Origin: an uncultured Desulfobulbaceae bacterium
GTDB lineage: Bacteria > Desulfobacterota > Desulfobulbia > Desulfobulbales > CALZHT01
Reading direction: 5' to 3'
Length of the DNA: 64,000 nucleotides
NCBI GenBank assembly: GCA_945787445.1
Contig: CALZHT010000008.1
Coordinates: forward strand, 1 to 64,000
Shown: positions 1 through 64,000 of the stretch, one piece after another
Layout of the letters: the number at the start of each line of letters is the position of its first letter
Position numbering within the stretch: the stretch's first letter is position 1
Translations under genes and position numbers: made by a program
Notes under the pieces: generated by a model
The model's input: the letters and a program-made list of their open reading frames with translations, nothing else
What the model was told of the DNA's origin: nothing
The model's database searches: none

Positions 1-480
1 CTGTCCTGTAATCTCCATGCCGACCCGGGTTTAAAAAAGGTTTCTTCTGTGAATTATCAGCTGCGCGGGGGACTGGTTCCGTGGGGAACCCCGGTTAAGA
101 TCACGCGTGTTTTACGAAATAAGCTGTTGTTCAAGGATTTGGATAAAGACCAGATCTATTCTTATGAATTCCATTGGAAGACAAGAAGAGCTTCTTCGCT
201 TGCCAAACATGTCCAGCGGATATTCGTCGAAGATATTTCTTCCCTTAAAAAGAAGGTGGAAAGCCTTTCTGAAAAAGACAAGGATGGCATTTATAGTGGC
301 AAAGTATCTCCAGGCATGAGCAAGGAAGCAGTGATCGTTGCCATGGGCTACCCGCCCGAGTTCGCCAATCCTAAGCCGATGAAGGCCCGTGAATGGCACT
401 ATTGGCGAGGTAGATGGAGCAGGATTGTTGTAGCTTTTAACAGGAAAGGCCTGGTTTCTGAGATTATTGGCGGCTATTAA
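1..480 (+). CDS. Small secreted/lipoprotein-like protein, 5' end outside the window
   Basis: Frame is open from base 1 (LSCNLHADPGLKKVSSVNYQLRGG...), resembling a signal peptide/lipobox end; stop at 478-480. The listed start at 49 is an internal GTG. Confidence 0.6.
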   Translation: MSCNLHADPGLKKVSSVNYQLRGGLVPWGTPVKITRVLRNKLLFKDLDKDQIYSYEFHWKTRRASSLAKHVQRIFVEDISSLKKKVESLSEKDKDGIYSGKVSPGMSKEAVIVAMGYPPEFANPKPMKAREWHYWRGRWSRIVVAFNRKGLVSEIIGGY

Positions 481-668
481 AAAGGCAGGAAAAAGTCAGG
501 AATTAAAATTCGAGCATGAAAAACTGGACTTATTGGCATAATAAATGCGTTAATAGGATAATGGGCTCAAATAAAGGGCGTTCAGGGATACTTCCTTGAC
601 AAAAGTCTGAATTCTTATCATTTTGATTAGCTGTCATGGCCTTATCATATTTTTGCAGGGAGGAGAAT

Positions 669-1781
669 GTGAAAACGAGAATCAGCATACTAGTATCGAT
701 TTTTCTATTCTGTGCGGTCTTTGTATCCGCCCAGCAGCCCCAGGGGGATATTACCGTTGAGGCGGAAGGTTACGGTTCTTCTGGAAATGACGCAATCTTG
801 AAAGCGAAGAGAGAAGCGGTTGAAAAGGGAATCGGCACTATTCTTATCTCTGAAACCGAAGTGAAAAACTTTATCCTGCAAAAGGACGTCATCCTCACCA
901 AGACCATTGGAGCGGTAAAAAGTTATGATCTTTTAAAAGAGCAAAAACAACCAGATGGCCTTTACTATGCAAAAATCCGCGCTGTAGTTTCCACTGCAAG
1001 CATTATGGAAGACCTGATTGCCCTGAAAATTCTCCTGGAATCTATGGACAAGCCCCGCATGATGGTTTTGATCCACGAAGAGAAGGGCAATTCGGCTGAA
1101 ACGGCAATTCTTGATTACCTTAGGGAAAAAGAGTTTGAACTTGTTGATCCGGCTGCTGTGGCAGCCCTGATGCAAAAAGAAGACGCTCTTATCATGCGGG
1201 CCACCCAGGGAGATCCGGTGGCGGCGGCAAAACTGGGTGCAGAAAACGGCGCGGAATATGTTTTGGTTGGCCAGGTGAATAAGGGCTCCATGAGTTCCAC
1301 CCTGCTGCAGGACACCGGCATGAAATCGGGGCAGGCCAATATCACCGCAAAGGTGGTGAATGCATCAACCGCCAGGATCGTTGCTTCGAAAGCATCCCAG
1401 GGCGCCTATGCCCATATCTCCGAAGAAATCGCGCAGGCCAAAGCGACCGACAAGGCCGCCAGAAACCTCATGAACAGAAAGCTCTTCGAAACCATTGTTT
1501 CTTCTTTTCAAGACATGATAAATAACGGCATCACCTATGACGTCACAGTGAAAAATGTCAAAAATTTCAAGATGCAGAAAGATATTATGAAAACCTTTAA
1601 TGAACTGCAGGTCGTCTCGGTAAACAAACGAAGCTTCACCGGCGGCGAACTTAAGCTTTCCGTGGTTTTTAAAGGAAACGCCGATGCTTTTGGTGACGCT
1701 GTGGATGGAAGGTCGGTCAGCGACAAGAAACTATCAATCAATGATATGGTGGGCAACAGAATAGGTATCGTTGTGGAGTGA
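669..1781 (+). CDS. Secreted protein with FlgT/LPP20-like N-terminal region
   Basis: Signal peptide MKTRISILVSIFLFCAVFVSAQ followed by EAEGYGSSGNDAILKAKREAVEKGIG; GTG start near 669 more plausible than 636. Confidence 0.55.
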   Translation: MKTRISILVSIFLFCAVFVSAQQPQGDITVEAEGYGSSGNDAILKAKREAVEKGIGTILISETEVKNFILQKDVILTKTIGAVKSYDLLKEQKQPDGLYYAKIRAVVSTASIMEDLIALKILLESMDKPRMMVLIHEEKGNSAETAILDYLREKEFELVDPAAVAALMQKEDALIMRATQGDPVAAAKLGAENGAEYVLVGQVNKGSMSSTLLQDTGMKSGQANITAKVVNASTARIVASKASQGAYAHISEEIAQAKATDKAARNLMNRKLFETIVSSFQDMINNGITYDVTVKNVKNFKMQKDIMKTFNELQVVSVNKRSFTGGELKLSVVFKGNADAFGDAVDGRSVSDKKLSINDMVGNRIGIVVE

Positions 1782-1842
1782 AAAGGGATCAGCATTGCAG
1801 CCCTGTCATTGTCTAATCAGCTCAAATAAGGAGAGTTTTAGA

Positions 1843-3030
1843 GTGAAAAGGTTAACCGCCCTGGTGTTGATCCTCGTTTTTTCCTTTTGTCTTCCCCTTA
1901 ATGCGTGGTCGGATTACCGAAAGACGAAAATAGCTGTCCTTGATTTTGTGCTTCAGGGCGAAGGCTACGAAACCAAGGACATGGGAACCATTGTTGCGGA
2001 GTGGTTTATTACCGCCCTTGTTAAGGACGGCCGTTTTGATGTTATTGAACGCGGCCTTATGAATAAAATCCTTGGCGAGCAGAAACTCGTCATGACCGGA
2101 GTTGTGGATGAATCTACTGCCACCCAACTTGGCAAGCTTCTCGGTGTCAAAGTTATCATTTCCGGAACGGTTCTTAAGCTACAGAACGTCCTCGAAATAA
2201 ATGCACGAATCATTGATGTTGAAAGCGCCTCCATTATTGCGGCTGAAAACGTAAAAAGCACCACGGCCATCAGACTTCAGGACCTGGTGGTCAAGATGTC
2301 TGAAAAGATCATAAAAAACTTCCCTCTGGAAGGATACATTGTCAACAGAAAGGGTAAAACCGTAACCGTTGATCTAGGGCAACGGGCCGGCGTCAAGACG
2401 GGGATGAAATTTCTTGTCTATAAAGAGGGAAAAGTGATCAAGCATCCCAAAACAGGCGAAGTGCTTGATGTAGAAAAGATTCATACCGGAGAGGTGAAGA
2501 TCACCAATACCATGGGAAAAATCTCCGAAGGAGAAATTATAAAAGAGAAGTCCAAGGAGGCCATCACCTATGGACAATTGGTGAAAAGTATTATTGAAAA
2601 GACGGAGCCATTATCCAAGGAGCCTATTATAGCATCTCAAAGCGCCACAGCGACTGGATACTATTCCGCTCCCCCGGCGGCTTCGCAGCCAACAGCAGGT
2701 GCACGTGGCATGCGGCCTGGTTGGGATCCGCAGTCTGTCATGAAAAAACTCAAATCACCCAGCCCCATTCAAGTAAGGGAAGCAGCCAAGATCATTTTGC
2801 GAAAGTATATCAGTGATCCGCAGATGCTTGACGCTGCCAACGAGGTTCTTCTTGCCGGTTATAAAGTGAGGCCGCGAGACAGGAACCATGTGGATGCCAT
2901 GTCATATTTATGCAAGGTGCTTGGGAATTCAGGCCAGCCCAAATATGTTTCGACTCTCAGAGAAGTTGCAAAAAAATCAAAGAGCAAGAAATTGCGCGGA
3001 TACGCCAAGAAGAGTCTTGCCGGCCGCTGA
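1843..3030 (+). CDS. CsgG/FlgO-like secreted protein with C-terminal helical repeat region
   Basis: KTKIAVLDFVLQGEGYETKDMGTIVAEWFITALVKDGRFDVIERGLMNKILGEQ is typical of the CsgG/FlgO fold; signal peptide from GTG 1843. Confidence 0.65.
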   Translation: MKRLTALVLILVFSFCLPLNAWSDYRKTKIAVLDFVLQGEGYETKDMGTIVAEWFITALVKDGRFDVIERGLMNKILGEQKLVMTGVVDESTATQLGKLLGVKVIISGTVLKLQNVLEINARIIDVESASIIAAENVKSTTAIRLQDLVVKMSEKIIKNFPLEGYIVNRKGKTVTVDLGQRAGVKTGMKFLVYKEGKVIKHPKTGEVLDVEKIHTGEVKITNTMGKISEGEIIKEKSKEAITYGQLVKSIIEKTEPLSKEPIIASQSATATGYYSAPPAASQPTAGARGMRPGWDPQSVMKKLKSPSPIQVREAAKIILRKYISDPQMLDAANEVLLAGYKVRPRDRNHVDAMSYLCKVLGNSGQPKYVSTLREVAKKSKSKKLRGYAKKSLAGR

Positions 3031-3107
3031 TTGCTCTTGTTATATGGAAGAGTTTAATGCAGCCCAGGTGAAGGACCTTTGGCCCTCAAGGGTAAAAACA
3101 ATTTGAT

Positions 3108-3147
3108 GCTGCCATGTTTCTATGAAATATGGCAGCCTCTTTTTTTG
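3108..3147 (+). terminator. Rho-independent terminator
   Basis: gctgccat...atggcagc stem followed by ctcttttttt. Confidence 0.7.
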
Positions 3148-3200
3148 CCGGCACTAGCCGGTAACCCTTCGTGTCAAAAAAATATTGCGCATAGAGGATC

Positions 3201-3929
3201 ATGGAAAAGGCACGGACAGTCTTAATCACAGGAGCGAGTAGGGGAATCGGCGCAGCAATTGCGGGTAGATTGGCGAGGGCCGGGTATGACATCCTGCTGA
3301 ATTATCATTCCAGTCATGAAGCCGCAGCTCTTGTTCAAAAAGAAATAGAGTCTTGTGGTCGAAACTGTACACTGCTTCCTTTTGATGTTGGTGATGAAGC
3401 GCAAGTGGAAAAAACCCTGTCCACAATCATCGAGCATAATGTCCCCTATGCATTGGTTCACAATGCAGGCGTGACGAGAGATACATTGGCGGCCATGATG
3501 AGCAGGTCTGACTGGGATACCGTTATCAATGTGCATCTCACCGCATTTTTTCTGTTGACCCGCTTGATGGTCAAGGTCATGCTCCCCAAAAGAGAAGGGA
3601 GGATAATTGCCGTTGCTTCCGTTTCAGGGGAAACGGGGCAGGCGGGCCAGATGAATTATTCCGCTGCCAAAGCAGGGCTTATCGGCGCCTGTAAGGCGCT
3701 TGCCAGAGAGACGGCCAAGCGCAATATTCTCGTTAATGTCGTTTCCCCTGGTCTTATTGAAACCGAAATGATTGCAGGGCTCCCCATAGAGAAACTTCTT
3801 CCTGCCATCCCCCTGGGCCGAATCGGCAGGAGTGAAGAAGTCGCCGGCATTGTTAATTTTCTCCTCAGCGATGAGGCAACCTATATCACTGGCCAGGTAA
3901 TTGGCGTTAACGGTGGTCTTTATATGTAA
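3201..3929 (+). CDS. fabG: 3-oxoacyl-ACP reductase (FabG/ApeQ-like SDR)
   Basis: TGASRGIGAAIA, YSAAKAG, NGGLYM C-terminus; first gene of the plus-strand biosynthetic operon. Confidence 0.85.
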   Translation: MEKARTVLITGASRGIGAAIAGRLARAGYDILLNYHSSHEAAALVQKEIESCGRNCTLLPFDVGDEAQVEKTLSTIIEHNVPYALVHNAGVTRDTLAAMMSRSDWDTVINVHLTAFFLLTRLMVKVMLPKREGRIIAVASVSGETGQAGQMNYSAAKAGLIGACKALARETAKRNILVNVVSPGLIETEMIAGLPIEKLLPAIPLGRIGRSEEVAGIVNFLLSDEATYITGQVIGVNGGLYM

Positions 3930-3968
3930 AGAGTACGAGCCCGAAATATTCATCACCGTCTAGATAAA

Positions 3969-4409
3969 ATGGATAAAGGAATTCTGCCGGAATCAGCTGA
4001 TAAATTTGTGCCCCACCGCCCTCCCATGTTGCTTATAGAACAGTTTGTCGAGCGGAGCAAGGAAGATACGGCCGGGATTGCCACGGCAACCGCCCCTTCG
4101 GAAGGACTTTTCATGGGGCCGGACTCTGAAATCATCCCTGAGTATTTTATCGAACTTATTGCGCAGACCACAGCCGCTATAAATGGATATGATGCCCTTG
4201 TTGAAGGTAATCCCCCTGCAAAGGGCTTCCTGGTTGGGATTGACAAGTTTGTCTGGAAGGGCCAGGCAGTACCTGGAGAGAAACTCAGGATCACAGCAAA
4301 AAAAATCTTTGAATTTGGTGCGGTGGCTATCATTGATGGTTTTGTGTATGGGGAAACCGGCAACGAGATAGTAAGCGGCAAGATAAAAGTATGGGAGGAA
4401 AGTGATTGA
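3969..4409 (+). CDS. Hotdog-fold 3-hydroxyacyl-ACP dehydratase (ApeP-like)
   Basis: FVPHRPPMLLIEQF motif; position after FabG as in APE clusters. Confidence 0.7.
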   Translation: MDKGILPESADKFVPHRPPMLLIEQFVERSKEDTAGIATATAPSEGLFMGPDSEIIPEYFIELIAQTTAAINGYDALVEGNPPAKGFLVGIDKFVWKGQAVPGEKLRITAKKIFEFGAVAIIDGFVYGETGNEIVSGKIKVWEESD

Positions 4410-4427
4410 AAATAGCAAGGATGGAAT

Positions 4428-4536
4428 ATTGATAATCCCGCTAAAAGTCGGGAAATCGGTTAATGTGCCATGTAATTTCAAAAATTTACAAAGAAATACA
4501 TCGATGAAATCGAAATTTTTCGATTTCATCGATATT
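4428..4536. repeat. Dispersed MITE-like hairpin repeat, family 1 copy A
   Basis: gataatcccgctaaaagtcgggaaatcggttaatgtgccatgtaatttcaa...aatacatcgatgaaatcgaaatttttcgatttcatcga; same architecture as copies at 38753, 39080, 50519. Confidence 0.85.
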
Positions 4537-4607
4537 GCATTTTTAACTTTTTAGTAATTACTGAGCAGGATTTTTCATAGTTTATCAACTTTGATCTATA
4601 GTAAAGA

Positions 4608-5264
4608 ATGTGGTGTAGTGTGCAAGCCGGCCGTCAGCTTATGGCCTTATTTTTCTTCATAATTTTCATTTTCTTCCCTTTTGCTGACAGCTGCAGGGCA
4701 GATGAACTTGCGGCATTTTTAAAAAAGGTGGAAGAAAAGGCCGTGACGGTTACCTCTTTTTCTTGTGCTTTTAAACAGGAGCGGCATCTGTCCATATTTT
4801 CCAAACCCGTCTTGTTTTATGGAAACCTCACCATTGTAAGGCCGGATCGTTTACGTTGGGAATTCAACAAGCCGTTGGGCTCGGTATTGGTCCTTGACGG
4901 CTCGCAAGGATTGCGTTGCTCCGGCAACAGCAAGCCTCAGAAATTTGATATTACCGGCAATCCGGTGATGCGGATTGTGTTCAGACAATTATGGGCCTGG
5001 ATGAACGGAGAATATTCCCGTATGCGGGAAGCCTACGATATATCCCTGCTATCAGATAAAACCGGCATTGTCCTGCATCCATTGGAGAAGGCCATGGCAT
5101 CCGTTGTTTCCACCATTATTATCCTTTTTGATTCCACCACTCTTCAGCCCGTCAATGTGGAAATCCACGAATCTTCAGGTGATAAAACCCTGCTGCAATT
5201 CAGCGACTATATTCTTAATCCCTCTGTGAACAGAGCTCTGTTTACCCAGTGCAGTAGCCAGTGA
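4608..5264 (+). CDS. Outer-membrane lipoprotein carrier LolA-like protein (ApeL-like)
   Basis: FSCAFKQERHLSIFSKPVLFYGNLTIVRPDRLRWEF... LolA signature; precedes the MMPL exporter. Confidence 0.75.
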   Translation: MWCSVQAGRQLMALFFFIIFIFFPFADSCRADELAAFLKKVEEKAVTVTSFSCAFKQERHLSIFSKPVLFYGNLTIVRPDRLRWEFNKPLGSVLVLDGSQGLRCSGNSKPQKFDITGNPVMRIVFRQLWAWMNGEYSRMREAYDISLLSDKTGIVLHPLEKAMASVVSTIIILFDSTTLQPVNVEIHESSGDKTLLQFSDYILNPSVNRALFTQCSSQ

Positions 5265-7663
5265 ATACTAAAGCCGTTCTCATTCGGTGGAGTCTCGTGC
5301 TCATTGTCACAATGGTTGGCGCTTTTTTAGCCAGGGACGTTGATTTACGTGAGGATGCTTTGGATCTTCTGCCTTCGGGAGCAGTGGAGCAAGATTTTAC
5401 ATTGCTTGCACGCCTTGGCCTTGTCAACAGGATTTTTATAAGCATTGATAAGGCTGCCATGGGAGAGAAACAGAAGCAAAAACTCCCAGACAAGGAATTG
5501 CTTTCCAGTGCAGAATCAGTGGGCAAGGCCTTTTCCGCAAGTCCATTTTTTAAGCAAGTATTCTACCGTCTGCCTGAGGAGACGAATCGTTTTTTATACG
5601 ACCAGCTTTGGCATCATTTGCCCGCTTTTCTGGGGCCCGCAGATCTACGCGAAATTGAAGGGCTTCTTGCTGGCGATGGATTAAACAAAGCGCTTATAGA
5701 TAACTTCGTTTTGCTAAACAGTGTTCCTGGGATCGCGCTCAAAGAACAGATCAGGCGGGATCCATTAGGTTTTTTTAACCTGGTGATGAAGCGACTTGAG
5801 AATCTCCGCGGCGAAATTGCCGTTGAGGTGCGCGACGGCTATTTTTTGAGCAAAAACGGCAATAGTTGCCTGTTGTGGGCGGAAAGTACTGTTTCATTGA
5901 CTGACTCCCAAACGGCTGAGAAGGTGCAGCAGGAAATAGACCGGATACTCGATGAGAATCTTACTCCTGGTATTGAGGCGCGAATTATCGGTAGTCTTCC
6001 CCATACCCTTGCCAATGCCCGAACTGTCAGGAGTGACCTGCAAAGATTGTTGCCCCTGGCCCTGGCTGGGTTGGTGATTCTTTTCCTTGTGGCCTTCCGG
6101 GACCTGCGTGCCCTGCTGGTGGTGATGGTGCCATTTTTGGCGGCCCCTGCGGCGTTAGGGGTAGTCATGCTTTTTCATGATACAGTGAGTGCTATTGCCC
6201 TGGGCTTTGGTATTGTCCTGCTGGGTATTTCTGTTGATTTTGCCATCCATCTTTTCATGGGACTTTCAAGGGGAGAGGATTCCCGTGATAATCTGCTCAG
6301 AAAACTACAACGACCGATCTTACTGGCCACTGCCTCTACTCTTAGTGTTTTTATGGTCTTGCTTTTTTCCCAAGTACCTTCCCACCGGCAGATGGCCCTT
6401 CTTGCCATTGCCGGCATTTCCCTTGCATCAGCTTTTGCCTGGTTTCTCATCCCTACTTTGGTAAAAAACAAAAACAGATCCAACAATTCAGCACATATCC
6501 TCTTATCTCGGCTCAGCTTTTCATCGCCATTGAGGAATTTTGTAGCGATACCCTTGTGGCTCCTGTTGGTTGTTAGCGGTCTGTTTGCCTGGCCGCAGCT
6601 TCGATACAACGGCGACCTGAAAACTTTCGATGTTTCTGACCCGCGCATTGCATCCCAGGAGAAAAAATTTTATGAAAGCTGGGGCCGGAAAGGGGAGCAG
6701 TCTTTTATTTTTTCAACAGGTAAGAGTTTATCCGAGGCCTTGGAAAAAAATGATTATATCAACGAAGCATTACAGGCGAGGATTTCCGGATACCAAACCA
6801 TAGCCTTTCTCCTTCCAAGCCCTGTCACTCAGCTCCGGAATATTGCAAACTGGAAGGCTTTTTGGAAAATGCGTCATACGTCATTTATGCATGATTTTCA
6901 AAACGGGGCAATCGAGCTGGGCTTCAGTAGCATTGCCTTCAAACCTTTCTTTGACTGGCTGGCATTCGAGCCTGAACCGATATCACCGGAGAATTTTGTA
7001 AACTCCCCTCTTGCTCCTATTTTTGCTACACTACTCCGCGTGCCTGAACATGATGTTACGGGGGAACCTACAAAAGATGAAGATCTTTATCTGGTGGCAA
7101 CTGTTGTCCCTGAAAGCCAGGTTTCAGAAGAGATTTTATCCGCCATCGAAGAGAAGATCCCCGGCGTGAAAGTACTGTCCAATGCTTCATGGCGAGAGCG
7201 GGTTGAGAACCTGCTGCGCAAAGATATTATCAGGTTATCCGGTGCCGCGGCATTGCTGGTTTTTTGCATGATTATCTGTTTTTTCAGGAGCGGCCGGGTG
7301 GTGCTCGCGGTTTTGGCCCCGGTGCTCTCGGCCCTTTCGGCAATGGCTGTTTTTGATCTGCTGACCACCCGGGACTTAAATCTCATGCATGTGCTGATGG
7401 GAATCATGGTGATTGGTCTAAGCGTTGATTATGGGATATTCATGGTGTGTGCCATGCAGGAAGGAATATCAAAAACCACGGTTCTTGCGGTGAGCACCTG
7501 TGCCGCCAGTACCCTGGTTGGATTTGGCGTCCTGGCTTTTGCCGTTCATCCAGTTCTGCAGTCTTTGGGAGTTACGGTACTTGCCGGAATAGGAGCGGCA
7601 TGGCCCACAGCATTATTGGTCACTCCCGTATTGTTGGGGAATCCGGAAAGGGCCGGGGAATGA
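5261..7663 (+). CDS. MMPL/RND-family exporter (ApeM-like)
   Basis: 800 aa, two blocks of TM helices, LGISVDFAIHLFMG and IGLSVDYGIFMV motifs; overlaps neighbouring genes. Confidence 0.8.
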   Translation: MNTKAVLIRWSLVLIVTMVGAFLARDVDLREDALDLLPSGAVEQDFTLLARLGLVNRIFISIDKAAMGEKQKQKLPDKELLSSAESVGKAFSASPFFKQVFYRLPEETNRFLYDQLWHHLPAFLGPADLREIEGLLAGDGLNKALIDNFVLLNSVPGIALKEQIRRDPLGFFNLVMKRLENLRGEIAVEVRDGYFLSKNGNSCLLWAESTVSLTDSQTAEKVQQEIDRILDENLTPGIEARIIGSLPHTLANARTVRSDLQRLLPLALAGLVILFLVAFRDLRALLVVMVPFLAAPAALGVVMLFHDTVSAIALGFGIVLLGISVDFAIHLFMGLSRGEDSRDNLLRKLQRPILLATASTLSVFMVLLFSQVPSHRQMALLAIAGISLASAFAWFLIPTLVKNKNRSNNSAHILLSRLSFSSPLRNFVAIPLWLLLVVSGLFAWPQLRYNGDLKTFDVSDPRIASQEKKFYESWGRKGEQSFIFSTGKSLSEALEKNDYINEALQARISGYQTIAFLLPSPVTQLRNIANWKAFWKMRHTSFMHDFQNGAIELGFSSIAFKPFFDWLAFEPEPISPENFVNSPLAPIFATLLRVPEHDVTGEPTKDEDLYLVATVVPESQVSEEILSAIEEKIPGVKVLSNASWRERVENLLRKDIIRLSGAAALLVFCMIICFFRSGRVVLAVLAPVLSALSAMAVFDLLTTRDLNLMHVLMGIMVIGLSVDYGIFMVCAMQEGISKTTVLAVSTCAASTLVGFGVLAFAVHPVLQSLGVTVLAGIGAAWPTALLVTPVLLGNPERAGE

Positions 7664-8217
7664 TACGGATAGTGCTTTATCTGGTTGTTTCGGCCCAACT
7701 TTTTGGGTGTTCGGCCCAGGATATGCGGCCGTTCCCAAGAATTCCTGCAGCCCTCTCCACTTCTGAAAGTCTGTGGCAGGTCCGGATTGAACATTGGCGC
7801 AAAGAACGATTTTCCGGACTGCTTGCCTTGCGGAAGGCAGGGGAGGATATAGGGGTGGTACTCCTGGACAGCACCGGCATAAAGTTGATGGAGGCTGTTG
7901 TCTCCAGGGATCGTGCCCCCAGGATCATTTACGCCATGCATGCTATTCGAGAGCACAATTTACCTGACTATCTCTGCCGTTCATTGCAAAGAATATTTCA
8001 TGTAGAACCTGATGGTCAGCCATGTTCCAGGGCGTGGTTGTATTCGTTGTGTAGATATGCGCTCACTTCGGAACATGGAATAAAACGTGCGGGATACGGA
8101 CCTGTGGTGCTATGGAAAGTTGATTTTTTTACTGATTCAAGTAATGCTGATCCAATGGTTCGGTCCATCAGATACTCCTCTTGGCCCGGGCCTAAACTTA
8201 AACTTGAACTGCTGTAA
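7660..8217 (+). CDS. DUF3261-like lipoprotein (ApeN-like)
   Basis: ATGA overlap with the MMPL stop; lipobox VSAQLFGCSA; synteny with APE clusters. Confidence 0.6.
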   Translation: MIRIVLYLVVSAQLFGCSAQDMRPFPRIPAALSTSESLWQVRIEHWRKERFSGLLALRKAGEDIGVVLLDSTGIKLMEAVVSRDRAPRIIYAMHAIREHNLPDYLCRSLQRIFHVEPDGQPCSRAWLYSLCRYALTSEHGIKRAGYGPVVLWKVDFFTDSSNADPMVRSIRYSSWPGPKLKLELL

Positions 8218-8223
8218 AGACAC

Positions 8224-8622
8224 ATGAAAAAAAAACGAGCTGAGCTTTGCCTGTTTGATGATTGGTTTGATAGGGTTCTGTTTGATTTTTCCATCCACCA
8301 AAGGGTTCCGAAAAAAGTAGAGGCAGCGATAATTTTTCCTCAAGACTTTCCAGCATTTTCCGGTCATTTCCCAGAGGAGTCAGTGCTGCCCGCTATTGTA
8401 CAGTTACTTTTTATTCGTAAGCTTACAGAAAAGGCCTTAGGCAAGCAGTTTGTTCCATCTGTTCTCCACCGGGTTAAGTTCAGCGGTGTCATCCGGCCGG
8501 ATGAGAAAATATCTCTGTTGGCAAAAGTAACCGAAGAGACCGATCAGGTGGTGGTTGATTTTTCCATCCGTCGGAAAGGCAAGAACGTTGCTACAGGAAC
8601 CGTTATCTATACAACCCGGTAA
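8224..8622 (+). CDS. Hotdog-fold dehydratase (ApeI-like)
   Basis: FPAFSGHFPEESVLPAIVQL is the FabA/Z-like ApeI motif. Confidence 0.7.
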   Translation: MKKKRAELCLFDDWFDRVLFDFSIHQRVPKKVEAAIIFPQDFPAFSGHFPEESVLPAIVQLLFIRKLTEKALGKQFVPSVLHRVKFSGVIRPDEKISLLAKVTEETDQVVVDFSIRRKGKNVATGTVIYTTR

Positions 8623-8627
8623 ATGTT

Positions 8628-9089
8628 ATGGGATTTCAACAGCAATATTTTGATTTGGATCCGGATGGACCGCCGCCTTTATCGGTTATAACCAAGCGAA
8701 GGGTCCGTTTTGAAGAAATAGATATGCTCGGCATTGTCTGGCATGGCCGTTATGCGAGCTACATGGAAGATGGGCGAGTGGCCTTTGGTGATCGTTATGG
8801 CCTGAGTTACAAGAATTTTAAAGAGGCCGCCATTGCGGCGCCCATTGTGCAAATGCATATAGATTATCGCGCGCCGCTTTATTTTGATGATACTTTTCAG
8901 ATCAAAGTAAACCTCCACTGGTGTAGTTCCTTGCGGCTTAACTTTGAATACGTGATTACCAAAGAGGAGCAGTTAATAGCTAAAGGGTACACGGTTCAAC
9001 TTCTGACCGAAGTTTCAGGAGACGTGCTTCTTATGCCACCGGATATGGTGCGCGAATTCAGGACACGCTGGCAGGAAGGATCCATCTGA
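8628..9089 (+). CDS. Acyl-CoA/ACP thioesterase, 4HBT type (ApeK-like)
   Basis: VRFEEIDMLGIVWHGRYASYMEDGRVAFGDRYG typical 4HBT motif. Confidence 0.8.
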   Translation: MGFQQQYFDLDPDGPPPLSVITKRRVRFEEIDMLGIVWHGRYASYMEDGRVAFGDRYGLSYKNFKEAAIAAPIVQMHIDYRAPLYFDDTFQIKVNLHWCSSLRLNFEYVITKEEQLIAKGYTVQLLTEVSGDVLLMPPDMVREFRTRWQEGSI

Positions 9090-10195
9090 TGGAACGGATT
9101 GTTATCGTGGCGGCAAGGGCGAATACTGCTCTGGGCAATTTGGATGCTACCTGGGATGGTATTTTCGCCGGCCGATCAGCGCTTGCCCCATCCAATCTGA
9201 GCGGTCCACCCGGAGAATATCCCGTTGGGATGATCACAGGTCTTGCTGACGACTGGGGAAGCAAGGACCGGATTGAATCTCTGCTTTGCATGCTTTTAGA
9301 TGATATTCCTCCAATACCTCAGAAAACAGCCCTTGTGGTGGCGACGACCAAGGGCGCGGTCGATGAATTATTGAGTAAACCGGCAGGACCGTGGCCCATG
9401 CAACCATGGGACCTCGGCAACAGTATCGCTGAAAAAACCGGGCTGCGCGGCCCGGTCAGCACTGTGAGCGGTGCCTGCGCTTCAGGCACCTTGGCCCTGA
9501 TTACCGCAGCGCAGCGTCTGGTGTCCGGCGAAGTTCATACAGCCCTTGTCCTGGGCGTAGATGTCTTGAGCAGATTTGTGTTGTCAGGATTTTCAAAACT
9601 GCAGGCTGTCTCACCATCACCCTGCCGTCCATTTGACAAAGACAGGAAAGGTCTTTCCCTTGGTGAAGGTGCAGGCTTACTGCTGCTGAGCACAGAGCAG
9701 GAGGCCAGGAAACAGGGATGGCCACTGCTCGCTGAGGTGAGTGGCTGGGGAGCTGCCTGCGATGCAAGTCATATCACAGCCCCCAGCAGAGAGGCATCGG
9801 GCTTGCGGGCCGCTATTATGGCGGCAACTTCCAATGGCAAAATCAAGGTAGGCGGTATCAACGCACATGGAACCGGCACCCGTTTCAATGATGCCATGGA
9901 ACTGTTTGCCTTTAGAACCCTCTGGCAGAATCAACCGGTGTTTCATTCCGTAAAAGGAGCAATTGGCCATTGTTTGGGGGCAGCGGGAGTCATAGAGGCT
10001 GCTCTTGCCATAAAGAGCCTGGCGACGGGTACAATTCCTCCAACTGTTGGCCTGGAAAACCCTGATCCAGAGGCTTTCAACATTTCAGGTAATGAAATCC
10101 TTCCTTTGTCAGATCCAACAGTCTTGAGCTGTAATTCCGGTTTCGGTGGTATTAATGCTGCCGTTGTTCTCAGCAGGTCGGAAGCTTCTGGTTAA
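9089..10195 (+). CDS. Beta-ketoacyl-ACP synthase (FabF/ApeO-like)
   Basis: VSGACASGTLAL (Cys), NAHGTGT (His), GHCLGAAG (His). Confidence 0.85.
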   Translation: MERIVIVAARANTALGNLDATWDGIFAGRSALAPSNLSGPPGEYPVGMITGLADDWGSKDRIESLLCMLLDDIPPIPQKTALVVATTKGAVDELLSKPAGPWPMQPWDLGNSIAEKTGLRGPVSTVSGACASGTLALITAAQRLVSGEVHTALVLGVDVLSRFVLSGFSKLQAVSPSPCRPFDKDRKGLSLGEGAGLLLLSTEQEARKQGWPLLAEVSGWGAACDASHITAPSREASGLRAAIMAATSNGKIKVGGINAHGTGTRFNDAMELFAFRTLWQNQPVFHSVKGAIGHCLGAAGVIEAALAIKSLATGTIPPTVGLENPDPEAFNISGNEILPLSDPTVLSCNSGFGGINAAVVLSRSEASG

Positions 10196-10498
10196 AGGCG
10201 AGGCAGAAATACCAGTTGACTCTTATGGAATCCGCAAGTATTCTTTAACACACTAATGCATCCTGGCGTTTCTGCTGTCCTGGCAGAAGATAATAAATTT
10301 GATAGATACAGGGAGGGAAGAATGAAAAGGGAGGTATTGCTTATTGCCGCAGGTGTAATATTCTGAGAATTTTTTTAGGAAACACCACGTCAAGGCAGTA
10401 ACATTTTTTTTGATTTTGCGGTATATTGTCAAATTCCCAAGTTTTTTAAGCCTTTCTTTTTTAGCGAAGAGTCGATTTACTGGTAAATTCCCAAAGAC

Positions 10499-11950
10499 AT
10501 GAGTTCCCTGAACCATAAGAACATACTGCTGGTCCATCCCCTTGGTTATTGGGAAGGTGCGGCAGATAAGGACATTTCCCGTATGGCCAACATCATGCCG
10601 CCCCTGGGTATGGCAAGCATTTCTGCTTATCTGGACCGGCAAGGGATGCACTCGACGATTATTGACTGTTATGCCCGGCCTGATTCCGATCGTGTTATCC
10701 GTGAATATTTGCAGGAGAGAAAGCCGGGCTATATAGGCTTCAGCTGCACCACCTCGAGTTTTCTTGATGGAATTCGCATTACTGCATTGGCAAAGAGCGT
10801 CCTGCCCGGCATAAAGGCGGTTTTTGGCGGGGTGCATGTTTCCGCCTTAAAAAACAAGGTGCTTGAAGACTATCCGGTTGTCGACTATGTCGTAGTGGGA
10901 GAAGGTGAGCAAACCTTGACAGAGCTTATGCAAGCAGAAGATGAATCACCTGATGCGGTTGCGGGTTTAATTTATCAAGACACCCAAGGTGAGGTTCGCT
11001 TTACCGGTTACCGGAAAAAATCCATAGAGCTTGATATCCTGCCGTTTCCTGCCTATGAAAAGTTGACAGGGTATCCCGACACCTATAAGCTGCCGATTTT
11101 TAATTATCCACGGACACCAAATTCCAGTTGTATTTCCAGCCGTGGCTGCCCATATGCCTGCAGCTATTGTGACCGGTCCGTATTTCGCCGCAGCTTTCGC
11201 TATAACTCTGCGGAGTATCTCTATGAGCATCTCAGCTACCTTAAGGATCGTTTCGGTATTCGCCATATCAATTTTTATGATGACCAGTTTACCTTTAATC
11301 GCAAAAGGGTTGAGAAATTCACCGACATGATGATTGACCGCCCCTTGGGCATGACCTTCAATTGCGCAGTAAGGGCCGAGCATATTGATTTTGATTTGTT
11401 GAGGAGGATGAAGGACGCCGGTTGCTGGATGATCAGCCTGGGAATTGAAAGCGGCGATGAGAATCTCCTGGCCCAGCATCGTCAGAATGCGAACCTGACC
11501 ATGTTGGCTGAAAAAATCCGTTTGATCAAAAAGGCGTCAATCCGCACCAAAGGACTCTTAATGATGGGGTTACCGGGTGAATCAGAGAACAGTGTCAGAA
11601 AGAGTATGGATTATGTTTTTTCCCTGCCCATTGATGATTTTAATCTGGCCAAGTTTACTCCTTTTCCCGGATCGCCGATTTATGAAAATATCAATACGCT
11701 TGGGACATTTGAAGAGGACTGGGAGAAAATGGATTGTATGCAGTTTCTCTTTGTTCCCCACGGTATGACAAAAGAACGGTTGGAAGAGCTGTTCATTGCG
11801 TTCTATAAGACCCATTATATGAGGCCGAGGGTTATGTTGGGTTATGTTGCCATGCTCTGGCGATCACCGGACAGCTGGAAACGTTTTGTAACCGACCTCG
11901 GTTCCTTTCTTAAGTTTGCCAGGAGCAACAAGCGGCTTGGAGAAAATTAA
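10499..11950 (+). CDS. B12-binding-domain radical SAM protein
   Basis: Cobalamin-like N-terminal domain (LLVHPLGYWEG...GFSCTTSSFLDG) and SSRGCPYACSYCDRS (CxxxCxxC). Confidence 0.85.
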   Translation: MSSLNHKNILLVHPLGYWEGAADKDISRMANIMPPLGMASISAYLDRQGMHSTIIDCYARPDSDRVIREYLQERKPGYIGFSCTTSSFLDGIRITALAKSVLPGIKAVFGGVHVSALKNKVLEDYPVVDYVVVGEGEQTLTELMQAEDESPDAVAGLIYQDTQGEVRFTGYRKKSIELDILPFPAYEKLTGYPDTYKLPIFNYPRTPNSSCISSRGCPYACSYCDRSVFRRSFRYNSAEYLYEHLSYLKDRFGIRHINFYDDQFTFNRKRVEKFTDMMIDRPLGMTFNCAVRAEHIDFDLLRRMKDAGCWMISLGIESGDENLLAQHRQNANLTMLAEKIRLIKKASIRTKGLLMMGLPGESENSVRKSMDYVFSLPIDDFNLAKFTPFPGSPIYENINTLGTFEEDWEKMDCMQFLFVPHGMTKERLEELFIAFYKTHYMRPRVMLGYVAMLWRSPDSWKRFVTDLGSFLKFARSNKRLGEN

Positions 11951-11995
11951 GCCGTCACCATAGAAAGGATAAGGATTTTTTTAAGAGAGGCTTCT

Positions 11996-12409
11996 ATGCG
12001 GAAACAGGATGTGCCACAGGATATCGGAATTGCGGAGGGATTGAAGGAGGTCTGTTATGCAGTGGATGATACCGGGCGCTATGTTCTGGTGCCGAGTGCC
12101 GGTTGGGAGCCCAAGAATGTCACCAATCATCAGGCCTGGCAGCTTATCGAGGAGCAGCAGCGGGATGTCGCCACCCAGGTTTTAGAGGGACGCCAGAGCC
12201 CCATAGCATATTATATGACTAAGAATTTGATGGATGTCGGCCTGCTCGCTCAGTATGTGGGATTCTTCCGTTGGCGTGTTCGGCGGCACCTTAAGCCTAG
12301 AGTGTTCAGAAAACTAGCACCTGCGGTGCTTGAAAAGTATGCAAAGGTGTTCGGCATAACCGTTGAGCAGCTTACCGATCAACGTCAAATAGGCAACAAC
12401 GTTCCATAG
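11996..12409 (+). CDS. Uncharacterised 137-aa protein directly upstream of the BtrH-like gene
   Basis: Intact ORF within a same-strand gene cluster; no family recognised. Confidence 0.55.
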   Translation: MRKQDVPQDIGIAEGLKEVCYAVDDTGRYVLVPSAGWEPKNVTNHQAWQLIEEQQRDVATQVLEGRQSPIAYYMTKNLMDVGLLAQYVGFFRWRVRRHLKPRVFRKLAPAVLEKYAKVFGITVEQLTDQRQIGNNVP

Positions 12410-12422
12410 AGTGACAATATAG

Positions 12423-13421
12423 ATGGAGATACCCTTTACGCACCGGCAGTCCGCTCATTGCGAAACCGGCACCACATCAAATCTGTTGAACCATTATGGT
12501 GTTCCTGTATCCGAAGCCATGGTGTTCGGTATCGGGGCGGGATTGTTTTTTGGGTATCTGCCCTTCATAAAGTTGAACAATCTGCCTCTCACTACTTTTC
12601 GGAGCGCTACAGGGGCCATATTCAAACGCACCACCAGAGAGCTGGCTATTAAAGTTGAAACACAGAGATTCCGTGATCCGGAAAAAGCCATGGTCGCGCT
12701 GGACAGTAAACTTGATCAGGGTATCCCGGTCGGAATTCAGACCGGGGCCTACTGGCTTCCTTACTTTCCTCCTGCCTTCAGGTTTCATTTCAATATGCAC
12801 AATTCCATCGTCATAGCGAAGAGAGATGACGAGTATCTGATAAGTGACCCTGTTTTCCCTGAACCGGTGCTCTGCTCCGCTCATCACCTGAAACTTGCCC
12901 GTTTTGCAAAAGGAACCCTGGCCCCCAAAGGGAAAATGTATGTTTTTCGAGAAGTCCCCCAGCATGTTGATCTTATGCAGCCTATCAAAAAAGGGATAAA
13001 GGTTCTTACCAACGCCATGTTGAAAAATCCTGTTCCTCTCCTTGGCGTGAGAGGTATCCGGTATCTGGCAGGACAGCTTGAGAAGTGGCCGAGGAAGTTC
13101 GGAAAAGACCAGGCCCTGTTGTATCTCGGTCAGGTGGTCAGAATGCAGGAGGAAATCGGCACAGGCGGTGCTGGCTTCCGTTTCATTTTTGCCGCCTTTC
13201 TCCAGGAAGCGGCATCAACCTTGGAGGATAATCGTTTCCAGGCCTACTCGGAAAGAATGACGCAGATCGGCGACCACTGGCGAGAGTTTGCAGTTGTAGC
13301 GGCACGAAATTGCAAGGGAAGGGCAGGTGAGAATGATTCATATGCTGTCATGGCCCGGATTTTAATTGAATGCGCGGACCAGGAAGAACTGTTGTATCAG
13401 GATTTGGCCAATTCAATCTGA
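12423..13421 (+). CDS. BtrH-N-terminal/DUF4872-like protein (possible ACP-dependent acyltransferase)
   Basis: HRQSAHCETGTTSNLLNHYGVPVSEAMVFGIGAGLFFGYL resembles the butirosin BtrH N-terminal domain. Confidence 0.75.
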   Translation: MEIPFTHRQSAHCETGTTSNLLNHYGVPVSEAMVFGIGAGLFFGYLPFIKLNNLPLTTFRSATGAIFKRTTRELAIKVETQRFRDPEKAMVALDSKLDQGIPVGIQTGAYWLPYFPPAFRFHFNMHNSIVIAKRDDEYLISDPVFPEPVLCSAHHLKLARFAKGTLAPKGKMYVFREVPQHVDLMQPIKKGIKVLTNAMLKNPVPLLGVRGIRYLAGQLEKWPRKFGKDQALLYLGQVVRMQEEIGTGGAGFRFIFAAFLQEAASTLEDNRFQAYSERMTQIGDHWREFAVVAARNCKGRAGENDSYAVMARILIECADQEELLYQDLANSI

Positions 13422-13458
13422 CTTGTTTTTTATTGGTTTCAGGGTATAACAATACACC

Positions 13459-14241
13459 ATGCCCCTTAGTGTTGATAATGAATGCTCAGATGCCGAAGCC
13501 CCCATCCTGGCCGCGCACCAGTTGGTGAAAGTATATACAGGTGCTGACCGGCCTGCGGTTGACGGTCTTGATATCACAATCCGGCCCGGCGAGATTTTCG
13601 GTCTGCTCGGGCCTAACGGCGCCGGAAAAACCACGACCATATCCATAATGAGCACGTTGCTGTTACCCACATCCGGCAGTGTGTCAATCTGCAATACAGA
13701 TGGAATTAAACACCCCAAGAAGGTGAGGCGGATGATCAGCCTCGTGCCCCAGGACATTGCCCTTTATCCGGAAATGACGGCCCGGGAGAATCTGCGGTAT
13801 TTCGGGCGCCTGTTTGGCTTGCAAGGTAAGAAGCTTGCAGAGAGAATCGAGAATTGCCTCGAACAAGTGGGACTTGAGAATAAGGGGGATAAACGGGTAT
13901 TTTCCTGCTCCGGCGGCATGAAGCGCAGGATAAATCTTGCGGTGGGCATCCTCAACAAACCGATAATTCTTTTTTTAGATGAACCAACGGTGGGTATTGA
14001 CGCCCAATCCAGGAACATGATTTTGGAGAAACTTCTTCTCCTGAAAGATACCGGCACAACAATAGTTTACACTACGCATTATATGGAGGAGGCGGAAAAG
14101 CTCTGCACCAGGATTATTATCTTGGATGACGGGAAAAACATTGCCGAGGGCAGACCCCGAGAGCTTGTCGAGGATGCACCAGGATGCAACAATCTGCAGG
14201 ACTTTTTCTTCTCTCTTACCGGCAGGGATCTCAGGGATTAG
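13459..14241 (+). CDS. ABC transporter ATP-binding protein (ABC-2 type)
   Basis: GLLGPNGAGKTTT Walker A, FSCSGGMKRRINLA signature, ILFLDEPTVGID Walker B. Confidence 0.9.
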   Translation: MPLSVDNECSDAEAPILAAHQLVKVYTGADRPAVDGLDITIRPGEIFGLLGPNGAGKTTTISIMSTLLLPTSGSVSICNTDGIKHPKKVRRMISLVPQDIALYPEMTARENLRYFGRLFGLQGKKLAERIENCLEQVGLENKGDKRVFSCSGGMKRRINLAVGILNKPIILFLDEPTVGIDAQSRNMILEKLLLLKDTGTTIVYTTHYMEEAEKLCTRIIILDDGKNIAEGRPRELVEDAPGCNNLQDFFFSLTGRDLRD

Positions 14242-14283
14242 ATACTGAATCCCTGTGTTTGGCACTCAACATGCACGGGATAT

Positions 14284-14427
14284 AATACATTCTCGGATTT
14301 TGTAATGATATTCATAAAGTGCCTAAAGTTCGAAGTGCCTAAAGTGCCTAAAGTTATGGTACTTTTCTGGTTAGATAAATCCTTTAACTTTAGGCACTTC
14401 GAACTTTAGCTCACTTTAGGCACTTTC
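14284..14427. repeat. Hairpin repeat, family 2 copy (degenerate flanks)
   Basis: aagtgcctaaagttcgaagtgcctaaagt ... actttaggcacttcgaactttagctcactttaggcactt inverted arms; related to 18222 and 30943. Confidence 0.8.
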
Positions 14428-14435
14428 TCTTCCCT

Positions 14436-15773
14436 ATGTCAAGATTGCGCGCAACAATTATCAAGGAAATTACCCTTCTCTGGCGGGACCGGGCCGGTAT
14501 GGTGATCCTTTTTGTCATGCCCGCAGTCCTGGTCCTTGTTATTACCCTTGTACAGGAAAACGTTTTAAAGGTGATGGGGGAGGCAAACACCCGGGTGTTA
14601 TTCGTGGATATGGATGGAAGCCGTTTGGGGAAGGCCATTGCCGAGCAGCTCCAGGAATTGGGAACAGTAGAGTTGGTCAGAGAGGTCAACGGCAACAAAA
14701 TTAATCAGCCAGCAGCCTTTGAATTAATCAGACAGGGTAATTTCCGCTTCGGGATAGTAATTCCCAAAGGCATAGGCGACGCCCTTAAAAAAAGAGCAAA
14801 ACAGGTGGTGGCAAGATCACTTGATGACAAAGCCCCTTCAAGGGAGGACGACGCCAAACTCCCGGAAGTGATGGTATATTTTGATCCTGCTGTGCGCGGC
14901 GGTTTCAGATCGGCAGTGTTGAGCACCCTCAACAGGGTAATCTTACGTGTTGAGATTGATGAAAAAATGGCATTCTTCGCAGAGTTGCTTCCGGCGCACC
15001 TTGAAAAAAACATCGAGGAAAGTATGGGTTTTTCCTACCCGGGCGGAGTTGCCATGGATTTCCCGCCAATAAACATTGAGTGGAGCAAGCAACCCCTGCT
15101 CGGTGTCAAAGAGGAGTTTGCTTTCCGTAGTACGTATGCGAAAATTCCAACATCTGTACAACAAAATGTCCCGGCCTGGGCTTTGTTCGGCATGTTTTTC
15201 GTGGTAGTGCCGATGGCCGGCGCTCTGATCAGGGAAAGAGAGACCGGCACACTTGCCAGGTTGCTGACCATGCCGGTATCAGGTATGTGCCTGCTTTTCG
15301 GAAAAGTGGCGGCCTATGTAGGAGTATGCCTTGTCCAGTTCACCATAATAGTTTTAATCGGCAAATATCTGCTTCCTTTTCTGGGCACGCCTTCGTTGGA
15401 CATGGGATCAGATCCTGTTGCCATATCCGTCATCGTTCTTAGCTCCATACTGGCGGCTACAGGGTATGGCATCATGCTCGGCTCCATTTCCCGCACCTAT
15501 GAACAGGCGGCCATGTTCGGCGCCATTTCTGTGGTGATTGCTGCGGCTCTTGGTGGTATTATGGTGCCGGTTTACGCCATGCCACAGTTGATGCAGAAGA
15601 TCAGCATTGTATCACCGCTAGGCTGGGGCCTTGACGCCTTCCACGACGTCTTTGTCCGGGGTGGGACTGTATCGGATGTCCTGCCTGAATCCTCGGCGTT
15701 GCTTGTTTTCTTTGCAGCAACCATGCTCATTGCTTGGATTTACCTGTTCAGGAGGATTCGAACCGGGTCATAA
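14436..15773 (+). CDS. ABC-2 type transporter permease
   Basis: N-terminal TM, large extracytoplasmic domain, C-terminal TM bundle; follows the ATPase. Confidence 0.85.
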   Translation: MSRLRATIIKEITLLWRDRAGMVILFVMPAVLVLVITLVQENVLKVMGEANTRVLFVDMDGSRLGKAIAEQLQELGTVELVREVNGNKINQPAAFELIRQGNFRFGIVIPKGIGDALKKRAKQVVARSLDDKAPSREDDAKLPEVMVYFDPAVRGGFRSAVLSTLNRVILRVEIDEKMAFFAELLPAHLEKNIEESMGFSYPGGVAMDFPPINIEWSKQPLLGVKEEFAFRSTYAKIPTSVQQNVPAWALFGMFFVVVPMAGALIRERETGTLARLLTMPVSGMCLLFGKVAAYVGVCLVQFTIIVLIGKYLLPFLGTPSLDMGSDPVAISVIVLSSILAATGYGIMLGSISRTYEQAAMFGAISVVIAAALGGIMVPVYAMPQLMQKISIVSPLGWGLDAFHDVFVRGGTVSDVLPESSALLVFFAATMLIAWIYLFRRIRTGS

Positions 15774-15807
15774 GGGCCTTTTTTAATCCTGTTCCACTAT
15801 CTTTTTT

Positions 15808-16077
15808 ATGGAGTGCTTAATGGATTCTTTAGAAAAAGAACTTCTCAATATGGTTATTGAGGTTTGTAAGATAACCGACCCGGTTCCCGCTGATTTTTCC
15901 CCGGATCAGACGTTGATCGGCCCGGAATCTCCCTTGGGCATTGATTCCCTTGATGCTGTCGAAATCGTTTTTACGGTCCAGAAGCGGTATGATGTCCGGA
16001 TCGATTCCGAAGAAACAAGCCGCCAGGTTCTGGCGTCGCTGAAAACCCTGGCGGATTTTGTCAGGAGCCATATGTAA
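15808..16077 (+). CDS. Acyl carrier protein
   Basis: GPESPLGIDSLDAVEIVF (DSL phosphopantetheine site). Confidence 0.85.
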   Translation: MECLMDSLEKELLNMVIEVCKITDPVPADFSPDQTLIGPESPLGIDSLDAVEIVFTVQKRYDVRIDSEETSRQVLASLKTLADFVRSHM

Positions 16078-16149
16078 ACCTTATAATTAGACCGATGCCA
16101 ATAAGTCCACATCCCCCCAAAGTAATCGGGCGAATCCGAACCGATGATG

Positions 16150-17847
16150 CTACATCCTGCCGCCTCTGAGGATTACTATCAAGAGCCAGAATCCCATCAA
16201 GCCGGCTACTATGAAGCCGAGCAAGCCGATAACCGGTATCTCGTGCCATTTGGGCGGGAGGCCGGAAAGCACGATGAGGGAGGAGCCGATTATCAAGGCG
16301 GCCAGAACAATGGCAAAAACAATGCGGTTGGTGGTCCGGTCGTGGGTGTAAAGCATGGGGTCCAGGCCACGGTGCTGAAATTCGATGGTTATGCGGCCTT
16401 GGCGTGCCTGTTTGAGAATGGCGCGCAGCTCACGGGGAACCTCCTTGAGCAGGTAAATAAATTCAGCTCCGGAGTTAATAATGTCATGGGCAATTCTCTT
16501 GGGATTAAGGCGGTTGAGTTGGATTTGCCGGACAAAGGGTTCAATATGCTCTGCTATTTCAAAATCCGGATCCAGTCTTCTCCCCAGGCCGTCAGCAGTG
16601 GAGAGTGCTTTCAGCATTAGAAAAAGGTTGGGTTTCATGCGCAGGTTGTGTCGGGTGAGGATCTCGAGAAGTTGGTAGAGAACCTTGCCGATTTCCAACT
16701 GTTTCAGGGGCAGATAAAAATGCTGGTCGATAAAATCGGTCAGATCTCTTTCCAGCTCTGTTGTATCCGGCTCCTGTTCATACATGGTGAGGCGGAGTAT
16801 TGTATCGGCAGCAATCTTGTCATCCCTGCCCACGACCTGGGTGATGAGGTCTGAAAAGTCCTCCCTTTCCTGGCGGTTGATACGGCCCATCATGCCGAAG
16901 TCAAGATAACAGATTACATTATTCGGAAGGATGAAAATGTTGCCGGGGTGGGGATCGGCATGAAAGAAACCATGAATAAAAATCTGTTTCATGATCAAGG
17001 TGGCTCCGCGCCGGGCGAGTTCCTGAAGATTGTATCCGGCTTCATGAAGTTGGTCCAGGTTGGAAGCCTTGATGCCCTCCACATATTCCATGGTAAGAAT
17101 ACGTTTTGTGGTCAGGTCAGGAAAAACCCTGGGGATATATATCGTGTCATCATCAATAAATCTTCTGGCAAATTGCTCAATATGGGCTGCCTCGGTAATG
17201 TAGTTTATCTCCTTTTCAAGGCTGCGGGCAAATTCTTCAATAATTTTGGTGGGACGGTGGATTTCAAACTCTTCCAAATGTTTTTCCGACAGGGCGGCCA
17301 GATGGAGCATGATTTCCAGGTCTACTTCTATGATGTTTCTGATGTGCGGGCGTTGGATTTTTACCACAACCTCGCCTTCCTCCCGCAGACGCGCCCTATG
17401 TACCTGACCAATAGAAGCTGCGGCCAGCGGAGTTTCGGCAAAGTATTCAAAAATCTCTTCTGGATAACTGCCGGTTTCTGATTTAAATATTTCCCGCACC
17501 TCCTCATAGGGAAACTGTGGCACGCTGTCCTGGAGTTTGGCGAGTTCCTGTGCGAATTCAAGAGGAATGAGGTCGGGTCGGGTGGAAAGGAGCTGGCCCA
17601 TCTTGACAAAAGTGGGTCCCAATTCTTCCAAGGCCTTGCGAACCTTTTCAGCCCGCGTCAGCTTTTCAATGTGCTCCTTCCGCTTCCTGGCAATAATCTG
17701 CAGCCCGGCACCCAGATACTCCTCTATCTTCAAGGTATCCAACAGGTCCCCGAAACCGTATTGGAAAAGGATTTGGAGTATCTGACGATAGCGGTTAAGG
17801 TGACGGTAGGTGCGGCCGATGACGCCGATCCTTCTGATACTCAGCAT
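16150..17847 (-). CDS. ABC1/UbiB/AarF-family atypical kinase
   Basis: GPTFVKMGQLLSTRPDLIP, AAASIGQVHRA, DPHPGNI, CYLDFGMMGRI. Confidence 0.9.
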   Translation of the reverse strand: MLSIRRIGVIGRTYRHLNRYRQILQILFQYGFGDLLDTLKIEEYLGAGLQIIARKRKEHIEKLTRAEKVRKALEELGPTFVKMGQLLSTRPDLIPLEFAQELAKLQDSVPQFPYEEVREIFKSETGSYPEEIFEYFAETPLAAASIGQVHRARLREEGEVVVKIQRPHIRNIIEVDLEIMLHLAALSEKHLEEFEIHRPTKIIEEFARSLEKEINYITEAAHIEQFARRFIDDDTIYIPRVFPDLTTKRILTMEYVEGIKASNLDQLHEAGYNLQELARRGATLIMKQIFIHGFFHADPHPGNIFILPNNVICYLDFGMMGRINRQEREDFSDLITQVVGRDDKIAADTILRLTMYEQEPDTTELERDLTDFIDQHFYLPLKQLEIGKVLYQLLEILTRHNLRMKPNLFLMLKALSTADGLGRRLDPDFEIAEHIEPFVRQIQLNRLNPKRIAHDIINSGAEFIYLLKEVPRELRAILKQARQGRITIEFQHRGLDPMLYTHDRTTNRIVFAIVLAALIIGSSLIVLSGLPPKWHEIPVIGLLGFIVAGLMGFWLLIVILRGGRM

Positions 17848-18159
17848 CTACTTTTTCGCCTCTTTTCCTTTGACAGCCTGTGCCAATTCCTTGACCTGGT
17901 CCTCAAGCTTGGCTACATCATCCTTGGTCACAAGGTTCATTTTCTCAATTGCCTTGTTAACCAAATCTTCAAGCTGTTCTTCCATATCCTTTTTAGCAGT
18001 CTCTGATCTTTTTTTCAGTTCTTCATAGAAATCTTTGCCTTCTTTCTCACTGAGCTTTCCCTTTTCAATAATTTCCTTTGCCAGCTCCTCCAGCTTTTCT
18101 TTCGTTAAAAAGGCGAGCCCTAACCCTGTAAATGTTACTTTTTTGATGATATCAAGCAT
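17848..18159 (-). CDS. Phasin-like coiled-coil protein
   Basis: Charged helical 103-aa protein (TKEKLEELAKEIIEKGKLSEKEGKDFYEEL) abutting the UbiB-like gene. Confidence 0.6.
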   Translation of the reverse strand: MLDIIKKVTFTGLGLAFLTKEKLEELAKEIIEKGKLSEKEGKDFYEELKKRSETAKKDMEEQLEDLVNKAIEKMNLVTKDDVAKLEDQVKELAQAVKGKEAKK

Positions 18160-18221
18160 TTCTGTCCTCCATTATTATGTTATTAGTCTATTAATAAGAT
18201 AAGCAGGAAGCTGGAAAAATC

Positions 18222-18458
18222 CAATTTCAGATCTCCTGAACTCGAGGATTTTACGATGATACCAACGTTGATAATGCCCGGAAGAGTGCCTTAAGTTCGA
18301 AGTGCTTAAAGTTAATGTACTTATTTTATTAGATGTACCTTTAACTTTAAGCAATTCGAACTTTAGCGCACTTTAGGCACTTATGCCCGGTATCAATTTT
18401 TTCAAGGGTTCCTCTATCTCCTCAATAATAAGCCATTGGGTGAGGAATTCTGAATTTG
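18222..18458. repeat. Family 2 MITE-like element, full copy
   Basis: Imperfect terminal inverted repeats (caatttcagatctcctgaa / gaggaattctgaatttg) around a palindromic core; collinear with 30943-31140. Confidence 0.8.
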
Positions 18459-18558
18459 AATGACGGGGAGGCTTGTGTGAAAGTGTGACAATGTCATCCC
18501 GGTAGGATCGCAAAAATGAAAACCTTCGCCGAAGGAAGGTCGCGGGTCATCCCATTTC

Positions 18559-19707
18559 CTATACAGCGGTGAGCATCATGTAACCTATGGAAAATCGACC
18601 GCTTTCCGGGATGAAACAGAGGAGCTTGTCGCCTTTGTGAACATGGCCTGATTTGAAAAGTTCTTCAAGGATAATGTATATGGACGCAGCGCCGGTATTT
18701 CCCTTGAGGGCAAGATTCGAGGACCATTTTTCAAAAGGTATTTCAAAGCCGATGTCGCGCATATGCTCATAAAGCTCCATCTTGAAATAGTCGGAAGAGT
18801 AATGCGGCAGGAACCAGTCAATTTCATCGGAGCTGAGATTATATTTTTTGATCTGGTGAGGAAGGGTCCTTTCGATCGAAGTGGTGATGATTTCCTTATT
18901 GAGCAGTTTGGCATCCTGTTTGACGAGAAACGCCCTGTTGTCCAGTGCATCCTGCAGCGAAGAAAATTCGCGCCAGCCCTTTAAAATGCCGTTGTCCTGC
19001 TTTATTGCCCCGGCATACATGCAGGCATCAAATTGATTGGCATGGGACATGATTTCTATCCAGTCAATTCGCAAGGAGAGCCGTCCTTCCGGAGCCTTAC
19101 CGGTGAGAAAAGCGGCGCCGGCTCCGTCTGAGAGCATCCAGCGCAAGAAATCAGCCTCAAAGGCCAGCATGGGCTGTTGGTCCAGTTTTTCTGCCTTTTC
19201 CGGATTGATTGAACCGCAGAACTGGGAGCGCATGAACGTGGAGGAATTTTCCGATCCGGCCGCAACACCGTTCTTATGTAATCCTTGTGCCACATTCATA
19301 TAGGCATACTTCAGTGCCGTAATACCGGAGAGGCATATGCCGGCTGTGCTCACTATTTCGCAAGGTCCGCATCCTATTTCTCCATGTACCATGGAGGCAT
19401 GACCGGGCATGAACTGGTCCGCTGCCGAAGTTCCGCAGCATAAACATTTTATGTCATCTAGGGTAAAGCCATCGTATGGTTTGAGACGACGTATGGCCTC
19501 GGCCGCTAGCTGGGCATTGGTGTGGGTTATTTTGCCGGTCTTGGGATCAAGAGCGTAATAACGTTGGTCAATCTTGTTGTTTCTGAGGATGATCTTCCGG
19601 GTTCGCGAAGGAACCTGATTGACCATGCCCAGAATCTGTTCCATCTCCTCATTGCCGACGGGATCGTTAGGGAGAAAGTATGCAATATCTGTTATATAAA
19701 CATCCAT
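18559..19707 (-). CDS. KAS III-like (FabH-type) ketoacyl synthase
   Basis: STAGICLSGITALKYAY (Cys), WFLPHYSSDYF (His), LKGNTGAASIY (Asn). Confidence 0.8.
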   Translation of the reverse strand: MDVYITDIAYFLPNDPVGNEEMEQILGMVNQVPSRTRKIILRNNKIDQRYYALDPKTGKITHTNAQLAAEAIRRLKPYDGFTLDDIKCLCCGTSAADQFMPGHASMVHGEIGCGPCEIVSTAGICLSGITALKYAYMNVAQGLHKNGVAAGSENSSTFMRSQFCGSINPEKAEKLDQQPMLAFEADFLRWMLSDGAGAAFLTGKAPEGRLSLRIDWIEIMSHANQFDACMYAGAIKQDNGILKGWREFSSLQDALDNRAFLVKQDAKLLNKEIITTSIERTLPHQIKKYNLSSDEIDWFLPHYSSDYFKMELYEHMRDIGFEIPFEKWSSNLALKGNTGAASIYIILEELFKSGHVHKGDKLLCFIPESGRFSIGYMMLTAV

Positions 19708-19724
19708 TATCCGGTACCTGAAAT

Positions 19725-21020
19725 TTACAGCTTCGCTCTGGAGTGCCCCTCTTTAAGCAGATTGGCGTATCTCTGGTAAAATACCTGTTCGTCCAGCTTA
19801 GTGGCGATCACCGCATTGGTAAGAGTATAGTAATCTAGATCGTGGATGACAATTCTTTCTTGCAAAGATTTGTATAATGCAGTGCCGGGCAAGGGAGTGA
19901 GCACGGTGGGCATGGGCAGGTCAATGGCGGTGTCCTGGATATATCGTGTGAGTTCGTCAAACTGAGGCTCATCATAGTCTGGTGAGATAATAAAGTCCCC
20001 TATAATGGTTATGCCGATGTCATGGAGAATTTTAATGGCTTCGGTGTTGACTGCCGCCTTGTTTTTTTTGTTCAATTTTTGAAGTTCTTCATCGGTGATC
20101 TCTTCAAAACCGATGATCACCGCCCTGAGTCCGGCCTCTTGCCATTGTTTCATAAGGTCCGGGTGACGCACCACGGTGTCGGACCTCACATCAGCAAGAT
20201 ATTGTTTTTGTATTCCAGCTTCCTTAATGGCCGTGCATAGTGCTCCGGCATGGTGCGGATCGCCAAAGGTGTTGGCATCGAGGAGGCGGATTACGGGAAT
20301 ATCTCCAAGGAGGTCAATATCCCGGAGTACTGAATCTGTTCTATGGGTGAGATAACGGCCGTTTGTCAAAGCGCCTATGCAGCAGAACGAACAGTCATAT
20401 GGACAGCCGAAAGCTGTTGCCACAAAGCCCATCCGGATATTGAGGGTTTTGAGGATATACGTGTCGCGGTATTGGGCAACCAGATCATATCTGGGCGGTT
20501 TTTCCTCCACCAGATCACCCATGGAGTATTTTCTGGGGATAAACCTGAGCGATTCACCCGGAGTTGTCTTGGCAACTCCTGGTAGATTGCTGCTGGCCAC
20601 CCCTTCCTCAAGGGAAGTGACAAGTTCCTTGAAGCTCGCTTTACCCAAGCCCACAACCACGAAATCAATATTTTTCCTGTTGAAAAATTCAGGATCGTTG
20701 CTGGCATGGATGCCGCCGACAACAACGGTAGCACCGCAGGTTTCCTTAATCTCGGCAGCAAGGGCTAAGACGGTGTTGGCTTCACAGGTAATACTGGTGA
20801 GGCCGGCAATGTCTGGCGTAAAGGTTCGGAGTATATCCTGAAGAGTGTCCGGTTCCGCTTTAAGATCAAGAATCCGTACATCATGGTCGGCAAGGTTTCC
20901 TGCCAGAACTTCCAGGCACAGGGGTTCACCCCGAAATATCTGTTTGATGGAGTCTATTCCGTAGCGTTCTTCAGGGATGCTGCGTCCGCAGTTAGGTGGG
21001 TTGACAAGCAGGATTTTCAT
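19725..21020 (-). CDS. B12-binding-domain radical SAM protein
   Basis: MKILLVNPPN start at 21020, cobalamin-binding-like domain, AFGCPYDCSFCCIG. Confidence 0.85.
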   Translation of the reverse strand: MKILLVNPPNCGRSIPEERYGIDSIKQIFRGEPLCLEVLAGNLADHDVRILDLKAEPDTLQDILRTFTPDIAGLTSITCEANTVLALAAEIKETCGATVVVGGIHASNDPEFFNRKNIDFVVVGLGKASFKELVTSLEEGVASSNLPGVAKTTPGESLRFIPRKYSMGDLVEEKPPRYDLVAQYRDTYILKTLNIRMGFVATAFGCPYDCSFCCIGALTNGRYLTHRTDSVLRDIDLLGDIPVIRLLDANTFGDPHHAGALCTAIKEAGIQKQYLADVRSDTVVRHPDLMKQWQEAGLRAVIIGFEEITDEELQKLNKKNKAAVNTEAIKILHDIGITIIGDFIISPDYDEPQFDELTRYIQDTAIDLPMPTVLTPLPGTALYKSLQERIVIHDLDYYTLTNAVIATKLDEQVFYQRYANLLKEGHSRAKL

Positions 21021-21116
21021 GGACTTGCGACTTGATAAATATGTCCTGGGCAATTGAAGCATCCCGCGGCCCCGCTGAAACGGGATTTCCGCTTCGCTAC
21101 AACAAGCCACGGGGTA

Positions 21117-21140
21117 TGCACTTCGCTATGCATGTTCAAA
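21117..21140. repeat. 24-bp exact repeat, copy 1
   Basis: tgcacttcgctatgcatgttcaaa identical to 57451-57474. Confidence 0.8.
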
Positions 21141-21203
21141 TAAAAATTTTCGGGGCCATAAAGAAGAGAGAACAACATCATCCAACTCTCTTCATGACCC
21201 CGA
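21141..21203 (-). terminator. Terminator-like hairpin downstream of the SPASM radical SAM gene
   Basis: ttcggggccataaagaagagag / ctctcttcatgaccccgaa stem, followed on the minus strand by aaaatttttattt. Confidence 0.6.
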
Positions 21204-21232
21204 ATCATTGGATGTTTTTTGATTATGCATGA

Positions 21233-22300
21233 TCAATCTGCCCCTGCGGATGCTGCCTTTTTATGCACTTCCAGCCAGCACATCGGATCTTCGGCCAGGT
21301 AATCCCCGGTTACCTGATAGGCATGCCCACGGCAACCATAACAGTAGTTTCCGAGATCACACATGGAGCAACGGCCCTTGATGGTAGTTCTGATATTCCG
21401 TAGGTCATGGATCACGGGGCTTTTTTTGATTATTTCCGTCAGAGGTTGTTCACGGATATTGCCGACAGCGACACTGACGCCCGGACACGGATTGACTTCG
21501 CCGTTTGCCGTTACCGTGCAGGAATATTCATGCCGGGCGCATTGTGAAGCAGCAAGCGGGGGATGGGGATACCACTGATTGCCATACTCTTCATAATCGA
21601 TATGGGCCAGGGTTTCGAAGAGTTGCCTGATTTCAGGGATGGAAACTTCCAGATCAGGGTTTTCTTTGGCGCGCCCCTGTAAGGTCATCATTTCTATGTA
21701 GGGAATGATGGACCGGTTCCGGGCCCAACGCCATATGTCCGGAAGTTCTTCATAGTTTTGCCGACAGATTATGGTCTCTATTCCAAGCGCCCTGTCCTTG
21801 GAGGGGTACCCCGCAGCCATCAGAGTTTCAATCCCCTGTTCAATGGCGGTAAAGGCGCCGCGGTGCCCGGCGAGAAGATCTTGGACCTCGGGCCTTCTGC
21901 TGTTCATCTTTACCACCACCGATACTTTCCGGTCAAAAAGGGCCTTTGCATTGTCAGGGGTGAGCAGCATACCGTTGGTGAAAAGGTCCACTTTGATGTT
22001 TTTTGCCAGTATATGATCAATAACCTTGAACAGATTTCCGTAAAGGAGAGGTTCACCGCCGCCCAAAACTATTATTTTCCTGGCGCCAAGGGCAGCAGCC
22101 TGGTCCACCACATCCAGAATTTCGTCAAGGGTAAGTTCATTGTCCTGCGGCGCACCCGAAGATGCATAGCAATAGAGGCAACGAAGATTACATGCCCGTG
22201 AAAGTTCTAATTCCAAGGACAACAAGCCGTTTCTGGCCCGTGTTTCTGCGATTTCTTCCGGAGAGAATTCAAGACCCCAATGTTCTCCAAAGCATTTCAT
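21233..22300 (-). CDS. SPASM-domain radical SAM protein
   Basis: LSRACNLRCLYCYAS (CxxxCxxC), C-terminal Cys-rich CSMCDLGNYCYGC. Confidence 0.85.
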   Translation of the reverse strand: MKCFGEHWGLEFSPEEIAETRARNGLLSLELELSRACNLRCLYCYASSGAPQDNELTLDEILDVVDQAAALGARKIIVLGGGEPLLYGNLFKVIDHILAKNIKVDLFTNGMLLTPDNAKALFDRKVSVVVKMNSRRPEVQDLLAGHRGAFTAIEQGIETLMAAGYPSKDRALGIETIICRQNYEELPDIWRWARNRSIIPYIEMMTLQGRAKENPDLEVSIPEIRQLFETLAHIDYEEYGNQWYPHPPLAASQCARHEYSCTVTANGEVNPCPGVSVAVGNIREQPLTEIIKKSPVIHDLRNIRTTIKGRCSMCDLGNYCYGCRGHAYQVTGDYLAEDPMCWLEVHKKAASAGAD

Positions 22301-23613
22301 AAGGCGTTCTCTTTGCGTAGATCAAAAAATTTTTTTAGTTTCCGCCCGCCTCCCTGTTCCATGTAGGCAAGCACCTCGTTTTTCGGCTTTATAATTATCT
22401 CAGGCAGCACCCGCAAATGGGCCTGCACAAATTCACCAACTGTGTTTTCATCGAGTGGCTCGTCGGTTCCAATAACCACGGATATCTCATCGGACAGTTC
22501 AAAGGATGATCGCGCTTCAATGTATGCGGCCTGCACCTGCGGCAGCTCGTGGAGTGCATGGAAGATCATCTCCGGGTAGAGTGTGGTGCCGCGGAACTTA
22601 AGGCGCTGCGCGAGCCTGCCCTCAATGGCTCCAAGCCTGGAAGTCTGCCATCCGCAGTCGCATGGCTCGCTATGGATTCTCGAAATATCACCGGTCCGGA
22701 AACGTACAAGAGGAAATCCTTCCACGCCAAGAGGTGTAACCACTACCTCGCCGTGGTGCCCTGGTGGCAGAGGATTGCCATTGTCATCAATAATTTCGGT
22801 GATCATCATTTCAGGATGGATATGGCCGCCACAGGATTCCTGGCACTCGCAGAAAGCGGTTTCGAGTTCGGTAGCACCATAGGAGGTAAAAATCTGTGCC
22901 CCCCATATATCTTCAAGAGCCATGCCCAGGGCAGTGAGCGTATGGTCAGCTTTTCGGACCGGTTCGCCGATGGTGACAATGGTTTTGATCCCAGCTTCTG
23001 CAGGTGAAATGTCGTGTTCCATACCCCAGTTTGCCAACTTAAGCAGAAAAGATGGAACCCCAACAAGACCGTTTGGTTTGAGTTGCCGGATAAGTTCCCA
23101 CTGACGGGCCGGCTGGCCTGGTCCGCTTCTGATGGCTGATGCGCCCAGCCGCACGAGACCGGAGTAATAGGCAAGCCCGGCAATAAAGCAACGATCCAAG
23201 GTAACGCAGAGGAGAAAACAGTCACCCGGTCGGGTGCCGGTTCCCCAATATCCCATGGTTTCATTAAAGGCGAGTCTCACTAGATCACGGCGGGAATAAG
23301 GAACAGGAATGCTGTTTCCAGTTGTTCCCGAAGTCAAGGCGATATCGGCAATGGATAAAGGGGAGACAGCCTGAAACGCGGCAGGATCTTTCTGGATATC
23401 GCTGCGGGTGGTGAGAGGTAGTGTCTTAATATCTTCCAGTGATGTAATGTCGTTCGGCAACAGGCCGATTGCCTTAAACATATCTTTATAAAAAGGCGCC
23501 CGCCCCGCTTGTTGCAGATGACTTCGCAGGAGTGCTACCTGTTGGTCATATATCTCAGCAGGATCAGCGTTACGCCATTGGATGGCTTTATCAAGCGAGT
23601 ATTTAAATTTCAT
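22297..23613 (-). CDS. Phenylacetate-CoA ligase-like AMP-forming ligase
   Basis: ALTSGTTGNSIPVPYSRRD, FTSYGATELETAFCEC, RFRTGDISRI; overlaps the SPASM gene start. Confidence 0.85.
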   Translation of the reverse strand: MKFKYSLDKAIQWRNADPAEIYDQQVALLRSHLQQAGRAPFYKDMFKAIGLLPNDITSLEDIKTLPLTTRSDIQKDPAAFQAVSPLSIADIALTSGTTGNSIPVPYSRRDLVRLAFNETMGYWGTGTRPGDCFLLCVTLDRCFIAGLAYYSGLVRLGASAIRSGPGQPARQWELIRQLKPNGLVGVPSFLLKLANWGMEHDISPAEAGIKTIVTIGEPVRKADHTLTALGMALEDIWGAQIFTSYGATELETAFCECQESCGGHIHPEMMITEIIDDNGNPLPPGHHGEVVVTPLGVEGFPLVRFRTGDISRIHSEPCDCGWQTSRLGAIEGRLAQRLKFRGTTLYPEMIFHALHELPQVQAAYIEARSSFELSDEISVVIGTDEPLDENTVGEFVQAHLRVLPEIIIKPKNEVLAYMEQGGGRKLKKFFDLRKENAL

Positions 23614-23625
23614 ATGTGGATGTAC

Positions 23626-24426
23626 TCACCTGGTTGAGTGAATTGGAGAATAACCAGGTTCAATCTGGGCAGTTGGAGAGGCCGATTCATCCACCCCATA
23701 CCCGCATTTTTGTAGTTCGGCTGCAATAGCATTTTTAACCAGAATTTTAAGTTTTCTTGTCTGCTCAGCACATTCATCGTGACTTTCCGGCATAATTGGC
23801 GGCAAAATGATCATTTTAATGGAGGCAGGCGTGAGTAATCTTTTGCCGGGCGGTAAAAGTTCAAACGTCCCTATGATGCAGACCGGTACGATGGGAAGGC
23901 TTGTATGGCTGGCGAGCTGGAATGCTCCATTTTTAAACCTTCGCAGTTTGCCGTCACGGGACCTGTGGCCTTCCGGCCAGACAATGAGGGAGCATCCTCT
24001 CTCCAGAAGCATGCGGCCTTTTTCCTCAACTTCGTCCCAACCCTCGGTTGCATCAATATACTGTGCGAGGTGCATTACCCATTTGTAAAAGGGTATCCGA
24101 AACGGCCAGGATGTAATAAAAGCCATTTCATAAGGCAGCAATCCGAACAAGTAGGGATCGACCGAGGAAAAATGATTTGTGGCAAAGATTACAGGCGTTT
24201 TGATTCCGCCTGAGCGATCCTCAACCACAATAGTGGCCATAAAGGGAATCAGCCTAACCAATACCCATCCGAAGACGCGGACACTTTTTCGGATTATTTC
24301 GTCGGTGGGGTGCCGTAAAAATACACCATTGATGAGCAGGATCATGGGAAGGATCAGTACAAAGCTCACGATGTTTACCAAGGCAAACATTGGCCAGATA
24401 TAGAGATTGAGGAAGAGTTTTTTCAT
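23626..24426 (-). CDS. 1-acyl-sn-glycerol-3-phosphate acyltransferase-like (PlsC)
   Basis: ATNHFSSVDPY and VWPEGHRSRDG motifs. Confidence 0.85.
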   Translation of the reverse strand: MKKLFLNLYIWPMFALVNIVSFVLILPMILLINGVFLRHPTDEIIRKSVRVFGWVLVRLIPFMATIVVEDRSGGIKTPVIFATNHFSSVDPYLFGLLPYEMAFITSWPFRIPFYKWVMHLAQYIDATEGWDEVEEKGRMLLERGCSLIVWPEGHRSRDGKLRRFKNGAFQLASHTSLPIVPVCIIGTFELLPPGKRLLTPASIKMIILPPIMPESHDECAEQTRKLKILVKNAIAAELQKCGYGVDESASPTAQIEPGYSPIHSTR

Positions 24427-24438
24427 ATTTCCGCTTGT

Positions 24439-24699
24439 TCAGTTAGCATGCTGTTCACCAATACTCACAATGAGCCTTATGAGATCATCCACGGTTTTCA
24501 CAGCCCGGATCTTTTCTTCATCATTCATTTTCATGCCAAAAGCCTTTTCAAGCGCAACAACCATGTCCACCGCGTCCAGGCTGTCGAGGCCAAGGTCATC
24601 ATAAAGGGTTGCCTCGGGCTGGAGAAGCTCTTGATCCAACTCAAATTCATCCACGAGGACTTCGATAACCTTTTGGCGAATCGTTTCCTCATATGTCAT
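24439..24699 (-). CDS. Acyl carrier protein
   Basis: LGLDSLDAVDMVVALEKAF. Confidence 0.9.
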   Translation of the reverse strand: MTYEETIRQKVIEVLVDEFELDQELLQPEATLYDDLGLDSLDAVDMVVALEKAFGMKMNDEEKIRAVKTVDDLIRLIVSIGEQHAN

Positions 24700-25945
24700 C
24701 TGTCCACCTCCGAAGCACCAGAGCAGTGTTTACGCCGCCCAGTGCAAAATTGTTCTTAATCACAGTACGCAATGGATGCTTGCTCACCGCCTGGACATAG
24801 TGTAAATCAGCGCACTTGGGATCAGGTTTATCCAGGTTCAAGGTAGGAACCAGATTCTGTCGGTCGAGCATCTCCAAAACTACAATGGTCTCCAGGGCTC
24901 CTGCAGCGCCAAGAGTATGTCCGAAATGGCCCTTTAAAGAACTCACCGGTATCCCTCTGCCCAAAACTGATTCTATGGCCAATGATTCAGCCGTATCACC
25001 AAGCATTGTTCCGGTAGCATGGGCATTGACATAGTCGATATCCTGCGCTTTGAGACCAGCTTCATTGAGAGCATTCTGTATTGCTCTGGACATCGATTGT
25101 TTATGAGGATTAGCAATGTGTTTGCTGTCGTTAACATTTCCAAACCCTATGACTTCAGCATATATTTTTGCACCCCTGGCACGAGCGGAATCAAGGCGTT
25201 CGAGGACCAAAACTCCACTGCCGCCGCCACACACTACACCGTCTCTTTTTTCGTCAAAGGGCCTAGGCGTTGATTCCGGCATCTCATTGCTGCGGGACGC
25301 AGCCTTAACAACATCAAAAACCATGGATACAGTGTAATGCACTTCATCGGCTCCGCCGCAAAGCAGCGCATCCTGCCGACCCGAACGGACAAGGAGATAC
25401 CCGAGACCAAGCGCCTGCGACGAAGAAGTGCAGGCACTTGCCGGCGCCCATTGTTCGCCGTTTATCCCTAATGCATGGCAAATGTTGGCAGAGCAGCTAT
25501 GCCCCATGATCTTGAAAAAAACTCCGGACTTAACTTCTTCAATATTATTTTCCGGAAGAAAACCTCTGTAAAATTCCTCATAAGTCTGCGGGCTGCCGGT
25601 GGTGGAGCCCACAACCACACCTACAGCGCCTGACTGGAGAAAATCTCCGGACATCTCTGCATCAGCCACAGCCTCCTGGGCGGCCAAGGTGGCGTAAATG
25701 GACATAGGGCCCATGGTTCGGCGTATTGTTCGGGGCAGGCGCTCTTTAGCGTTAAATGGAGGTACCGGAGCAGCAAGAAAGGAGTGTAGGCCTTGTACAC
25801 TCCGCCACTCCTCTATTATTTTTACGCCCGAACTGTTATTCCAAACAGCCTCGGAAAGGGATGCAACGCCTAAACCAAAAGGTGAAACTGCCCCACGGCC
25901 GGTAATTACCACCCGGTTTACCGGCATTGCCGCACCTCGTCCCAA
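24689..25945 (-). CDS. Beta-ketoacyl-ACP synthase II (FabF-like)
   Basis: ASACTSSSQALG (Cys), NAHATGTMLGD (His), GHFGHTLGAAG (His). Confidence 0.88.
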   Translation of the reverse strand: MGRGAAMPVNRVVITGRGAVSPFGLGVASLSEAVWNNSSGVKIIEEWRSVQGLHSFLAAPVPPFNAKERLPRTIRRTMGPMSIYATLAAQEAVADAEMSGDFLQSGAVGVVVGSTTGSPQTYEEFYRGFLPENNIEEVKSGVFFKIMGHSCSANICHALGINGEQWAPASACTSSSQALGLGYLLVRSGRQDALLCGGADEVHYTVSMVFDVVKAASRSNEMPESTPRPFDEKRDGVVCGGGSGVLVLERLDSARARGAKIYAEVIGFGNVNDSKHIANPHKQSMSRAIQNALNEAGLKAQDIDYVNAHATGTMLGDTAESLAIESVLGRGIPVSSLKGHFGHTLGAAGALETIVVLEMLDRQNLVPTLNLDKPDPKCADLHYVQAVSKHPLRTVIKNNFALGGVNTALVLRRWTDDI

Positions 25946-27423
25946 AGCTCTTCCAAGCCTAACATTTCACCGGCCGTTACAAATCCTGACAGGGAAGCAC
26001 CCATGATTCCGGTCATGAGTGTTCCCTGGCCGCTGAGCCACAAGCCTGGGAGACGTGTCCTGGCGCCGGTAATGAATTGGCCCAAAGAGTGCTTGACTCC
26101 ATAAACACCACCTTGTGGATTGCCGAGTTCGTCCCTTAGGGTTAAAGGCGATCCAGCTGCTAATGGCTTTATTTCGCCTATGGTTCCACCCCAGAGTTTG
26201 TGTGCCTGCCCTAGAAGTTTTTCAGTCTGATCGCTTTTCCAGTCTTCATAAGCCGCCGGCCGCTTGCCGGTTTCACTTTTCTGGAAGTCTGCTGTTTCAC
26301 ACCAGTCTGCTGGGCGCATAAGAATCACTCCCCGGGCTGAGTTGGTGGAGATGGCATCAGAATCCCTCCGGCCGGGTGTGGTCAGCATCATGGAGCTGTT
26401 TTCAGGGGATTCCGGATGAACAGCTAAAAGGCCCATCCCCTTTTGCACGCTATAATAGTTGACCCAGGTTGTCTCCTGGAGAGAATCCGGATCATCAACA
26501 GCACCAAAAACGATGAACATGGAGCCGGTATTTTTCAATTCTCGTAACCTGTTACAATATACCGGCCGGAACACCTGACCATTGATAATGTCCAGCAAGT
26601 GGGTAGGATGGCCGGTAAAAATAACGTCTGCGGCATGAATTTCTTCATTTGATGATCGCACTCCAGAAACGCGGCTATTATGAACCATAATTTCTTGGGC
26701 CGCGCAGGAGGTTTTTATGTGTACGCCAGCTTTGTTGAGTTCACTTACAAAAGCGTCAACAATCGCCTGGCCGCCTCCGTCAAGAGCATACGCTCCTGAG
26801 TAATAACTGTGGGCAACTATGGCATGGGTAGCGAGACTGACATTTTCAGGGGGCACCCCATGGAGAAATGCCGGAGTATTCAGAATAGTCTGGAGTTCCT
26901 GGTCTTTGGTTAAGGTTTTTAGAGCATCTGCCAAATTCGTGTTTGCCGGACCGAACAGATTCCGCAAAAACGGGGTAAGGGGAAGGTCCAAATTGAAGAA
27001 GGGAATGGTTGAGCATATGGATCTGATGGTGTCCATGTACTCATTGATTCCATGCTTTTCATGTGGAAAGACCCTCTGCAATTCTTTTTGTAAGAGTTCA
27101 TATGAAAAAAAACATCGGACAGTTTTGTCCGAATCTTTAATGCTGACTTGATCATTGCCATGGGGAGGAAAGGGTTGAATGGAAAGACCGGGCAGGATAT
27201 TGAGGTGTTCCCATAAGACTCTGAGTATCTCTCCTTTGCCGAGTCCACCTGTATAGTGAAATCCAACATCAAATGGAATTCCCTGCCGTTTGAACCGTTT
27301 TAAAGCTCCGCCCGGCCTGCTTTTCTTCTCAAGAATAATGACCCGTTTGCCTTTTTGGGCAAGCAGAGCAGCAGCAGTCAAGCCACTAATTCCACTGCCT
27401 ATAATTACTACATCAGTGTTCAT
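25918..27423 (-). CDS. CrtI/phytoene-desaturase-like FAD oxidoreductase
   Basis: DVVIIGSGISGLTAAALLAQKGKRVIILEKKSRPGG; 501 aa, overlaps both neighbours. Confidence 0.8.
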   Translation of the reverse strand: MNTDVVIIGSGISGLTAAALLAQKGKRVIILEKKSRPGGALKRFKRQGIPFDVGFHYTGGLGKGEILRVLWEHLNILPGLSIQPFPPHGNDQVSIKDSDKTVRCFFSYELLQKELQRVFPHEKHGINEYMDTIRSICSTIPFFNLDLPLTPFLRNLFGPANTNLADALKTLTKDQELQTILNTPAFLHGVPPENVSLATHAIVAHSYYSGAYALDGGGQAIVDAFVSELNKAGVHIKTSCAAQEIMVHNSRVSGVRSSNEEIHAADVIFTGHPTHLLDIINGQVFRPVYCNRLRELKNTGSMFIVFGAVDDPDSLQETTWVNYYSVQKGMGLLAVHPESPENSSMMLTTPGRRDSDAISTNSARGVILMRPADWCETADFQKSETGKRPAAYEDWKSDQTEKLLGQAHKLWGGTIGEIKPLAAGSPLTLRDELGNPQGGVYGVKHSLGQFITGARTRLPGLWLSGQGTLMTGIMGASLSGFVTAGEMLGLEELWDEVRQCR

Positions 27424-28666
27424 TCAGATTTTTTATGACCAGGCAAGCGTTTGTTCCCCCGAATCCAGAGGCATTAAGGAGGATATGAGAAGGGTTAAAT
27501 GTAATTGTTTTGCGGGAAAAACGCAAGATTTTTGCCTCAGGATCGGGGTGTTCCAGATTTGGATTGCCGGCGACAAATCTGCCTTGCGCCATAAGCAAAC
27601 CATAGACGACCTGAGCCGCGCCCGCCATCCAGAATTCATGGCCGGTGAGCCCTTTGACCGCAGATATCCATGGCCCCTTTGCCTCATCCGTGATGTCAAA
27701 AATATTGCGCAGAGCAATGGCCTCTGCCAGGTCACCGGTAGGAGTAGATGTTGCATGGGCCAAAACCAGATCAATGTCTTCCGGGGAAAGCTGTGCATTG
27801 CTGATGGCTTGACCCATTGCTCTTTTTAGCCCTTCGCCGCTGGGCACGACGATATGAGAACCGTCTGAGGTGCATGCATACCCCAGCACTTCAGCCAGAA
27901 TGGTTGCTCCCCTTTTCAGGGCTGATTGATAGTCTTCTAAAACAACGGCGGCAGCGCCGCCGCTGGGGACAAGTCCGTCTCTGTTCCGGTCAAAGGGGCG
28001 GGAAGCTGCGGCAGGGTCATCTTCCCTGCGGGAAAAAGCGCCAAGGGTATCAAAACTGCACATGGACTGCCATGATATTTCCTGGGCTCCACCGCAGATT
28101 ACCCTTTTCTGCTTTCCCGTAGCTATGAGTTCTGCTCCTTGACCCACCGCCATGGCGCCGCTGGCACAGGCACTGCTTACCGTCCACGACATGCCTTTCA
28201 GGCCGAGAATGGTGCTCAGATTGAGGGTAATGGTGCTGTTCAAAAGCCGGAAAATATGCCCGCTGCCAATAGATCTGGTTTCTCCTGTTGAGCGTAGGGC
28301 ATCTACTTGCTCCACCGCAGTAACCGTTGATGAGTCATTTCCGAATATAATGCCGGTGTCCTCATCACCAGCCAGACTTTCCGGGTCGATACCGGCCTGT
28401 ATCAGGGCCTGAAAGATCGCATCCCATGCCCACAAACCAAATTCCGGCAATGTTCTGCGTCGTTTTTTGTTCAAAATATTTTCCGGGGTGAAATTCTCGA
28501 TTGCACCACTCAGGCCGCTCTGGAATCCCAGTTTTTTGCGTTCCGGCAGAAAGCGGATGCCGCTCTTACCCTCTCGAAGGGAATCTTGAACAATGTTTTT
28601 ATCAAGCCCCAGGCTTGAGATGATGCCAAGTCCGGTTATGACCACCCTTTTTTTCCCAGCGATCAA
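27413..28666 (-). CDS. Beta-ketoacyl-ACP synthase (FabF-like)
   Basis: VSSACASGAMAVG (Cys), LAHATSTPTGD (His), GLTGHEFWMAGAA (His). Confidence 0.85.
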   Translation of the reverse strand: MIAGKKRVVITGLGIISSLGLDKNIVQDSLREGKSGIRFLPERKKLGFQSGLSGAIENFTPENILNKKRRRTLPEFGLWAWDAIFQALIQAGIDPESLAGDEDTGIIFGNDSSTVTAVEQVDALRSTGETRSIGSGHIFRLLNSTITLNLSTILGLKGMSWTVSSACASGAMAVGQGAELIATGKQKRVICGGAQEISWQSMCSFDTLGAFSRREDDPAAASRPFDRNRDGLVPSGGAAAVVLEDYQSALKRGATILAEVLGYACTSDGSHIVVPSGEGLKRAMGQAISNAQLSPEDIDLVLAHATSTPTGDLAEAIALRNIFDITDEAKGPWISAVKGLTGHEFWMAGAAQVVYGLLMAQGRFVAGNPNLEHPDPEAKILRFSRKTITFNPSHILLNASGFGGTNACLVIKNLNEH

Positions 28667-29091
28667 GCAGTTCCTCCCAAAAGAATATTAACCGCTACAC
28701 AGAAATAGTATTTCGGCTAACCAAAGGAAAACATCCACTATAACGATTTTTATGAATGTACAAAGCAGATTGTTGTTAAATAAATGAGGAAAGGATCTCT
28801 TATGTTAAGAGAATACCCTTCTAGTGAAATAATCTTCTATTTTCAATAAAAAACTTTAGGAGCAAAGGAAACGACTTCATAATGGTTATTTGTGGTCAGT
28901 AATACGCATGTCACGACTCAAAAATTATTTTACCACGGAATGATTGTTATTTGGTTGAAAAACTGTCACGATCAGATTAAATTGCCACGTTTTTTATTTA
29001 ATGGCAGTGTAATAAGCGCATGTTGCTGAGCATTGCCAATACAGCCAATAGGTTTTGCTAAACAGTTACCAGCGAGATACGAGGATTTTTT

Positions 29092-29655
29092 ATGTACAGT
29101 GCGTCTGATTTACGGAAAGGCTTGAAGGTCAGCATTGACGGTGAACCGTTTATAGTTACTGAGTTTGAGTTTTCCAAACCCGGCAAAGGCCAGGCTCTTT
29201 ATAGGACGAAGCTCCGCAATATGATTACCGGCAATTCTTTTGAACGTACCTTCCGATCGAGTGATAAATTCGAAAAACCCGATCTTGAAGAACGGACCAT
29301 GCAGTTTCTTTATTCTCAGGGCAAAGAATTCCACTTCATGGATACTATCTCCTTTGAACAGATCACCATAATGGAAGAACAATTGGAAGACAATGTCAAA
29401 TACTTGATTGACAACATGGAAGTGCAGATTTTGCTTTTTGAAAACAGGCCAATCGGCGTTACAATACCCATGTTTGTGAATCTAACGGTAACAAAGTCCG
29501 AACCCTGGGCCAAGGGTGATACTTCGGGATCAGATACCAAGCCGGTTACCGTGGAAACCGGCTATGTTCTGCAGGTTCCCCCCTTTATTGAAGAGGGCGA
29601 TAAGATCCAGATCGACACCCGCACCGGTGAATACCTCACCCGGGTCAAGGAATAA
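29092..29655 (+). CDS. efp: Translation elongation factor P
   Basis: SASDLRKGLKVSIDGEPF...FSKPGKGQALYRTKLRNM; C-terminal DTRTGEYLTRVKE. Confidence 0.95.
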   Translation: MYSASDLRKGLKVSIDGEPFIVTEFEFSKPGKGQALYRTKLRNMITGNSFERTFRSSDKFEKPDLEERTMQFLYSQGKEFHFMDTISFEQITIMEEQLEDNVKYLIDNMEVQILLFENRPIGVTIPMFVNLTVTKSEPWAKGDTSGSDTKPVTVETGYVLQVPPFIEEGDKIQIDTRTGEYLTRVKE

Positions 29656-29681
29656 TCGCTCCTCTATTCCATGCTGCTGCC

Positions 29682-30584
29682 ATGAATTCCATCAGCGGCC
29701 TCAAAAGACGGGCTGCCTTGGTGCAGGCTATCCGTCAATTCTTTTTTGACCGGGATTATCTGGAAGTGGACACCCCGGTCCGTCTCCCCTGCGTTGCTCC
29801 TGAACCATATATTGAGCCGGTAAGATCTGGCAACTGGTTCTTACAGACCTCACCGGAACTATGCATGAAGCGGCTGCTTGCTGCAGGCGCCCCAAGGATT
29901 TATCAGATTTCTAAATGCTTCAGGCGGGGCGAACGGGGCAATAAACATCTATCAGAGTTCACCATGCTCGAATGGTATCATGCGGGTATTGATTACATGG
30001 GCCTGATGAACGAGTGTGAGGAGCTTTTGGCATTTCTCGCTGAAGCAATCGGCCTGGGAAGCTTGGTTCCCTATAACGAAATGCGCATTTCTCTTAAACG
30101 CCCGTGGCAAAGGCTTGCCGTAGCCGATGCCTTTCGTTCTTATGCGCCGGTCTCCATGGAAGAGGCCCTTTCCGCAAACACCTTCGATGAGGTCCTGGTG
30201 ACTTCCATTGAGCCCCATCTCGGCAAGGAGGAGCCGATATTTCTTTTTGACTATCCTGCCTCTCTGGGTGCGCTTGCCCGCCTTAAAAAAAATGATCCGG
30301 GATGTGCCGAGCGGTTCGAACTCTATGCCGCTGGTCTTGAGATAGCAAATGGATTTTCAGAACTGGTCGATCCTGCTGAACAGCGAAGCCGTTTTATGCA
30401 GGACAGAGAGAAAATCAAGGCTCAGGGAAGGGATCCAGGGCCCCTGCCGGAGCGTTTCCTCGAAGAACTTGAATATATGCCGGATGCAGCAGGAATAGCT
30501 TTGGGCATTGATCGTCTGGCTATGTTTCTTTTCAATGCAGAGACCATAGACAAGGTGATTTCATTTACTCCTGAAGAGCTTTAG
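29682..30584 (+). CDS. epmA: EF-P lysine ligase EpmA (GenX/PoxA)
   Basis: Class II LysRS-like catalytic core without anticodon domain; adjacent to efp. Confidence 0.92.
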   Translation: MNSISGLKRRAALVQAIRQFFFDRDYLEVDTPVRLPCVAPEPYIEPVRSGNWFLQTSPELCMKRLLAAGAPRIYQISKCFRRGERGNKHLSEFTMLEWYHAGIDYMGLMNECEELLAFLAEAIGLGSLVPYNEMRISLKRPWQRLAVADAFRSYAPVSMEEALSANTFDEVLVTSIEPHLGKEEPIFLFDYPASLGALARLKKNDPGCAERFELYAAGLEIANGFSELVDPAEQRSRFMQDREKIKAQGRDPGPLPERFLEELEYMPDAAGIALGIDRLAMFLFNAETIDKVISFTPEEL

Positions 30585-30650
30585 TGAGGACAGAAAATTG
30601 GTCCTTTCGGGGGTGAATTCCGTGGTGCAAGAATGAACCTTCTCAAAAAA

Positions 30651-30685
30651 ACACCGGCGCATCAACGGTTTTGAAGCGCCGGTGT
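30651..30685 (+). terminator. Strong hairpin after epmA
   Basis: acaccggcgc / gcgccggtgt 10-bp stem; weak U-tract. Confidence 0.45.
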
Positions 30686-30756
30686 AATATTAGTCTCAGT
30701 TAAGGTTAATCCCCTTGCCTCTCAGAAGGGTAAATTTAACTCGAATTTGTTATTTC

Positions 30757-30870
30757 CGTGCTCGTGCTCGTAATCGTATCCGTAATCGATTTTCTTTTTA
30801 TTCATGATCAAACATTAATTATGCCTTCTTTTCGATTACGAGCACGATAAAAAAGGGTCTATTTGATCGG
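30757..30870. repeat. Family 3 hexamer-rich inverted repeat, copy 1
   Basis: cgtgctcgtgctcgtaatcgtatccgtaatcgat ... cgattacgagcacgataaaaaagggtctatttgatc; matches 37901-38015. Confidence 0.75.
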
Positions 30871-30942
30871 TATCAGGACTTACAGTCCTTTTCATTCACC
30901 CTATCGTCTTAGGACGGAGGTTGTTGAGTTATGGAGCTGTAC

Positions 30943-31140
30943 CAATATCAGATTTCCTGAATTCGAGGATTTTATGATGATATCAGCATTGATAATGCCC
31001 ATAAGAGTGCCTAAAGTTAATGTACTTATTTTATCAGAGATTCCTTTAACTTTAGGCACTTAACTCGGTATCAAACGATTTCCTATAGTATCCCTCTATC
31101 TCCTCAATATTACGTCATGGGGTCAGGAGTTCTGAATTTA
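30943..31140. repeat. Family 2 MITE-like element, full copy
   Basis: caatatcagatttcctgaattcgaggatttt...gtcaggagttctgaattta; collinear with 18222-18458. Confidence 0.8.
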
Positions 31141-32409
31141 TTTATGATGGGTGGCTCGTAAGGTGTGCGCCAACTCCTTGATTTCACCAAAATCCTTGGT
31201 CATCATCGCCCAACCGTACCAGTAAGCATAATCGGGATTGACATGGAAAAAGGCCTGGTAGGTCCGCATGCGGCTTTTCATGTACATCCGGAATAATACC
31301 TGGTCGATGTGCGACATGGCATTAATGTCCGATCCGCCGGTTCGCATGAAGAACAGCAGGTCAGGATAGGCAAAGGAATAATCGGCCGGTTTTTTTATGA
31401 TGCCGTCTTTGTATAAGGCAGCCACGATCTCAATGGCATCGGCCATCAACCGGTCAGACTTCTGCATGATGGAATCCCCCATGGCGAGTTGCTCGCGGGC
31501 GTATTTTTCCGAATGGCATTTGGAGCACACTGTAATCATCTTCTCCCGTTCCGTGCTCCAGGCCTCCTCTGTTAAGCGGGCCAGGTCCACGGCCTTGACC
31601 GCGTCAAGGCGCGCTGTTGGTTCACCGGTTTCCGGATTTAAAACGCCTAACGCTTTTAAGATTACAACCCGGTCAGCGGCCCATTGCTTATCTTCGGGCA
31701 ATGGCAGCCGGACTCCCAGAAATCCCCAGGCTGTCCTGTTTTCATGATTGCCGTCCGGCATATGGCAGTCCTGGCATTTTGGCGCGGCGGCATTCGGCGG
31801 CAGATCTCCAACTTCTTTCGATAAGTACCGTGAGCCGTGTTTCGAACTGCTCCACATTTCCCATTGGGGATGGTCATAGCCCATGTGGCATTGCTGGCAG
31901 GCTCTCGGATTGAGCGCTTCCTTTTTGGAGAAGCTGTGCCTGGTATGGCATTCATCGCAGGAATTGGTCTGATATCTGTAGCCTTTGTCGTGCTGCTCCT
32001 TTTTTTGGGCCTCGCTTTTAATCCCCATATTGTGGCAACCGCCGCAACCTCTACCCCCTTCCATCAACTCATCGGGTTCAACATGGGTAATGGGCATGGC
32101 GTTCATGGATGTCCAACCGAAATTATGCTTGCCTTTAGAAAATTGTTTGAATTGTTCTTCATGGCATTCGGCGCAGACCGCCTCATCCGGCATTTGGGCA
32201 AGATTTGCATCTTTTTCGGTCGTATGTGTTGTGCCATGACATGAAGAACAGGAAACATCCTCCTTACTGTGTTTGCTTGACTCCCAATCAGCGACCTGAC
32301 CGGGTGAAAGTTTTTTGTGGCATGAAATGCATGTATCATCAGCCCCCCATGCCGGTTGAGAAAATAACATTGCCCCCAAAACAATCAGAACCCACGTTGA
32401 CAGTTTCAT
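31138..32409 (-). CDS. Octaheme cytochrome c, hydroxylamine oxidoreductase (HAO)-like
   Basis: Signal peptide and eight CXXCH motifs (CISCH, CSSCH, CAECH, CGGCH, CDECH, CQQCH, CQDCH, CSKCH). Confidence 0.8.
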   Translation of the reverse strand: MKLSTWVLIVLGAMLFSQPAWGADDTCISCHKKLSPGQVADWESSKHSKEDVSCSSCHGTTHTTEKDANLAQMPDEAVCAECHEEQFKQFSKGKHNFGWTSMNAMPITHVEPDELMEGGRGCGGCHNMGIKSEAQKKEQHDKGYRYQTNSCDECHTRHSFSKKEALNPRACQQCHMGYDHPQWEMWSSSKHGSRYLSKEVGDLPPNAAAPKCQDCHMPDGNHENRTAWGFLGVRLPLPEDKQWAADRVVILKALGVLNPETGEPTARLDAVKAVDLARLTEEAWSTEREKMITVCSKCHSEKYAREQLAMGDSIMQKSDRLMADAIEIVAALYKDGIIKKPADYSFAYPDLLFFMRTGGSDINAMSHIDQVLFRMYMKSRMRTYQAFFHVNPDYAYWYGWAMMTKDFGEIKELAHTLRATHHK

Positions 32410-32611
32410 ACACTACTCCTTTGTAATTGTTGATAGTATCAAGTTATATCGAGTGGGTAAATTACCCCCTATCCTTCACTATCTCATGGTAGGCAGATGG
32501 AAGTTTTAAATGTCAAGAAAAAGAAATATCAGGGGGATTTTTTTTGAACATGGAAAATCGGCCCTTACGGGCAGATCAGAGTTGAGTGGTTAGGAGAATG
32601 GCGCAGTATTT

Positions 32612-33388
32612 TTACTTTGCTGAAGAGGCCAACTTTTTTTGGATCATCTGGAGGTCTTGCCAGACAGGCTTTTTGAATTCCTCATTCTTGAGGAGGAAGG
32701 CGGGATGGAAGGTGGGCATGAGGGGGATGGACTGAAAATCATGGAACCGGCCCCTGAGGCGGATTAGCGGCTTGGATGTTTTTAAAAGGACCTGGGCGGC
32801 AAGAGGGCCGAAGGTGCAGATCACTTTTGGTGAGACAATGGCAATGGTCCTTTTTAAAAATGGCAGACATGTCTGTAATTCTTCGGTGGTCGGGGACCTG
32901 TTTTCAGCAGGATGGCACATGACGAGATTTGTGATGAATACATCCTGACGAACCAGGTTGATGGCCTTGAGCATCTTGGCAAGCAATACGCCGGGCTCGC
33001 CGCTGAACGGTTTTCCATTGGTATCGTCTTCCGTATTAGGCCATTCTCCTATGATGACAAGGTCGGCCCTGCAGTTGCCTTCTCCAATAACCAGGGTGCT
33101 CCGTCCCGCGTGTAGGCCGCAACGTTGGCAGTTTTCTAGCTCCTGTCGCATCTCGTGGTGCAATACCTCGGCCGGCTTTCCTTCAACTCCCGCTTGCCGG
33201 TCTGCTGCCGGTACAGAACTATGGTCTGGTGGTGGATATGATACGATTTTTCCTTGCCTTGCTTTATCCGATGATAAAAAATCGGCAAGGTCTTCTGTCC
33301 TGGGATAGTCGGCAATGCCTATATTTTTATGAAAAGAGAGAAGATTTCTCACATCCCTAAGGATCTTTGATACGTCATCAGAAAACAT
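32612..33388 (-). CDS. Uracil-DNA glycosylase, Fe-S family 4-like
   Basis: NCQRCGLHAGRSTLVIGEG, GEPGVLLAKML, TNLVMCHPAENRSPTTEELQTC, MPTFHPAFLL. Confidence 0.85.
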   Translation of the reverse strand: MFSDDVSKILRDVRNLLSFHKNIGIADYPRTEDLADFLSSDKARQGKIVSYPPPDHSSVPAADRQAGVEGKPAEVLHHEMRQELENCQRCGLHAGRSTLVIGEGNCRADLVIIGEWPNTEDDTNGKPFSGEPGVLLAKMLKAINLVRQDVFITNLVMCHPAENRSPTTEELQTCLPFLKRTIAIVSPKVICTFGPLAAQVLLKTSKPLIRLRGRFHDFQSIPLMPTFHPAFLLKNEEFKKPVWQDLQMIQKKLASSAK

Positions 33389-33415
33389 GGCAAGGTATTC
33401 TCATTTGATATCCAT

Positions 33416-36400
33416 TTACAGTTGGATTACGATATCCATTTCCTTTTTACCGAAAAGGGCTCGTTTCCTTTGGACGCGCAAGGTGACGGTATCGCCTTTC
33501 TCTTTATAGAGCATAGCGATTTTCAAGTCATCCAGAATTTCAATGGCTTTACCGTCAAGGGCAAGAATAACATCCTTTTCTTTTATCCCTGCCTCTTTGG
33601 CTTTGCCGCTCTTTGAAATTTTTGATATTACGAGTCGTTGATCCTCCTCAGCAAGGAGCACTCCCATCATGGCCTTTGGAGGTAGGGCTTCAGGGGGGAG
33701 AAAGAGAGCAAAGTCAACTTGACGGGAGTCAACAGGCTTGCCCGCTGCATTGATGAGTACGGACTGGGCAACCGGCACCCGTCGGGCCACTCTGGGCGGG
33801 ATAGCCGTATCTTTGAATACATGGCCCTGGCCGGCAATAACCACCACTTTTGTCTCAGGATTTGCGGCAAGGTATGCGGAAACGGTCTCGGCCATGGTTT
33901 CATCCCATAGGGCCTGGGATTGGAGAAAATTGGTAAATTGTTTGCTTTGCCCGGGTTGGTGGAGATGGAGGCGGAATGCCTGGGCGATTCGCTCCTGATA
34001 GCCGGGGATGCTCAGATCCCTGTCTGGCGGGATGGTTTCTTTTTCCTGGTCGGTAAGGCTGTCAATGCCGTTTTCTTTATATACCTTACTTGGAATTTTC
34101 TTTTCCAGATTCAGCCCTAAAATAGGGATCTGATTCCGCCGGGCAAATTCAATGATCGGCCGGTAATTACGGTAATCATATCCCCAGTTCTTAAAATAGC
34201 GAGATTCTTTTAAAAACGTGGCCTCATCGCTCTTTCCGGAAATATAATCATCCAGTGCGGGCTGGATGGTGCGGGCAAACATTTCCATGCCGATTGCTAT
34301 TTGTGGATTGTGATTGTACAGAGCCCGCACCACCTCAAGCTGCAGCTTGTGGTCCTCATAGCGGCTGTGGGTTTCACCCACGTAGACCACCTGTTTGTCG
34401 AGTATTTTGTTGAGAATATCATTGAAGCCGATGGTGGACTGCACCTCGATGCCGGTTGGTGGTTCATGGAGGATGTATATCAGGCCGCTATCGGCTGCAG
34501 TAATTTTTTTGTCTCTGATTCTGCCGTTTTCAAAATGAAGGTAACTGTATTTACCGTAATGCTCCAGCTTACGGCTCACCAATTCCACTGCCGATTTGCT
34601 CGCTGCACTTGTAAGGACGGCTATTTTTTCCGGACTCAAGGGATTCTTGCGAACATCAAGGGTAAAGCCTTTTTCAGGATAGCCCACCTTTGCAAATATT
34701 GATCTGACAAGAGGATTGTCAACTCCTAAGAAGATGACCGACATATTTGCCAACTCTGTCGTGGTCACATCTTCCGCCTCGGCGATCGGGCAATCCATGG
34801 CTTGAAGAATATCGAGGAAAGGCGCGAAGGTTTCACTATCAGCAGCAGTGCCGATTACTGCTAGTTTGTCAGCATCGCCGAGAAATCCCGACCAGACAGG
34901 TGGAATTTCGTCATGATCGAGTTGTCTGATTATATCGTAGTTCGGGTCAATGGCCAGTTCCAGTGGTGTCCCGGCCAAGGGGATCTCGATTTTGGTTTCA
35001 TTGTCTTTGATATGGATAGTTTTACGGACTTCTCCCTGCATGGTTTGTATAACAATGGGCACATCCATAACATAGGGGGTATCGTTCTTTTGTGCCAATG
35101 TGAAAGCCAGGACCGGCACGCCTTCCTTTTCTTCTGAGGAGATGTCCTTTACTTCCAGGTCAGGGAGGTCCTTCTGCTCAAGCCACTGGGTGAAATATTC
35201 CTCCATTTTGCTGCCGGCCACTGTTTCAAAACTGGTTATGATGTCATCCCATTTCGCTTCTTTGCCGTTCATCCGTTTGTAGAAATCCTGCAGGGCCTTA
35301 AAAAATAATTCATCACCAAGGGATTTGCGCAGCATGTGAAAGAGCATGCTGGTCTTGCCGTAGCCAATAGCGCGGATAGCCTTTTTATCTTTACTGGTGT
35401 CCAAGGCGTTTTTAAAGGCAACAAGGGGGATGGCGTTCTCTTGATTGACAAAATTATGGATCTTAAGGAGCTGCCCCTTGCGGAATTCGGCATCCTGGTT
35501 CTTGTCTTGCGCGTAAAGCTGATCAGCAAGATAGGTTGTCAGCCCTTCAGCCCAGTTACCTTGCGAAAGGTCAATATCGATGCTGTTTCCAAACCAGGAA
35601 TGCAGCACTTCATGGCCTAGAGAGGTTTCAAGGATAAAGGGGAGCCTGATGATGGCTTGACCAAGCAGGGTAAAGGATGGCATGGCAAAGCCGGTCGGCA
35701 GTCTGTTTTCTATGATGGCATAGCGTTTATAGGGATAGGGGCCGATCATTGCCTCGTAGCGCTTGAGATACGAAACAGTTTTTTGCCGGTAAGATTCTGC
35801 AAGATCCTGGTCTTCAGGGAAGAAATAGGAATACAGTTCCTTACCATCGCCAAAAATCTCTTTTTCAACAACATAAGGCCCGGCAACAAATGATACTGTT
35901 CTCCGCTGGGCGGGAAAGGTAAAGGTTACTTCCTTTCCTTTTTCTGTTTTTTTGCTTTCAAGATCGTCCGTTTCAGCTATAGCCTCGAAATCCGCGGGAA
36001 TGATTGCGGTGAGTGTTTGGAAAGAATCCTTGCCAAGCATGGGATGCCAGAATCCAGAGAGAACAATTCCTTCTGCTGATATGAGTGATTCAATGTTTCC
36101 TGCTTGTTCCGGAATCTCTTTCGCAAAGGTAATGGAAATATTTTGTGGATTGGCTTCCGGCGGTAATTCAAGGGTAAGTGGCAATGTTTCCGGCAAAAGG
36201 GCTTCTCCCTTATGAACAATGGACTCCACGGCAAGATCGCCTAAAAAGATATTGATCCCGGTGTTGGCGGGAACATCAATTTGTGAAACACCTTTGATCC
36301 TGTTTTTTTCAAGGTCAAAGGAAATATTCAGGCGATGGATCGGCGGATCCGCAGCTCCAGACACGCCATTATTCAAAGCCAAAAAGAAAAAAAGAAAGAA

Positions 36401-36502
36401 AAGGCTGGTCAAAATAGAGCTCATGGCGCGTATCTCAATTGTCCGGGAGAAGTTCTTCATCCTTGATCCATTGCTCAAGAGATTCTCTGGCTTTTTCTGC
36501 AC
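33416..36502 (-). CDS. M1-family aminopeptidase-like, ChaN/DUF399-like and PDZ three-domain secreted protein
   Basis: [25 protein letters not shown] (HEXXH...E); [24 protein letters not shown] (ChaN-like); [25 protein letters not shown] (PDZ). Confidence 0.8.
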
Positions 36503-37808
36503 GATATTTTCCTCGCAATTTTTTTGGGATTTTTTTCGTAAGGGCCGGGAAAAGGCCGAAATTAATGTTGGAAGGTTGAAAGTGTTTGGCGGCGGCGTTG
36601 GTTAAATGGGTAATAAGCGCGCCGTGAGCAGTGTCAGGAGGCGGTATTACGGGATTGCCGCCTTGCGCTGTTCTTGCCGCGTTTATGCCGGCCAGCAACC
36701 CCATGGCGCTTGATTCAACATACCCTTCGACGCCGGTAAGTTGTCCGGCAAGGAATACATTTTTCCTGCTGCGGAATTGCAGGAATGATGTGAGGACTTC
36801 AGGTGCGCAGACAAAGGTATTGCGGTGGATGCTGCCCATTCTCAGAAATTCGACATTTTCCAATCCAGGTATCATGGAAAAAACCCTTCTCTGTTCCGGA
36901 TAGGTTAGTTTTGTCTGGAAGCCTACCATATTATAACTGGTGCCTTCGCTGTTTTCCTGCCGAAGCTGGACTACTGCGTAAGGTACATGGCCGGTATGAG
37001 GATCCGGCAGCCCCACCGGCTTCATGGGCCCGAAGCGTGGAGTGTCATCGCCCCGTTCAAGCATGACCTCTATGGGAAGACATCCCTCGAAATACTTATG
37101 GCCTTCAAAAGATCTGAGAACCACTTTTTCAGCTTTTTTGAGAACAGCTATAAAGGCCTCGTACTGTTCCCTGTTCAGAGGACAGTTGAGGTAATCGCCC
37201 GGCCCATCGTCATATCTTGAAGCTCGGTAGATACTATCATAATTAAGAGAATCTGCAGAAACAATGGGAGCAATGGCATCATAAAATGCCAGATTCTCTG
37301 AGCCGGCCAGTTCGGCAATTTGCGCAACCAGCACCTGCGAAGTCAGAGGCCCTGTGGCAATTATGACCGGGATATCGTGTTTTGTGTCAGATGAAGGAGG
37401 GATTTCTTTAGCCTCTTCCCTGAAGATCGTTATTAAGGGATGTTCTTCAATCATCCGGGTGATCAATTCGGCAAAGCGCTCCCTGTCAACGGCCAGGGCT
37501 TTGCCGGCCGGTACTCTGGTATGCAGGGCGGCGTCCATGATCAAAGATTCAAGACGGTGCATTTCCTTCTTGAGGATACCAACGGCTGAAGAGGAGTCGG
37601 CGGAACGCAGGGAATTGCTGCACACCAGTTCGGCGAGCTGCGGCGAATGGTGCGCTGGACTGAACCGTTGCGGCTTCATCTCGTAAAGGCTGACCCGGCA
37701 CCCACGTTTTGCGGCCTGCCAAGCAGCTTCGCAACCTGCCAGGCCGCCGCCGATTATGCATATCTCTTGTGCGGTCACATTGCACCCCGGCTCGTCATGG
37801 ATATACAA
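36435..37808 (-). CDS. trmFO: tRNA (uracil-5-)-methyltransferase TrmFO
   Basis: [54 protein letters not shown]. Confidence 0.93.
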
Positions 37809-37900
37809 AGCGGGCTTTTTTGCCCTCGGCTATAATCTCAAGAGAAAGGTAATACACCTGCCTTTCATTGGAGGTAGCTTTAGCTCGTAGTTATTATATT

Positions 37901-38015
37901 CGTGCTCGTGCTCGTAATCGAAAAGCAAGCATAATTTTGTATCATAGATAAAAGTAAGATCGATTACGATCACGATTACGATCACGAGCACGATAAAAAC
38001 GGGTCTACTGGATCC
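37901..38015. repeat. Family 3 hexamer-rich inverted repeat, copy 2
   Basis: cgtgctcgtgctcgtaatcg ... cgattacgatcacgattacgatcacgagcacgataaaaacgggtctactggatc. Confidence 0.8.
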
Positions 38016-38087
38016 TTATCCGTATCCGTATTGTAAACAACATTTTCCCGCATCCATAAAATTTTCGGCACTGCGGTTGGTAATTGT

Positions 38088-38735
38088 TTATATGCCAAGT
38101 TCATCCTTTATGGCGTTAACCACAATATCACTTGAGGTGCCGGTAATGGTCCTGAGCAATCCTTCTTTTTCATAGAATCCGACCAGGGGCGCGGTTTTTT
38201 CGTTGTACGTTGCAAGGCGATGGCTGATGGCTTCTTCTGTCTCATCATCGCGCTGGATAACCGGGCTGCCGCATTTGTCGCAGATTCCTTCCTGCGTGGG
38301 CGGGTTGCTCTTTACATTATAAATGGCCTGGCATGCAGAATTGGAGCAGGTCCTTCTGGTGCAAAGCCGATCCAGTATTACATCCTTTGGCACATCGATG
38401 TTCACCGCCAAATCGAGCTTGATGGACAGCTTGCCGAGCAGATCTCGCAAAGCCTCAGCCTGGGGAATGGTACGCGGAAAGCCGTCCAGCAGGAAGCCTT
38501 TCTGGCAGTCAGGTTCCTGCAGTCGTTTTTCCATAATTCCCATGATCAGGGAATCGGGTACGAGATCACCGCGTTTCATATACGCTTCAGCCTCTTTTCC
38601 CAAATCCGTGCCGGCTTGCACGGCACCACGCAAGATATCACCGGTAGAAATCTGTACCGATCCGTCAATCGCGGTTAGCTGTTTTGCAACAGTGCCTTTT
38701 CCAGCGCCTGGGGCGCCCAATAGAATTAATTTCAT
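38088..38735 (-). CDS. adk: Adenylate kinase with zinc-finger-like LID
   Basis: LLGAPGAGKGTVAKQL; LID Cys set CTRRTCSNSAC...CDKCG. Confidence 0.93.
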   Translation of the reverse strand: MKLILLGAPGAGKGTVAKQLTAIDGSVQISTGDILRGAVQAGTDLGKEAEAYMKRGDLVPDSLIMGIMEKRLQEPDCQKGFLLDGFPRTIPQAEALRDLLGKLSIKLDLAVNIDVPKDVILDRLCTRRTCSNSACQAIYNVKSNPPTQEGICDKCGSPVIQRDDETEEAISHRLATYNEKTAPLVGFYEKEGLLRTITGTSSDIVVNAIKDELGI

Positions 38736-38752
38736 GGGTATTCTCCTCCAAA

Positions 38753-38860
38753 ATTGATGATCCCGTAAAAAATCGGGAAAACGGTTAACGTGCCATGTAA
38801 TTTCAACCAGTTACAACGTAATACATCGATGAATTTGTATTTTTTTACGATTTCATCAAA
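38753..38860. repeat. Family 1 MITE-like repeat, copy B
   Basis: ttgatgatcccgtaaaaaatcggg ... tttttttacgatttcatcaa terminal inverted repeat; shared core cggttaacgtgccatgtaatttcaa. Confidence 0.88.
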
Positions 38861-39079
38861 AAATTATAGATTCAAAGAAAGTTAAAGAAACAGAAAATCG
38901 GCAAAGTAGTAATCCACATTCCTTTTCAAAATTTGCAACGCTCAATTTAGGAAAATTTAAGGCCGGAAACTATACACGATTTTTTCCTATGAGGATACCC
39001 TTAAAATGAGAAAAGCGGCAACTCCAGGAATACATTCTGAAAAGTTTAAAAAGTGCATCTATAAGACATGTATATAATA

Positions 39080-39189
39080 AATGATTTACCCACAAAAAAT
39101 CTGGAAAGCGGTTAACGTCCCATGTAATTTCAAATAGTTACAACGTAATACATCGTTAAAATCGTATTTTTACGATTTTATCAATAATT
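39080..39189. repeat. Family 1 MITE-like repeat, copy C
   Basis: aatctggaaagcggttaacgtcccatgtaatttcaaatagttacaacgtaatacatcgttaaaatcgtatttttacgattttatcaa. Confidence 0.85.
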
Positions 39190-39273
39190 TTTATTTCACA
39201 AAAAAAGCTGATTATCATCATTTCTCAGCTACCTTAAAGATACGAAGGATAACCTATTGACTTTTGCTATGTC

Positions 39274-39343
39274 TGTCATTTCGAACGAACGTGAGAAATC
39301 TTTTCCTGGAGCAATGAGATTTCTCGTTGTGCTCGAAATGACA
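39274..39343. repeat. Long imperfect inverted repeat
   Basis: tgtcatttcgaacgaacgtgagaaatct ... gagatttctcgttgtgctcgaaatgaca. Confidence 0.75.
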
Positions 39344-39548
39344 AGGGGTTCTAAAACGAGAATAAAAATAGCTGAATTTTAGTGGTAATCACATAAAATA
39401 ATTTCCGCGCTGTTGCGGTTCTCTTGACAAAGGGATGATTGGTATTATTGTATTATTAGAATAGTATAATGGTAATAATATCAAACGATTATTATATTTT
39501 TTCTCCTAATGAATGGAGAAAAAATCATCGAAAAGGAGGTGAAGGGAA

Positions 39549-40022
39549 ATGGCAGATCTCGTACCGTTCAGACGAAAATCTGGTTTGCCGGAGATGTTTA
39601 GAGAAATGGAGGATTTTGTTAATCGGTTCTGGAGGTTATCACCGTTTGAAAAGTTTTCACCATTTGAAGAGACAGAGGGTGTGATGGATGTTGGCTGGCA
39701 GCCTACGCTGGATCTTTCTGAAACAGACGATGATGTTATTGTGAAAGCCGAATTACCGGGACTTGAAGCAAAAGACCTCGATATTTCCCTTGAACGTGAT
39801 CTCCTGGTGCTGAAAGGTGAAAAGAAACAGGAAAAAGAGGAGAAAAACAAGCGCTTTCATCGGATTGAACGCACCTATGGCGCATTTCATCGGGCTATCC
39901 GACTGCCGGTTGAAGTGAAGACCGACAAGATCGATGCAACATTTAAGGATGGCGTTCTGACTGTAACTTTACCGAAAGCGGAAGATGCAAAGAAACAAAT
40001 AACCCATATTAAAATTCATTAA
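39549..40022 (+). CDS. Hsp20/alpha-crystallin small heat-shock protein
   Basis: GWQPTLDLSETDDDVIVKAELPGLEAKDLDISLERDLLVLKGEKKQE; ATFKDGVLTVTLPK. Confidence 0.92.
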   Translation: MADLVPFRRKSGLPEMFREMEDFVNRFWRLSPFEKFSPFEETEGVMDVGWQPTLDLSETDDDVIVKAELPGLEAKDLDISLERDLLVLKGEKKQEKEEKNKRFHRIERTYGAFHRAIRLPVEVKTDKIDATFKDGVLTVTLPKAEDAKKQITHIKIH

Positions 40023-40101
40023 CGCAATAGGTACAAGCCAGGGCGGCTGTTGAGGCAGTCGCTCTGATTTTTTATAAGGTATCTCTTGAAGGAGGATTGT
40101 T

Positions 40102-40560
40102 ATGGCAATTATACGATTTTCGGACAGGCCATTCTGGAGGCATCCCTGGGATGATCTCGAGAAGGTACGCAATGAAATGGATAAAATGTTCCGTGGCGTC
40201 TCAGCGGAAATGCCATGGATACCGAGAGCAACGGTGTATCCTGCCTTAAATGTATCCGAGGATGAGGATAACATCTATGTCAGGGCGGAAATTCCTGGTG
40301 TGAAACCGGAAGATCTCGATATTTCCATTGAGGGTGAAACCCTTACACTAAAGGGGGAGCGCCAGGAGCAGACCCCGGATAAAAAATTTTCCTACCACCG
40401 GCACGAGATTGAAACCGGGCGATTCAGCAGGGCATTGGCACTGCCTACAAGAATTGACAGTGAAAAGATTGAGGCCAGTTACCGGAATGGCATAATAAAA
40501 ATCACTCTACCCAAAGCTGCGGAAGTGAAGCCCAAAAAGATAGGCGTAAGTGCGGATTAA
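40102..40560 (+). CDS. Hsp20 small heat-shock protein
   Basis: YPALNVSEDEDNIYVRAEIPGVKPEDLDISIEGETLTLKGER; NGIIKITLPKA. Confidence 0.92.
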   Translation: MAIIRFSDRPFWRHPWDDLEKVRNEMDKMFRGVSAEMPWIPRATVYPALNVSEDEDNIYVRAEIPGVKPEDLDISIEGETLTLKGERQEQTPDKKFSYHRHEIETGRFSRALALPTRIDSEKIEASYRNGIIKITLPKAAEVKPKKIGVSAD

Positions 40561-40586
40561 GCCTGGTTATGAGGTGAAAAGGAGGT

Positions 40587-40994
40587 GTGCATATGACTGA
40601 TAAGGAATTAAAAGTTCAGGAAAAAAAAGAGACCCAGACCCAGGGTGAGCCGACAAAACCCGGTCGTCAATTTATCCCTTCCGTTGACATATATGAAACT
40701 GAGGGTGCAGTAATGTTACGTGCCGATATGCCGGGGGTTGATAAGTCAGGGGTCAGTATCGACCTGGAAAAAGGCGTCTTAACCATAAACGGCACAATGG
40801 ACGGTGATGAAGATCCATCAGAAAGGGTGTTGCTGAAGGAGTATGAGACGGGCCATTATATGAGGCGTTTCACCATCTCTGAGGCTATTGATCAAGAAAA
40901 AATAGAGGCCAAAATCGTAGATGGGGTGCTCACCCTTGTGCTTCCCAAGATAGAGCCGGCAAAACCGAGAAAGATTGAAGTACACGGCGGTTAA
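40587..40994 (+). CDS. Hsp20 small heat-shock protein
   Basis: PSVDIYETEGAVMLRADMPGVDKSGVSIDLEKGVLTINGT; DGVLTLVLPKIEPAKPRKIEV. Confidence 0.9.
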   Translation: MHMTDKELKVQEKKETQTQGEPTKPGRQFIPSVDIYETEGAVMLRADMPGVDKSGVSIDLEKGVLTINGTMDGDEDPSERVLLKEYETGHYMRRFTISEAIDQEKIEAKIVDGVLTLVLPKIEPAKPRKIEVHGG

Positions 40995-41035
40995 TAGCAA
41001 ATCTGATATCTACGTATTAGATATTTATAAAAAAG

Positions 41036-41070
41036 AAAAAGGCCGTTTGATAAGGAAAACGGCCTTTTTT
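41036..41070 (+). terminator. Rho-independent terminator after the hsp20 genes
   Basis: aaaaaggccgttt...aaaacggcctttttt. Confidence 0.85.
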
Positions 41071-41509
41071 ATTAGGCTATGAGGAAGGAGACCTTTTGAA
41101 GAAGAAAGGGAACAAGCAAAGCTCACCTATTCTCCATTGCGTGTTGAAGCGAAACAGAAATCCCCTTTTATACACAGCGTCTTCAATCCGATACATCCAA
41201 TCATGTTTCGTCAGTTACTGCGGTGCCCGCCAATCCCGCTACAGCGGGGCTCTACCGGCTCCTTGCTCGTTATTTTTAAATGCAGGGTGCCCGCCTGCCG
41301 GGCAGTCTGGTACCTATGTCGCTCTATATAGGGGGATTTCGTGGAACTCTACTAAATGCGATGCACACGTGGAACCAGATAGGGATTGTGTATTGGTTTG
41401 GTTTGTGTATATCGTTTAAATAACAAGGCAGGTGAGGCAGAGAGGAGCACAACAAAACATCACGAATACCAATAGAGCAGTCCAGCTTCATTTACGGGCA
41501 GAGATAACC

Positions 41510-42037
41510 ATGACCGAAAGCAGCAGCAATCTTCTGTATCGTCGCCTGGCAATCAGCAGCCCGCGAGTCGTGGTGCGCGTCCTCGTCTTATCCATCCTGT
41601 GGGTCGTTCTTAGCGGTAATGATGTTAAAAGTTGGATTGTCGGTGCGCCTGCTGTGCTTCTTGCAGTGTGCTGGAGTTTTATACTTGCCCCTGCTTCTTA
41701 TTGGCCCTTGAGTTTTGGCGGCGCCTGCCGGTTTATCCCTTTTTTTCTTGGAAAATCTTTTCACAGCGGCATCGATGTCATGCGCCGCACCTTTTCTCCG
41801 GTAATGCCGGTTAATCCAGGATTGGTTGACTATGCTACTTTCCTGCCGGACGGGCCGCCCCGCATCCTTTTCGCCAATACCATCAGCCTGCTGCCCGGCA
41901 CCTTGAGCGTCGACCTGCAGGGCAATGTCGTAATCATCCATACCATTGACAAAAACCAGCCGATCTGGACCAACATCCATAATCTGGAGTGGCATGTTGC
42001 CGCCCTTTTTGGGGTGCACCCGGGAGGACAGAAGTAG
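41510..42037 (+). CDS. mrpE: Na+/H+ antiporter subunit E (MrpE/MnhE-like)
   Basis: ILFANTISLLPGTLSVDLQGNVVIIHTID; operon context. Confidence 0.85.
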   Translation: MTESSSNLLYRRLAISSPRVVVRVLVLSILWVVLSGNDVKSWIVGAPAVLLAVCWSFILAPASYWPLSFGGACRFIPFFLGKSFHSGIDVMRRTFSPVMPVNPGLVDYATFLPDGPPRILFANTISLLPGTLSVDLQGNVVIIHTIDKNQPIWTNIHNLEWHVAALFGVHPGGQK

Positions 42038-42039
42038 GC

Positions 42040-42327
42040 ATGAGGATAATGCACATGGTTTTCGCCCTGGTTTTGCTTTTTGCCGTAGTAGCCGGCCTGG
42101 TCCGCATTCTCAAAGGGCCCACTGCTGCCGACCGCATGTTGGCGGCACAGCTATTCGGGACCTGCGGCGTGGCCATCATCCTGCTGCTGGCCAAGGGACT
42201 GGACGCTGTAGTTCTGCTAGACGTAGCTCTGGTCTTTGCACTACTGACCGCTCTGGCTACAACCACTTTTGTGCGCCGCACCTGGTATGCAGGTCCTGAA
42301 GAGGAGGGGTCGGATGGAGAGTTTTGA
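42040..42327 (+). CDS. mrpF: Antiporter subunit F (MrpF-like)
   Basis: RILKGPTAADRMLAAQLFGTCGVAIILLLA...DVALVFALLTALATTTF. Confidence 0.88.
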   Translation: MRIMHMVFALVLLFAVVAGLVRILKGPTAADRMLAAQLFGTCGVAIILLLAKGLDAVVLLDVALVFALLTALATTTFVRRTWYAGPEEEGSDGEF

Positions 42328-42616
42328 CGTTCTCGGCAGTGGAGTGATTATCATGGGACTACCTTTTTTTCTGTCCGGTACCGTTGGACTACTGCGCTTT
42401 CCGGATATTTACACCCGTTTGCATGCTCTTACCAAGGCCGATAATGTCGGGCTCGGTATGATCATTCTCGGCCTGATCCTGCAGGCCGGGAGCTGGGCTG
42501 TCGTGGCCAAGCTGTTTTTTATTTGGATTCTCGTGCTGATCGCCAGCTCCGCCTCCTGTCATCTGGTTGCGCGTCGTGCCTTGCAGAAAAGGATTCAGCC
42601 ATGGTCGCGGAAATGA
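42314..42616 (+). CDS. mrpG: Antiporter subunit G (MrpG-like)
   Basis: GLLRFPDIYTRLHALTKADNVGLGMIILGLIL. Confidence 0.9.
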   Translation: MESFDVLGSGVIIMGLPFFLSGTVGLLRFPDIYTRLHALTKADNVGLGMIILGLILQAGSWAVVAKLFFIWILVLIASSASCHLVARRALQKRIQPWSRK

Positions 42617-42924
42617 CATACATCATGGCAGGCTTTGACATGCTGCTGGTCGCCACCCTTTTATGGCTGGCCTGGCGTCTTTTATCCACCCCTGATATTT
42701 TCAAGGCTGTGGTGCTGTTTATCTGCTTCGGCTTGGTCATGGCCCTGGCCTGGGTAAGATTGCGGGCACCTGATGTGGCCCTGGCCGAAGCCGCCATAGG
42801 GGCGGGTATTACCGGACCGCTGTTCCTTGCCGCCCTGCGGCGTATGGAGCGACTTAGCAAAGAGGAACGCCGCCTCGATTTTGAGGAAGACAGAGATGCT
42901 GACCACAGCCCCGGCAAAGTATAG
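42601..42924 (+). CDS. MbhD/DUF4040-like subunit (equivalent to part of the MrpA C-terminus)
   Basis: VVLFICFGLVMALAWVRLRAPDVALAEAAIGAGITGPLFLAAL. Confidence 0.8.
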   Translation: MVAEMTYIMAGFDMLLVATLLWLAWRLLSTPDIFKAVVLFICFGLVMALAWVRLRAPDVALAEAAIGAGITGPLFLAALRRMERLSKEERRLDFEEDRDADHSPGKV

Positions 42925-43639
42925 ACGGAAACGGATCGATCCGCTTGTGGTGTTGGTTTTTTTTCTATTGGCCGGCGTAACGGCCATGTTGGGTCGCACC
43001 ATCTGCATAATGCCCCAGCAAATGCCAGGGCTTGAAAATGAAGTGGCGCGCCATCTGCATAACAGCGGCGTGGCGAGCCCGGTGACTGCGGTACTTCTTA
43101 ATTTCCGGGGATATGATACCTTGCTCGAGGTTATGGTCCTTTTTCTGGCCGTTCTCGGGGTCTGGTCCCTCACCAGGGCGACATTCGTAGGTTACATGGG
43201 AGATGTCAGCCCTGTACAGCTTGCCATGGTCCGGCTGCTGGCGCCCTTTATGTTTCTGGTAGCGGCTTATCTGGTCTGGCAGGGCAGCCATCTTGCCGGT
43301 GGGGCCTTCCAGGGCGGTGCGGTGCTGGGAGGGGCCGGTGTACTGATGCTCATCACCGATCTGCCTTGGTTGCCCATGGTGCCGGCCCGGCCGCTACGGT
43401 GTGGCTTGGCACTGGGGCCGGTGGTTTTTCTCAGTGTTGCTCTCGGCTGTTTAATCTGGAGCGGGGGATTCCTGGTATATCCGCTACAAGCGGCTGCTTT
43501 TCTGCTGGTGCTGATAGAAGCCGCCTGTGCACTGTCCATTGGTCTGACCCTTGCGGCTCTTTTTGTCGGAGGCCGGCCCTATGGTGAGCTGATGGAGGAA
43601 CAACCTTATGAAGGTGGCAGCGGCCAAGGAGATGAATAA
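42896..43639 (+). CDS. MbhE-MrpB-like fused subunit
   Basis: N-terminal GVASPVTAVLLNFRGYDTLLEVMVLFLAVLGVWSL; C-terminal LAPFMFLVAAYLVWQGSHLAGGAFQGGAVLG (MnhB). Confidence 0.8.
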   Translation: MLTTAPAKYRRKRIDPLVVLVFFLLAGVTAMLGRTICIMPQQMPGLENEVARHLHNSGVASPVTAVLLNFRGYDTLLEVMVLFLAVLGVWSLTRATFVGYMGDVSPVQLAMVRLLAPFMFLVAAYLVWQGSHLAGGAFQGGAVLGGAGVLMLITDLPWLPMVPARPLRCGLALGPVVFLSVALGCLIWSGGFLVYPLQAAAFLLVLIEAACALSIGLTLAALFVGGRPYGELMEEQPYEGGSGQGDE

Positions 43640-43965
43640 TGATGAGCACCAATCTGTTGTATAGTTTAACCGGCCTTGTCCTTTTTGCTCTTGGGCTGTA
43701 TGCCCTGATCGTCTGTTCCCACTTATTGCGCAAAATTCTGGCGTCCAATATTATGTCCAGCGGCGTTTTCCTGATGCTGGTCTCCACCGCATACAGGGCA
43801 GGCAATGGCAAAATTGATCCGGTCCCCCATGCCATGGTGCTCACCGGCATTGTGGTCTCGGTGAGTGCCACAGCCCTGGCCCTTGTTTTGGCCTGTCGGG
43901 TGCAGGAAACATCCAATGTTACTCTGGTGCGCGAAGAATATCAGCATGACACGTCGGGGGCATAA
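43639..43965 (+). CDS. mrpC: Antiporter subunit C (MrpC, NuoK-like)
   Basis: Three TM helices; DPVPHAMVLTGIVVSVSATALALVL. Confidence 0.88.
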   Translation: MMSTNLLYSLTGLVLFALGLYALIVCSHLLRKILASNIMSSGVFLMLVSTAYRAGNGKIDPVPHAMVLTGIVVSVSATALALVLACRVQETSNVTLVREEYQHDTSGA

Positions 43966-43970
43966 AGGGC

Positions 43971-45485
43971 GTGCTGATCTTTGATGCCGATGCATGGATT
44001 ATATGCCCCATTGTTTTCCCTCTGGCCGCTTCCATTTTCTTTTTCCTCTCTCGCCGGACAGGACCGGTAGCTGCTCCAGTTGCAGCCCTGGCTACTGGCG
44101 TTTCTATTATAATCCTGCTCAGACAATTGCTGCTCTTCGGGCCAAGACACTATTACATTGGGGGATGGCAGGCTCCCCTGGGAATTACTCTGCGATTTGA
44201 TGGCCCTGCCGTGCTTATGTTGGCGATGACAGGGTTGACCGGCATTGGCATTACCTTATATGCCAGAGGATATTTCTCCTTCCGCATTGCAGCGCCCAAG
44301 CGAGTCGGTCGTCACGAAAGGCAGGAACGCTTTTTCTGGCCATTGTGGATGATGCTCTGGGCAGCCATGAACGGTCTATTTCTGTCCTCTGATATCTTTA
44401 ATCTCTATGTAACTATGGAACTCGTCTCCATTGCGGCTGTTGCCTTGGCAGCACTTTCCGGCAAGCCGGCTTCGCAGATTGCCGCCATCCGCTATCTTCT
44501 GGTCAGCTTTTTGGGATCACTCAGCTATCTGCTGGGTGTTGTTTTCCTGTATAAAACATATGGAATTTTGGATCTTGACATGCTGCAGGATATTGCTGGC
44601 GCTGCGCCGGGGACGCGGGTTGCTTTGGCCTTGATAACCATCGGGCTACTGCTGAAAACCGCCCTGTTTCCCATGCATTTCTGGCTGCCCCCTGCCCATG
44701 CCAATGCCCTGGCTCCGGTGAGTGCCATCCTTTCAGGACTGGTGGTAAAGGGCTCGTTCTATCTTTTGTTCCGCTTCTGGTTTGAGGTCTTCAGTGGCGC
44801 CATCTCCATTGGCGCCCTAAACATGCTGGGTATACTGGGTGCAGGGGCTATCCTCTGGGGAGCCTTGCAGGCCATGCGCCAGCAGCGGTTGAAACTTCTT
44901 GTCGCCTATTCCACCGTATCGCAGCTCGGCTACCTGTTCATCGCTTTTCCCTTAGCGTCTCTGGAGGGTAATATGAAGGTCTGGGGAGCAGTCATATTTA
45001 TGGCAATGGCCCATGCCTGTGCAAAGTCCGCCATGTTCATGGCCGCCGGCACCATTTACCTTCATATCGGCCACGACCGGATCAACGAACTGGTCGGCAT
45101 CAGAGCCTATCTGCCGGTAACCGCCCTGGCCTATGCCATTGCCGGTGTCAATCTCATGGGGCTGCCGCCGTCCGGAGGCTTTATCGCCAAATGGCTGCTG
45201 CTCAGTGCATCTTTCAATTCAATGCAGTGGTGGTGGGGGGTGGTTGTCATGGTGGGCAGTTTACTGGCATCGGTTTATGTCTACAGAGTTGTCTGCCAGC
45301 TCTTTATTATCCCTGAAGGATATACAATCAAAAAACAGTATCCCCGCTCCCACCTTTTGGAATGGCCGGCCTTCACCCTTGCTCTCATTTCATTGCTGCT
45401 CGGACTTTTTGCTCCCTACCCTCTCCATATCCTGACCATAGGCAGTTCCAACGTCGCAACAATCATACCCGGAGGACCGCCATGA
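43971..45485 (+). CDS. mrpD: Antiporter subunit D (MrpD, NuoN/M-like)
   Basis: FNLYVTMELVSIAAVALAAL, KTALFPMHFWLPPAHANALAPVSAILSGLVVK, STVSQLGYL. Confidence 0.88.
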   Translation: MLIFDADAWIICPIVFPLAASIFFFLSRRTGPVAAPVAALATGVSIIILLRQLLLFGPRHYYIGGWQAPLGITLRFDGPAVLMLAMTGLTGIGITLYARGYFSFRIAAPKRVGRHERQERFFWPLWMMLWAAMNGLFLSSDIFNLYVTMELVSIAAVALAALSGKPASQIAAIRYLLVSFLGSLSYLLGVVFLYKTYGILDLDMLQDIAGAAPGTRVALALITIGLLLKTALFPMHFWLPPAHANALAPVSAILSGLVVKGSFYLLFRFWFEVFSGAISIGALNMLGILGAGAILWGALQAMRQQRLKLLVAYSTVSQLGYLFIAFPLASLEGNMKVWGAVIFMAMAHACAKSAMFMAAGTIYLHIGHDRINELVGIRAYLPVTALAYAIAGVNLMGLPPSGGFIAKWLLLSASFNSMQWWWGVVVMVGSLLASVYVYRVVCQLFIIPEGYTIKKQYPRSHLLEWPAFTLALISLLLGLFAPYPLHILTIGSSNVATIIPGGPP

Positions 45486-46978
45486 GCAGGGAAGGGGTGC
45501 TTCTCATCTGTATTTTGCTCAGTTCGGCCCTGCCCGGCATCATAATCTTTGGTCTGCGGGAGGAAAGTACCCGGTTACGCACCGGCCTGAATCTGTTAGG
45601 AGCTTCACTCAAACTGACGCTCGTCGTGGCCATGGACATCGGCATTGCCCAGGGCCGTGTCTTTGAGGTCCGTTTGCTACTCATGCCAGGGGTGGAGATT
45701 TTTCTTAACGGTGATCCGCTGTCCGCCCTGTTTGCCACTCTTTCCAGCGTACTGTGGTTTCTGACCACCCTCTATGCCGTGGGCTATCTGGAGGAATCGC
45801 CGAACCGCAGCCATTTTTTCGGCTATTTCAGCCTGTGTGTTACTGTAACAATTGGTATCGCCTTGGCCGGCAACCTCATCACCTTTCTGTTGTTTTACGA
45901 GATGCTCACCCTGACCACCTATCCGTTGATCATCCATCGTGGCACTGAGAAAGCACTGTTGGCCGGCCGCAATTACCTCGTCTACACCTTGGCCGGTGGT
46001 GGTCTCTTTTTATTCGGCGTCGTCTGGCTGCAATCCATTGCCGGTGCCCTGGATTTCAGCTCAACAGGGCTGCCGGTTGATCTGCTTGGTAAATATCACA
46101 CCGAACTTGTGCTGATCTTTGCTTTGCTGATTATCGGGGTGGGCGTCAAAGCGGCAATTGTTCCCTTGCATGGCTGGCTGCCCCAGGCCATGGTGGCGCC
46201 GGCCCCGGTAAGTGCTCTATTGCATGCCGTTGCAGTGGTCAAGGCCGGGGCCTTTGGCATCACCCGTATTGTCCTTGATGTATTCGGCATTGAAAATGTG
46301 CTGCGCCTCCAATTACTACCATCACTTACCATAGCAGCTTCGCTAACCATTATTTATGGGTCTGTGCGGGCCCTGCAGCAGGATGATCTCAAACGGCGTC
46401 TGGCCTTTTCAACGGTCAGTCAGATATCTTATATCGCTCTTGGCGTCGGCCTGGCCGACCAATCTCTCGCCCTCATCGGCGGACTGGTACATATCGTCCA
46501 CCAGGGACTCATGAAAATAACCTTGTTTTTTTGCGCAGGCAACCTGGCGGAAACCCTTGGTATTCATAGGATAAGCCAGATGAACGGCGTTGCGCGCCGT
46601 ATGCCGTTGACCATGGCGGCCTTCACTGTCGGAGCCCTTGGTATGATCGGCATTCCACCCACAGTTGGCTTTGTCAGTAAATGGTATCTCGGCCTCGGAG
46701 GCCTGGCCTCCGGCAATTGGTGGGTGCTTGCCGTCCTGGTGGTGAGCACCTTGCTGAATGCCGGATATTTCCTGCCGATTGTGACGGCGGCCTGGTTCGG
46801 CAAGCAAGCCGGACCCTGGCCGCAGGACAGGAAATTCGGGAGCCTGGAGACCAACTGGATGCTGTTACTGCCGCCTTTGGTCACCGCTTTTATTATTATG
46901 GCTGTGGGCGCGGTGGCCAATGCCCGGTTCAGTCCCTTGGCCTGGGTACGATTTATTGTCAGGGAGTATGGCATATGA
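45482..46978 (+). CDS. Second MrpD/NuoL-M-like antiporter subunit
   Basis: VKAAIVPLHGWLPQAMVAPAPVSALLHAVAVVKAG; STVSQISYIALG; overlaps upstream stop. Confidence 0.85.
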   Translation: MSREGVLLICILLSSALPGIIIFGLREESTRLRTGLNLLGASLKLTLVVAMDIGIAQGRVFEVRLLLMPGVEIFLNGDPLSALFATLSSVLWFLTTLYAVGYLEESPNRSHFFGYFSLCVTVTIGIALAGNLITFLLFYEMLTLTTYPLIIHRGTEKALLAGRNYLVYTLAGGGLFLFGVVWLQSIAGALDFSSTGLPVDLLGKYHTELVLIFALLIIGVGVKAAIVPLHGWLPQAMVAPAPVSALLHAVAVVKAGAFGITRIVLDVFGIENVLRLQLLPSLTIAASLTIIYGSVRALQQDDLKRRLAFSTVSQISYIALGVGLADQSLALIGGLVHIVHQGLMKITLFFCAGNLAETLGIHRISQMNGVARRMPLTMAAFTVGALGMIGIPPTVGFVSKWYLGLGGLASGNWWVLAVLVVSTLLNAGYFLPIVTAAWFGKQAGPWPQDRKFGSLETNWMLLLPPLVTAFIIMAVGAVANARFSPLAWVRFIVREYGI

Positions 46979-48711
46979 CGGGCGAGGTTTTGTACTATTA
47001 CCATGCAATAATGCTTTCCCTGGGACCGGGGCTGCCCTTGCTTCTCGCCCTTGCCAGCTGCTCGCCGACCATGCGGCAGTCGGTTGCCCGATTGTGTCCA
47101 TGGGCCGTGCTACCTGCCCTGATTGGTGGTTTCATCGTACCCAGGGAGCTTGTCGTGCAGGTGGGCTGGTTTTTTATGGGCGGCCGCATGGGGCTTGATG
47201 CAACCGGCCAAGTATTTTACTGTGTCACTGCCTTTATCTGGTTCCTTGCCGGGATAAGCATTGCTGGCCGGAGTATTGAGGAAACGGTCTCGCCCCGCTT
47301 TATGGGATTTTTTCTGGCAGCCATGTCTGGAAATTTCGGTCTTATTCTGGCCCAGGACATGCTCGGCTTCTATCTTTTCTTTGCCCTGATGAGTCTGGCC
47401 ACCTATGGCCTGGTGATTGACCGGCAGACTGAGGAGGCAAAGCGGGCAGGGTGGGTATATCTAATCCTGGTGATATTGGGCGAGGTGGCGATTTTTGCCG
47501 CTTTGATCCTTCTGGCTGATACCACCCGCAGCACTGCCATTGCTGATATCGGCCGCGCAGAGCTGCATTCTATTGTACTGGTTCTTCTTTTTCTCGGCTT
47601 TGGCGTCAAAATAGGAGTTTTGCCGGTGCATGTCTGGAAGCCTTTGGCCTATCAGAACGCCCCCTTGCCGGCCGCCGTGGTATTGGCCGGAGCCATGGTC
47701 AATGGCGGCCTTTTGGGCTGGTTGCGTTTTTTGCCCCTGGGCCGGGCGTCACACCCTTCCGGCGCCATGCTGTTCATAATCGCTGGGGCCCTTGCCGCAT
47801 TTTTTGGTGTAGTAATAGGGTTGGGACAGAAAAGACCCAGGGTTGTTTTGGCCTATTCAAGCATCAGCCAGATGGGACTGATCTCCATTATTACCGGCCT
47901 TGGCCTCCTGACTCCTGAAACCGGACAATATGCTGTTGGTGTCCTTACCATGTATGGCGTCCATCATTCTTTGGCCAAGAGCAGCCTTTTTCTGGGCCTT
48001 GTCGGGCCAAAAGCAGCGGATGGAAGCACAAATCGCCGGCGGATCGCCGGCATGTTGTTACCGGCCCTGGCTTTGGCCGGATTGCCGTTCACCAGCGGTG
48101 CCATTGCAAAAACCGCTTTCAAGGAATTGACTGTTCTTGCCGGAGATCCGTGGCATGGGGTGTATGCAATACTGCTTCCTCTGGCGTCCTGCTCCACGAC
48201 TCTTTTGATGCTGCACTTCCTGCGGCTGCTGCTACGGGAACCATCTGAAGAAACAAAATTCGCTCCCTATGGTCAGAAGGCGTGGATTATCAGCCTGGCA
48301 GCAGTGGCAACGACACTCTGGCTGTGGCCGGCAGCCCGCATACCGGCATATCGTTCATTCATCCCTGTGGCACTCTGGCAGTCTCTGTGGCCTGTAATGA
48401 TCGGCTGCCTGGCGTTGTATGTCTGGAAAAAGGCGGCCAGAGACCGAATTGTGCTCTATTCAGTTCCGGAAGGGGACATTCTAGTATGGTATGAGCGTTG
48501 CGTTCACTTCCTAATCAGGTTTTGCCGCGCTGTGGCAACTGGTATTCATGTACAGGAGATATGGCGGAAAAAGGAACGGCTGCATTGGATCACCCATGCC
48601 GGCAGGGTATACCCACGCCTGCGCAAGGACGAAAAGATTCTCGGACGGTGGTCGGTGGTTGGTTTCTGTTATCTGGCGCTGTGCTCCATCCTGCTCTATC
48701 TGCTCGGCTGA
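46975..48711 (+). CDS. Third NuoL/M-like antiporter subunit
   Basis: KIGVLPVHVWKPLAYQNAPLPAAVVLAGAMVNGG; YSSISQMGLIS; ATG at 46975 overlaps the previous stop. Confidence 0.8.
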   Translation: MTGEVLYYYHAIMLSLGPGLPLLLALASCSPTMRQSVARLCPWAVLPALIGGFIVPRELVVQVGWFFMGGRMGLDATGQVFYCVTAFIWFLAGISIAGRSIEETVSPRFMGFFLAAMSGNFGLILAQDMLGFYLFFALMSLATYGLVIDRQTEEAKRAGWVYLILVILGEVAIFAALILLADTTRSTAIADIGRAELHSIVLVLLFLGFGVKIGVLPVHVWKPLAYQNAPLPAAVVLAGAMVNGGLLGWLRFLPLGRASHPSGAMLFIIAGALAAFFGVVIGLGQKRPRVVLAYSSISQMGLISIITGLGLLTPETGQYAVGVLTMYGVHHSLAKSSLFLGLVGPKAADGSTNRRRIAGMLLPALALAGLPFTSGAIAKTAFKELTVLAGDPWHGVYAILLPLASCSTTLLMLHFLRLLLREPSEETKFAPYGQKAWIISLAAVATTLWLWPAARIPAYRSFIPVALWQSLWPVMIGCLALYVWKKAARDRIVLYSVPEGDILVWYERCVHFLIRFCRAVATGIHVQEIWRKKERLHWITHAGRVYPRLRKDEKILGRWSVVGFCYLALCSILLYLLG

Positions 48712-48724
48712 CCTGAAGCGAGGT

Positions 48725-48762
48725 AAAAAAAAGGCCGTATCCTTTTGGGATACGGCCTTTTC
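48725..48762 (+). terminator. Rho-independent terminator of the antiporter operon
   Basis: aaaaggccgtatcc...ggatacggcctttt. Confidence 0.82.
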
Positions 48763-49050
48763 CTCTGGCTCTGGGGAAGTAGAGCCATTTCGAAGAAGAA
48801 AGGGAGCATGAAAAAAGGAGATTCGAGAGACATGAATTCCTCTTTTAGTTTAAATAAGACATGGGGCTCCCAAAAAGGTTCCATTAATATTTAAAAAAAT
48901 TTGCGGATAGATCTTCCATGGCTGGCAGGACGCGGTTTGCCAACCGAAAAAAAATGAGGCGTCATTTTTTTATTATGGATTAGACGATTTCATTTATAGG
49001 ATTGTTCTGTTTACAATAAATAAAAAATAATCAATAACGGAGGAGGATAT

Positions 49051-49674
49051 ATGAAAGAAAGAATTTTTCTGGTACTTGGTGTTTTAGGTATTGTACTGCT
49101 TTTATCCGGTTGTCCTGCCAAGCAAGCAGTTATTCCTGTTGATCCAGGCAGTGTTCCTCCTGCAAGCAAGGTAACACGAAAAGGCAAATCACTTGCCCTC
49201 ATGGGTACTGCAATAGCGGTCGGTCAAAAATTACCGTCTACATCACTCGTCGATGCATATACCATGAATTACGTTGATTTGTCGGAATCGAAAGGCAGCG
49301 TGCTGTTTCTCAGCATAGTGCCATCAATTGATACCAAGGTTTGTGAGGCCCAGACCCATTATCTTGGTGAGGAGGGAGACAGGCTGCCAAACGTTGTTCG
49401 ACGGATAACGGTAAGCCGCGACTTGCCTTTTGCCCAGAAGCGTTTTGCAGAAGCGGCAAAGCTTACAGATATCGAATACCTGTCAGATTATCGGGAAGGC
49501 GCCTTTGGCCGGTCCATCGGTTTGTTGCTCGATGGCCCGCTGCTCCTTTCCAGGGCGGTTATTCTGGTGGATAAACAGGGAATCGTTCAGTATATTCAGG
49601 TGGTGCCGGAAATTACCTATATGCCCGATATGGAAAAGGCCTTTACCAGGGCGATTGAGCTGGCAAACGAGTAA
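49051..49674 (+). CDS. Lipoprotein thiol peroxidase (Tpx-like)
   Basis: Lipobox LLLSGC; VPSIDTKVCEAQTHYLGEE peroxidatic Cys; SRDLPFAQKRFAEAAK. Confidence 0.82.
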   Translation: MKERIFLVLGVLGIVLLLSGCPAKQAVIPVDPGSVPPASKVTRKGKSLALMGTAIAVGQKLPSTSLVDAYTMNYVDLSESKGSVLFLSIVPSIDTKVCEAQTHYLGEEGDRLPNVVRRITVSRDLPFAQKRFAEAAKLTDIEYLSDYREGAFGRSIGLLLDGPLLLSRAVILVDKQGIVQYIQVVPEITYMPDMEKAFTRAIELANE

Positions 49675-49794
49675 GGTAGATAACCCTAATAAACAGGATT
49701 TTTTTGTTTCTGTGTCCTTACAGTTTAAAGGATGATAGTAGCATAACATAACAGCATACTGGCAGGTAGACGGCAACACTATACGCAATTTAAA

Positions 49795-50271
49795 TTACAG
49801 GAGAGTTGCCAACCAATAAAGCACTGCTACGGTAATAAAGATCGGTGGGCACAATTTCATCGGAATTATTGAAGTTCTTGCGCCGGTGAATAAGGATACG
49901 CCCGCCATAACTACCAGCATTACAGACGATGCTCTGTATACAATTGCCGCAACCGGATTCTCTGCCCCTCTCAGGAAGGTAAGAAGAATAACGAGCAACC
50001 CAATAAAGCATAGAGCAAGGCCTTCCATGATCCACTCCATGAGGAGGATGCGTCTGTTATCTTGGGATATCGGTCCGAATCCTTCAACAATACTTTTGGT
50101 CGGAATGGCAATGTGAGCTATTCCCCATAAGACGATCACTGCGGAGCCGCTGTACAGCAATATCTCCCTTGTCATCTCTGCTGTCTCACCAATGTGTTCT
50201 TCGGCGTAAACCAAACCGGATTGCAGATCGGCCGAAGGTTTGGTTGTCCCCTCCAGTTGGTTTTTCCTCAT
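49795..50271 (-). CDS. Four-TM small membrane protein
   Basis: Hydrophobic helices across 158 aa; no family recognised. Confidence 0.5.
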   Translation of the reverse strand: MRKNQLEGTTKPSADLQSGLVYAEEHIGETAEMTREILLYSGSAVIVLWGIAHIAIPTKSIVEGFGPISQDNRRILLMEWIMEGLALCFIGLLVILLTFLRGAENPVAAIVYRASSVMLVVMAGVSLFTGARTSIIPMKLCPPIFITVAVLYWLATLL

Positions 50272-50518
50272 CCATATGTTTATTCAAAGGGGTCCCTCAA
50301 GTACAGTACTTTTCTCAATAGGAATAAATTATTTACAGACTATAGGTGGCTCCAATCACATCGTTAATTACCTTATAATCGTCCAGGGAGACTTGGCATG
50401 GAACTGCCGGGAAATAATGGTAAGGACTATACTTCTGTTGTGTAGCCACTTAATTGAGTGATGATTATTTCAAATGAGGCAAATATCAGAATGGCGGGGA
50501 TTCCACTAAAGCAACAAT

Positions 50519-50627
50519 TTTGATGGTCCTGTAAAAAGTCGGGAAAGCGGTTAACGTGCCATGTAATTTCAATGACTTACACCGTAATACAACGATGAAT
50601 TCGTAGTTTTTACGAATTCATCAATTT
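50519..50627. repeat. Family 1 MITE-like repeat, copy D
   Basis: ttgatggtcctgtaaaaagtcgggaaagcggttaacgtgccatgtaatttcaa...gatgaattcgtagtttttacgaattcatcaa. Confidence 0.88.
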
Positions 50628-50666
50628 TTGGAGTTGGAATGTTCATCAATTTTTGGAGTTGGAATG
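50617..50666. repeat. 25-bp tandem duplication at the edge of family 1 copy D
   Basis: ttcatcaatttttggagttggaatg x2. Confidence 0.9.
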
Positions 50667-50796
50667 TTTTAGGATAAGCGGTAATCCAGAAAACGGCGTT
50701 GGTTGTTTGGATATTTGTAATAGTTAAATCTTTGCAATGACAACAACTCCTACTATTTGCAGGATTAATTTTCTTTCGTCCTAAACTCAAAAAAAG

Positions 50797-51156
50797 TTAC
50801 TTTTCCGGGGGCTGCTCTTGCAAAAGCAATAATTTACGAGCCTGGGAAGGAGTGAGAGGCTCGAATTGCACGCCATAGCGCTTCATAGTCTTTGCCGGGA
50901 TTTGCACATCATTAACCACTGTATCTTCGGAAATGATTTTTCCCTTCATGCTTCCCAAATATATATCGCTATCTATAACCAGAACATCCATATCGAGGAT
51001 ATCAGCCGGCTGGATTTCAAGAGCGTAGTAGCTAAAGGCCAAGCCGTCCCGGCTGATATCAACAAGGGAAGAGATTTTTGGAATCCCGGAGTCATCCAGA
51101 ATAGCGACAACTCCTTTCCTAACCTGAATGCGCTTGTGTTTTCTTCTTTCCTGCAT
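50797..51156 (-). CDS. PilZ-domain protein
   Basis: ERRKHKRIQVRKGVVAILDDS...LVDISRDGLAFSY. Confidence 0.8.
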   Translation of the reverse strand: MQERRKHKRIQVRKGVVAILDDSGIPKISSLVDISRDGLAFSYYALEIQPADILDMDVLVIDSDIYLGSMKGKIISEDTVVNDVQIPAKTMKRYGVQFEPLTPSQARKLLLLQEQPPEK

Positions 51157-51229
51157 TTTTCCCCCGATGGTAAATGGTAGGTAATTTCTTTTTTAAATTA
51201 ATATGATGAATACCCTTACTATAAGAGAA

Positions 51230-51604
51230 CTACAAGCCTTTTCCAAGAACTTGTTCGACTGCCAAAAGGATTTCCTTGCGGTCCAAAGGTTTTTTGAATG
51301 TACGCATGGCGCCACACTTGCTTGCTAAGCTTAAATAATCTTCAGGACCAATCCTGCCGCCGCCGGAAATGGCAAAAATTTTAGCATCCGGATATACTTT
51401 TCGAAGATCTGTGATGGTTTCAATGCCTTCTTTTTGCGGCATGATAATGTCGATGATAACAAGATCGGCAGGGTTTTCACTATAGAGCTCTAATGCCTCT
51501 CTTCCATTTGTTGCCTCCACCGCCTCATAACCTGAGCGCTCAAATGTCTCGCGGAGCATGGCTCTTACTTGATCTTCATCATCGACAACCAGGATGCGTT
51601 TCAT
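51230..51604 (-). CDS. Response regulator receiver-only protein (CheY-like)
   Basis: ILVVDDEDQVR, DLVIIDIIMPQKEG, FKKPLDRKEI. Confidence 0.9.
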   Translation of the reverse strand: MKRILVVDDEDQVRAMLRETFERSGYEAVEATNGREALELYSENPADLVIIDIIMPQKEGIETITDLRKVYPDAKIFAISGGGRIGPEDYLSLASKCGAMRTFKKPLDRKEILLAVEQVLGKGL

Positions 51605-51980
51605 ATTATTTTCCGGTTTTACATTTCCGGTTCATAGCCTGAACATTCCCTGCAGATTTCATATGCCCCTTCTAAAATTTCTGACTAGTGCTGAATGGCC
51701 GTTTCTGGAGATTCAAGCAGTACAAGGAAATCCAGCAATTCCCGGATTTCCGGCAGGTCTCTTTTGGGGCAAGGATTCAGGCGCGATTCCAAGCGCTCAC
51801 ATTGCAAGGGGGTTTGCCTTATCATTTAAAAAGCCTCGCTCTTAAACATTGTTAGCATAATTTTATTTAACAACGATATCCTGGTAAAAAGCAAGAGCAA
51901 AATAACAAAAAAATAGAGTCAGGTGTGCGTTTGACTCTTATGCACATTCCGGCTATCTTTGAAAGTCATTGATATTAAAC

Positions 51981-52019
51981 AGAGCTTTTCCCTTGCCAGT
52001 GTTAATCAAGGCTTGAAAA
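51981..52019. repeat. Family 4 dispersed repeat, copy 1 (short)
   Basis: agagcttttcccttgccagtgttaatcaaggcttgaaaa. Confidence 0.75.
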
Positions 52020-52277
52020 AAGTGAATAGAATTAGAATTGATAGGTATCCGTTGAAACTTGAACTGATGAATCTGTTATTTAAAATTAATTCTTAACAAG
52101 AAACTTGTTATCATTGTGAATAATGAGCAAAACCGGATTTCTATCAAATTGGTAGATTAAAAGATAAGCTTTTGTTGATTTTTTGAATCGATTTTACTCC
52201 TTAAATTTTGTTTAGTTCAATATTTGTACATAAATTAGATGGTGGCCAGACAGAAGGGAAAATCGAATGGATATACG

Positions 52278-53081
52278 ATGCATAATTCAAGTAGGATACT
52301 AATCTTAATCGTACTTATATTTGTGATTCTTGCAGGATGCGCAAGTCTTCCTGAAACAAAGCGCCATGAAATACATGGAAGCAGTGTGTATTATTCAAAT
52401 ACTGGCAAAAGTGGGCCAGTTGTAGTGTTCGAAACCGGAATTGGTCCAACGATGTCTACATGGATACCAATTTATGAAAAAGTCAGCCGGTTCGCGAGGG
52501 TATTCGCTTATGATCGTCCTGGTTATGGAAGAAGCAACACTCGAAACACACCTGATAATATTACTGAAGTTGTAGAAAACCTTCGGATGCTACTATCTCA
52601 AACAGGGAATAATCCCCCATACATAATCGTCGGTCACTCTGCTGGGGGACTATTCATGAATGCTTTTGCAAGAAATTATCCTATGGAGGTATCCGGTGTT
52701 GTCCTTATAGACTCTACCCATCCGCATTGGTTCAAATTCTTAGAGGAAGAAAAGCCAATCGCCTTCACTATGTTAACAACATCAACAGCCGTTGGGAGGA
52801 GAAGCTACGAATCTAAGATCATCCAAAACACTGAAAAGGAATTTGATACATATGGGGATTTTCCAAATATACCGCTAATTGTTTTGACGGCAGAAAAATC
52901 GATGTTGTTCGAAACAAAAGAAATCAGGAAAAAATGGTTGGCATTGCAAGAAGATTTAGCAAGCATGTCAAATAAATCACAGCACATCATTGTGGATGGT
53001 AGCAATCATTACATATACAAGAGCAATCCTGATGTCGTAATTTCTGCAATCAGAAAGATCGTCGAACAAATGACCGAATAA
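52278..53081 (+). CDS. Alpha/beta-hydrolase lipoprotein
   Basis: Lipobox VILAGCAS; GHSAGG nucleophile elbow; C-terminal DGSNHYIY. Confidence 0.82.
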   Translation: MHNSSRILILIVLIFVILAGCASLPETKRHEIHGSSVYYSNTGKSGPVVVFETGIGPTMSTWIPIYEKVSRFARVFAYDRPGYGRSNTRNTPDNITEVVENLRMLLSQTGNNPPYIIVGHSAGGLFMNAFARNYPMEVSGVVLIDSTHPHWFKFLEEEKPIAFTMLTTSTAVGRRSYESKIIQNTEKEFDTYGDFPNIPLIVLTAEKSMLFETKEIRKKWLALQEDLASMSNKSQHIIVDGSNHYIYKSNPDVVISAIRKIVEQMTE

Positions 53082-53185
53082 TAACAATATATATTCTGCT
53101 TAACATGCACCGCTGTGTGGCTGGAAGGGATTCTCAATAATACTTTTCATTTTGATATGGGCGTAAAAGAACCTATAAAGAGAAA

Positions 53186-53984
53186 ATGAAACCTAAATTC
53201 TTATTTCCAACTCTAGCACCTCTACTGTTCATTATTTATTGCGGCTTCTACGATTTTTGCCTCAGAACCGGCTCAGGAAATAAAACAAGCACAGGAGGAA
53301 AAAACAGGGCAGAAATCAACCATTCCGAAGAAGCAGCAGCGGTGGGCGGCATTCCCGATTATTGCCAGCAGCCCGGAAACCGGCCTCATGCTGGGCGGCA
53401 TGCTTTTCCATTTTTTCCCGGTGGATACTCCAGAGCAGCAGGCATCAACAATCGATATTTTGGCATCCGGCACAACAGAGGGGCAGTATGCATTTTCCGT
53501 TTCCCCGAATATTTTCTTTGGAGATGGTCTGTATCGGTTTAATGCCATGGTATTTGTGAATTTCTGGAAAGCGAATTTTTATGCCATTGGCAATGAATCA
53601 CCGGATGTTTCCGAAGAATACGAATCAACCAATTTGGGGGGCAGCCTCAACATAGAGCGCTGGTTTTTTGATTCATTTACGCTGGATCTTATTGGCCGGT
53701 ATGAGAACGCCAATATGGATGTTGAAGCCGGTGGCATACTGGCAACAGGCACTATTTTAGGGTCAGATGATGGCGAGTATATCGGTCTCGGTTTAGCAGG
53801 GGGATATGATACCCGCGACAATACCAATGCTCCAGATGAGGGCATCCTGGCCAGGTATGAATACATAAGTTATGATGAGAATCTTGGCAGCGCTCTTGAT
53901 TTCCACATTAAGACCTGGGACTTACGCTATTATCAATTTCAGAGAAGCGTTTTGAACAAGAATAGTAATCTTGAGATGGTTTGA
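53186..53984 (+). pseudogene. Frameshifted, 3'-truncated surface-antigen (BamA/Omp85-like) beta-barrel
   Basis: Signal peptide in one frame; barrel continues in another (FASEPAQEIKQAQEEKTGQ...PIIASSPETGLMLGGMLFHFF...GLAGGYDTRDNTNAPDEGILARYEYISY) and stops abruptly. Confidence 0.65.
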
Positions 53985-54423
53985 TAACATGGCATTGTTT
54001 ATTTTAAGAAATTGTTGGATAGCGATTGTCCTTGCACTGTTTTCTTTAACCGCAGTCACTATTTCAGACGCTTCAAGTATGTCTTTTAGTGTCGAGTACC
54101 TTGCCCCGACGGAAGAAAGCCGTGACATTAAAACAACCAATATTGATTTAAACTTTTTGCTCAGCGAAGTAGAAAAGGTGAATCTGTCCATATATTGGGG
54201 ACTGACTGCTACATATGCTACCGGAAGCATTACCCAATTAGAAGGCAGCTTGGCAGCAGGCACTCTCAGGGAAGTACGCCATGACAATTCTGCTGTTGGT
54301 TTAGGTCCAGGTTTATTAGCAAACTTTCGCCTTTGGAGTGGTAACAAATTTTCGATTCATCTCAATGGCAGCGGAAATTTCATTGTTTACAATAAGGAGT
54401 TTCCAGCAGGTGGAGAGGAATAA
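53971..54423 (+). pseudogene. Acyloxyacyl-hydrolase/PagL-like outer-membrane protein fragment
   Basis: MSFSVEYLAPTEESRDIKTTNIDLNFLL...GPGLLANFRLW...IVYNKEFPAGGEE* followed in frame by YFDFRVSF. Confidence 0.45.
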
Positions 54424-54996
54424 TACTTCGATTTTCGGGTTTCTTTTAATACAACGCAATGCGGACAACCAGAACTGAAGATCACGGTATCCAAATTTCC
54501 GGATTTATTGAAGCGCCACCGCGAACATCATTCGCAGGCACTATCATAGTGTTATCTGTAATTGCAGCACTTTCAACAACGTTGACCTTACCCGCTGCCT
54601 TTAATAAATGGACACTTGCGGTGCTTGCCGGACTTGTATCGTCAGCGATGTTTGGCAGGGCTGTCTATGCGGTACATGCTGCGTTACTTGATTAGTTGCC
54701 CATATTGCAGCAGATATCACGATTTTCTCAATCCTGGTATTTATCCTTTTTCAATACAAATATGTAACAATCGCTTAACGTAAAAACTAGACCTCCTACT
54801 TAGTTATGGGAAAGCCGAGCCCCTTATTTACTATTTCCAGTACCAATTACTTATTTTGAAATAGCCACCATAGTTAGACATTGTTGGCATCAATCTTTTA
54901 TCTTGGTTTCGTGAAGCTGGATATCAATTTCTTTCATTTTATTAATAGTGTTTTTAAGCTGGAAATTTTCCTCTTGGAGATCTTTGAAATATCTAA

Positions 54997-55347
54997 TCAA
55001 AGTGATTTGATGACTGACAACTTCTTTTTCTGAGAAGTCTTGCAATAAGGACAATAGAGAGACTTTTTGAGGTTAATATCAGGATTTTCTGGATGACTAT
55101 GAAGCATGGCGGCTTTTTGTACAGCAGTTGGATAATTAATAGTAGCAGGAAAGTTTTTGGCAATATAGGAATAAGTTTTGGCGGCCTCTGAATAATTCTT
55201 TACACTCTCCTGTTTTTGGGCTTGCATAAAAAGGTTCCGCACCTCTTTTCCTTCGAATATGATAGAAGGCACCGAAGCGCAACTCACAAGAAAAAATGAA
55301 AAAATTATAGCAAAACAGTTTTTATACATTTCCATACTCATGTGCAT
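54997..55347 (-). CDS. Small lipoprotein with C-terminal CPYC motif
   Basis: FFLVSCASVPS lipobox; SEAAKTYSYIAKNFP TPR-like; YCPYCKTSQ. Confidence 0.5.
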   Translation of the reverse strand: MHMSMEMYKNCFAIIFSFFLVSCASVPSIIFEGKEVRNLFMQAQKQESVKNYSEAAKTYSYIAKNFPATINYPTAVQKAAMLHSHPENPDINLKKSLYCPYCKTSQKKKLSVIKSL

Positions 55348-55457
55348 GTAACGTTTGATCTCTATTATCTTTCAAGGCACCTTCATCAGGTATGCGTGGA
55401 ATCAAATTTGAACGTTGAGCCCTTATTCATGATGCTTTCTACATGAACTGTACCACC

Positions 55458-55526
55458 AGAGCTTTTCCCTTGCCAGTTTTAATCAAAGCTTGAAAACCGT
55501 GGATTGGATTGTTAGGTTGTTGGCAT
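55458..55526. repeat. Family 4 dispersed repeat, copy 2
   Basis: agagcttttcccttgccagttttaatcaaagcttgaaaaccgtggattggattgttaggttgttggcat. Confidence 0.8.
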
Positions 55527-55796
55527 TAACCAAAAACCTTTACAACAAACATCCTCCCCCCTCCTGCAATTTTTAAATTATCTCAAAATCAAAATATACA
55601 TTTAAAGTACATCCATCATTTCCTAGCTATTTTTTCAAAAAAATAATCATTCCTTTTATGGGATTGGATAATTTCGCAACTCCAACAATTTAGTTCTCTA
55701 TTTAATAATTATTATATGCAGTTATGCTGGACCTGTGTGCTTTTTTTTTATACATGACAATTTTTTTATGTAAGATTTTAAAAAATACTAATTGTT

Positions 55797-56141
55797 ATGA
55801 CACTTGAAAAAAGAGGACATAAGCGCTTTCAGGTGCTTGATGGACCTGTACTTATTGATTCCGACCAGATCGGCACAATACAGAACATCAGCAGGAACGG
55901 ACTTCTCTGCCAGTGCCTCTCTATAGGTCAGCACCCAAGGGCAGAAAACCTTTGCATAGCATGCCCCGCACAAAATTTCTGTATCGAGGATATCCCCTTC
56001 AGCACGGTGCGGGAATTCATAAATATGGATTTTTTCGGATTTCCTACCTATAAATTATGCGGAATTCGGTTCGGCAAATTGTCGGATCAGCAGTCGAGTC
56101 ATCTGCAGTTCTTCCTGGACGAATTCACCTCTCAGGCTTGA
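55797..56141 (+). CDS. PilZ-like domain protein
   Basis: EKRGHKRFQVLDGPVLIDSDQIGTIQNISRNGLLC. Confidence 0.65.
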   Translation: MTLEKRGHKRFQVLDGPVLIDSDQIGTIQNISRNGLLCQCLSIGQHPRAENLCIACPAQNFCIEDIPFSTVREFINMDFFGFPTYKLCGIRFGKLSDQQSSHLQFFLDEFTSQA

Positions 56142-56340
56142 CCCTATGCCGTTTTTCGCAGTCCAAAAGTACGACCTTATGAACTAAACTACGATACGTA
56201 TCACAAACATGAAATAATTTCTCAGCAAACAATGCAGTTATATAATTAAGAAGTTAGGTCGCCTCTCATTATTGAAGGCCACTGTGTCAATTCCTTGGAG
56301 CGCTTGTGCCATTGGGACAAGAGATTAGGAGGATTGAAAA

Positions 56341-56838
56341 ATGCCATTTTATCTCAAAGAGCTGAATATACTTCCGCGGGTTGCCGGACTTCGATCCGTG
56401 CTGATTGTGCCTTGCCGATTCTGCCCTGCAGCGAGCTTGGCGGTGAGGGAGAATAAGCCATATATCGAGTTGTTTCGGAAGTTCTTGCGAACGGAGGCTT
56501 ATGAGTCCTTCATACAGGCCCTGGAGCGTCGCCTTAAAGATGAAGGAATTAAAACAGCGATATTCGCCAGCAAACTGCCGCACCAATTTGTGGCCTGTAT
56601 GTGGACAGCCGGACGACGAAGAGAACTTATGAAACGTGCGGTGGAGTTTGAAGGTGTGGTGGTACTGGGATACGATGCAGCGGTTGAAACTGTGCGTGAC
56701 TCTATAAGATCTGCTGATTGCCGAGTGATCAAAGGCATGGAAAACGAAGGCATAATGAACGTCCTTCCGACTGTGAGTTTCCCGTTCAACATATCGCTTG
56801 AGGTGCAAGGCATAACTTCCGTAATAACGAAAGAGTAA
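56341..56838 (+). CDS. Uncharacterised 165-aa protein
   Basis: Intact ORF with plausible upstream RBS (aggaggattgaaaaatg). Confidence 0.6.
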   Translation: MPFYLKELNILPRVAGLRSVLIVPCRFCPAASLAVRENKPYIELFRKFLRTEAYESFIQALERRLKDEGIKTAIFASKLPHQFVACMWTAGRRRELMKRAVEFEGVVVLGYDAAVETVRDSIRSADCRVIKGMENEGIMNVLPTVSFPFNISLEVQGITSVITKE

Positions 56839-56971
56839 AAAACATGAAAAAATTAACGTCCTAACATTCGTACTGCGAAGGATTCGAAGGGCCAGGTTTT
56901 TTCGAGACACTCCTTGGCTTGCCTCTCAACTGGGCCTATAGTTACATAAATCACTTATTAATAGGAAAGTT

Positions 56972-57338
56972 TATGTTTAAGGTAGTACAAAACGGCATAA
57001 ATCGATTGGACATAGAGATGAGTGGAAAATTAAACGCTGAGGAAATGAGAATTGCCTTAGATGAACTTGTCAGCAAGTCGAAGAATATCGAGAACGGTAA
57101 AATGCTTTATGACGTTATTGATTTTCATCTTCCTTCACTAGGCGCAATTGCGATTGAATTTTCCCGGCTTCCTTCCATGTTTGGATTGCTGAAAAAGTTC
57201 TCCCGTGCAGCGGTCTTGACTGACAAGGCGTGGCTTAAGAAAGTAAGTGAGTTTGAGGGGGCTTTATTCCCAGGTCTGGAAATTAAGGCTTTTAGCAGGG
57301 ATCAAAAAGGAGAAGCAGAAGCTTGGCTCCGTATGTAA
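56972..57338 (+). CDS. SpoIIAA-like/STAS-type protein
   Basis: NRLDIEMSGKLNAEEMRIALDELVSKSKNIENGKMLYDVIDF...RAAVLTDKAWLKKVSEFEGALFPGLEIKAF. Confidence 0.65.
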
Positions 57339-57450
57339 GGACTTTTTAACTTTATTACATGCGCTCGTTTACCCAGCAGCCCCGTATGGACGGGATCTCC
57401 ACCACGTTACGACAATCAACGGGGAATGCGCCCGAAGGAAGTACTTGGGG

Positions 57451-57474
57451 TGCACTTCGCTATGCATGTTCAAA
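57451..57474. repeat. 24-bp exact repeat, copy 2
   Basis: Identical to 21117-21140. Confidence 0.8.
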
Positions 57475-57506
57475 CACTTCGTGGTCAATAATCTTGAGGG
57501 ATTGAA

Positions 57507-58229
57507 ATGACACATTTTTCCACCGAAACATCGCCGCTGGTTTATGCAAGGATCGCAGGCTTCCTGTACATCTTCATCATAATGATCGGGGTGCTAAACG
57601 GTATCTTTATTGATACCAGCCTTATTGTGCCGGGAAATGACACAGCAACAGCCGGTAACATCTTGGCGAATGATCTGCTGTTCCGGGCCGGTGTTGCCAG
57701 CATCCTGATCCTCTATGCGTGTGTCGTGGTTCTGTCATGGGCCCTTTATGTAATACTCAGAACGGTGAACAAGGACCTTGCTTTGCTTGCCCTGCTGTTG
57801 AGGTCGGCAGAGGCCGTTCTAGGGGGCGCCACAGTGCTGGTCAGCTTTATTGTTCTGGCTCTTTTAAACGGCGAAGGGTATTCGGGCGTATTCGGAACGG
57901 AACAGTTGCATGCTCTGGTCAGGTCTTTTTTGGATGTACGCACTGCCGGTCTGGATATTGTCCTGGTATTTGTCGGCCTGGGAGGGGCGGTCTTCGGTTA
58001 TCTGTTCTTTAAGGCGAAGTATGTTCCCCGGGTATTGGCCGCTTGGGGAATATTCACATACCTGTCAATGGTTATGCTTGGCCTGGTAAGTATCCTCTTT
58101 CCCGATCACCCGGTGATGATCGAAACCGTTCTTTATTCATTGGGCGGGTTATTTGAATTGATATTTGGCTTCTGGCTGTTGGTTAAAGGTGTAGATGTCC
58201 AGCAATGGGAAGACCATGCCCCGGCATAA
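57507..58229 (+). CDS. DUF4386-like membrane protein
   Basis: YARIAGFLYIFIIMIGVLNGIFI; six or more hydrophobic segments. Confidence 0.7.
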   Translation: MTHFSTETSPLVYARIAGFLYIFIIMIGVLNGIFIDTSLIVPGNDTATAGNILANDLLFRAGVASILILYACVVVLSWALYVILRTVNKDLALLALLLRSAEAVLGGATVLVSFIVLALLNGEGYSGVFGTEQLHALVRSFLDVRTAGLDIVLVFVGLGGAVFGYLFFKAKYVPRVLAAWGIFTYLSMVMLGLVSILFPDHPVMIETVLYSLGGLFELIFGFWLLVKGVDVQQWEDHAPA

Positions 58230-58237
58230 GGGAACTT

Positions 58238-59269
58238 ATGAAAGCAATCGTCCAGGACAAATACGGCCCGCCTGACGAAGTTCTGCATCTTCGGGAGATC
58301 GACAAACCAGTGGTCGGAGATGATGAGGTACTGGTGCACGTTCATGCGGCATCCGTCCATCCGGATGTATGGCACGTGGTGACGGGCTGGCCGTACGTTC
58401 TCCGCCTGATGGGGGCCGGGCTGCGCAAGCCAAAGAATCCTGTTCCGGGAACGGATGTGGCAGGGATCGTTGAGTCGGTTGGTAAGAACGTGACGCAGTT
58501 TCAGCCATATGATGAGGTGTTCGGTGAATGTGTCCGAGGCCATCAATGGACCAACGGCGGAGCCTATGCTGAGTATGTGTCTGCTCCTGAAGAGGCATTG
58601 GCCCTTAAGCCGGCAAACATCACCTTTGAACAGGCGGCGGCTGTACCGACCTCCGGATTAATCGCACTCTGGAATTTTCGCAATGGGGAGTTGGTAGAGC
58701 CGGGACAAAAGGTTTTGATCAATGGTGCGGCAGGAGGTGTGGGTACCATCGCCGTGCAGCTTGCCAAGGCATTTGGGGCGGAGGTGTCCGGTGTGGACAG
58801 CACGGAAAAAATGGAGATGGTCCGTACGCTCGGCGCAGACCACGTCATTGACTACACCCAGGAGGACTTCATTCAGCGTGGCGAGCGCTACGATCTCATC
58901 TTCGATGTTGCATCGAATCTATCGCTTTCAGCCTGCAAAGGCGCGATCATGCCCAAAGGCACCTACGTCCTCATCGGCCACGATCATTTCGGTGAAGCGA
59001 CCGGTCGCATTTTCGGAAGCCTGCCGCGCGTTTTAAAACTGGTCGTGATGTCGCCGTTTGTCAGTCAGCTGCCGCAACCGAACTTTTCGATGCCAAGCAG
59101 GAAAGATACCATGGCAATCCTGAGAGAGTTCCTTGAAAATGGGAAGATCACCCCGGTGATCGACAGAACATTTCCGCTGAGCGAGGTTCCTGAGGCCATC
59201 CGTTATCTGAAGGAGGGACACCCTCAAGGAAAAGTTGTCATAGCTTTGGAACATAATACAAAAGCTTAA
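58238..59269 (+). CDS. NAD(P)-dependent medium-chain alcohol dehydrogenase/quinone oxidoreductase-like
   Basis: MKAIVQDKYGPPDEVL, NGAAGGVGTIAVQLAKAFGAEVSGV, GKVVI C-terminus. Confidence 0.85.
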   Translation: MKAIVQDKYGPPDEVLHLREIDKPVVGDDEVLVHVHAASVHPDVWHVVTGWPYVLRLMGAGLRKPKNPVPGTDVAGIVESVGKNVTQFQPYDEVFGECVRGHQWTNGGAYAEYVSAPEEALALKPANITFEQAAAVPTSGLIALWNFRNGELVEPGQKVLINGAAGGVGTIAVQLAKAFGAEVSGVDSTEKMEMVRTLGADHVIDYTQEDFIQRGERYDLIFDVASNLSLSACKGAIMPKGTYVLIGHDHFGEATGRIFGSLPRVLKLVVMSPFVSQLPQPNFSMPSRKDTMAILREFLENGKITPVIDRTFPLSEVPEAIRYLKEGHPQGKVVIALEHNTKA

Positions 59270-59507
59270 CAAAGAGCTGCATGCAACTTTATTTCAACTG
59301 AAGATGCCTTGCCAGAGGGGTCAGATTTCTTCTTCAACTTGGCGCTTATGATGTCCATAAATATATACTCAAAGTTACAACTGAATGGTTGGAAGCCTCT
59401 AATAGGTCAGAGAGAAGTCAAACGCATAGTATCAATCCTAAATGACTTAGCATAACACGTCATTTAAGACATCTACACCATATTAGCTTGCATGGATAGG
59501 TAGGCCG

Positions 59508-60161
59508 ATGTTTGTTGGACACTACGCAGCAAGTCTTGCTCTGAAGAGCGCCGAAAAGAAGGCATCGCTCGGATTGTTATTCCTGGCGGTCCAATTCGTC
59601 GACATTTTTTTCTTTCCATTCGTACTTCTGGGGATAGAACGGATTAATGTCGTTGAGAATTTCACTCAATCGACTCACTTTGAGCTTGAGTATATGCCCT
59701 ACACGCACAGCCTGCTTGCATCTTTCTTGTGCGCTGGGTTCATCTATGTCGTCTATCGGATCGTTCCTCCGAGAAACAAGTCGGTCGCGTTGGTGATGGG
59801 CATCGCGGTACTGTCGCATTGGTTCCTTGACTTGATCGTGCATACCCCGGATCTGCCGCTTTGGAGCGACACATCCACGAAACTGGGACTTGGGCTATGG
59901 CACAATGCGATCGCAACATACATACTCGAAGCAGCGCTCCTAGCCGCGGGGCTGTGGCTCTACTTGCGATCAACAACAGCGACTTCGTCCATTGGAAAAT
60001 ACGGCATGGGCGTCTTCGTCTTGATTCTGCTCTTGGTCAATGCCGTCAATATATTTGGGCCTCCCTTTGGAGACAGTAAAGAATCCTTGGCGATATCAGC
60101 GCTTGCGATGTATTTTTTATTTGCAGGTGCGGCCCATTGGCTTGATGGAAGGCGTTCCTGA
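59508..60161 (+). CDS. Multi-TM membrane protein (YdjM-like/metal-dependent hydrolase type)
   Basis: MFVGHYAASLALK, MPYTHSLLASFL, SHWFLDLIVHTPDLPL. Confidence 0.65.
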   Translation: MFVGHYAASLALKSAEKKASLGLLFLAVQFVDIFFFPFVLLGIERINVVENFTQSTHFELEYMPYTHSLLASFLCAGFIYVVYRIVPPRNKSVALVMGIAVLSHWFLDLIVHTPDLPLWSDTSTKLGLGLWHNAIATYILEAALLAAGLWLYLRSTTATSSIGKYGMGVFVLILLLVNAVNIFGPPFGDSKESLAISALAMYFLFAGAAHWLDGRRS

Positions 60162-60180
60162 TCGAGCTAATCGGGTAGCC

Positions 60181-60249
60181 GGGGCTTTTTCCTTTTCAGA
60201 TTAAATGAAAGCTTGCGATCAGCGTATTGGTTTGCTAGGTTGTTGGCAT
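60181..60249. repeat. Family 4 dispersed repeat, copy 3 (diverged)
   Basis: ggggctttttccttttcagattaaatgaaagcttgcgatcagcgtattggtttgctaggttgttggcat. Confidence 0.6.
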
Positions 60250-60294
60250 CTGAAACTTCTAAAATCAGTATTGTGTCACCGGATTTTTTTTAAA

Positions 60295-63200
60295 ATGAAC
60301 GGTCACAACCTTATGAAAAACGTCCGCATTTTCATCTCTTCCCCAGGCGATGTCGTAGAGGAACGTAACCGAGCCAAACAAGTCGTTGAACAGCTGCGCC
60401 GCCGTTACGCAGGACGGCTGACTCTGGAAGCAGTGCTATGGGAAGACCTTCCCTTGCAGGCTGATATGTCCTTTCAGGAGGGTATCGATGTTGTCTTGTC
60501 TGACGAGCATAGAATTGATATCGCGCTGTTTATCCTCTGGTCACGGTTAGGAACTCCCCTGGGTGCTTTGGTTACCAAAGAAGACGGCACCGAGTATCGC
60601 TCCGGCACGGAACGGGAGTTCGACCTCATGCTCCGCGCCCGGGCACAGGCCAAGGAAAAAGTTGGGCAAGGCCAATTGCAGGAAGTACGCCCCTCCATTC
60701 TCGTCTACCTCCGCCAGGACGACAACAGCTTTGATGAGCGGTTGCGAGGGAAATCTACTGACGAAAAGGAAAGGCTCATCGATCAAAAGAAACTCGTGGA
60801 GCAGTTCATTCGCGAGGAGTTTCATGATCCAGAGGGCGGCGCCAATATCCGCGCCTATCACCCATTTGAAAGCCCCACTACCTTCTCCAAACAGCTCCGC
60901 GTCCACCTCCAGGGAATGCTCGACAACATAGCGAGTGATATTGAAGGCCAGCCGATTTGGGACATCGACCAAAAAGGTCCGCCGTTCCGCGGCCTGGAAG
61001 TCTTTGACTATGAACATACCGATGTGTTCTTCGGCCGCGAGGATGAAACCCTTGAAGTCCGCCAAGCCTTTCGGGAACAGGCGCGCAACGGCTGCGCCTT
61101 TGTTCTCATTTCCGGGGCCAGCGGCAGCGGCAAATCGTCGCTGGCCCGCGCCGGGGTACTCCCCACCCTGGTCAGCTACGAGATCGATGAATCCATTGCT
61201 GGTTGGCGGTATGCAGTGTTCAGTCCCGGTCAGGTGGCCGACGATGGTTTGCTTCTCGGCCTTGCACGGTTCCTGATGAGTGATACGGCTCTCCCCGAGC
61301 TTCGCAGTGATGACCAGGCTCTTGATGATCTCACCGCGGGATTGACCAAGGACCCCGAGGTCACCTATAAACTTCGAATCAAACAGGGGCTACAAAAGGC
61401 CGCCGAAATGGCTACGGTGCGCAGCGATTTTTTCGAACGTTGTGAGCAGCTTCCCGTGCTCATGGCTATGAAAGGAACCGGCGGCCAGTTTTCCGTCCAG
61501 GTTCCGGGAGCCGACGCTCTGCGCCGCCTAATCACAGAACCAGCCCGCCTGGCCGGGCTCAAATTTGAAGAACACAACTGTAAAACCCTTAACAGTGTTA
61601 TCCTTGACGACGCTTCACAATACCCTGAGTTGCTGCCGCTTCTTGAATATCTTTTGCTGGAACTCTTCCGGGCGCGCAGCAAGGATAACGTCCTGACCTT
61701 TGAGGCGTATGAAAATTTCGCGGCGCACACGCAGGACGGTATGAAGCTCGGTGGCATCCGGGGCGCCCTTGCCAAACGGGCCGAAGAAACCTTTCGTCAG
61801 GTCAATCCCAGCGAAGTTGTCTTTGCCTCGGTTATGAATTCTCTGATCACTATCGGCGGCGATGAAGAAGAAAGCGCTGTCCGCCGCATTGTGCCACTCG
61901 CGGATGTCACCGATACACCTGAGAAAAAAGCATTTGTTCAGGCCTTTGTCCAGGCCCGCCTCTTCACCACCCACGGCGAACCCCAGCAAGAACCGGTACA
62001 GTCGCAAACAAAGTCCCACTTAGAAAACGAAGGTTTGAAAGACAGACCATGGGGGGCCGCAACCGTTTCTGTTGCTCATGAAGCCTTATTTCGAGTCTGG
62101 GGAAAAGCAGTCAACTGGATCGAATCTAACAAAGAATTCCTCCGTGTACGGGCACAGGTCGCCCAGCGCATGCAACAAGGCGGTGTGCTCCTACCGGGCG
62201 ATCCCCTGTTCGATCGTGCCCGGGCCCAGTTGGCCCAGCAACGCGAGCGTTTTGATGATAAAAAACAGGTTCTCTATATTGAACAGGCAATTGCCGATGC
62301 GAAACGGAAGGAAAGGCGCGCCAAAAATATTCGGCATTCTGTTATTGCCGGATTGCTTGTGATGGCGCTAGTGGCGCTGGGTGGTATGGGTTGGGCAATC
62401 CTGGAGTCTGCCAGATCTACTCAACTCACCATCGAAACCCAACTTAGAGAAGCCAAGTTAACCTGGCGCACACGTGCGCAGGGAGCAACCGAAAGGACGG
62501 AATTTCCACAAAACGTTCTTTATGCCTGTCGCGCACTTGGATTCAAGGGATATGGTTTTGAAAAACTCACTAGGGAGCAGCAAAAAACCATTATGGAGAA
62601 ATTTCCCCAGCTTTTCGACTTTAATCAGCATTCAGAGCTGTTTCATGATCTCAGGCAGCCTATGGAAGGACCGACAAAACCCTTACTGCCCATCTGGTCA
62701 AGTCCGAGGACCAATCATCACGAGAGTTCTGTCAATAGCGTGGTCTTCAGCCCTGATGGTAAGATTGCGGCCAGCGGCAGTGAGGACAATACTATCAAGC
62801 TGTGGGATGTGGCGAGCGGCACTGAGAAAGCAACTTTGAGGGCTCATGAGAGCAGTGTCACTAGCGTGGCCTTCAGCCCTGATGGTGAGATTGTGGCCAG
62901 CGGCAGTAAGGACAAGACTATCAAGCTGTGGGATGTGGCGAGCGGCACTGAGAAAGCAACTTTGAGGGCTCATGAGAACAGTGTCACTAGCGTGGTCTTC
63001 AGCCCTGATGGTAAGATTGCGGCTAGCGGTAGTTGGGACAAGACTATCAAGCTGTGGGATGTGGCGAGCGGCACTGAGAAAGCAACTTTGAGGGCTCATG
63101 AGAGCAGTGTCTCTAGCGTGGCCTTCAGCCCTGATGGCAAGACCTTGGCCAGCGGCAGTACGGACAATACTATTAAGCTGTGGGATGTGGCGAGCGGCAC

Positions 63201-64000
63201 TGAGAAAGTTACTTTGAGGGGGCATTGGGGCGATGTCACTAGCGTGGCCTTCAGCCCTGATGGTAAGATTGTGGCCAGCAGCGGCAGTATGGGCATGACT
63301 ATCAAGCTGTGGGATGTGGCAAGCGGCACTGAGAAAGCAACTTTGAGGGGGCATCGGCGCGGTGTTACTAGCGTGGCCTTTAGCCCTGATGGTAAGATTG
63401 TGGCCAGCGGCAGTAAGGACAAGACTATCAAGCTGTGGGATGTGGCAAACGGCACTGAGAAAGCAACTTTGAGTGGGCATGGGGACTGGGTCTTTAGCGT
63501 GGCCTTCAGCCCTGATGGCAAGACCTTGGCCAGCGGCAGTTATGACAAGACTATCAAGCTGTGGAATGTGGCAAACGGCACTGAGAAAGCAACTTTGAGC
63601 GGGCATGAGTACAGTGTCACTAGCGTGGCCTTCAGCCCTGATGGCAAGACCTTGGCCAGCGGCAGTTGGGACAATACTATTAAGCTGTGGGATGTGGCGA
63701 GCGGCACCGAGAAAGCAACTTTGAGCGGGCATGGGGACTGGGTCTTTAGCGTGGCCTTCAGCCCTGATGGTAAGATTTTGGCCAGCAGTAGTATAGACAT
63801 GACTATCAAGCTGTGGGATGTGGCGAGCGGCACTGAGAAAGCAACTTTGAGGGGGCATTGGGGCATTATCAATAGCGTGGCCTTTAGCCCTGATGGTAAG
63901 ATTGTGGCCAGCGGCAGAAAGGACAAGACTATCAAGCTGTGGGATGTGGCGAGCGGCACCGAGAAAGCAACTTTGAGTGGGCATGGGGACTATGTCAATA
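60295..64000 (+). CDS. DUF4062 - STAND NTPase - TM - WD40 protein; 3' end outside the window; start 60295 or 60313
   Basis: Translated by hand, codons in phase from 60295 to the window end: MKNVRIFISSPGDVVEERNRAKQVVEQLRRRY (DUF4062), FFGRE...FVLISGASGSGKSSLARAGVLP (Walker A), TVRSDFFERCEQLP, TM SVIAGLLVMALVALGGMGWAIL, then WD40 units. Confidence 0.88.
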   Translation, partial: MNGHNLMKNVRIFISSPGDVVEERNRAKQVVEQLRRRYAGRLTLEAVLWEDLPLQADMSFQEGIDVVLSDEHRIDIALFILWSRLGTPLGALVTKEDGTEYRSGTEREFDLMLRARAQAKEKVGQGQLQEVRPSILVYLRQDDNSFDERLRGKSTDEKERLIDQKKLVEQFIREEFHDPEGGANIRAYHPFESPTTFSKQLRVHLQGMLDNIASDIEGQPIWDIDQKGPPFRGLEVFDYEHTDVFFGREDETLEVRQAFREQARNGCAFVLISGASGSGKSSLARAGVLPTLVSYEIDESIAGWRYAVFSPGQVADDGLLLGLARFLMSDTALPELRSDDQALDDLTAGLTKDPEVTYKLRIKQGLQKAAEMATVRSDFFERCEQLPVLMAMKGTGGQFSVQVPGADALRRLITEPARLAGLKFEEHNCKTLNSVILDDASQYPELLPLLEYLLLELFRARSKDNVLTFEAYENFAAHTQDGMKLGGIRGALAKRAEETFRQVNPSEVVFASVMNSLITIGGDEEESAVRRIVPLADVTDTPEKKAFVQAFVQARLFTTHGEPQQEPVQSQTKSHLENEGLKDRPWGAATVSVAHEALFRVWGKAVNWIESNKEFLRVRAQVAQRMQQGGVLLPGDPLFDRARAQLAQQRERFDDKKQVLYIEQAIADAKRKERRAKNIRHSVIAGLLVMALVALGGMGWAILESARSTQLTIETQLREAKLTWRTRAQGATERTEFPQNVLYACRALGFKGYGFEKLTREQQKTIMEKFPQLFDFNQHSELFHDLRQPMEGPTKPLLPIWSSPRTNHHESSVNSVVFSPDGKIAASGSEDNTIKLWDVASGTEKATLRAHESSVTSVAFSPDGEIVASGSKDKTIKLWDVASGTEKATLRAHENSVTSVVFSPDGKIAASGSWDKTIKLWDVASGTEKATLRAHESSVSSVAFSPDGKTLASGSTDNTIKLWDVASGTEKVTLRGHWGDVTSVAFSPDGKIVASSGSMGMTIKLWDVASGTEKATLRGHRRGVTSVAFSPDGKIVASGSKDKTIKLWDVANGTEKATLSGHGDWVFSVAFSPDGKTLASGSYDKTIKLWNVANGTEKATLSGHEYSVTSVAFSPDGKTLASGSWDNTIKLWDVASGTEKATLSGHGDWVFSVAFSPDGKILASSSIDMTIKLWDVASGTEKATLRGHWGIINSVAFSPDGKIVASGRKDKTIKLWDVASGTEKATLSGHGDYVN
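62725..64000 (+). repeat. Tandem near-identical 126-bp (42-aa) WD40 units, at least ten, continuing past the window
   Basis: ccctgatgg anchor at 62751, 62877, 63003, 63129, 63255, 63384, 63510, 63636, 63762, 63888: eight 126-bp steps and one 129-bp step. Confidence 0.95.

Follow-up and report, generated by a model that had tools for sequence, protein, structure and literature searches.

Flexirubins and arcuflavin are polyene esters of dialkylresorcinols (DARs) (PMC3992019, PMC3949708), and the locus described here raises the question of which enzyme joins the two halves of such pigments. For this step, the authors of the Chitinophaga pinensis study proposed the ligase-like FlxW (PMC3992019). 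No other published proposal, and no experimental identification of the enzyme that joins the halves of flexirubins, was found in the literature. The window, i.e., the 64,000-nucleotide stretch of DNA from an uncultured Desulfobulbaceae bacterium that was analyzed, contains a precise and easily testable candidate, the acyltransferase DarH. Based on profile matches of the window's ORFs, DarH is encoded within a polyene and DAR locus that extends from ~3.2 to 28.7 kb (Table 1). The locus encodes a ketoreductase, dehydratases, a thioesterase, ketosynthases, a LolA-like carrier, and MMPL and ABC exporters, together with two acyl carrier proteins (ACPs), a FlxY-like ligase, a PlsC-type acyltransferase, a DarB/StlD ketosynthase and three radical SAM enzymes.

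Table 1. Features of the polyene and dialkylresorcinol locus (profile scores in bits).
Feature	Coordinates	Strand	Matches and remarks
Ketoreductase (FabG/FlxB-like)	3201..3929	+	NF053542 285.2 vs cut-off 340; NF004200 FabG 285.6 vs 273
Dehydratase (FabZ/ApeP-like)	3969..4409	+	FabZ model 40 bits, below cut-off
LolA-like carrier	4608..5264	+	PF03548; LolA2_flexi 106.3 vs cut-off 125
MMPL/RND exporter	5261..7663	+	PF03176
Dehydratase-like (ApeI/FabA-like)	8224..8622	+	Match below cut-off
Thioesterase (YbgC/FadM type)	8628..9089	+	
Ketosynthase or chain-length-factor-like protein	9089..10195	+	
rSAM1, second B12-binding-domain radical SAM enzyme (BchE/HpnJ-like)	10499..11950	+	Directly 5′ of DarG
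DarG family protein, 137 aa	11996..12409	+	NF053536 164.9 vs 70; AlphaFold pLDDT 86
DarH, BtrH_N + DUF4872 acyltransferase, 332 aa	12423..13421	+	NF053550 460.8 vs 300; PF14399; PF16169
ABC transporter ATPase (DrrA/NodI-like)	13459..14241	+	PF00005
ABC-2 type permease	14436..15773	+	PF12698
Acyl carrier protein, GIDSLD motif	15808..16077	+	PF00550
DarB/StlD-family ketosynthase (dialkylresorcinol/1,3-cyclohexanedione former)	18559..19707	-	NF005293 566.2 vs 450
rSAM2, B12-binding-domain radical SAM enzyme, DarA position beside DarB	19725..21110	-	PF02310 + PF04055; CPYDCSFC cluster motif
Radical SAM/SPASM protein, between rSAM2 and FlxY-like ligase	21233-22300	-	
FlxY-like acyl-CoA ligase (starter loading)	22297..23613	-	NF053551 409.9 vs cut-off 520
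PlsC-type acyltransferase	23626..24426	-	PF01553
Second acyl carrier protein	24439..24699	-	NF003757 77.2 vs cut-off 65
Ketosynthase	24689..25945	-	
CrtD/CrtI-like FAD oxidoreductase, between two ketosynthases	25918-27423	-	
Ketosynthase	27413..28666	-	

The first-pass annotation had singled out the two ORFs now recognized as darG and darH, which do lie where it placed them, on the same strand and separated by a gap of 13 bases. It was also right about the HCETGTTSNLLNHYG motif (residues 12–26 of the 332-aa ORF) and the BtrH-N/DUF4872 character of the larger protein, with PF14399 (BtrH_N) matching at 161 bits (cut-off 29.7) and PF16169 (DUF4872) at 184 bits (cut-off 28). The nearby ABC exporter and ACP that it mentioned are accounted for by the ABC ATPase, ABC-2 permease and ACP encoded downstream. 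The larger ORF matches NF053550, “BtrH-related acyltransferase DarH”, over residues 5–328 and well above the equivalog cut-off. The 137-aa protein had been assigned to no known family, but one exists: NF053536, “DarG family dialkylresorcinol biosynthesis protein”, whose subfamily cut-off is passed. Since the cut-off of the flexirubin DarG equivalog is missed (NF053545; 159.4 bits versus 170), the protein is a member of the DarG family and not strictly a flexirubin equivalog. DarG and DarH are known families with unproven functions, and the pathway type is also known.

Cys13, His126 and Asp142 of DarH occur without exception in all 106 homologues compared, which come from Desulfobacterota, Bacteroidota and other groups. 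The same holds for Glu14, and the GTGG motif of DUF4872 is invariant in this set except for one gap. The spacing of the three residues is that of a papain-like triad, as predicted from sequence. An AlphaFold model of DarH (pLDDT 93.8) gave full-length Foldseek matches to the solved structures of AziU3, CtaG and CcbD/LmbD (E 5e-11 to 2e-6 for AziU3, CtaG and CcbD). Identity to these proteins is 9–16%, and similarity to solved relatives at the sequence level is very weak (E 0.05). CcbD and CtaG have the same catalytic Cys-His-acid arrangement as the predicted triad of DarH, and the CtaG structures include C11A, H128A and D144N variants, a spacing nearly that of C13/H126/D142. Given the invariant triad and the full-length match to CcbD, CtaG and AziU3, Cys-mediated acyl transfer by DarH is well supported by sequence and by the predicted fold. 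We know of no DarG partner for CcbD/LmbD, CtaG or AziU3, and, to our knowledge, the solved relatives of DarH acylate amines or make N-bonds, never phenol esters. CcbD, for example, uses a carrier-protein-dependent, Cys-thioester ping-pong mechanism and passes its acyl group to an amine (PMC12945683), so that it forms amides, unlike the ester proposed for DarH. BtrH of the butirosin pathway, likened to DarH by its BtrH_N domain (PF14399) rather than by sequence alignment, acylates an aminoglycoside (PMC10318531). No aminoglycoside genes were found in that portion of the window that was annotated. A generic BtrH-type protein was also considered and rejected, because full-length DarH scores fall into two separate groups: 366–495 bits for proteins accompanied by DarG versus 61–148 bits for those without it.

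Co-occurrence was examined in 297 genomes drawn evenly from the window's phylum. DarH exceeds its cut-off in 21 of these, and DarG does so in exactly the same 21. DarB likewise occurs in 21 genomes, 19 of which belong to the DarG-DarH set. Fisher p values are ~1e-32 for DarH with DarG and ~1e-25 with DarB, although the genomes are related and the draws are not independent. DarG is encoded directly upstream of DarH in 93 of 95 loci; L101 and L131 have no recognizable DarG. Among the 58 loci with enough flank for neighbor counts, an ABC ATPase (57 loci), an ABC-2 permease (55) and an ACP (52) lie within 9 kb of DarH, while the 16 BtrH/DUF4872 loci with scores below the cut-off have neither DarG nor DarB. 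The first-pass annotation had named lack of a conserved Cys and occurrence mostly outside ACP-containing loci as results that would count against its proposal, and neither was observed.

Exceptions to the pattern are few. Two genomes, G067 and G130, possess DarG-DarH with no detected DarB, so an acceptor other than DAR is possible there. Conversely, G119 has DarA-DarB and lacks DarG, DarH, a FlxY-like ligase and nearby polyene genes; the absence of DarG-DarH and of the ligase fits a producer of free DAR. The presence of DarB without DarH in G043 is best explained by a contig that ends inside DarB. Other loci show variations of a different kind. For instance, G229 carries three tandem darG-darH pairs (L049, 6924-11431), with every DarG followed by its own DarH. 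In G046, an in-frame TAG occurs in DarB where relatives have Trp (L037, ~11782-12885, - strand), which may reflect a pseudogene, a sequencing error or recoding.

The strict pairing with DarH suggests that DarG is a physical or regulatory partner of the acyltransferase. In its model, the C-terminal half gave weak Foldseek matches to SinR-like helix-turn-helix proteins (best E 0.017), and one homologue matched HTH_26 at 16.7 bits, below the cut-off of 22; the predicted structure thus points weakly to a Cro/C1-like helix-turn-helix fold. Neither a published function for DarG nor a published assay of the DarG-DarH pair was found in the literature.

Taken as a whole, DarH is probably a papain-fold Cys-His-Asp acyltransferase that forms the polyene-DAR ester in a flexirubin-like pathway. 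The completed (aryl-)polyenoyl chain would pass from its ACP to Cys13, where it would be held as a thioester. DAR, made by DarB and a partner enzyme, would then attack this thioester through a phenolic hydroxyl activated via His126/Asp142, and the resulting polyene-dialkylresorcinol ester would be exported by the ABC, MMPL and LolA-type carriers. DarG, encoded just 5′ of DarH, would serve as a near-obligate small partner. Both the DAR phenol as acceptor and polyenoyl-ACP as donor are inferred, as is the choice between the two ACPs.

The acceptor is the point at which this scheme departs from the first-pass annotation. Its idea of ACP-dependent acyl transfer through the Cys of the HCE motif holds up, given the invariant Cys and the fold, while its proposal that the acceptor is an amine or polar head group is not supported. 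An amine would agree with the characterized relatives BtrH (PMC10318531), CcbD (PMC12945683) and CtaG, and with the two genomes that have DarG-DarH and no detected DarB. However, 19 of the 21 genomes with DarG-DarH also have DarB for DAR synthesis, darG-darH adjoin darA-darB across Bacteroidota and other phyla, and the products known so far are esters of a DAR (PMC3992019, PMC3949708). Because flexirubins are such esters and DarH follows DAR synthesis, a DAR phenol is the more likely acceptor, and transfer to an amine or head group appears quite unlikely.

Alternatively, DarH could act earlier, as a transacylase or thioesterase that loads, offloads or proof-reads chains for DarB, with the ester made by a FlxW ligase or the PlsC-type acyltransferase. 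In C. pinensis (L108) and Azoarcus, darG-darH are grouped with darA-darB and lie apart from the polyene cluster, which would suit such a role, and FlxW has already been proposed for the ester. Nevertheless, an early role is unlikely: a heterologous host given only darA and darB of C. pinensis makes DAR (PMC3992019), which means that DAR formation does not require DarH, and G119 has DarA-DarB without the DarG-DarH pair. With respect to the other ester makers, xanthomonadin-type clusters, whose products lack DAR, also include a phospholipid/glycerol acyltransferase (PMC3949708), and no second AMP ligase was found among the scanned ORFs of the window. Least probable of all is a role for DarH as a C39-like peptidase associated with the ABC exporter, a reading implied by the name “BtrH-like peptidase” given to the Azoarcus counterpart. 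The fold is papain-like, most loci have an ABC transporter downstream, and a structure search did match a C39-like peptidase (2.9e-5), but only over the catalytic part. The full-length matches, helical C-terminal domain included, are to acyltransferases, and no peptide precursor gene was seen among the annotated neighbors.

The gene order around darG-darH has already been published for Azoarcus sp. BH72, where the arcuflavin dar cluster reads darB-darD-darE-darF ... darI-darC-darJ (PMC3949708). The common run consists of a small hypothetical protein (their darD), a BtrH-like protein (their darE), an ABC ATPase, an ABC permease, an ACP and a ketosynthase. Its first five genes were tabulated as darD, darE, darF, darI and darC, and, like the run in the window, it adjoins a DAR ketosynthase. 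In that publication, the names “darG/darH” denote a PHD/PilT-like pair that has no relation to DarG/DarH of NCBIfam. Flexirubin loci of C. pinensis and Flavobacterium show the order darA-darB-darG-darH (L108, L132), and their FlxB, FlxY, LolA and exporter genes have counterparts in the window. In the window, however, the FlxY, FlxB and LolA2 matches fall below the flexirubin equivalog cut-offs, and its DarB misses the cut-off of the narrower DarB model NF053539 (473.2 versus 550). In addition, no aromatic ammonia-lyase (PF00221) was found in the window's whole genome (G000), even though the locus encodes a FlxY-like starter ligase, so polyene synthesis probably does not start from TAL-derived coumarate. 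With the FlxB, LolA2 and FlxY cut-offs missed and the lyase lacking, the locus is related to those of flexirubins but is not a true flexirubin locus.

Azoarcus and the flexirubin loci also differ from the window in possessing DarA. In C. pinensis, darA is adjacent to darB (PMC3992019), whereas in the window DarA is absent from this position and rSAM2, a radical SAM enzyme with a CxxxCxxC motif and a B12-binding domain, occupies it. A DarA profile, built from loci belonging to the window's phylum, recovers the C. pinensis gene at the expected place (L108). These DarA proteins are not named by any Pfam or NCBIfam model, so their identity rests on this synteny. DarA itself weakly matches a flavodoxin-like protein, which fits a flavoprotein. 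With this profile, no strong DarA was found in the window's genome; a 233-aa relative encoded on a different contig scores just 87 bits.

Across the 297 genomes, strong DarA matches occur in eight, all DarB-bearing, plus a contig-end fragment in G046. The rSAM2 profile reaches at least 625 bits in 12 genomes, again all DarB-bearing, and the next best score is 309 bits. The two genome sets are disjoint and together cover all 21 DarB genomes. When the named genomes are included, 45 of 71 DarB loci have DarA, 23 have rSAM2, none has both and three have neither, two of these (L037, L124) being near contig ends. In the DarB tree, a single branch (support 100/97) separates the rSAM2 loci from all others. 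Repeated, independent swaps of DarA and rSAM2 were ruled out on this basis, and the 23 loci are to be read as one swap event that was kept, not as many events.

The simplest reading of these sequence patterns is that rSAM2 replaces the aromatase. As a tentative proposal, rSAM2 might oxidize the 1,3-cyclohexanedione made by DarB to DAR by radical chemistry, without flavin or O2, in a lineage made up mainly of Desulfobacterota-type bacteria, after which DarH would esterify the phenol. The main alternative is that rSAM2 methylates the ring without aromatizing it. A hidden aromatase is also still conceivable in four of the 12 rSAM2 genomes, since these encode a short, distant DarA relative elsewhere (56–87 bits). 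Oxygen avoidance would be an attractive reason for the use of rSAM2; as an explanation of the DarA/rSAM2 split, oxygen was not adopted because some probably anaerobic Bacteroidales MAGs carry DarA (for example, L119, L137 and L149). Among open-access papers, none was found that links such dialkylresorcinol/flexirubin biosynthesis with radical SAM enzymes. We know of no earlier description of a radical SAM substitution for DarA. The complementarity of the two points to an unrecognized resorcinol route and predicts a role for B12-binding radical SAM enzymes of a group that has not yet been studied.

Several other genes of the locus recur elsewhere. Counterparts of rSAM1, 45–70% identical, are found near DarH in several loci, and a gene 47% identical to the radical SAM/SPASM protein lies near DarB in L041. 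The CrtD/CrtI-like FAD oxidoreductase, possibly a polyene desaturase or isomerase, is found in L036 and L040 as well. Finally, the 13-mer AAGTGCCTAAAGT occurs in seven copies in the window versus zero expected. Five of these (14317-14425) are arranged as inverted arms in the stretch that separates the ABC ATPase gene from the permease gene and resemble a small palindromic repeat element within the operon, and further copies are located at 18370-18382 and 31049-31061.
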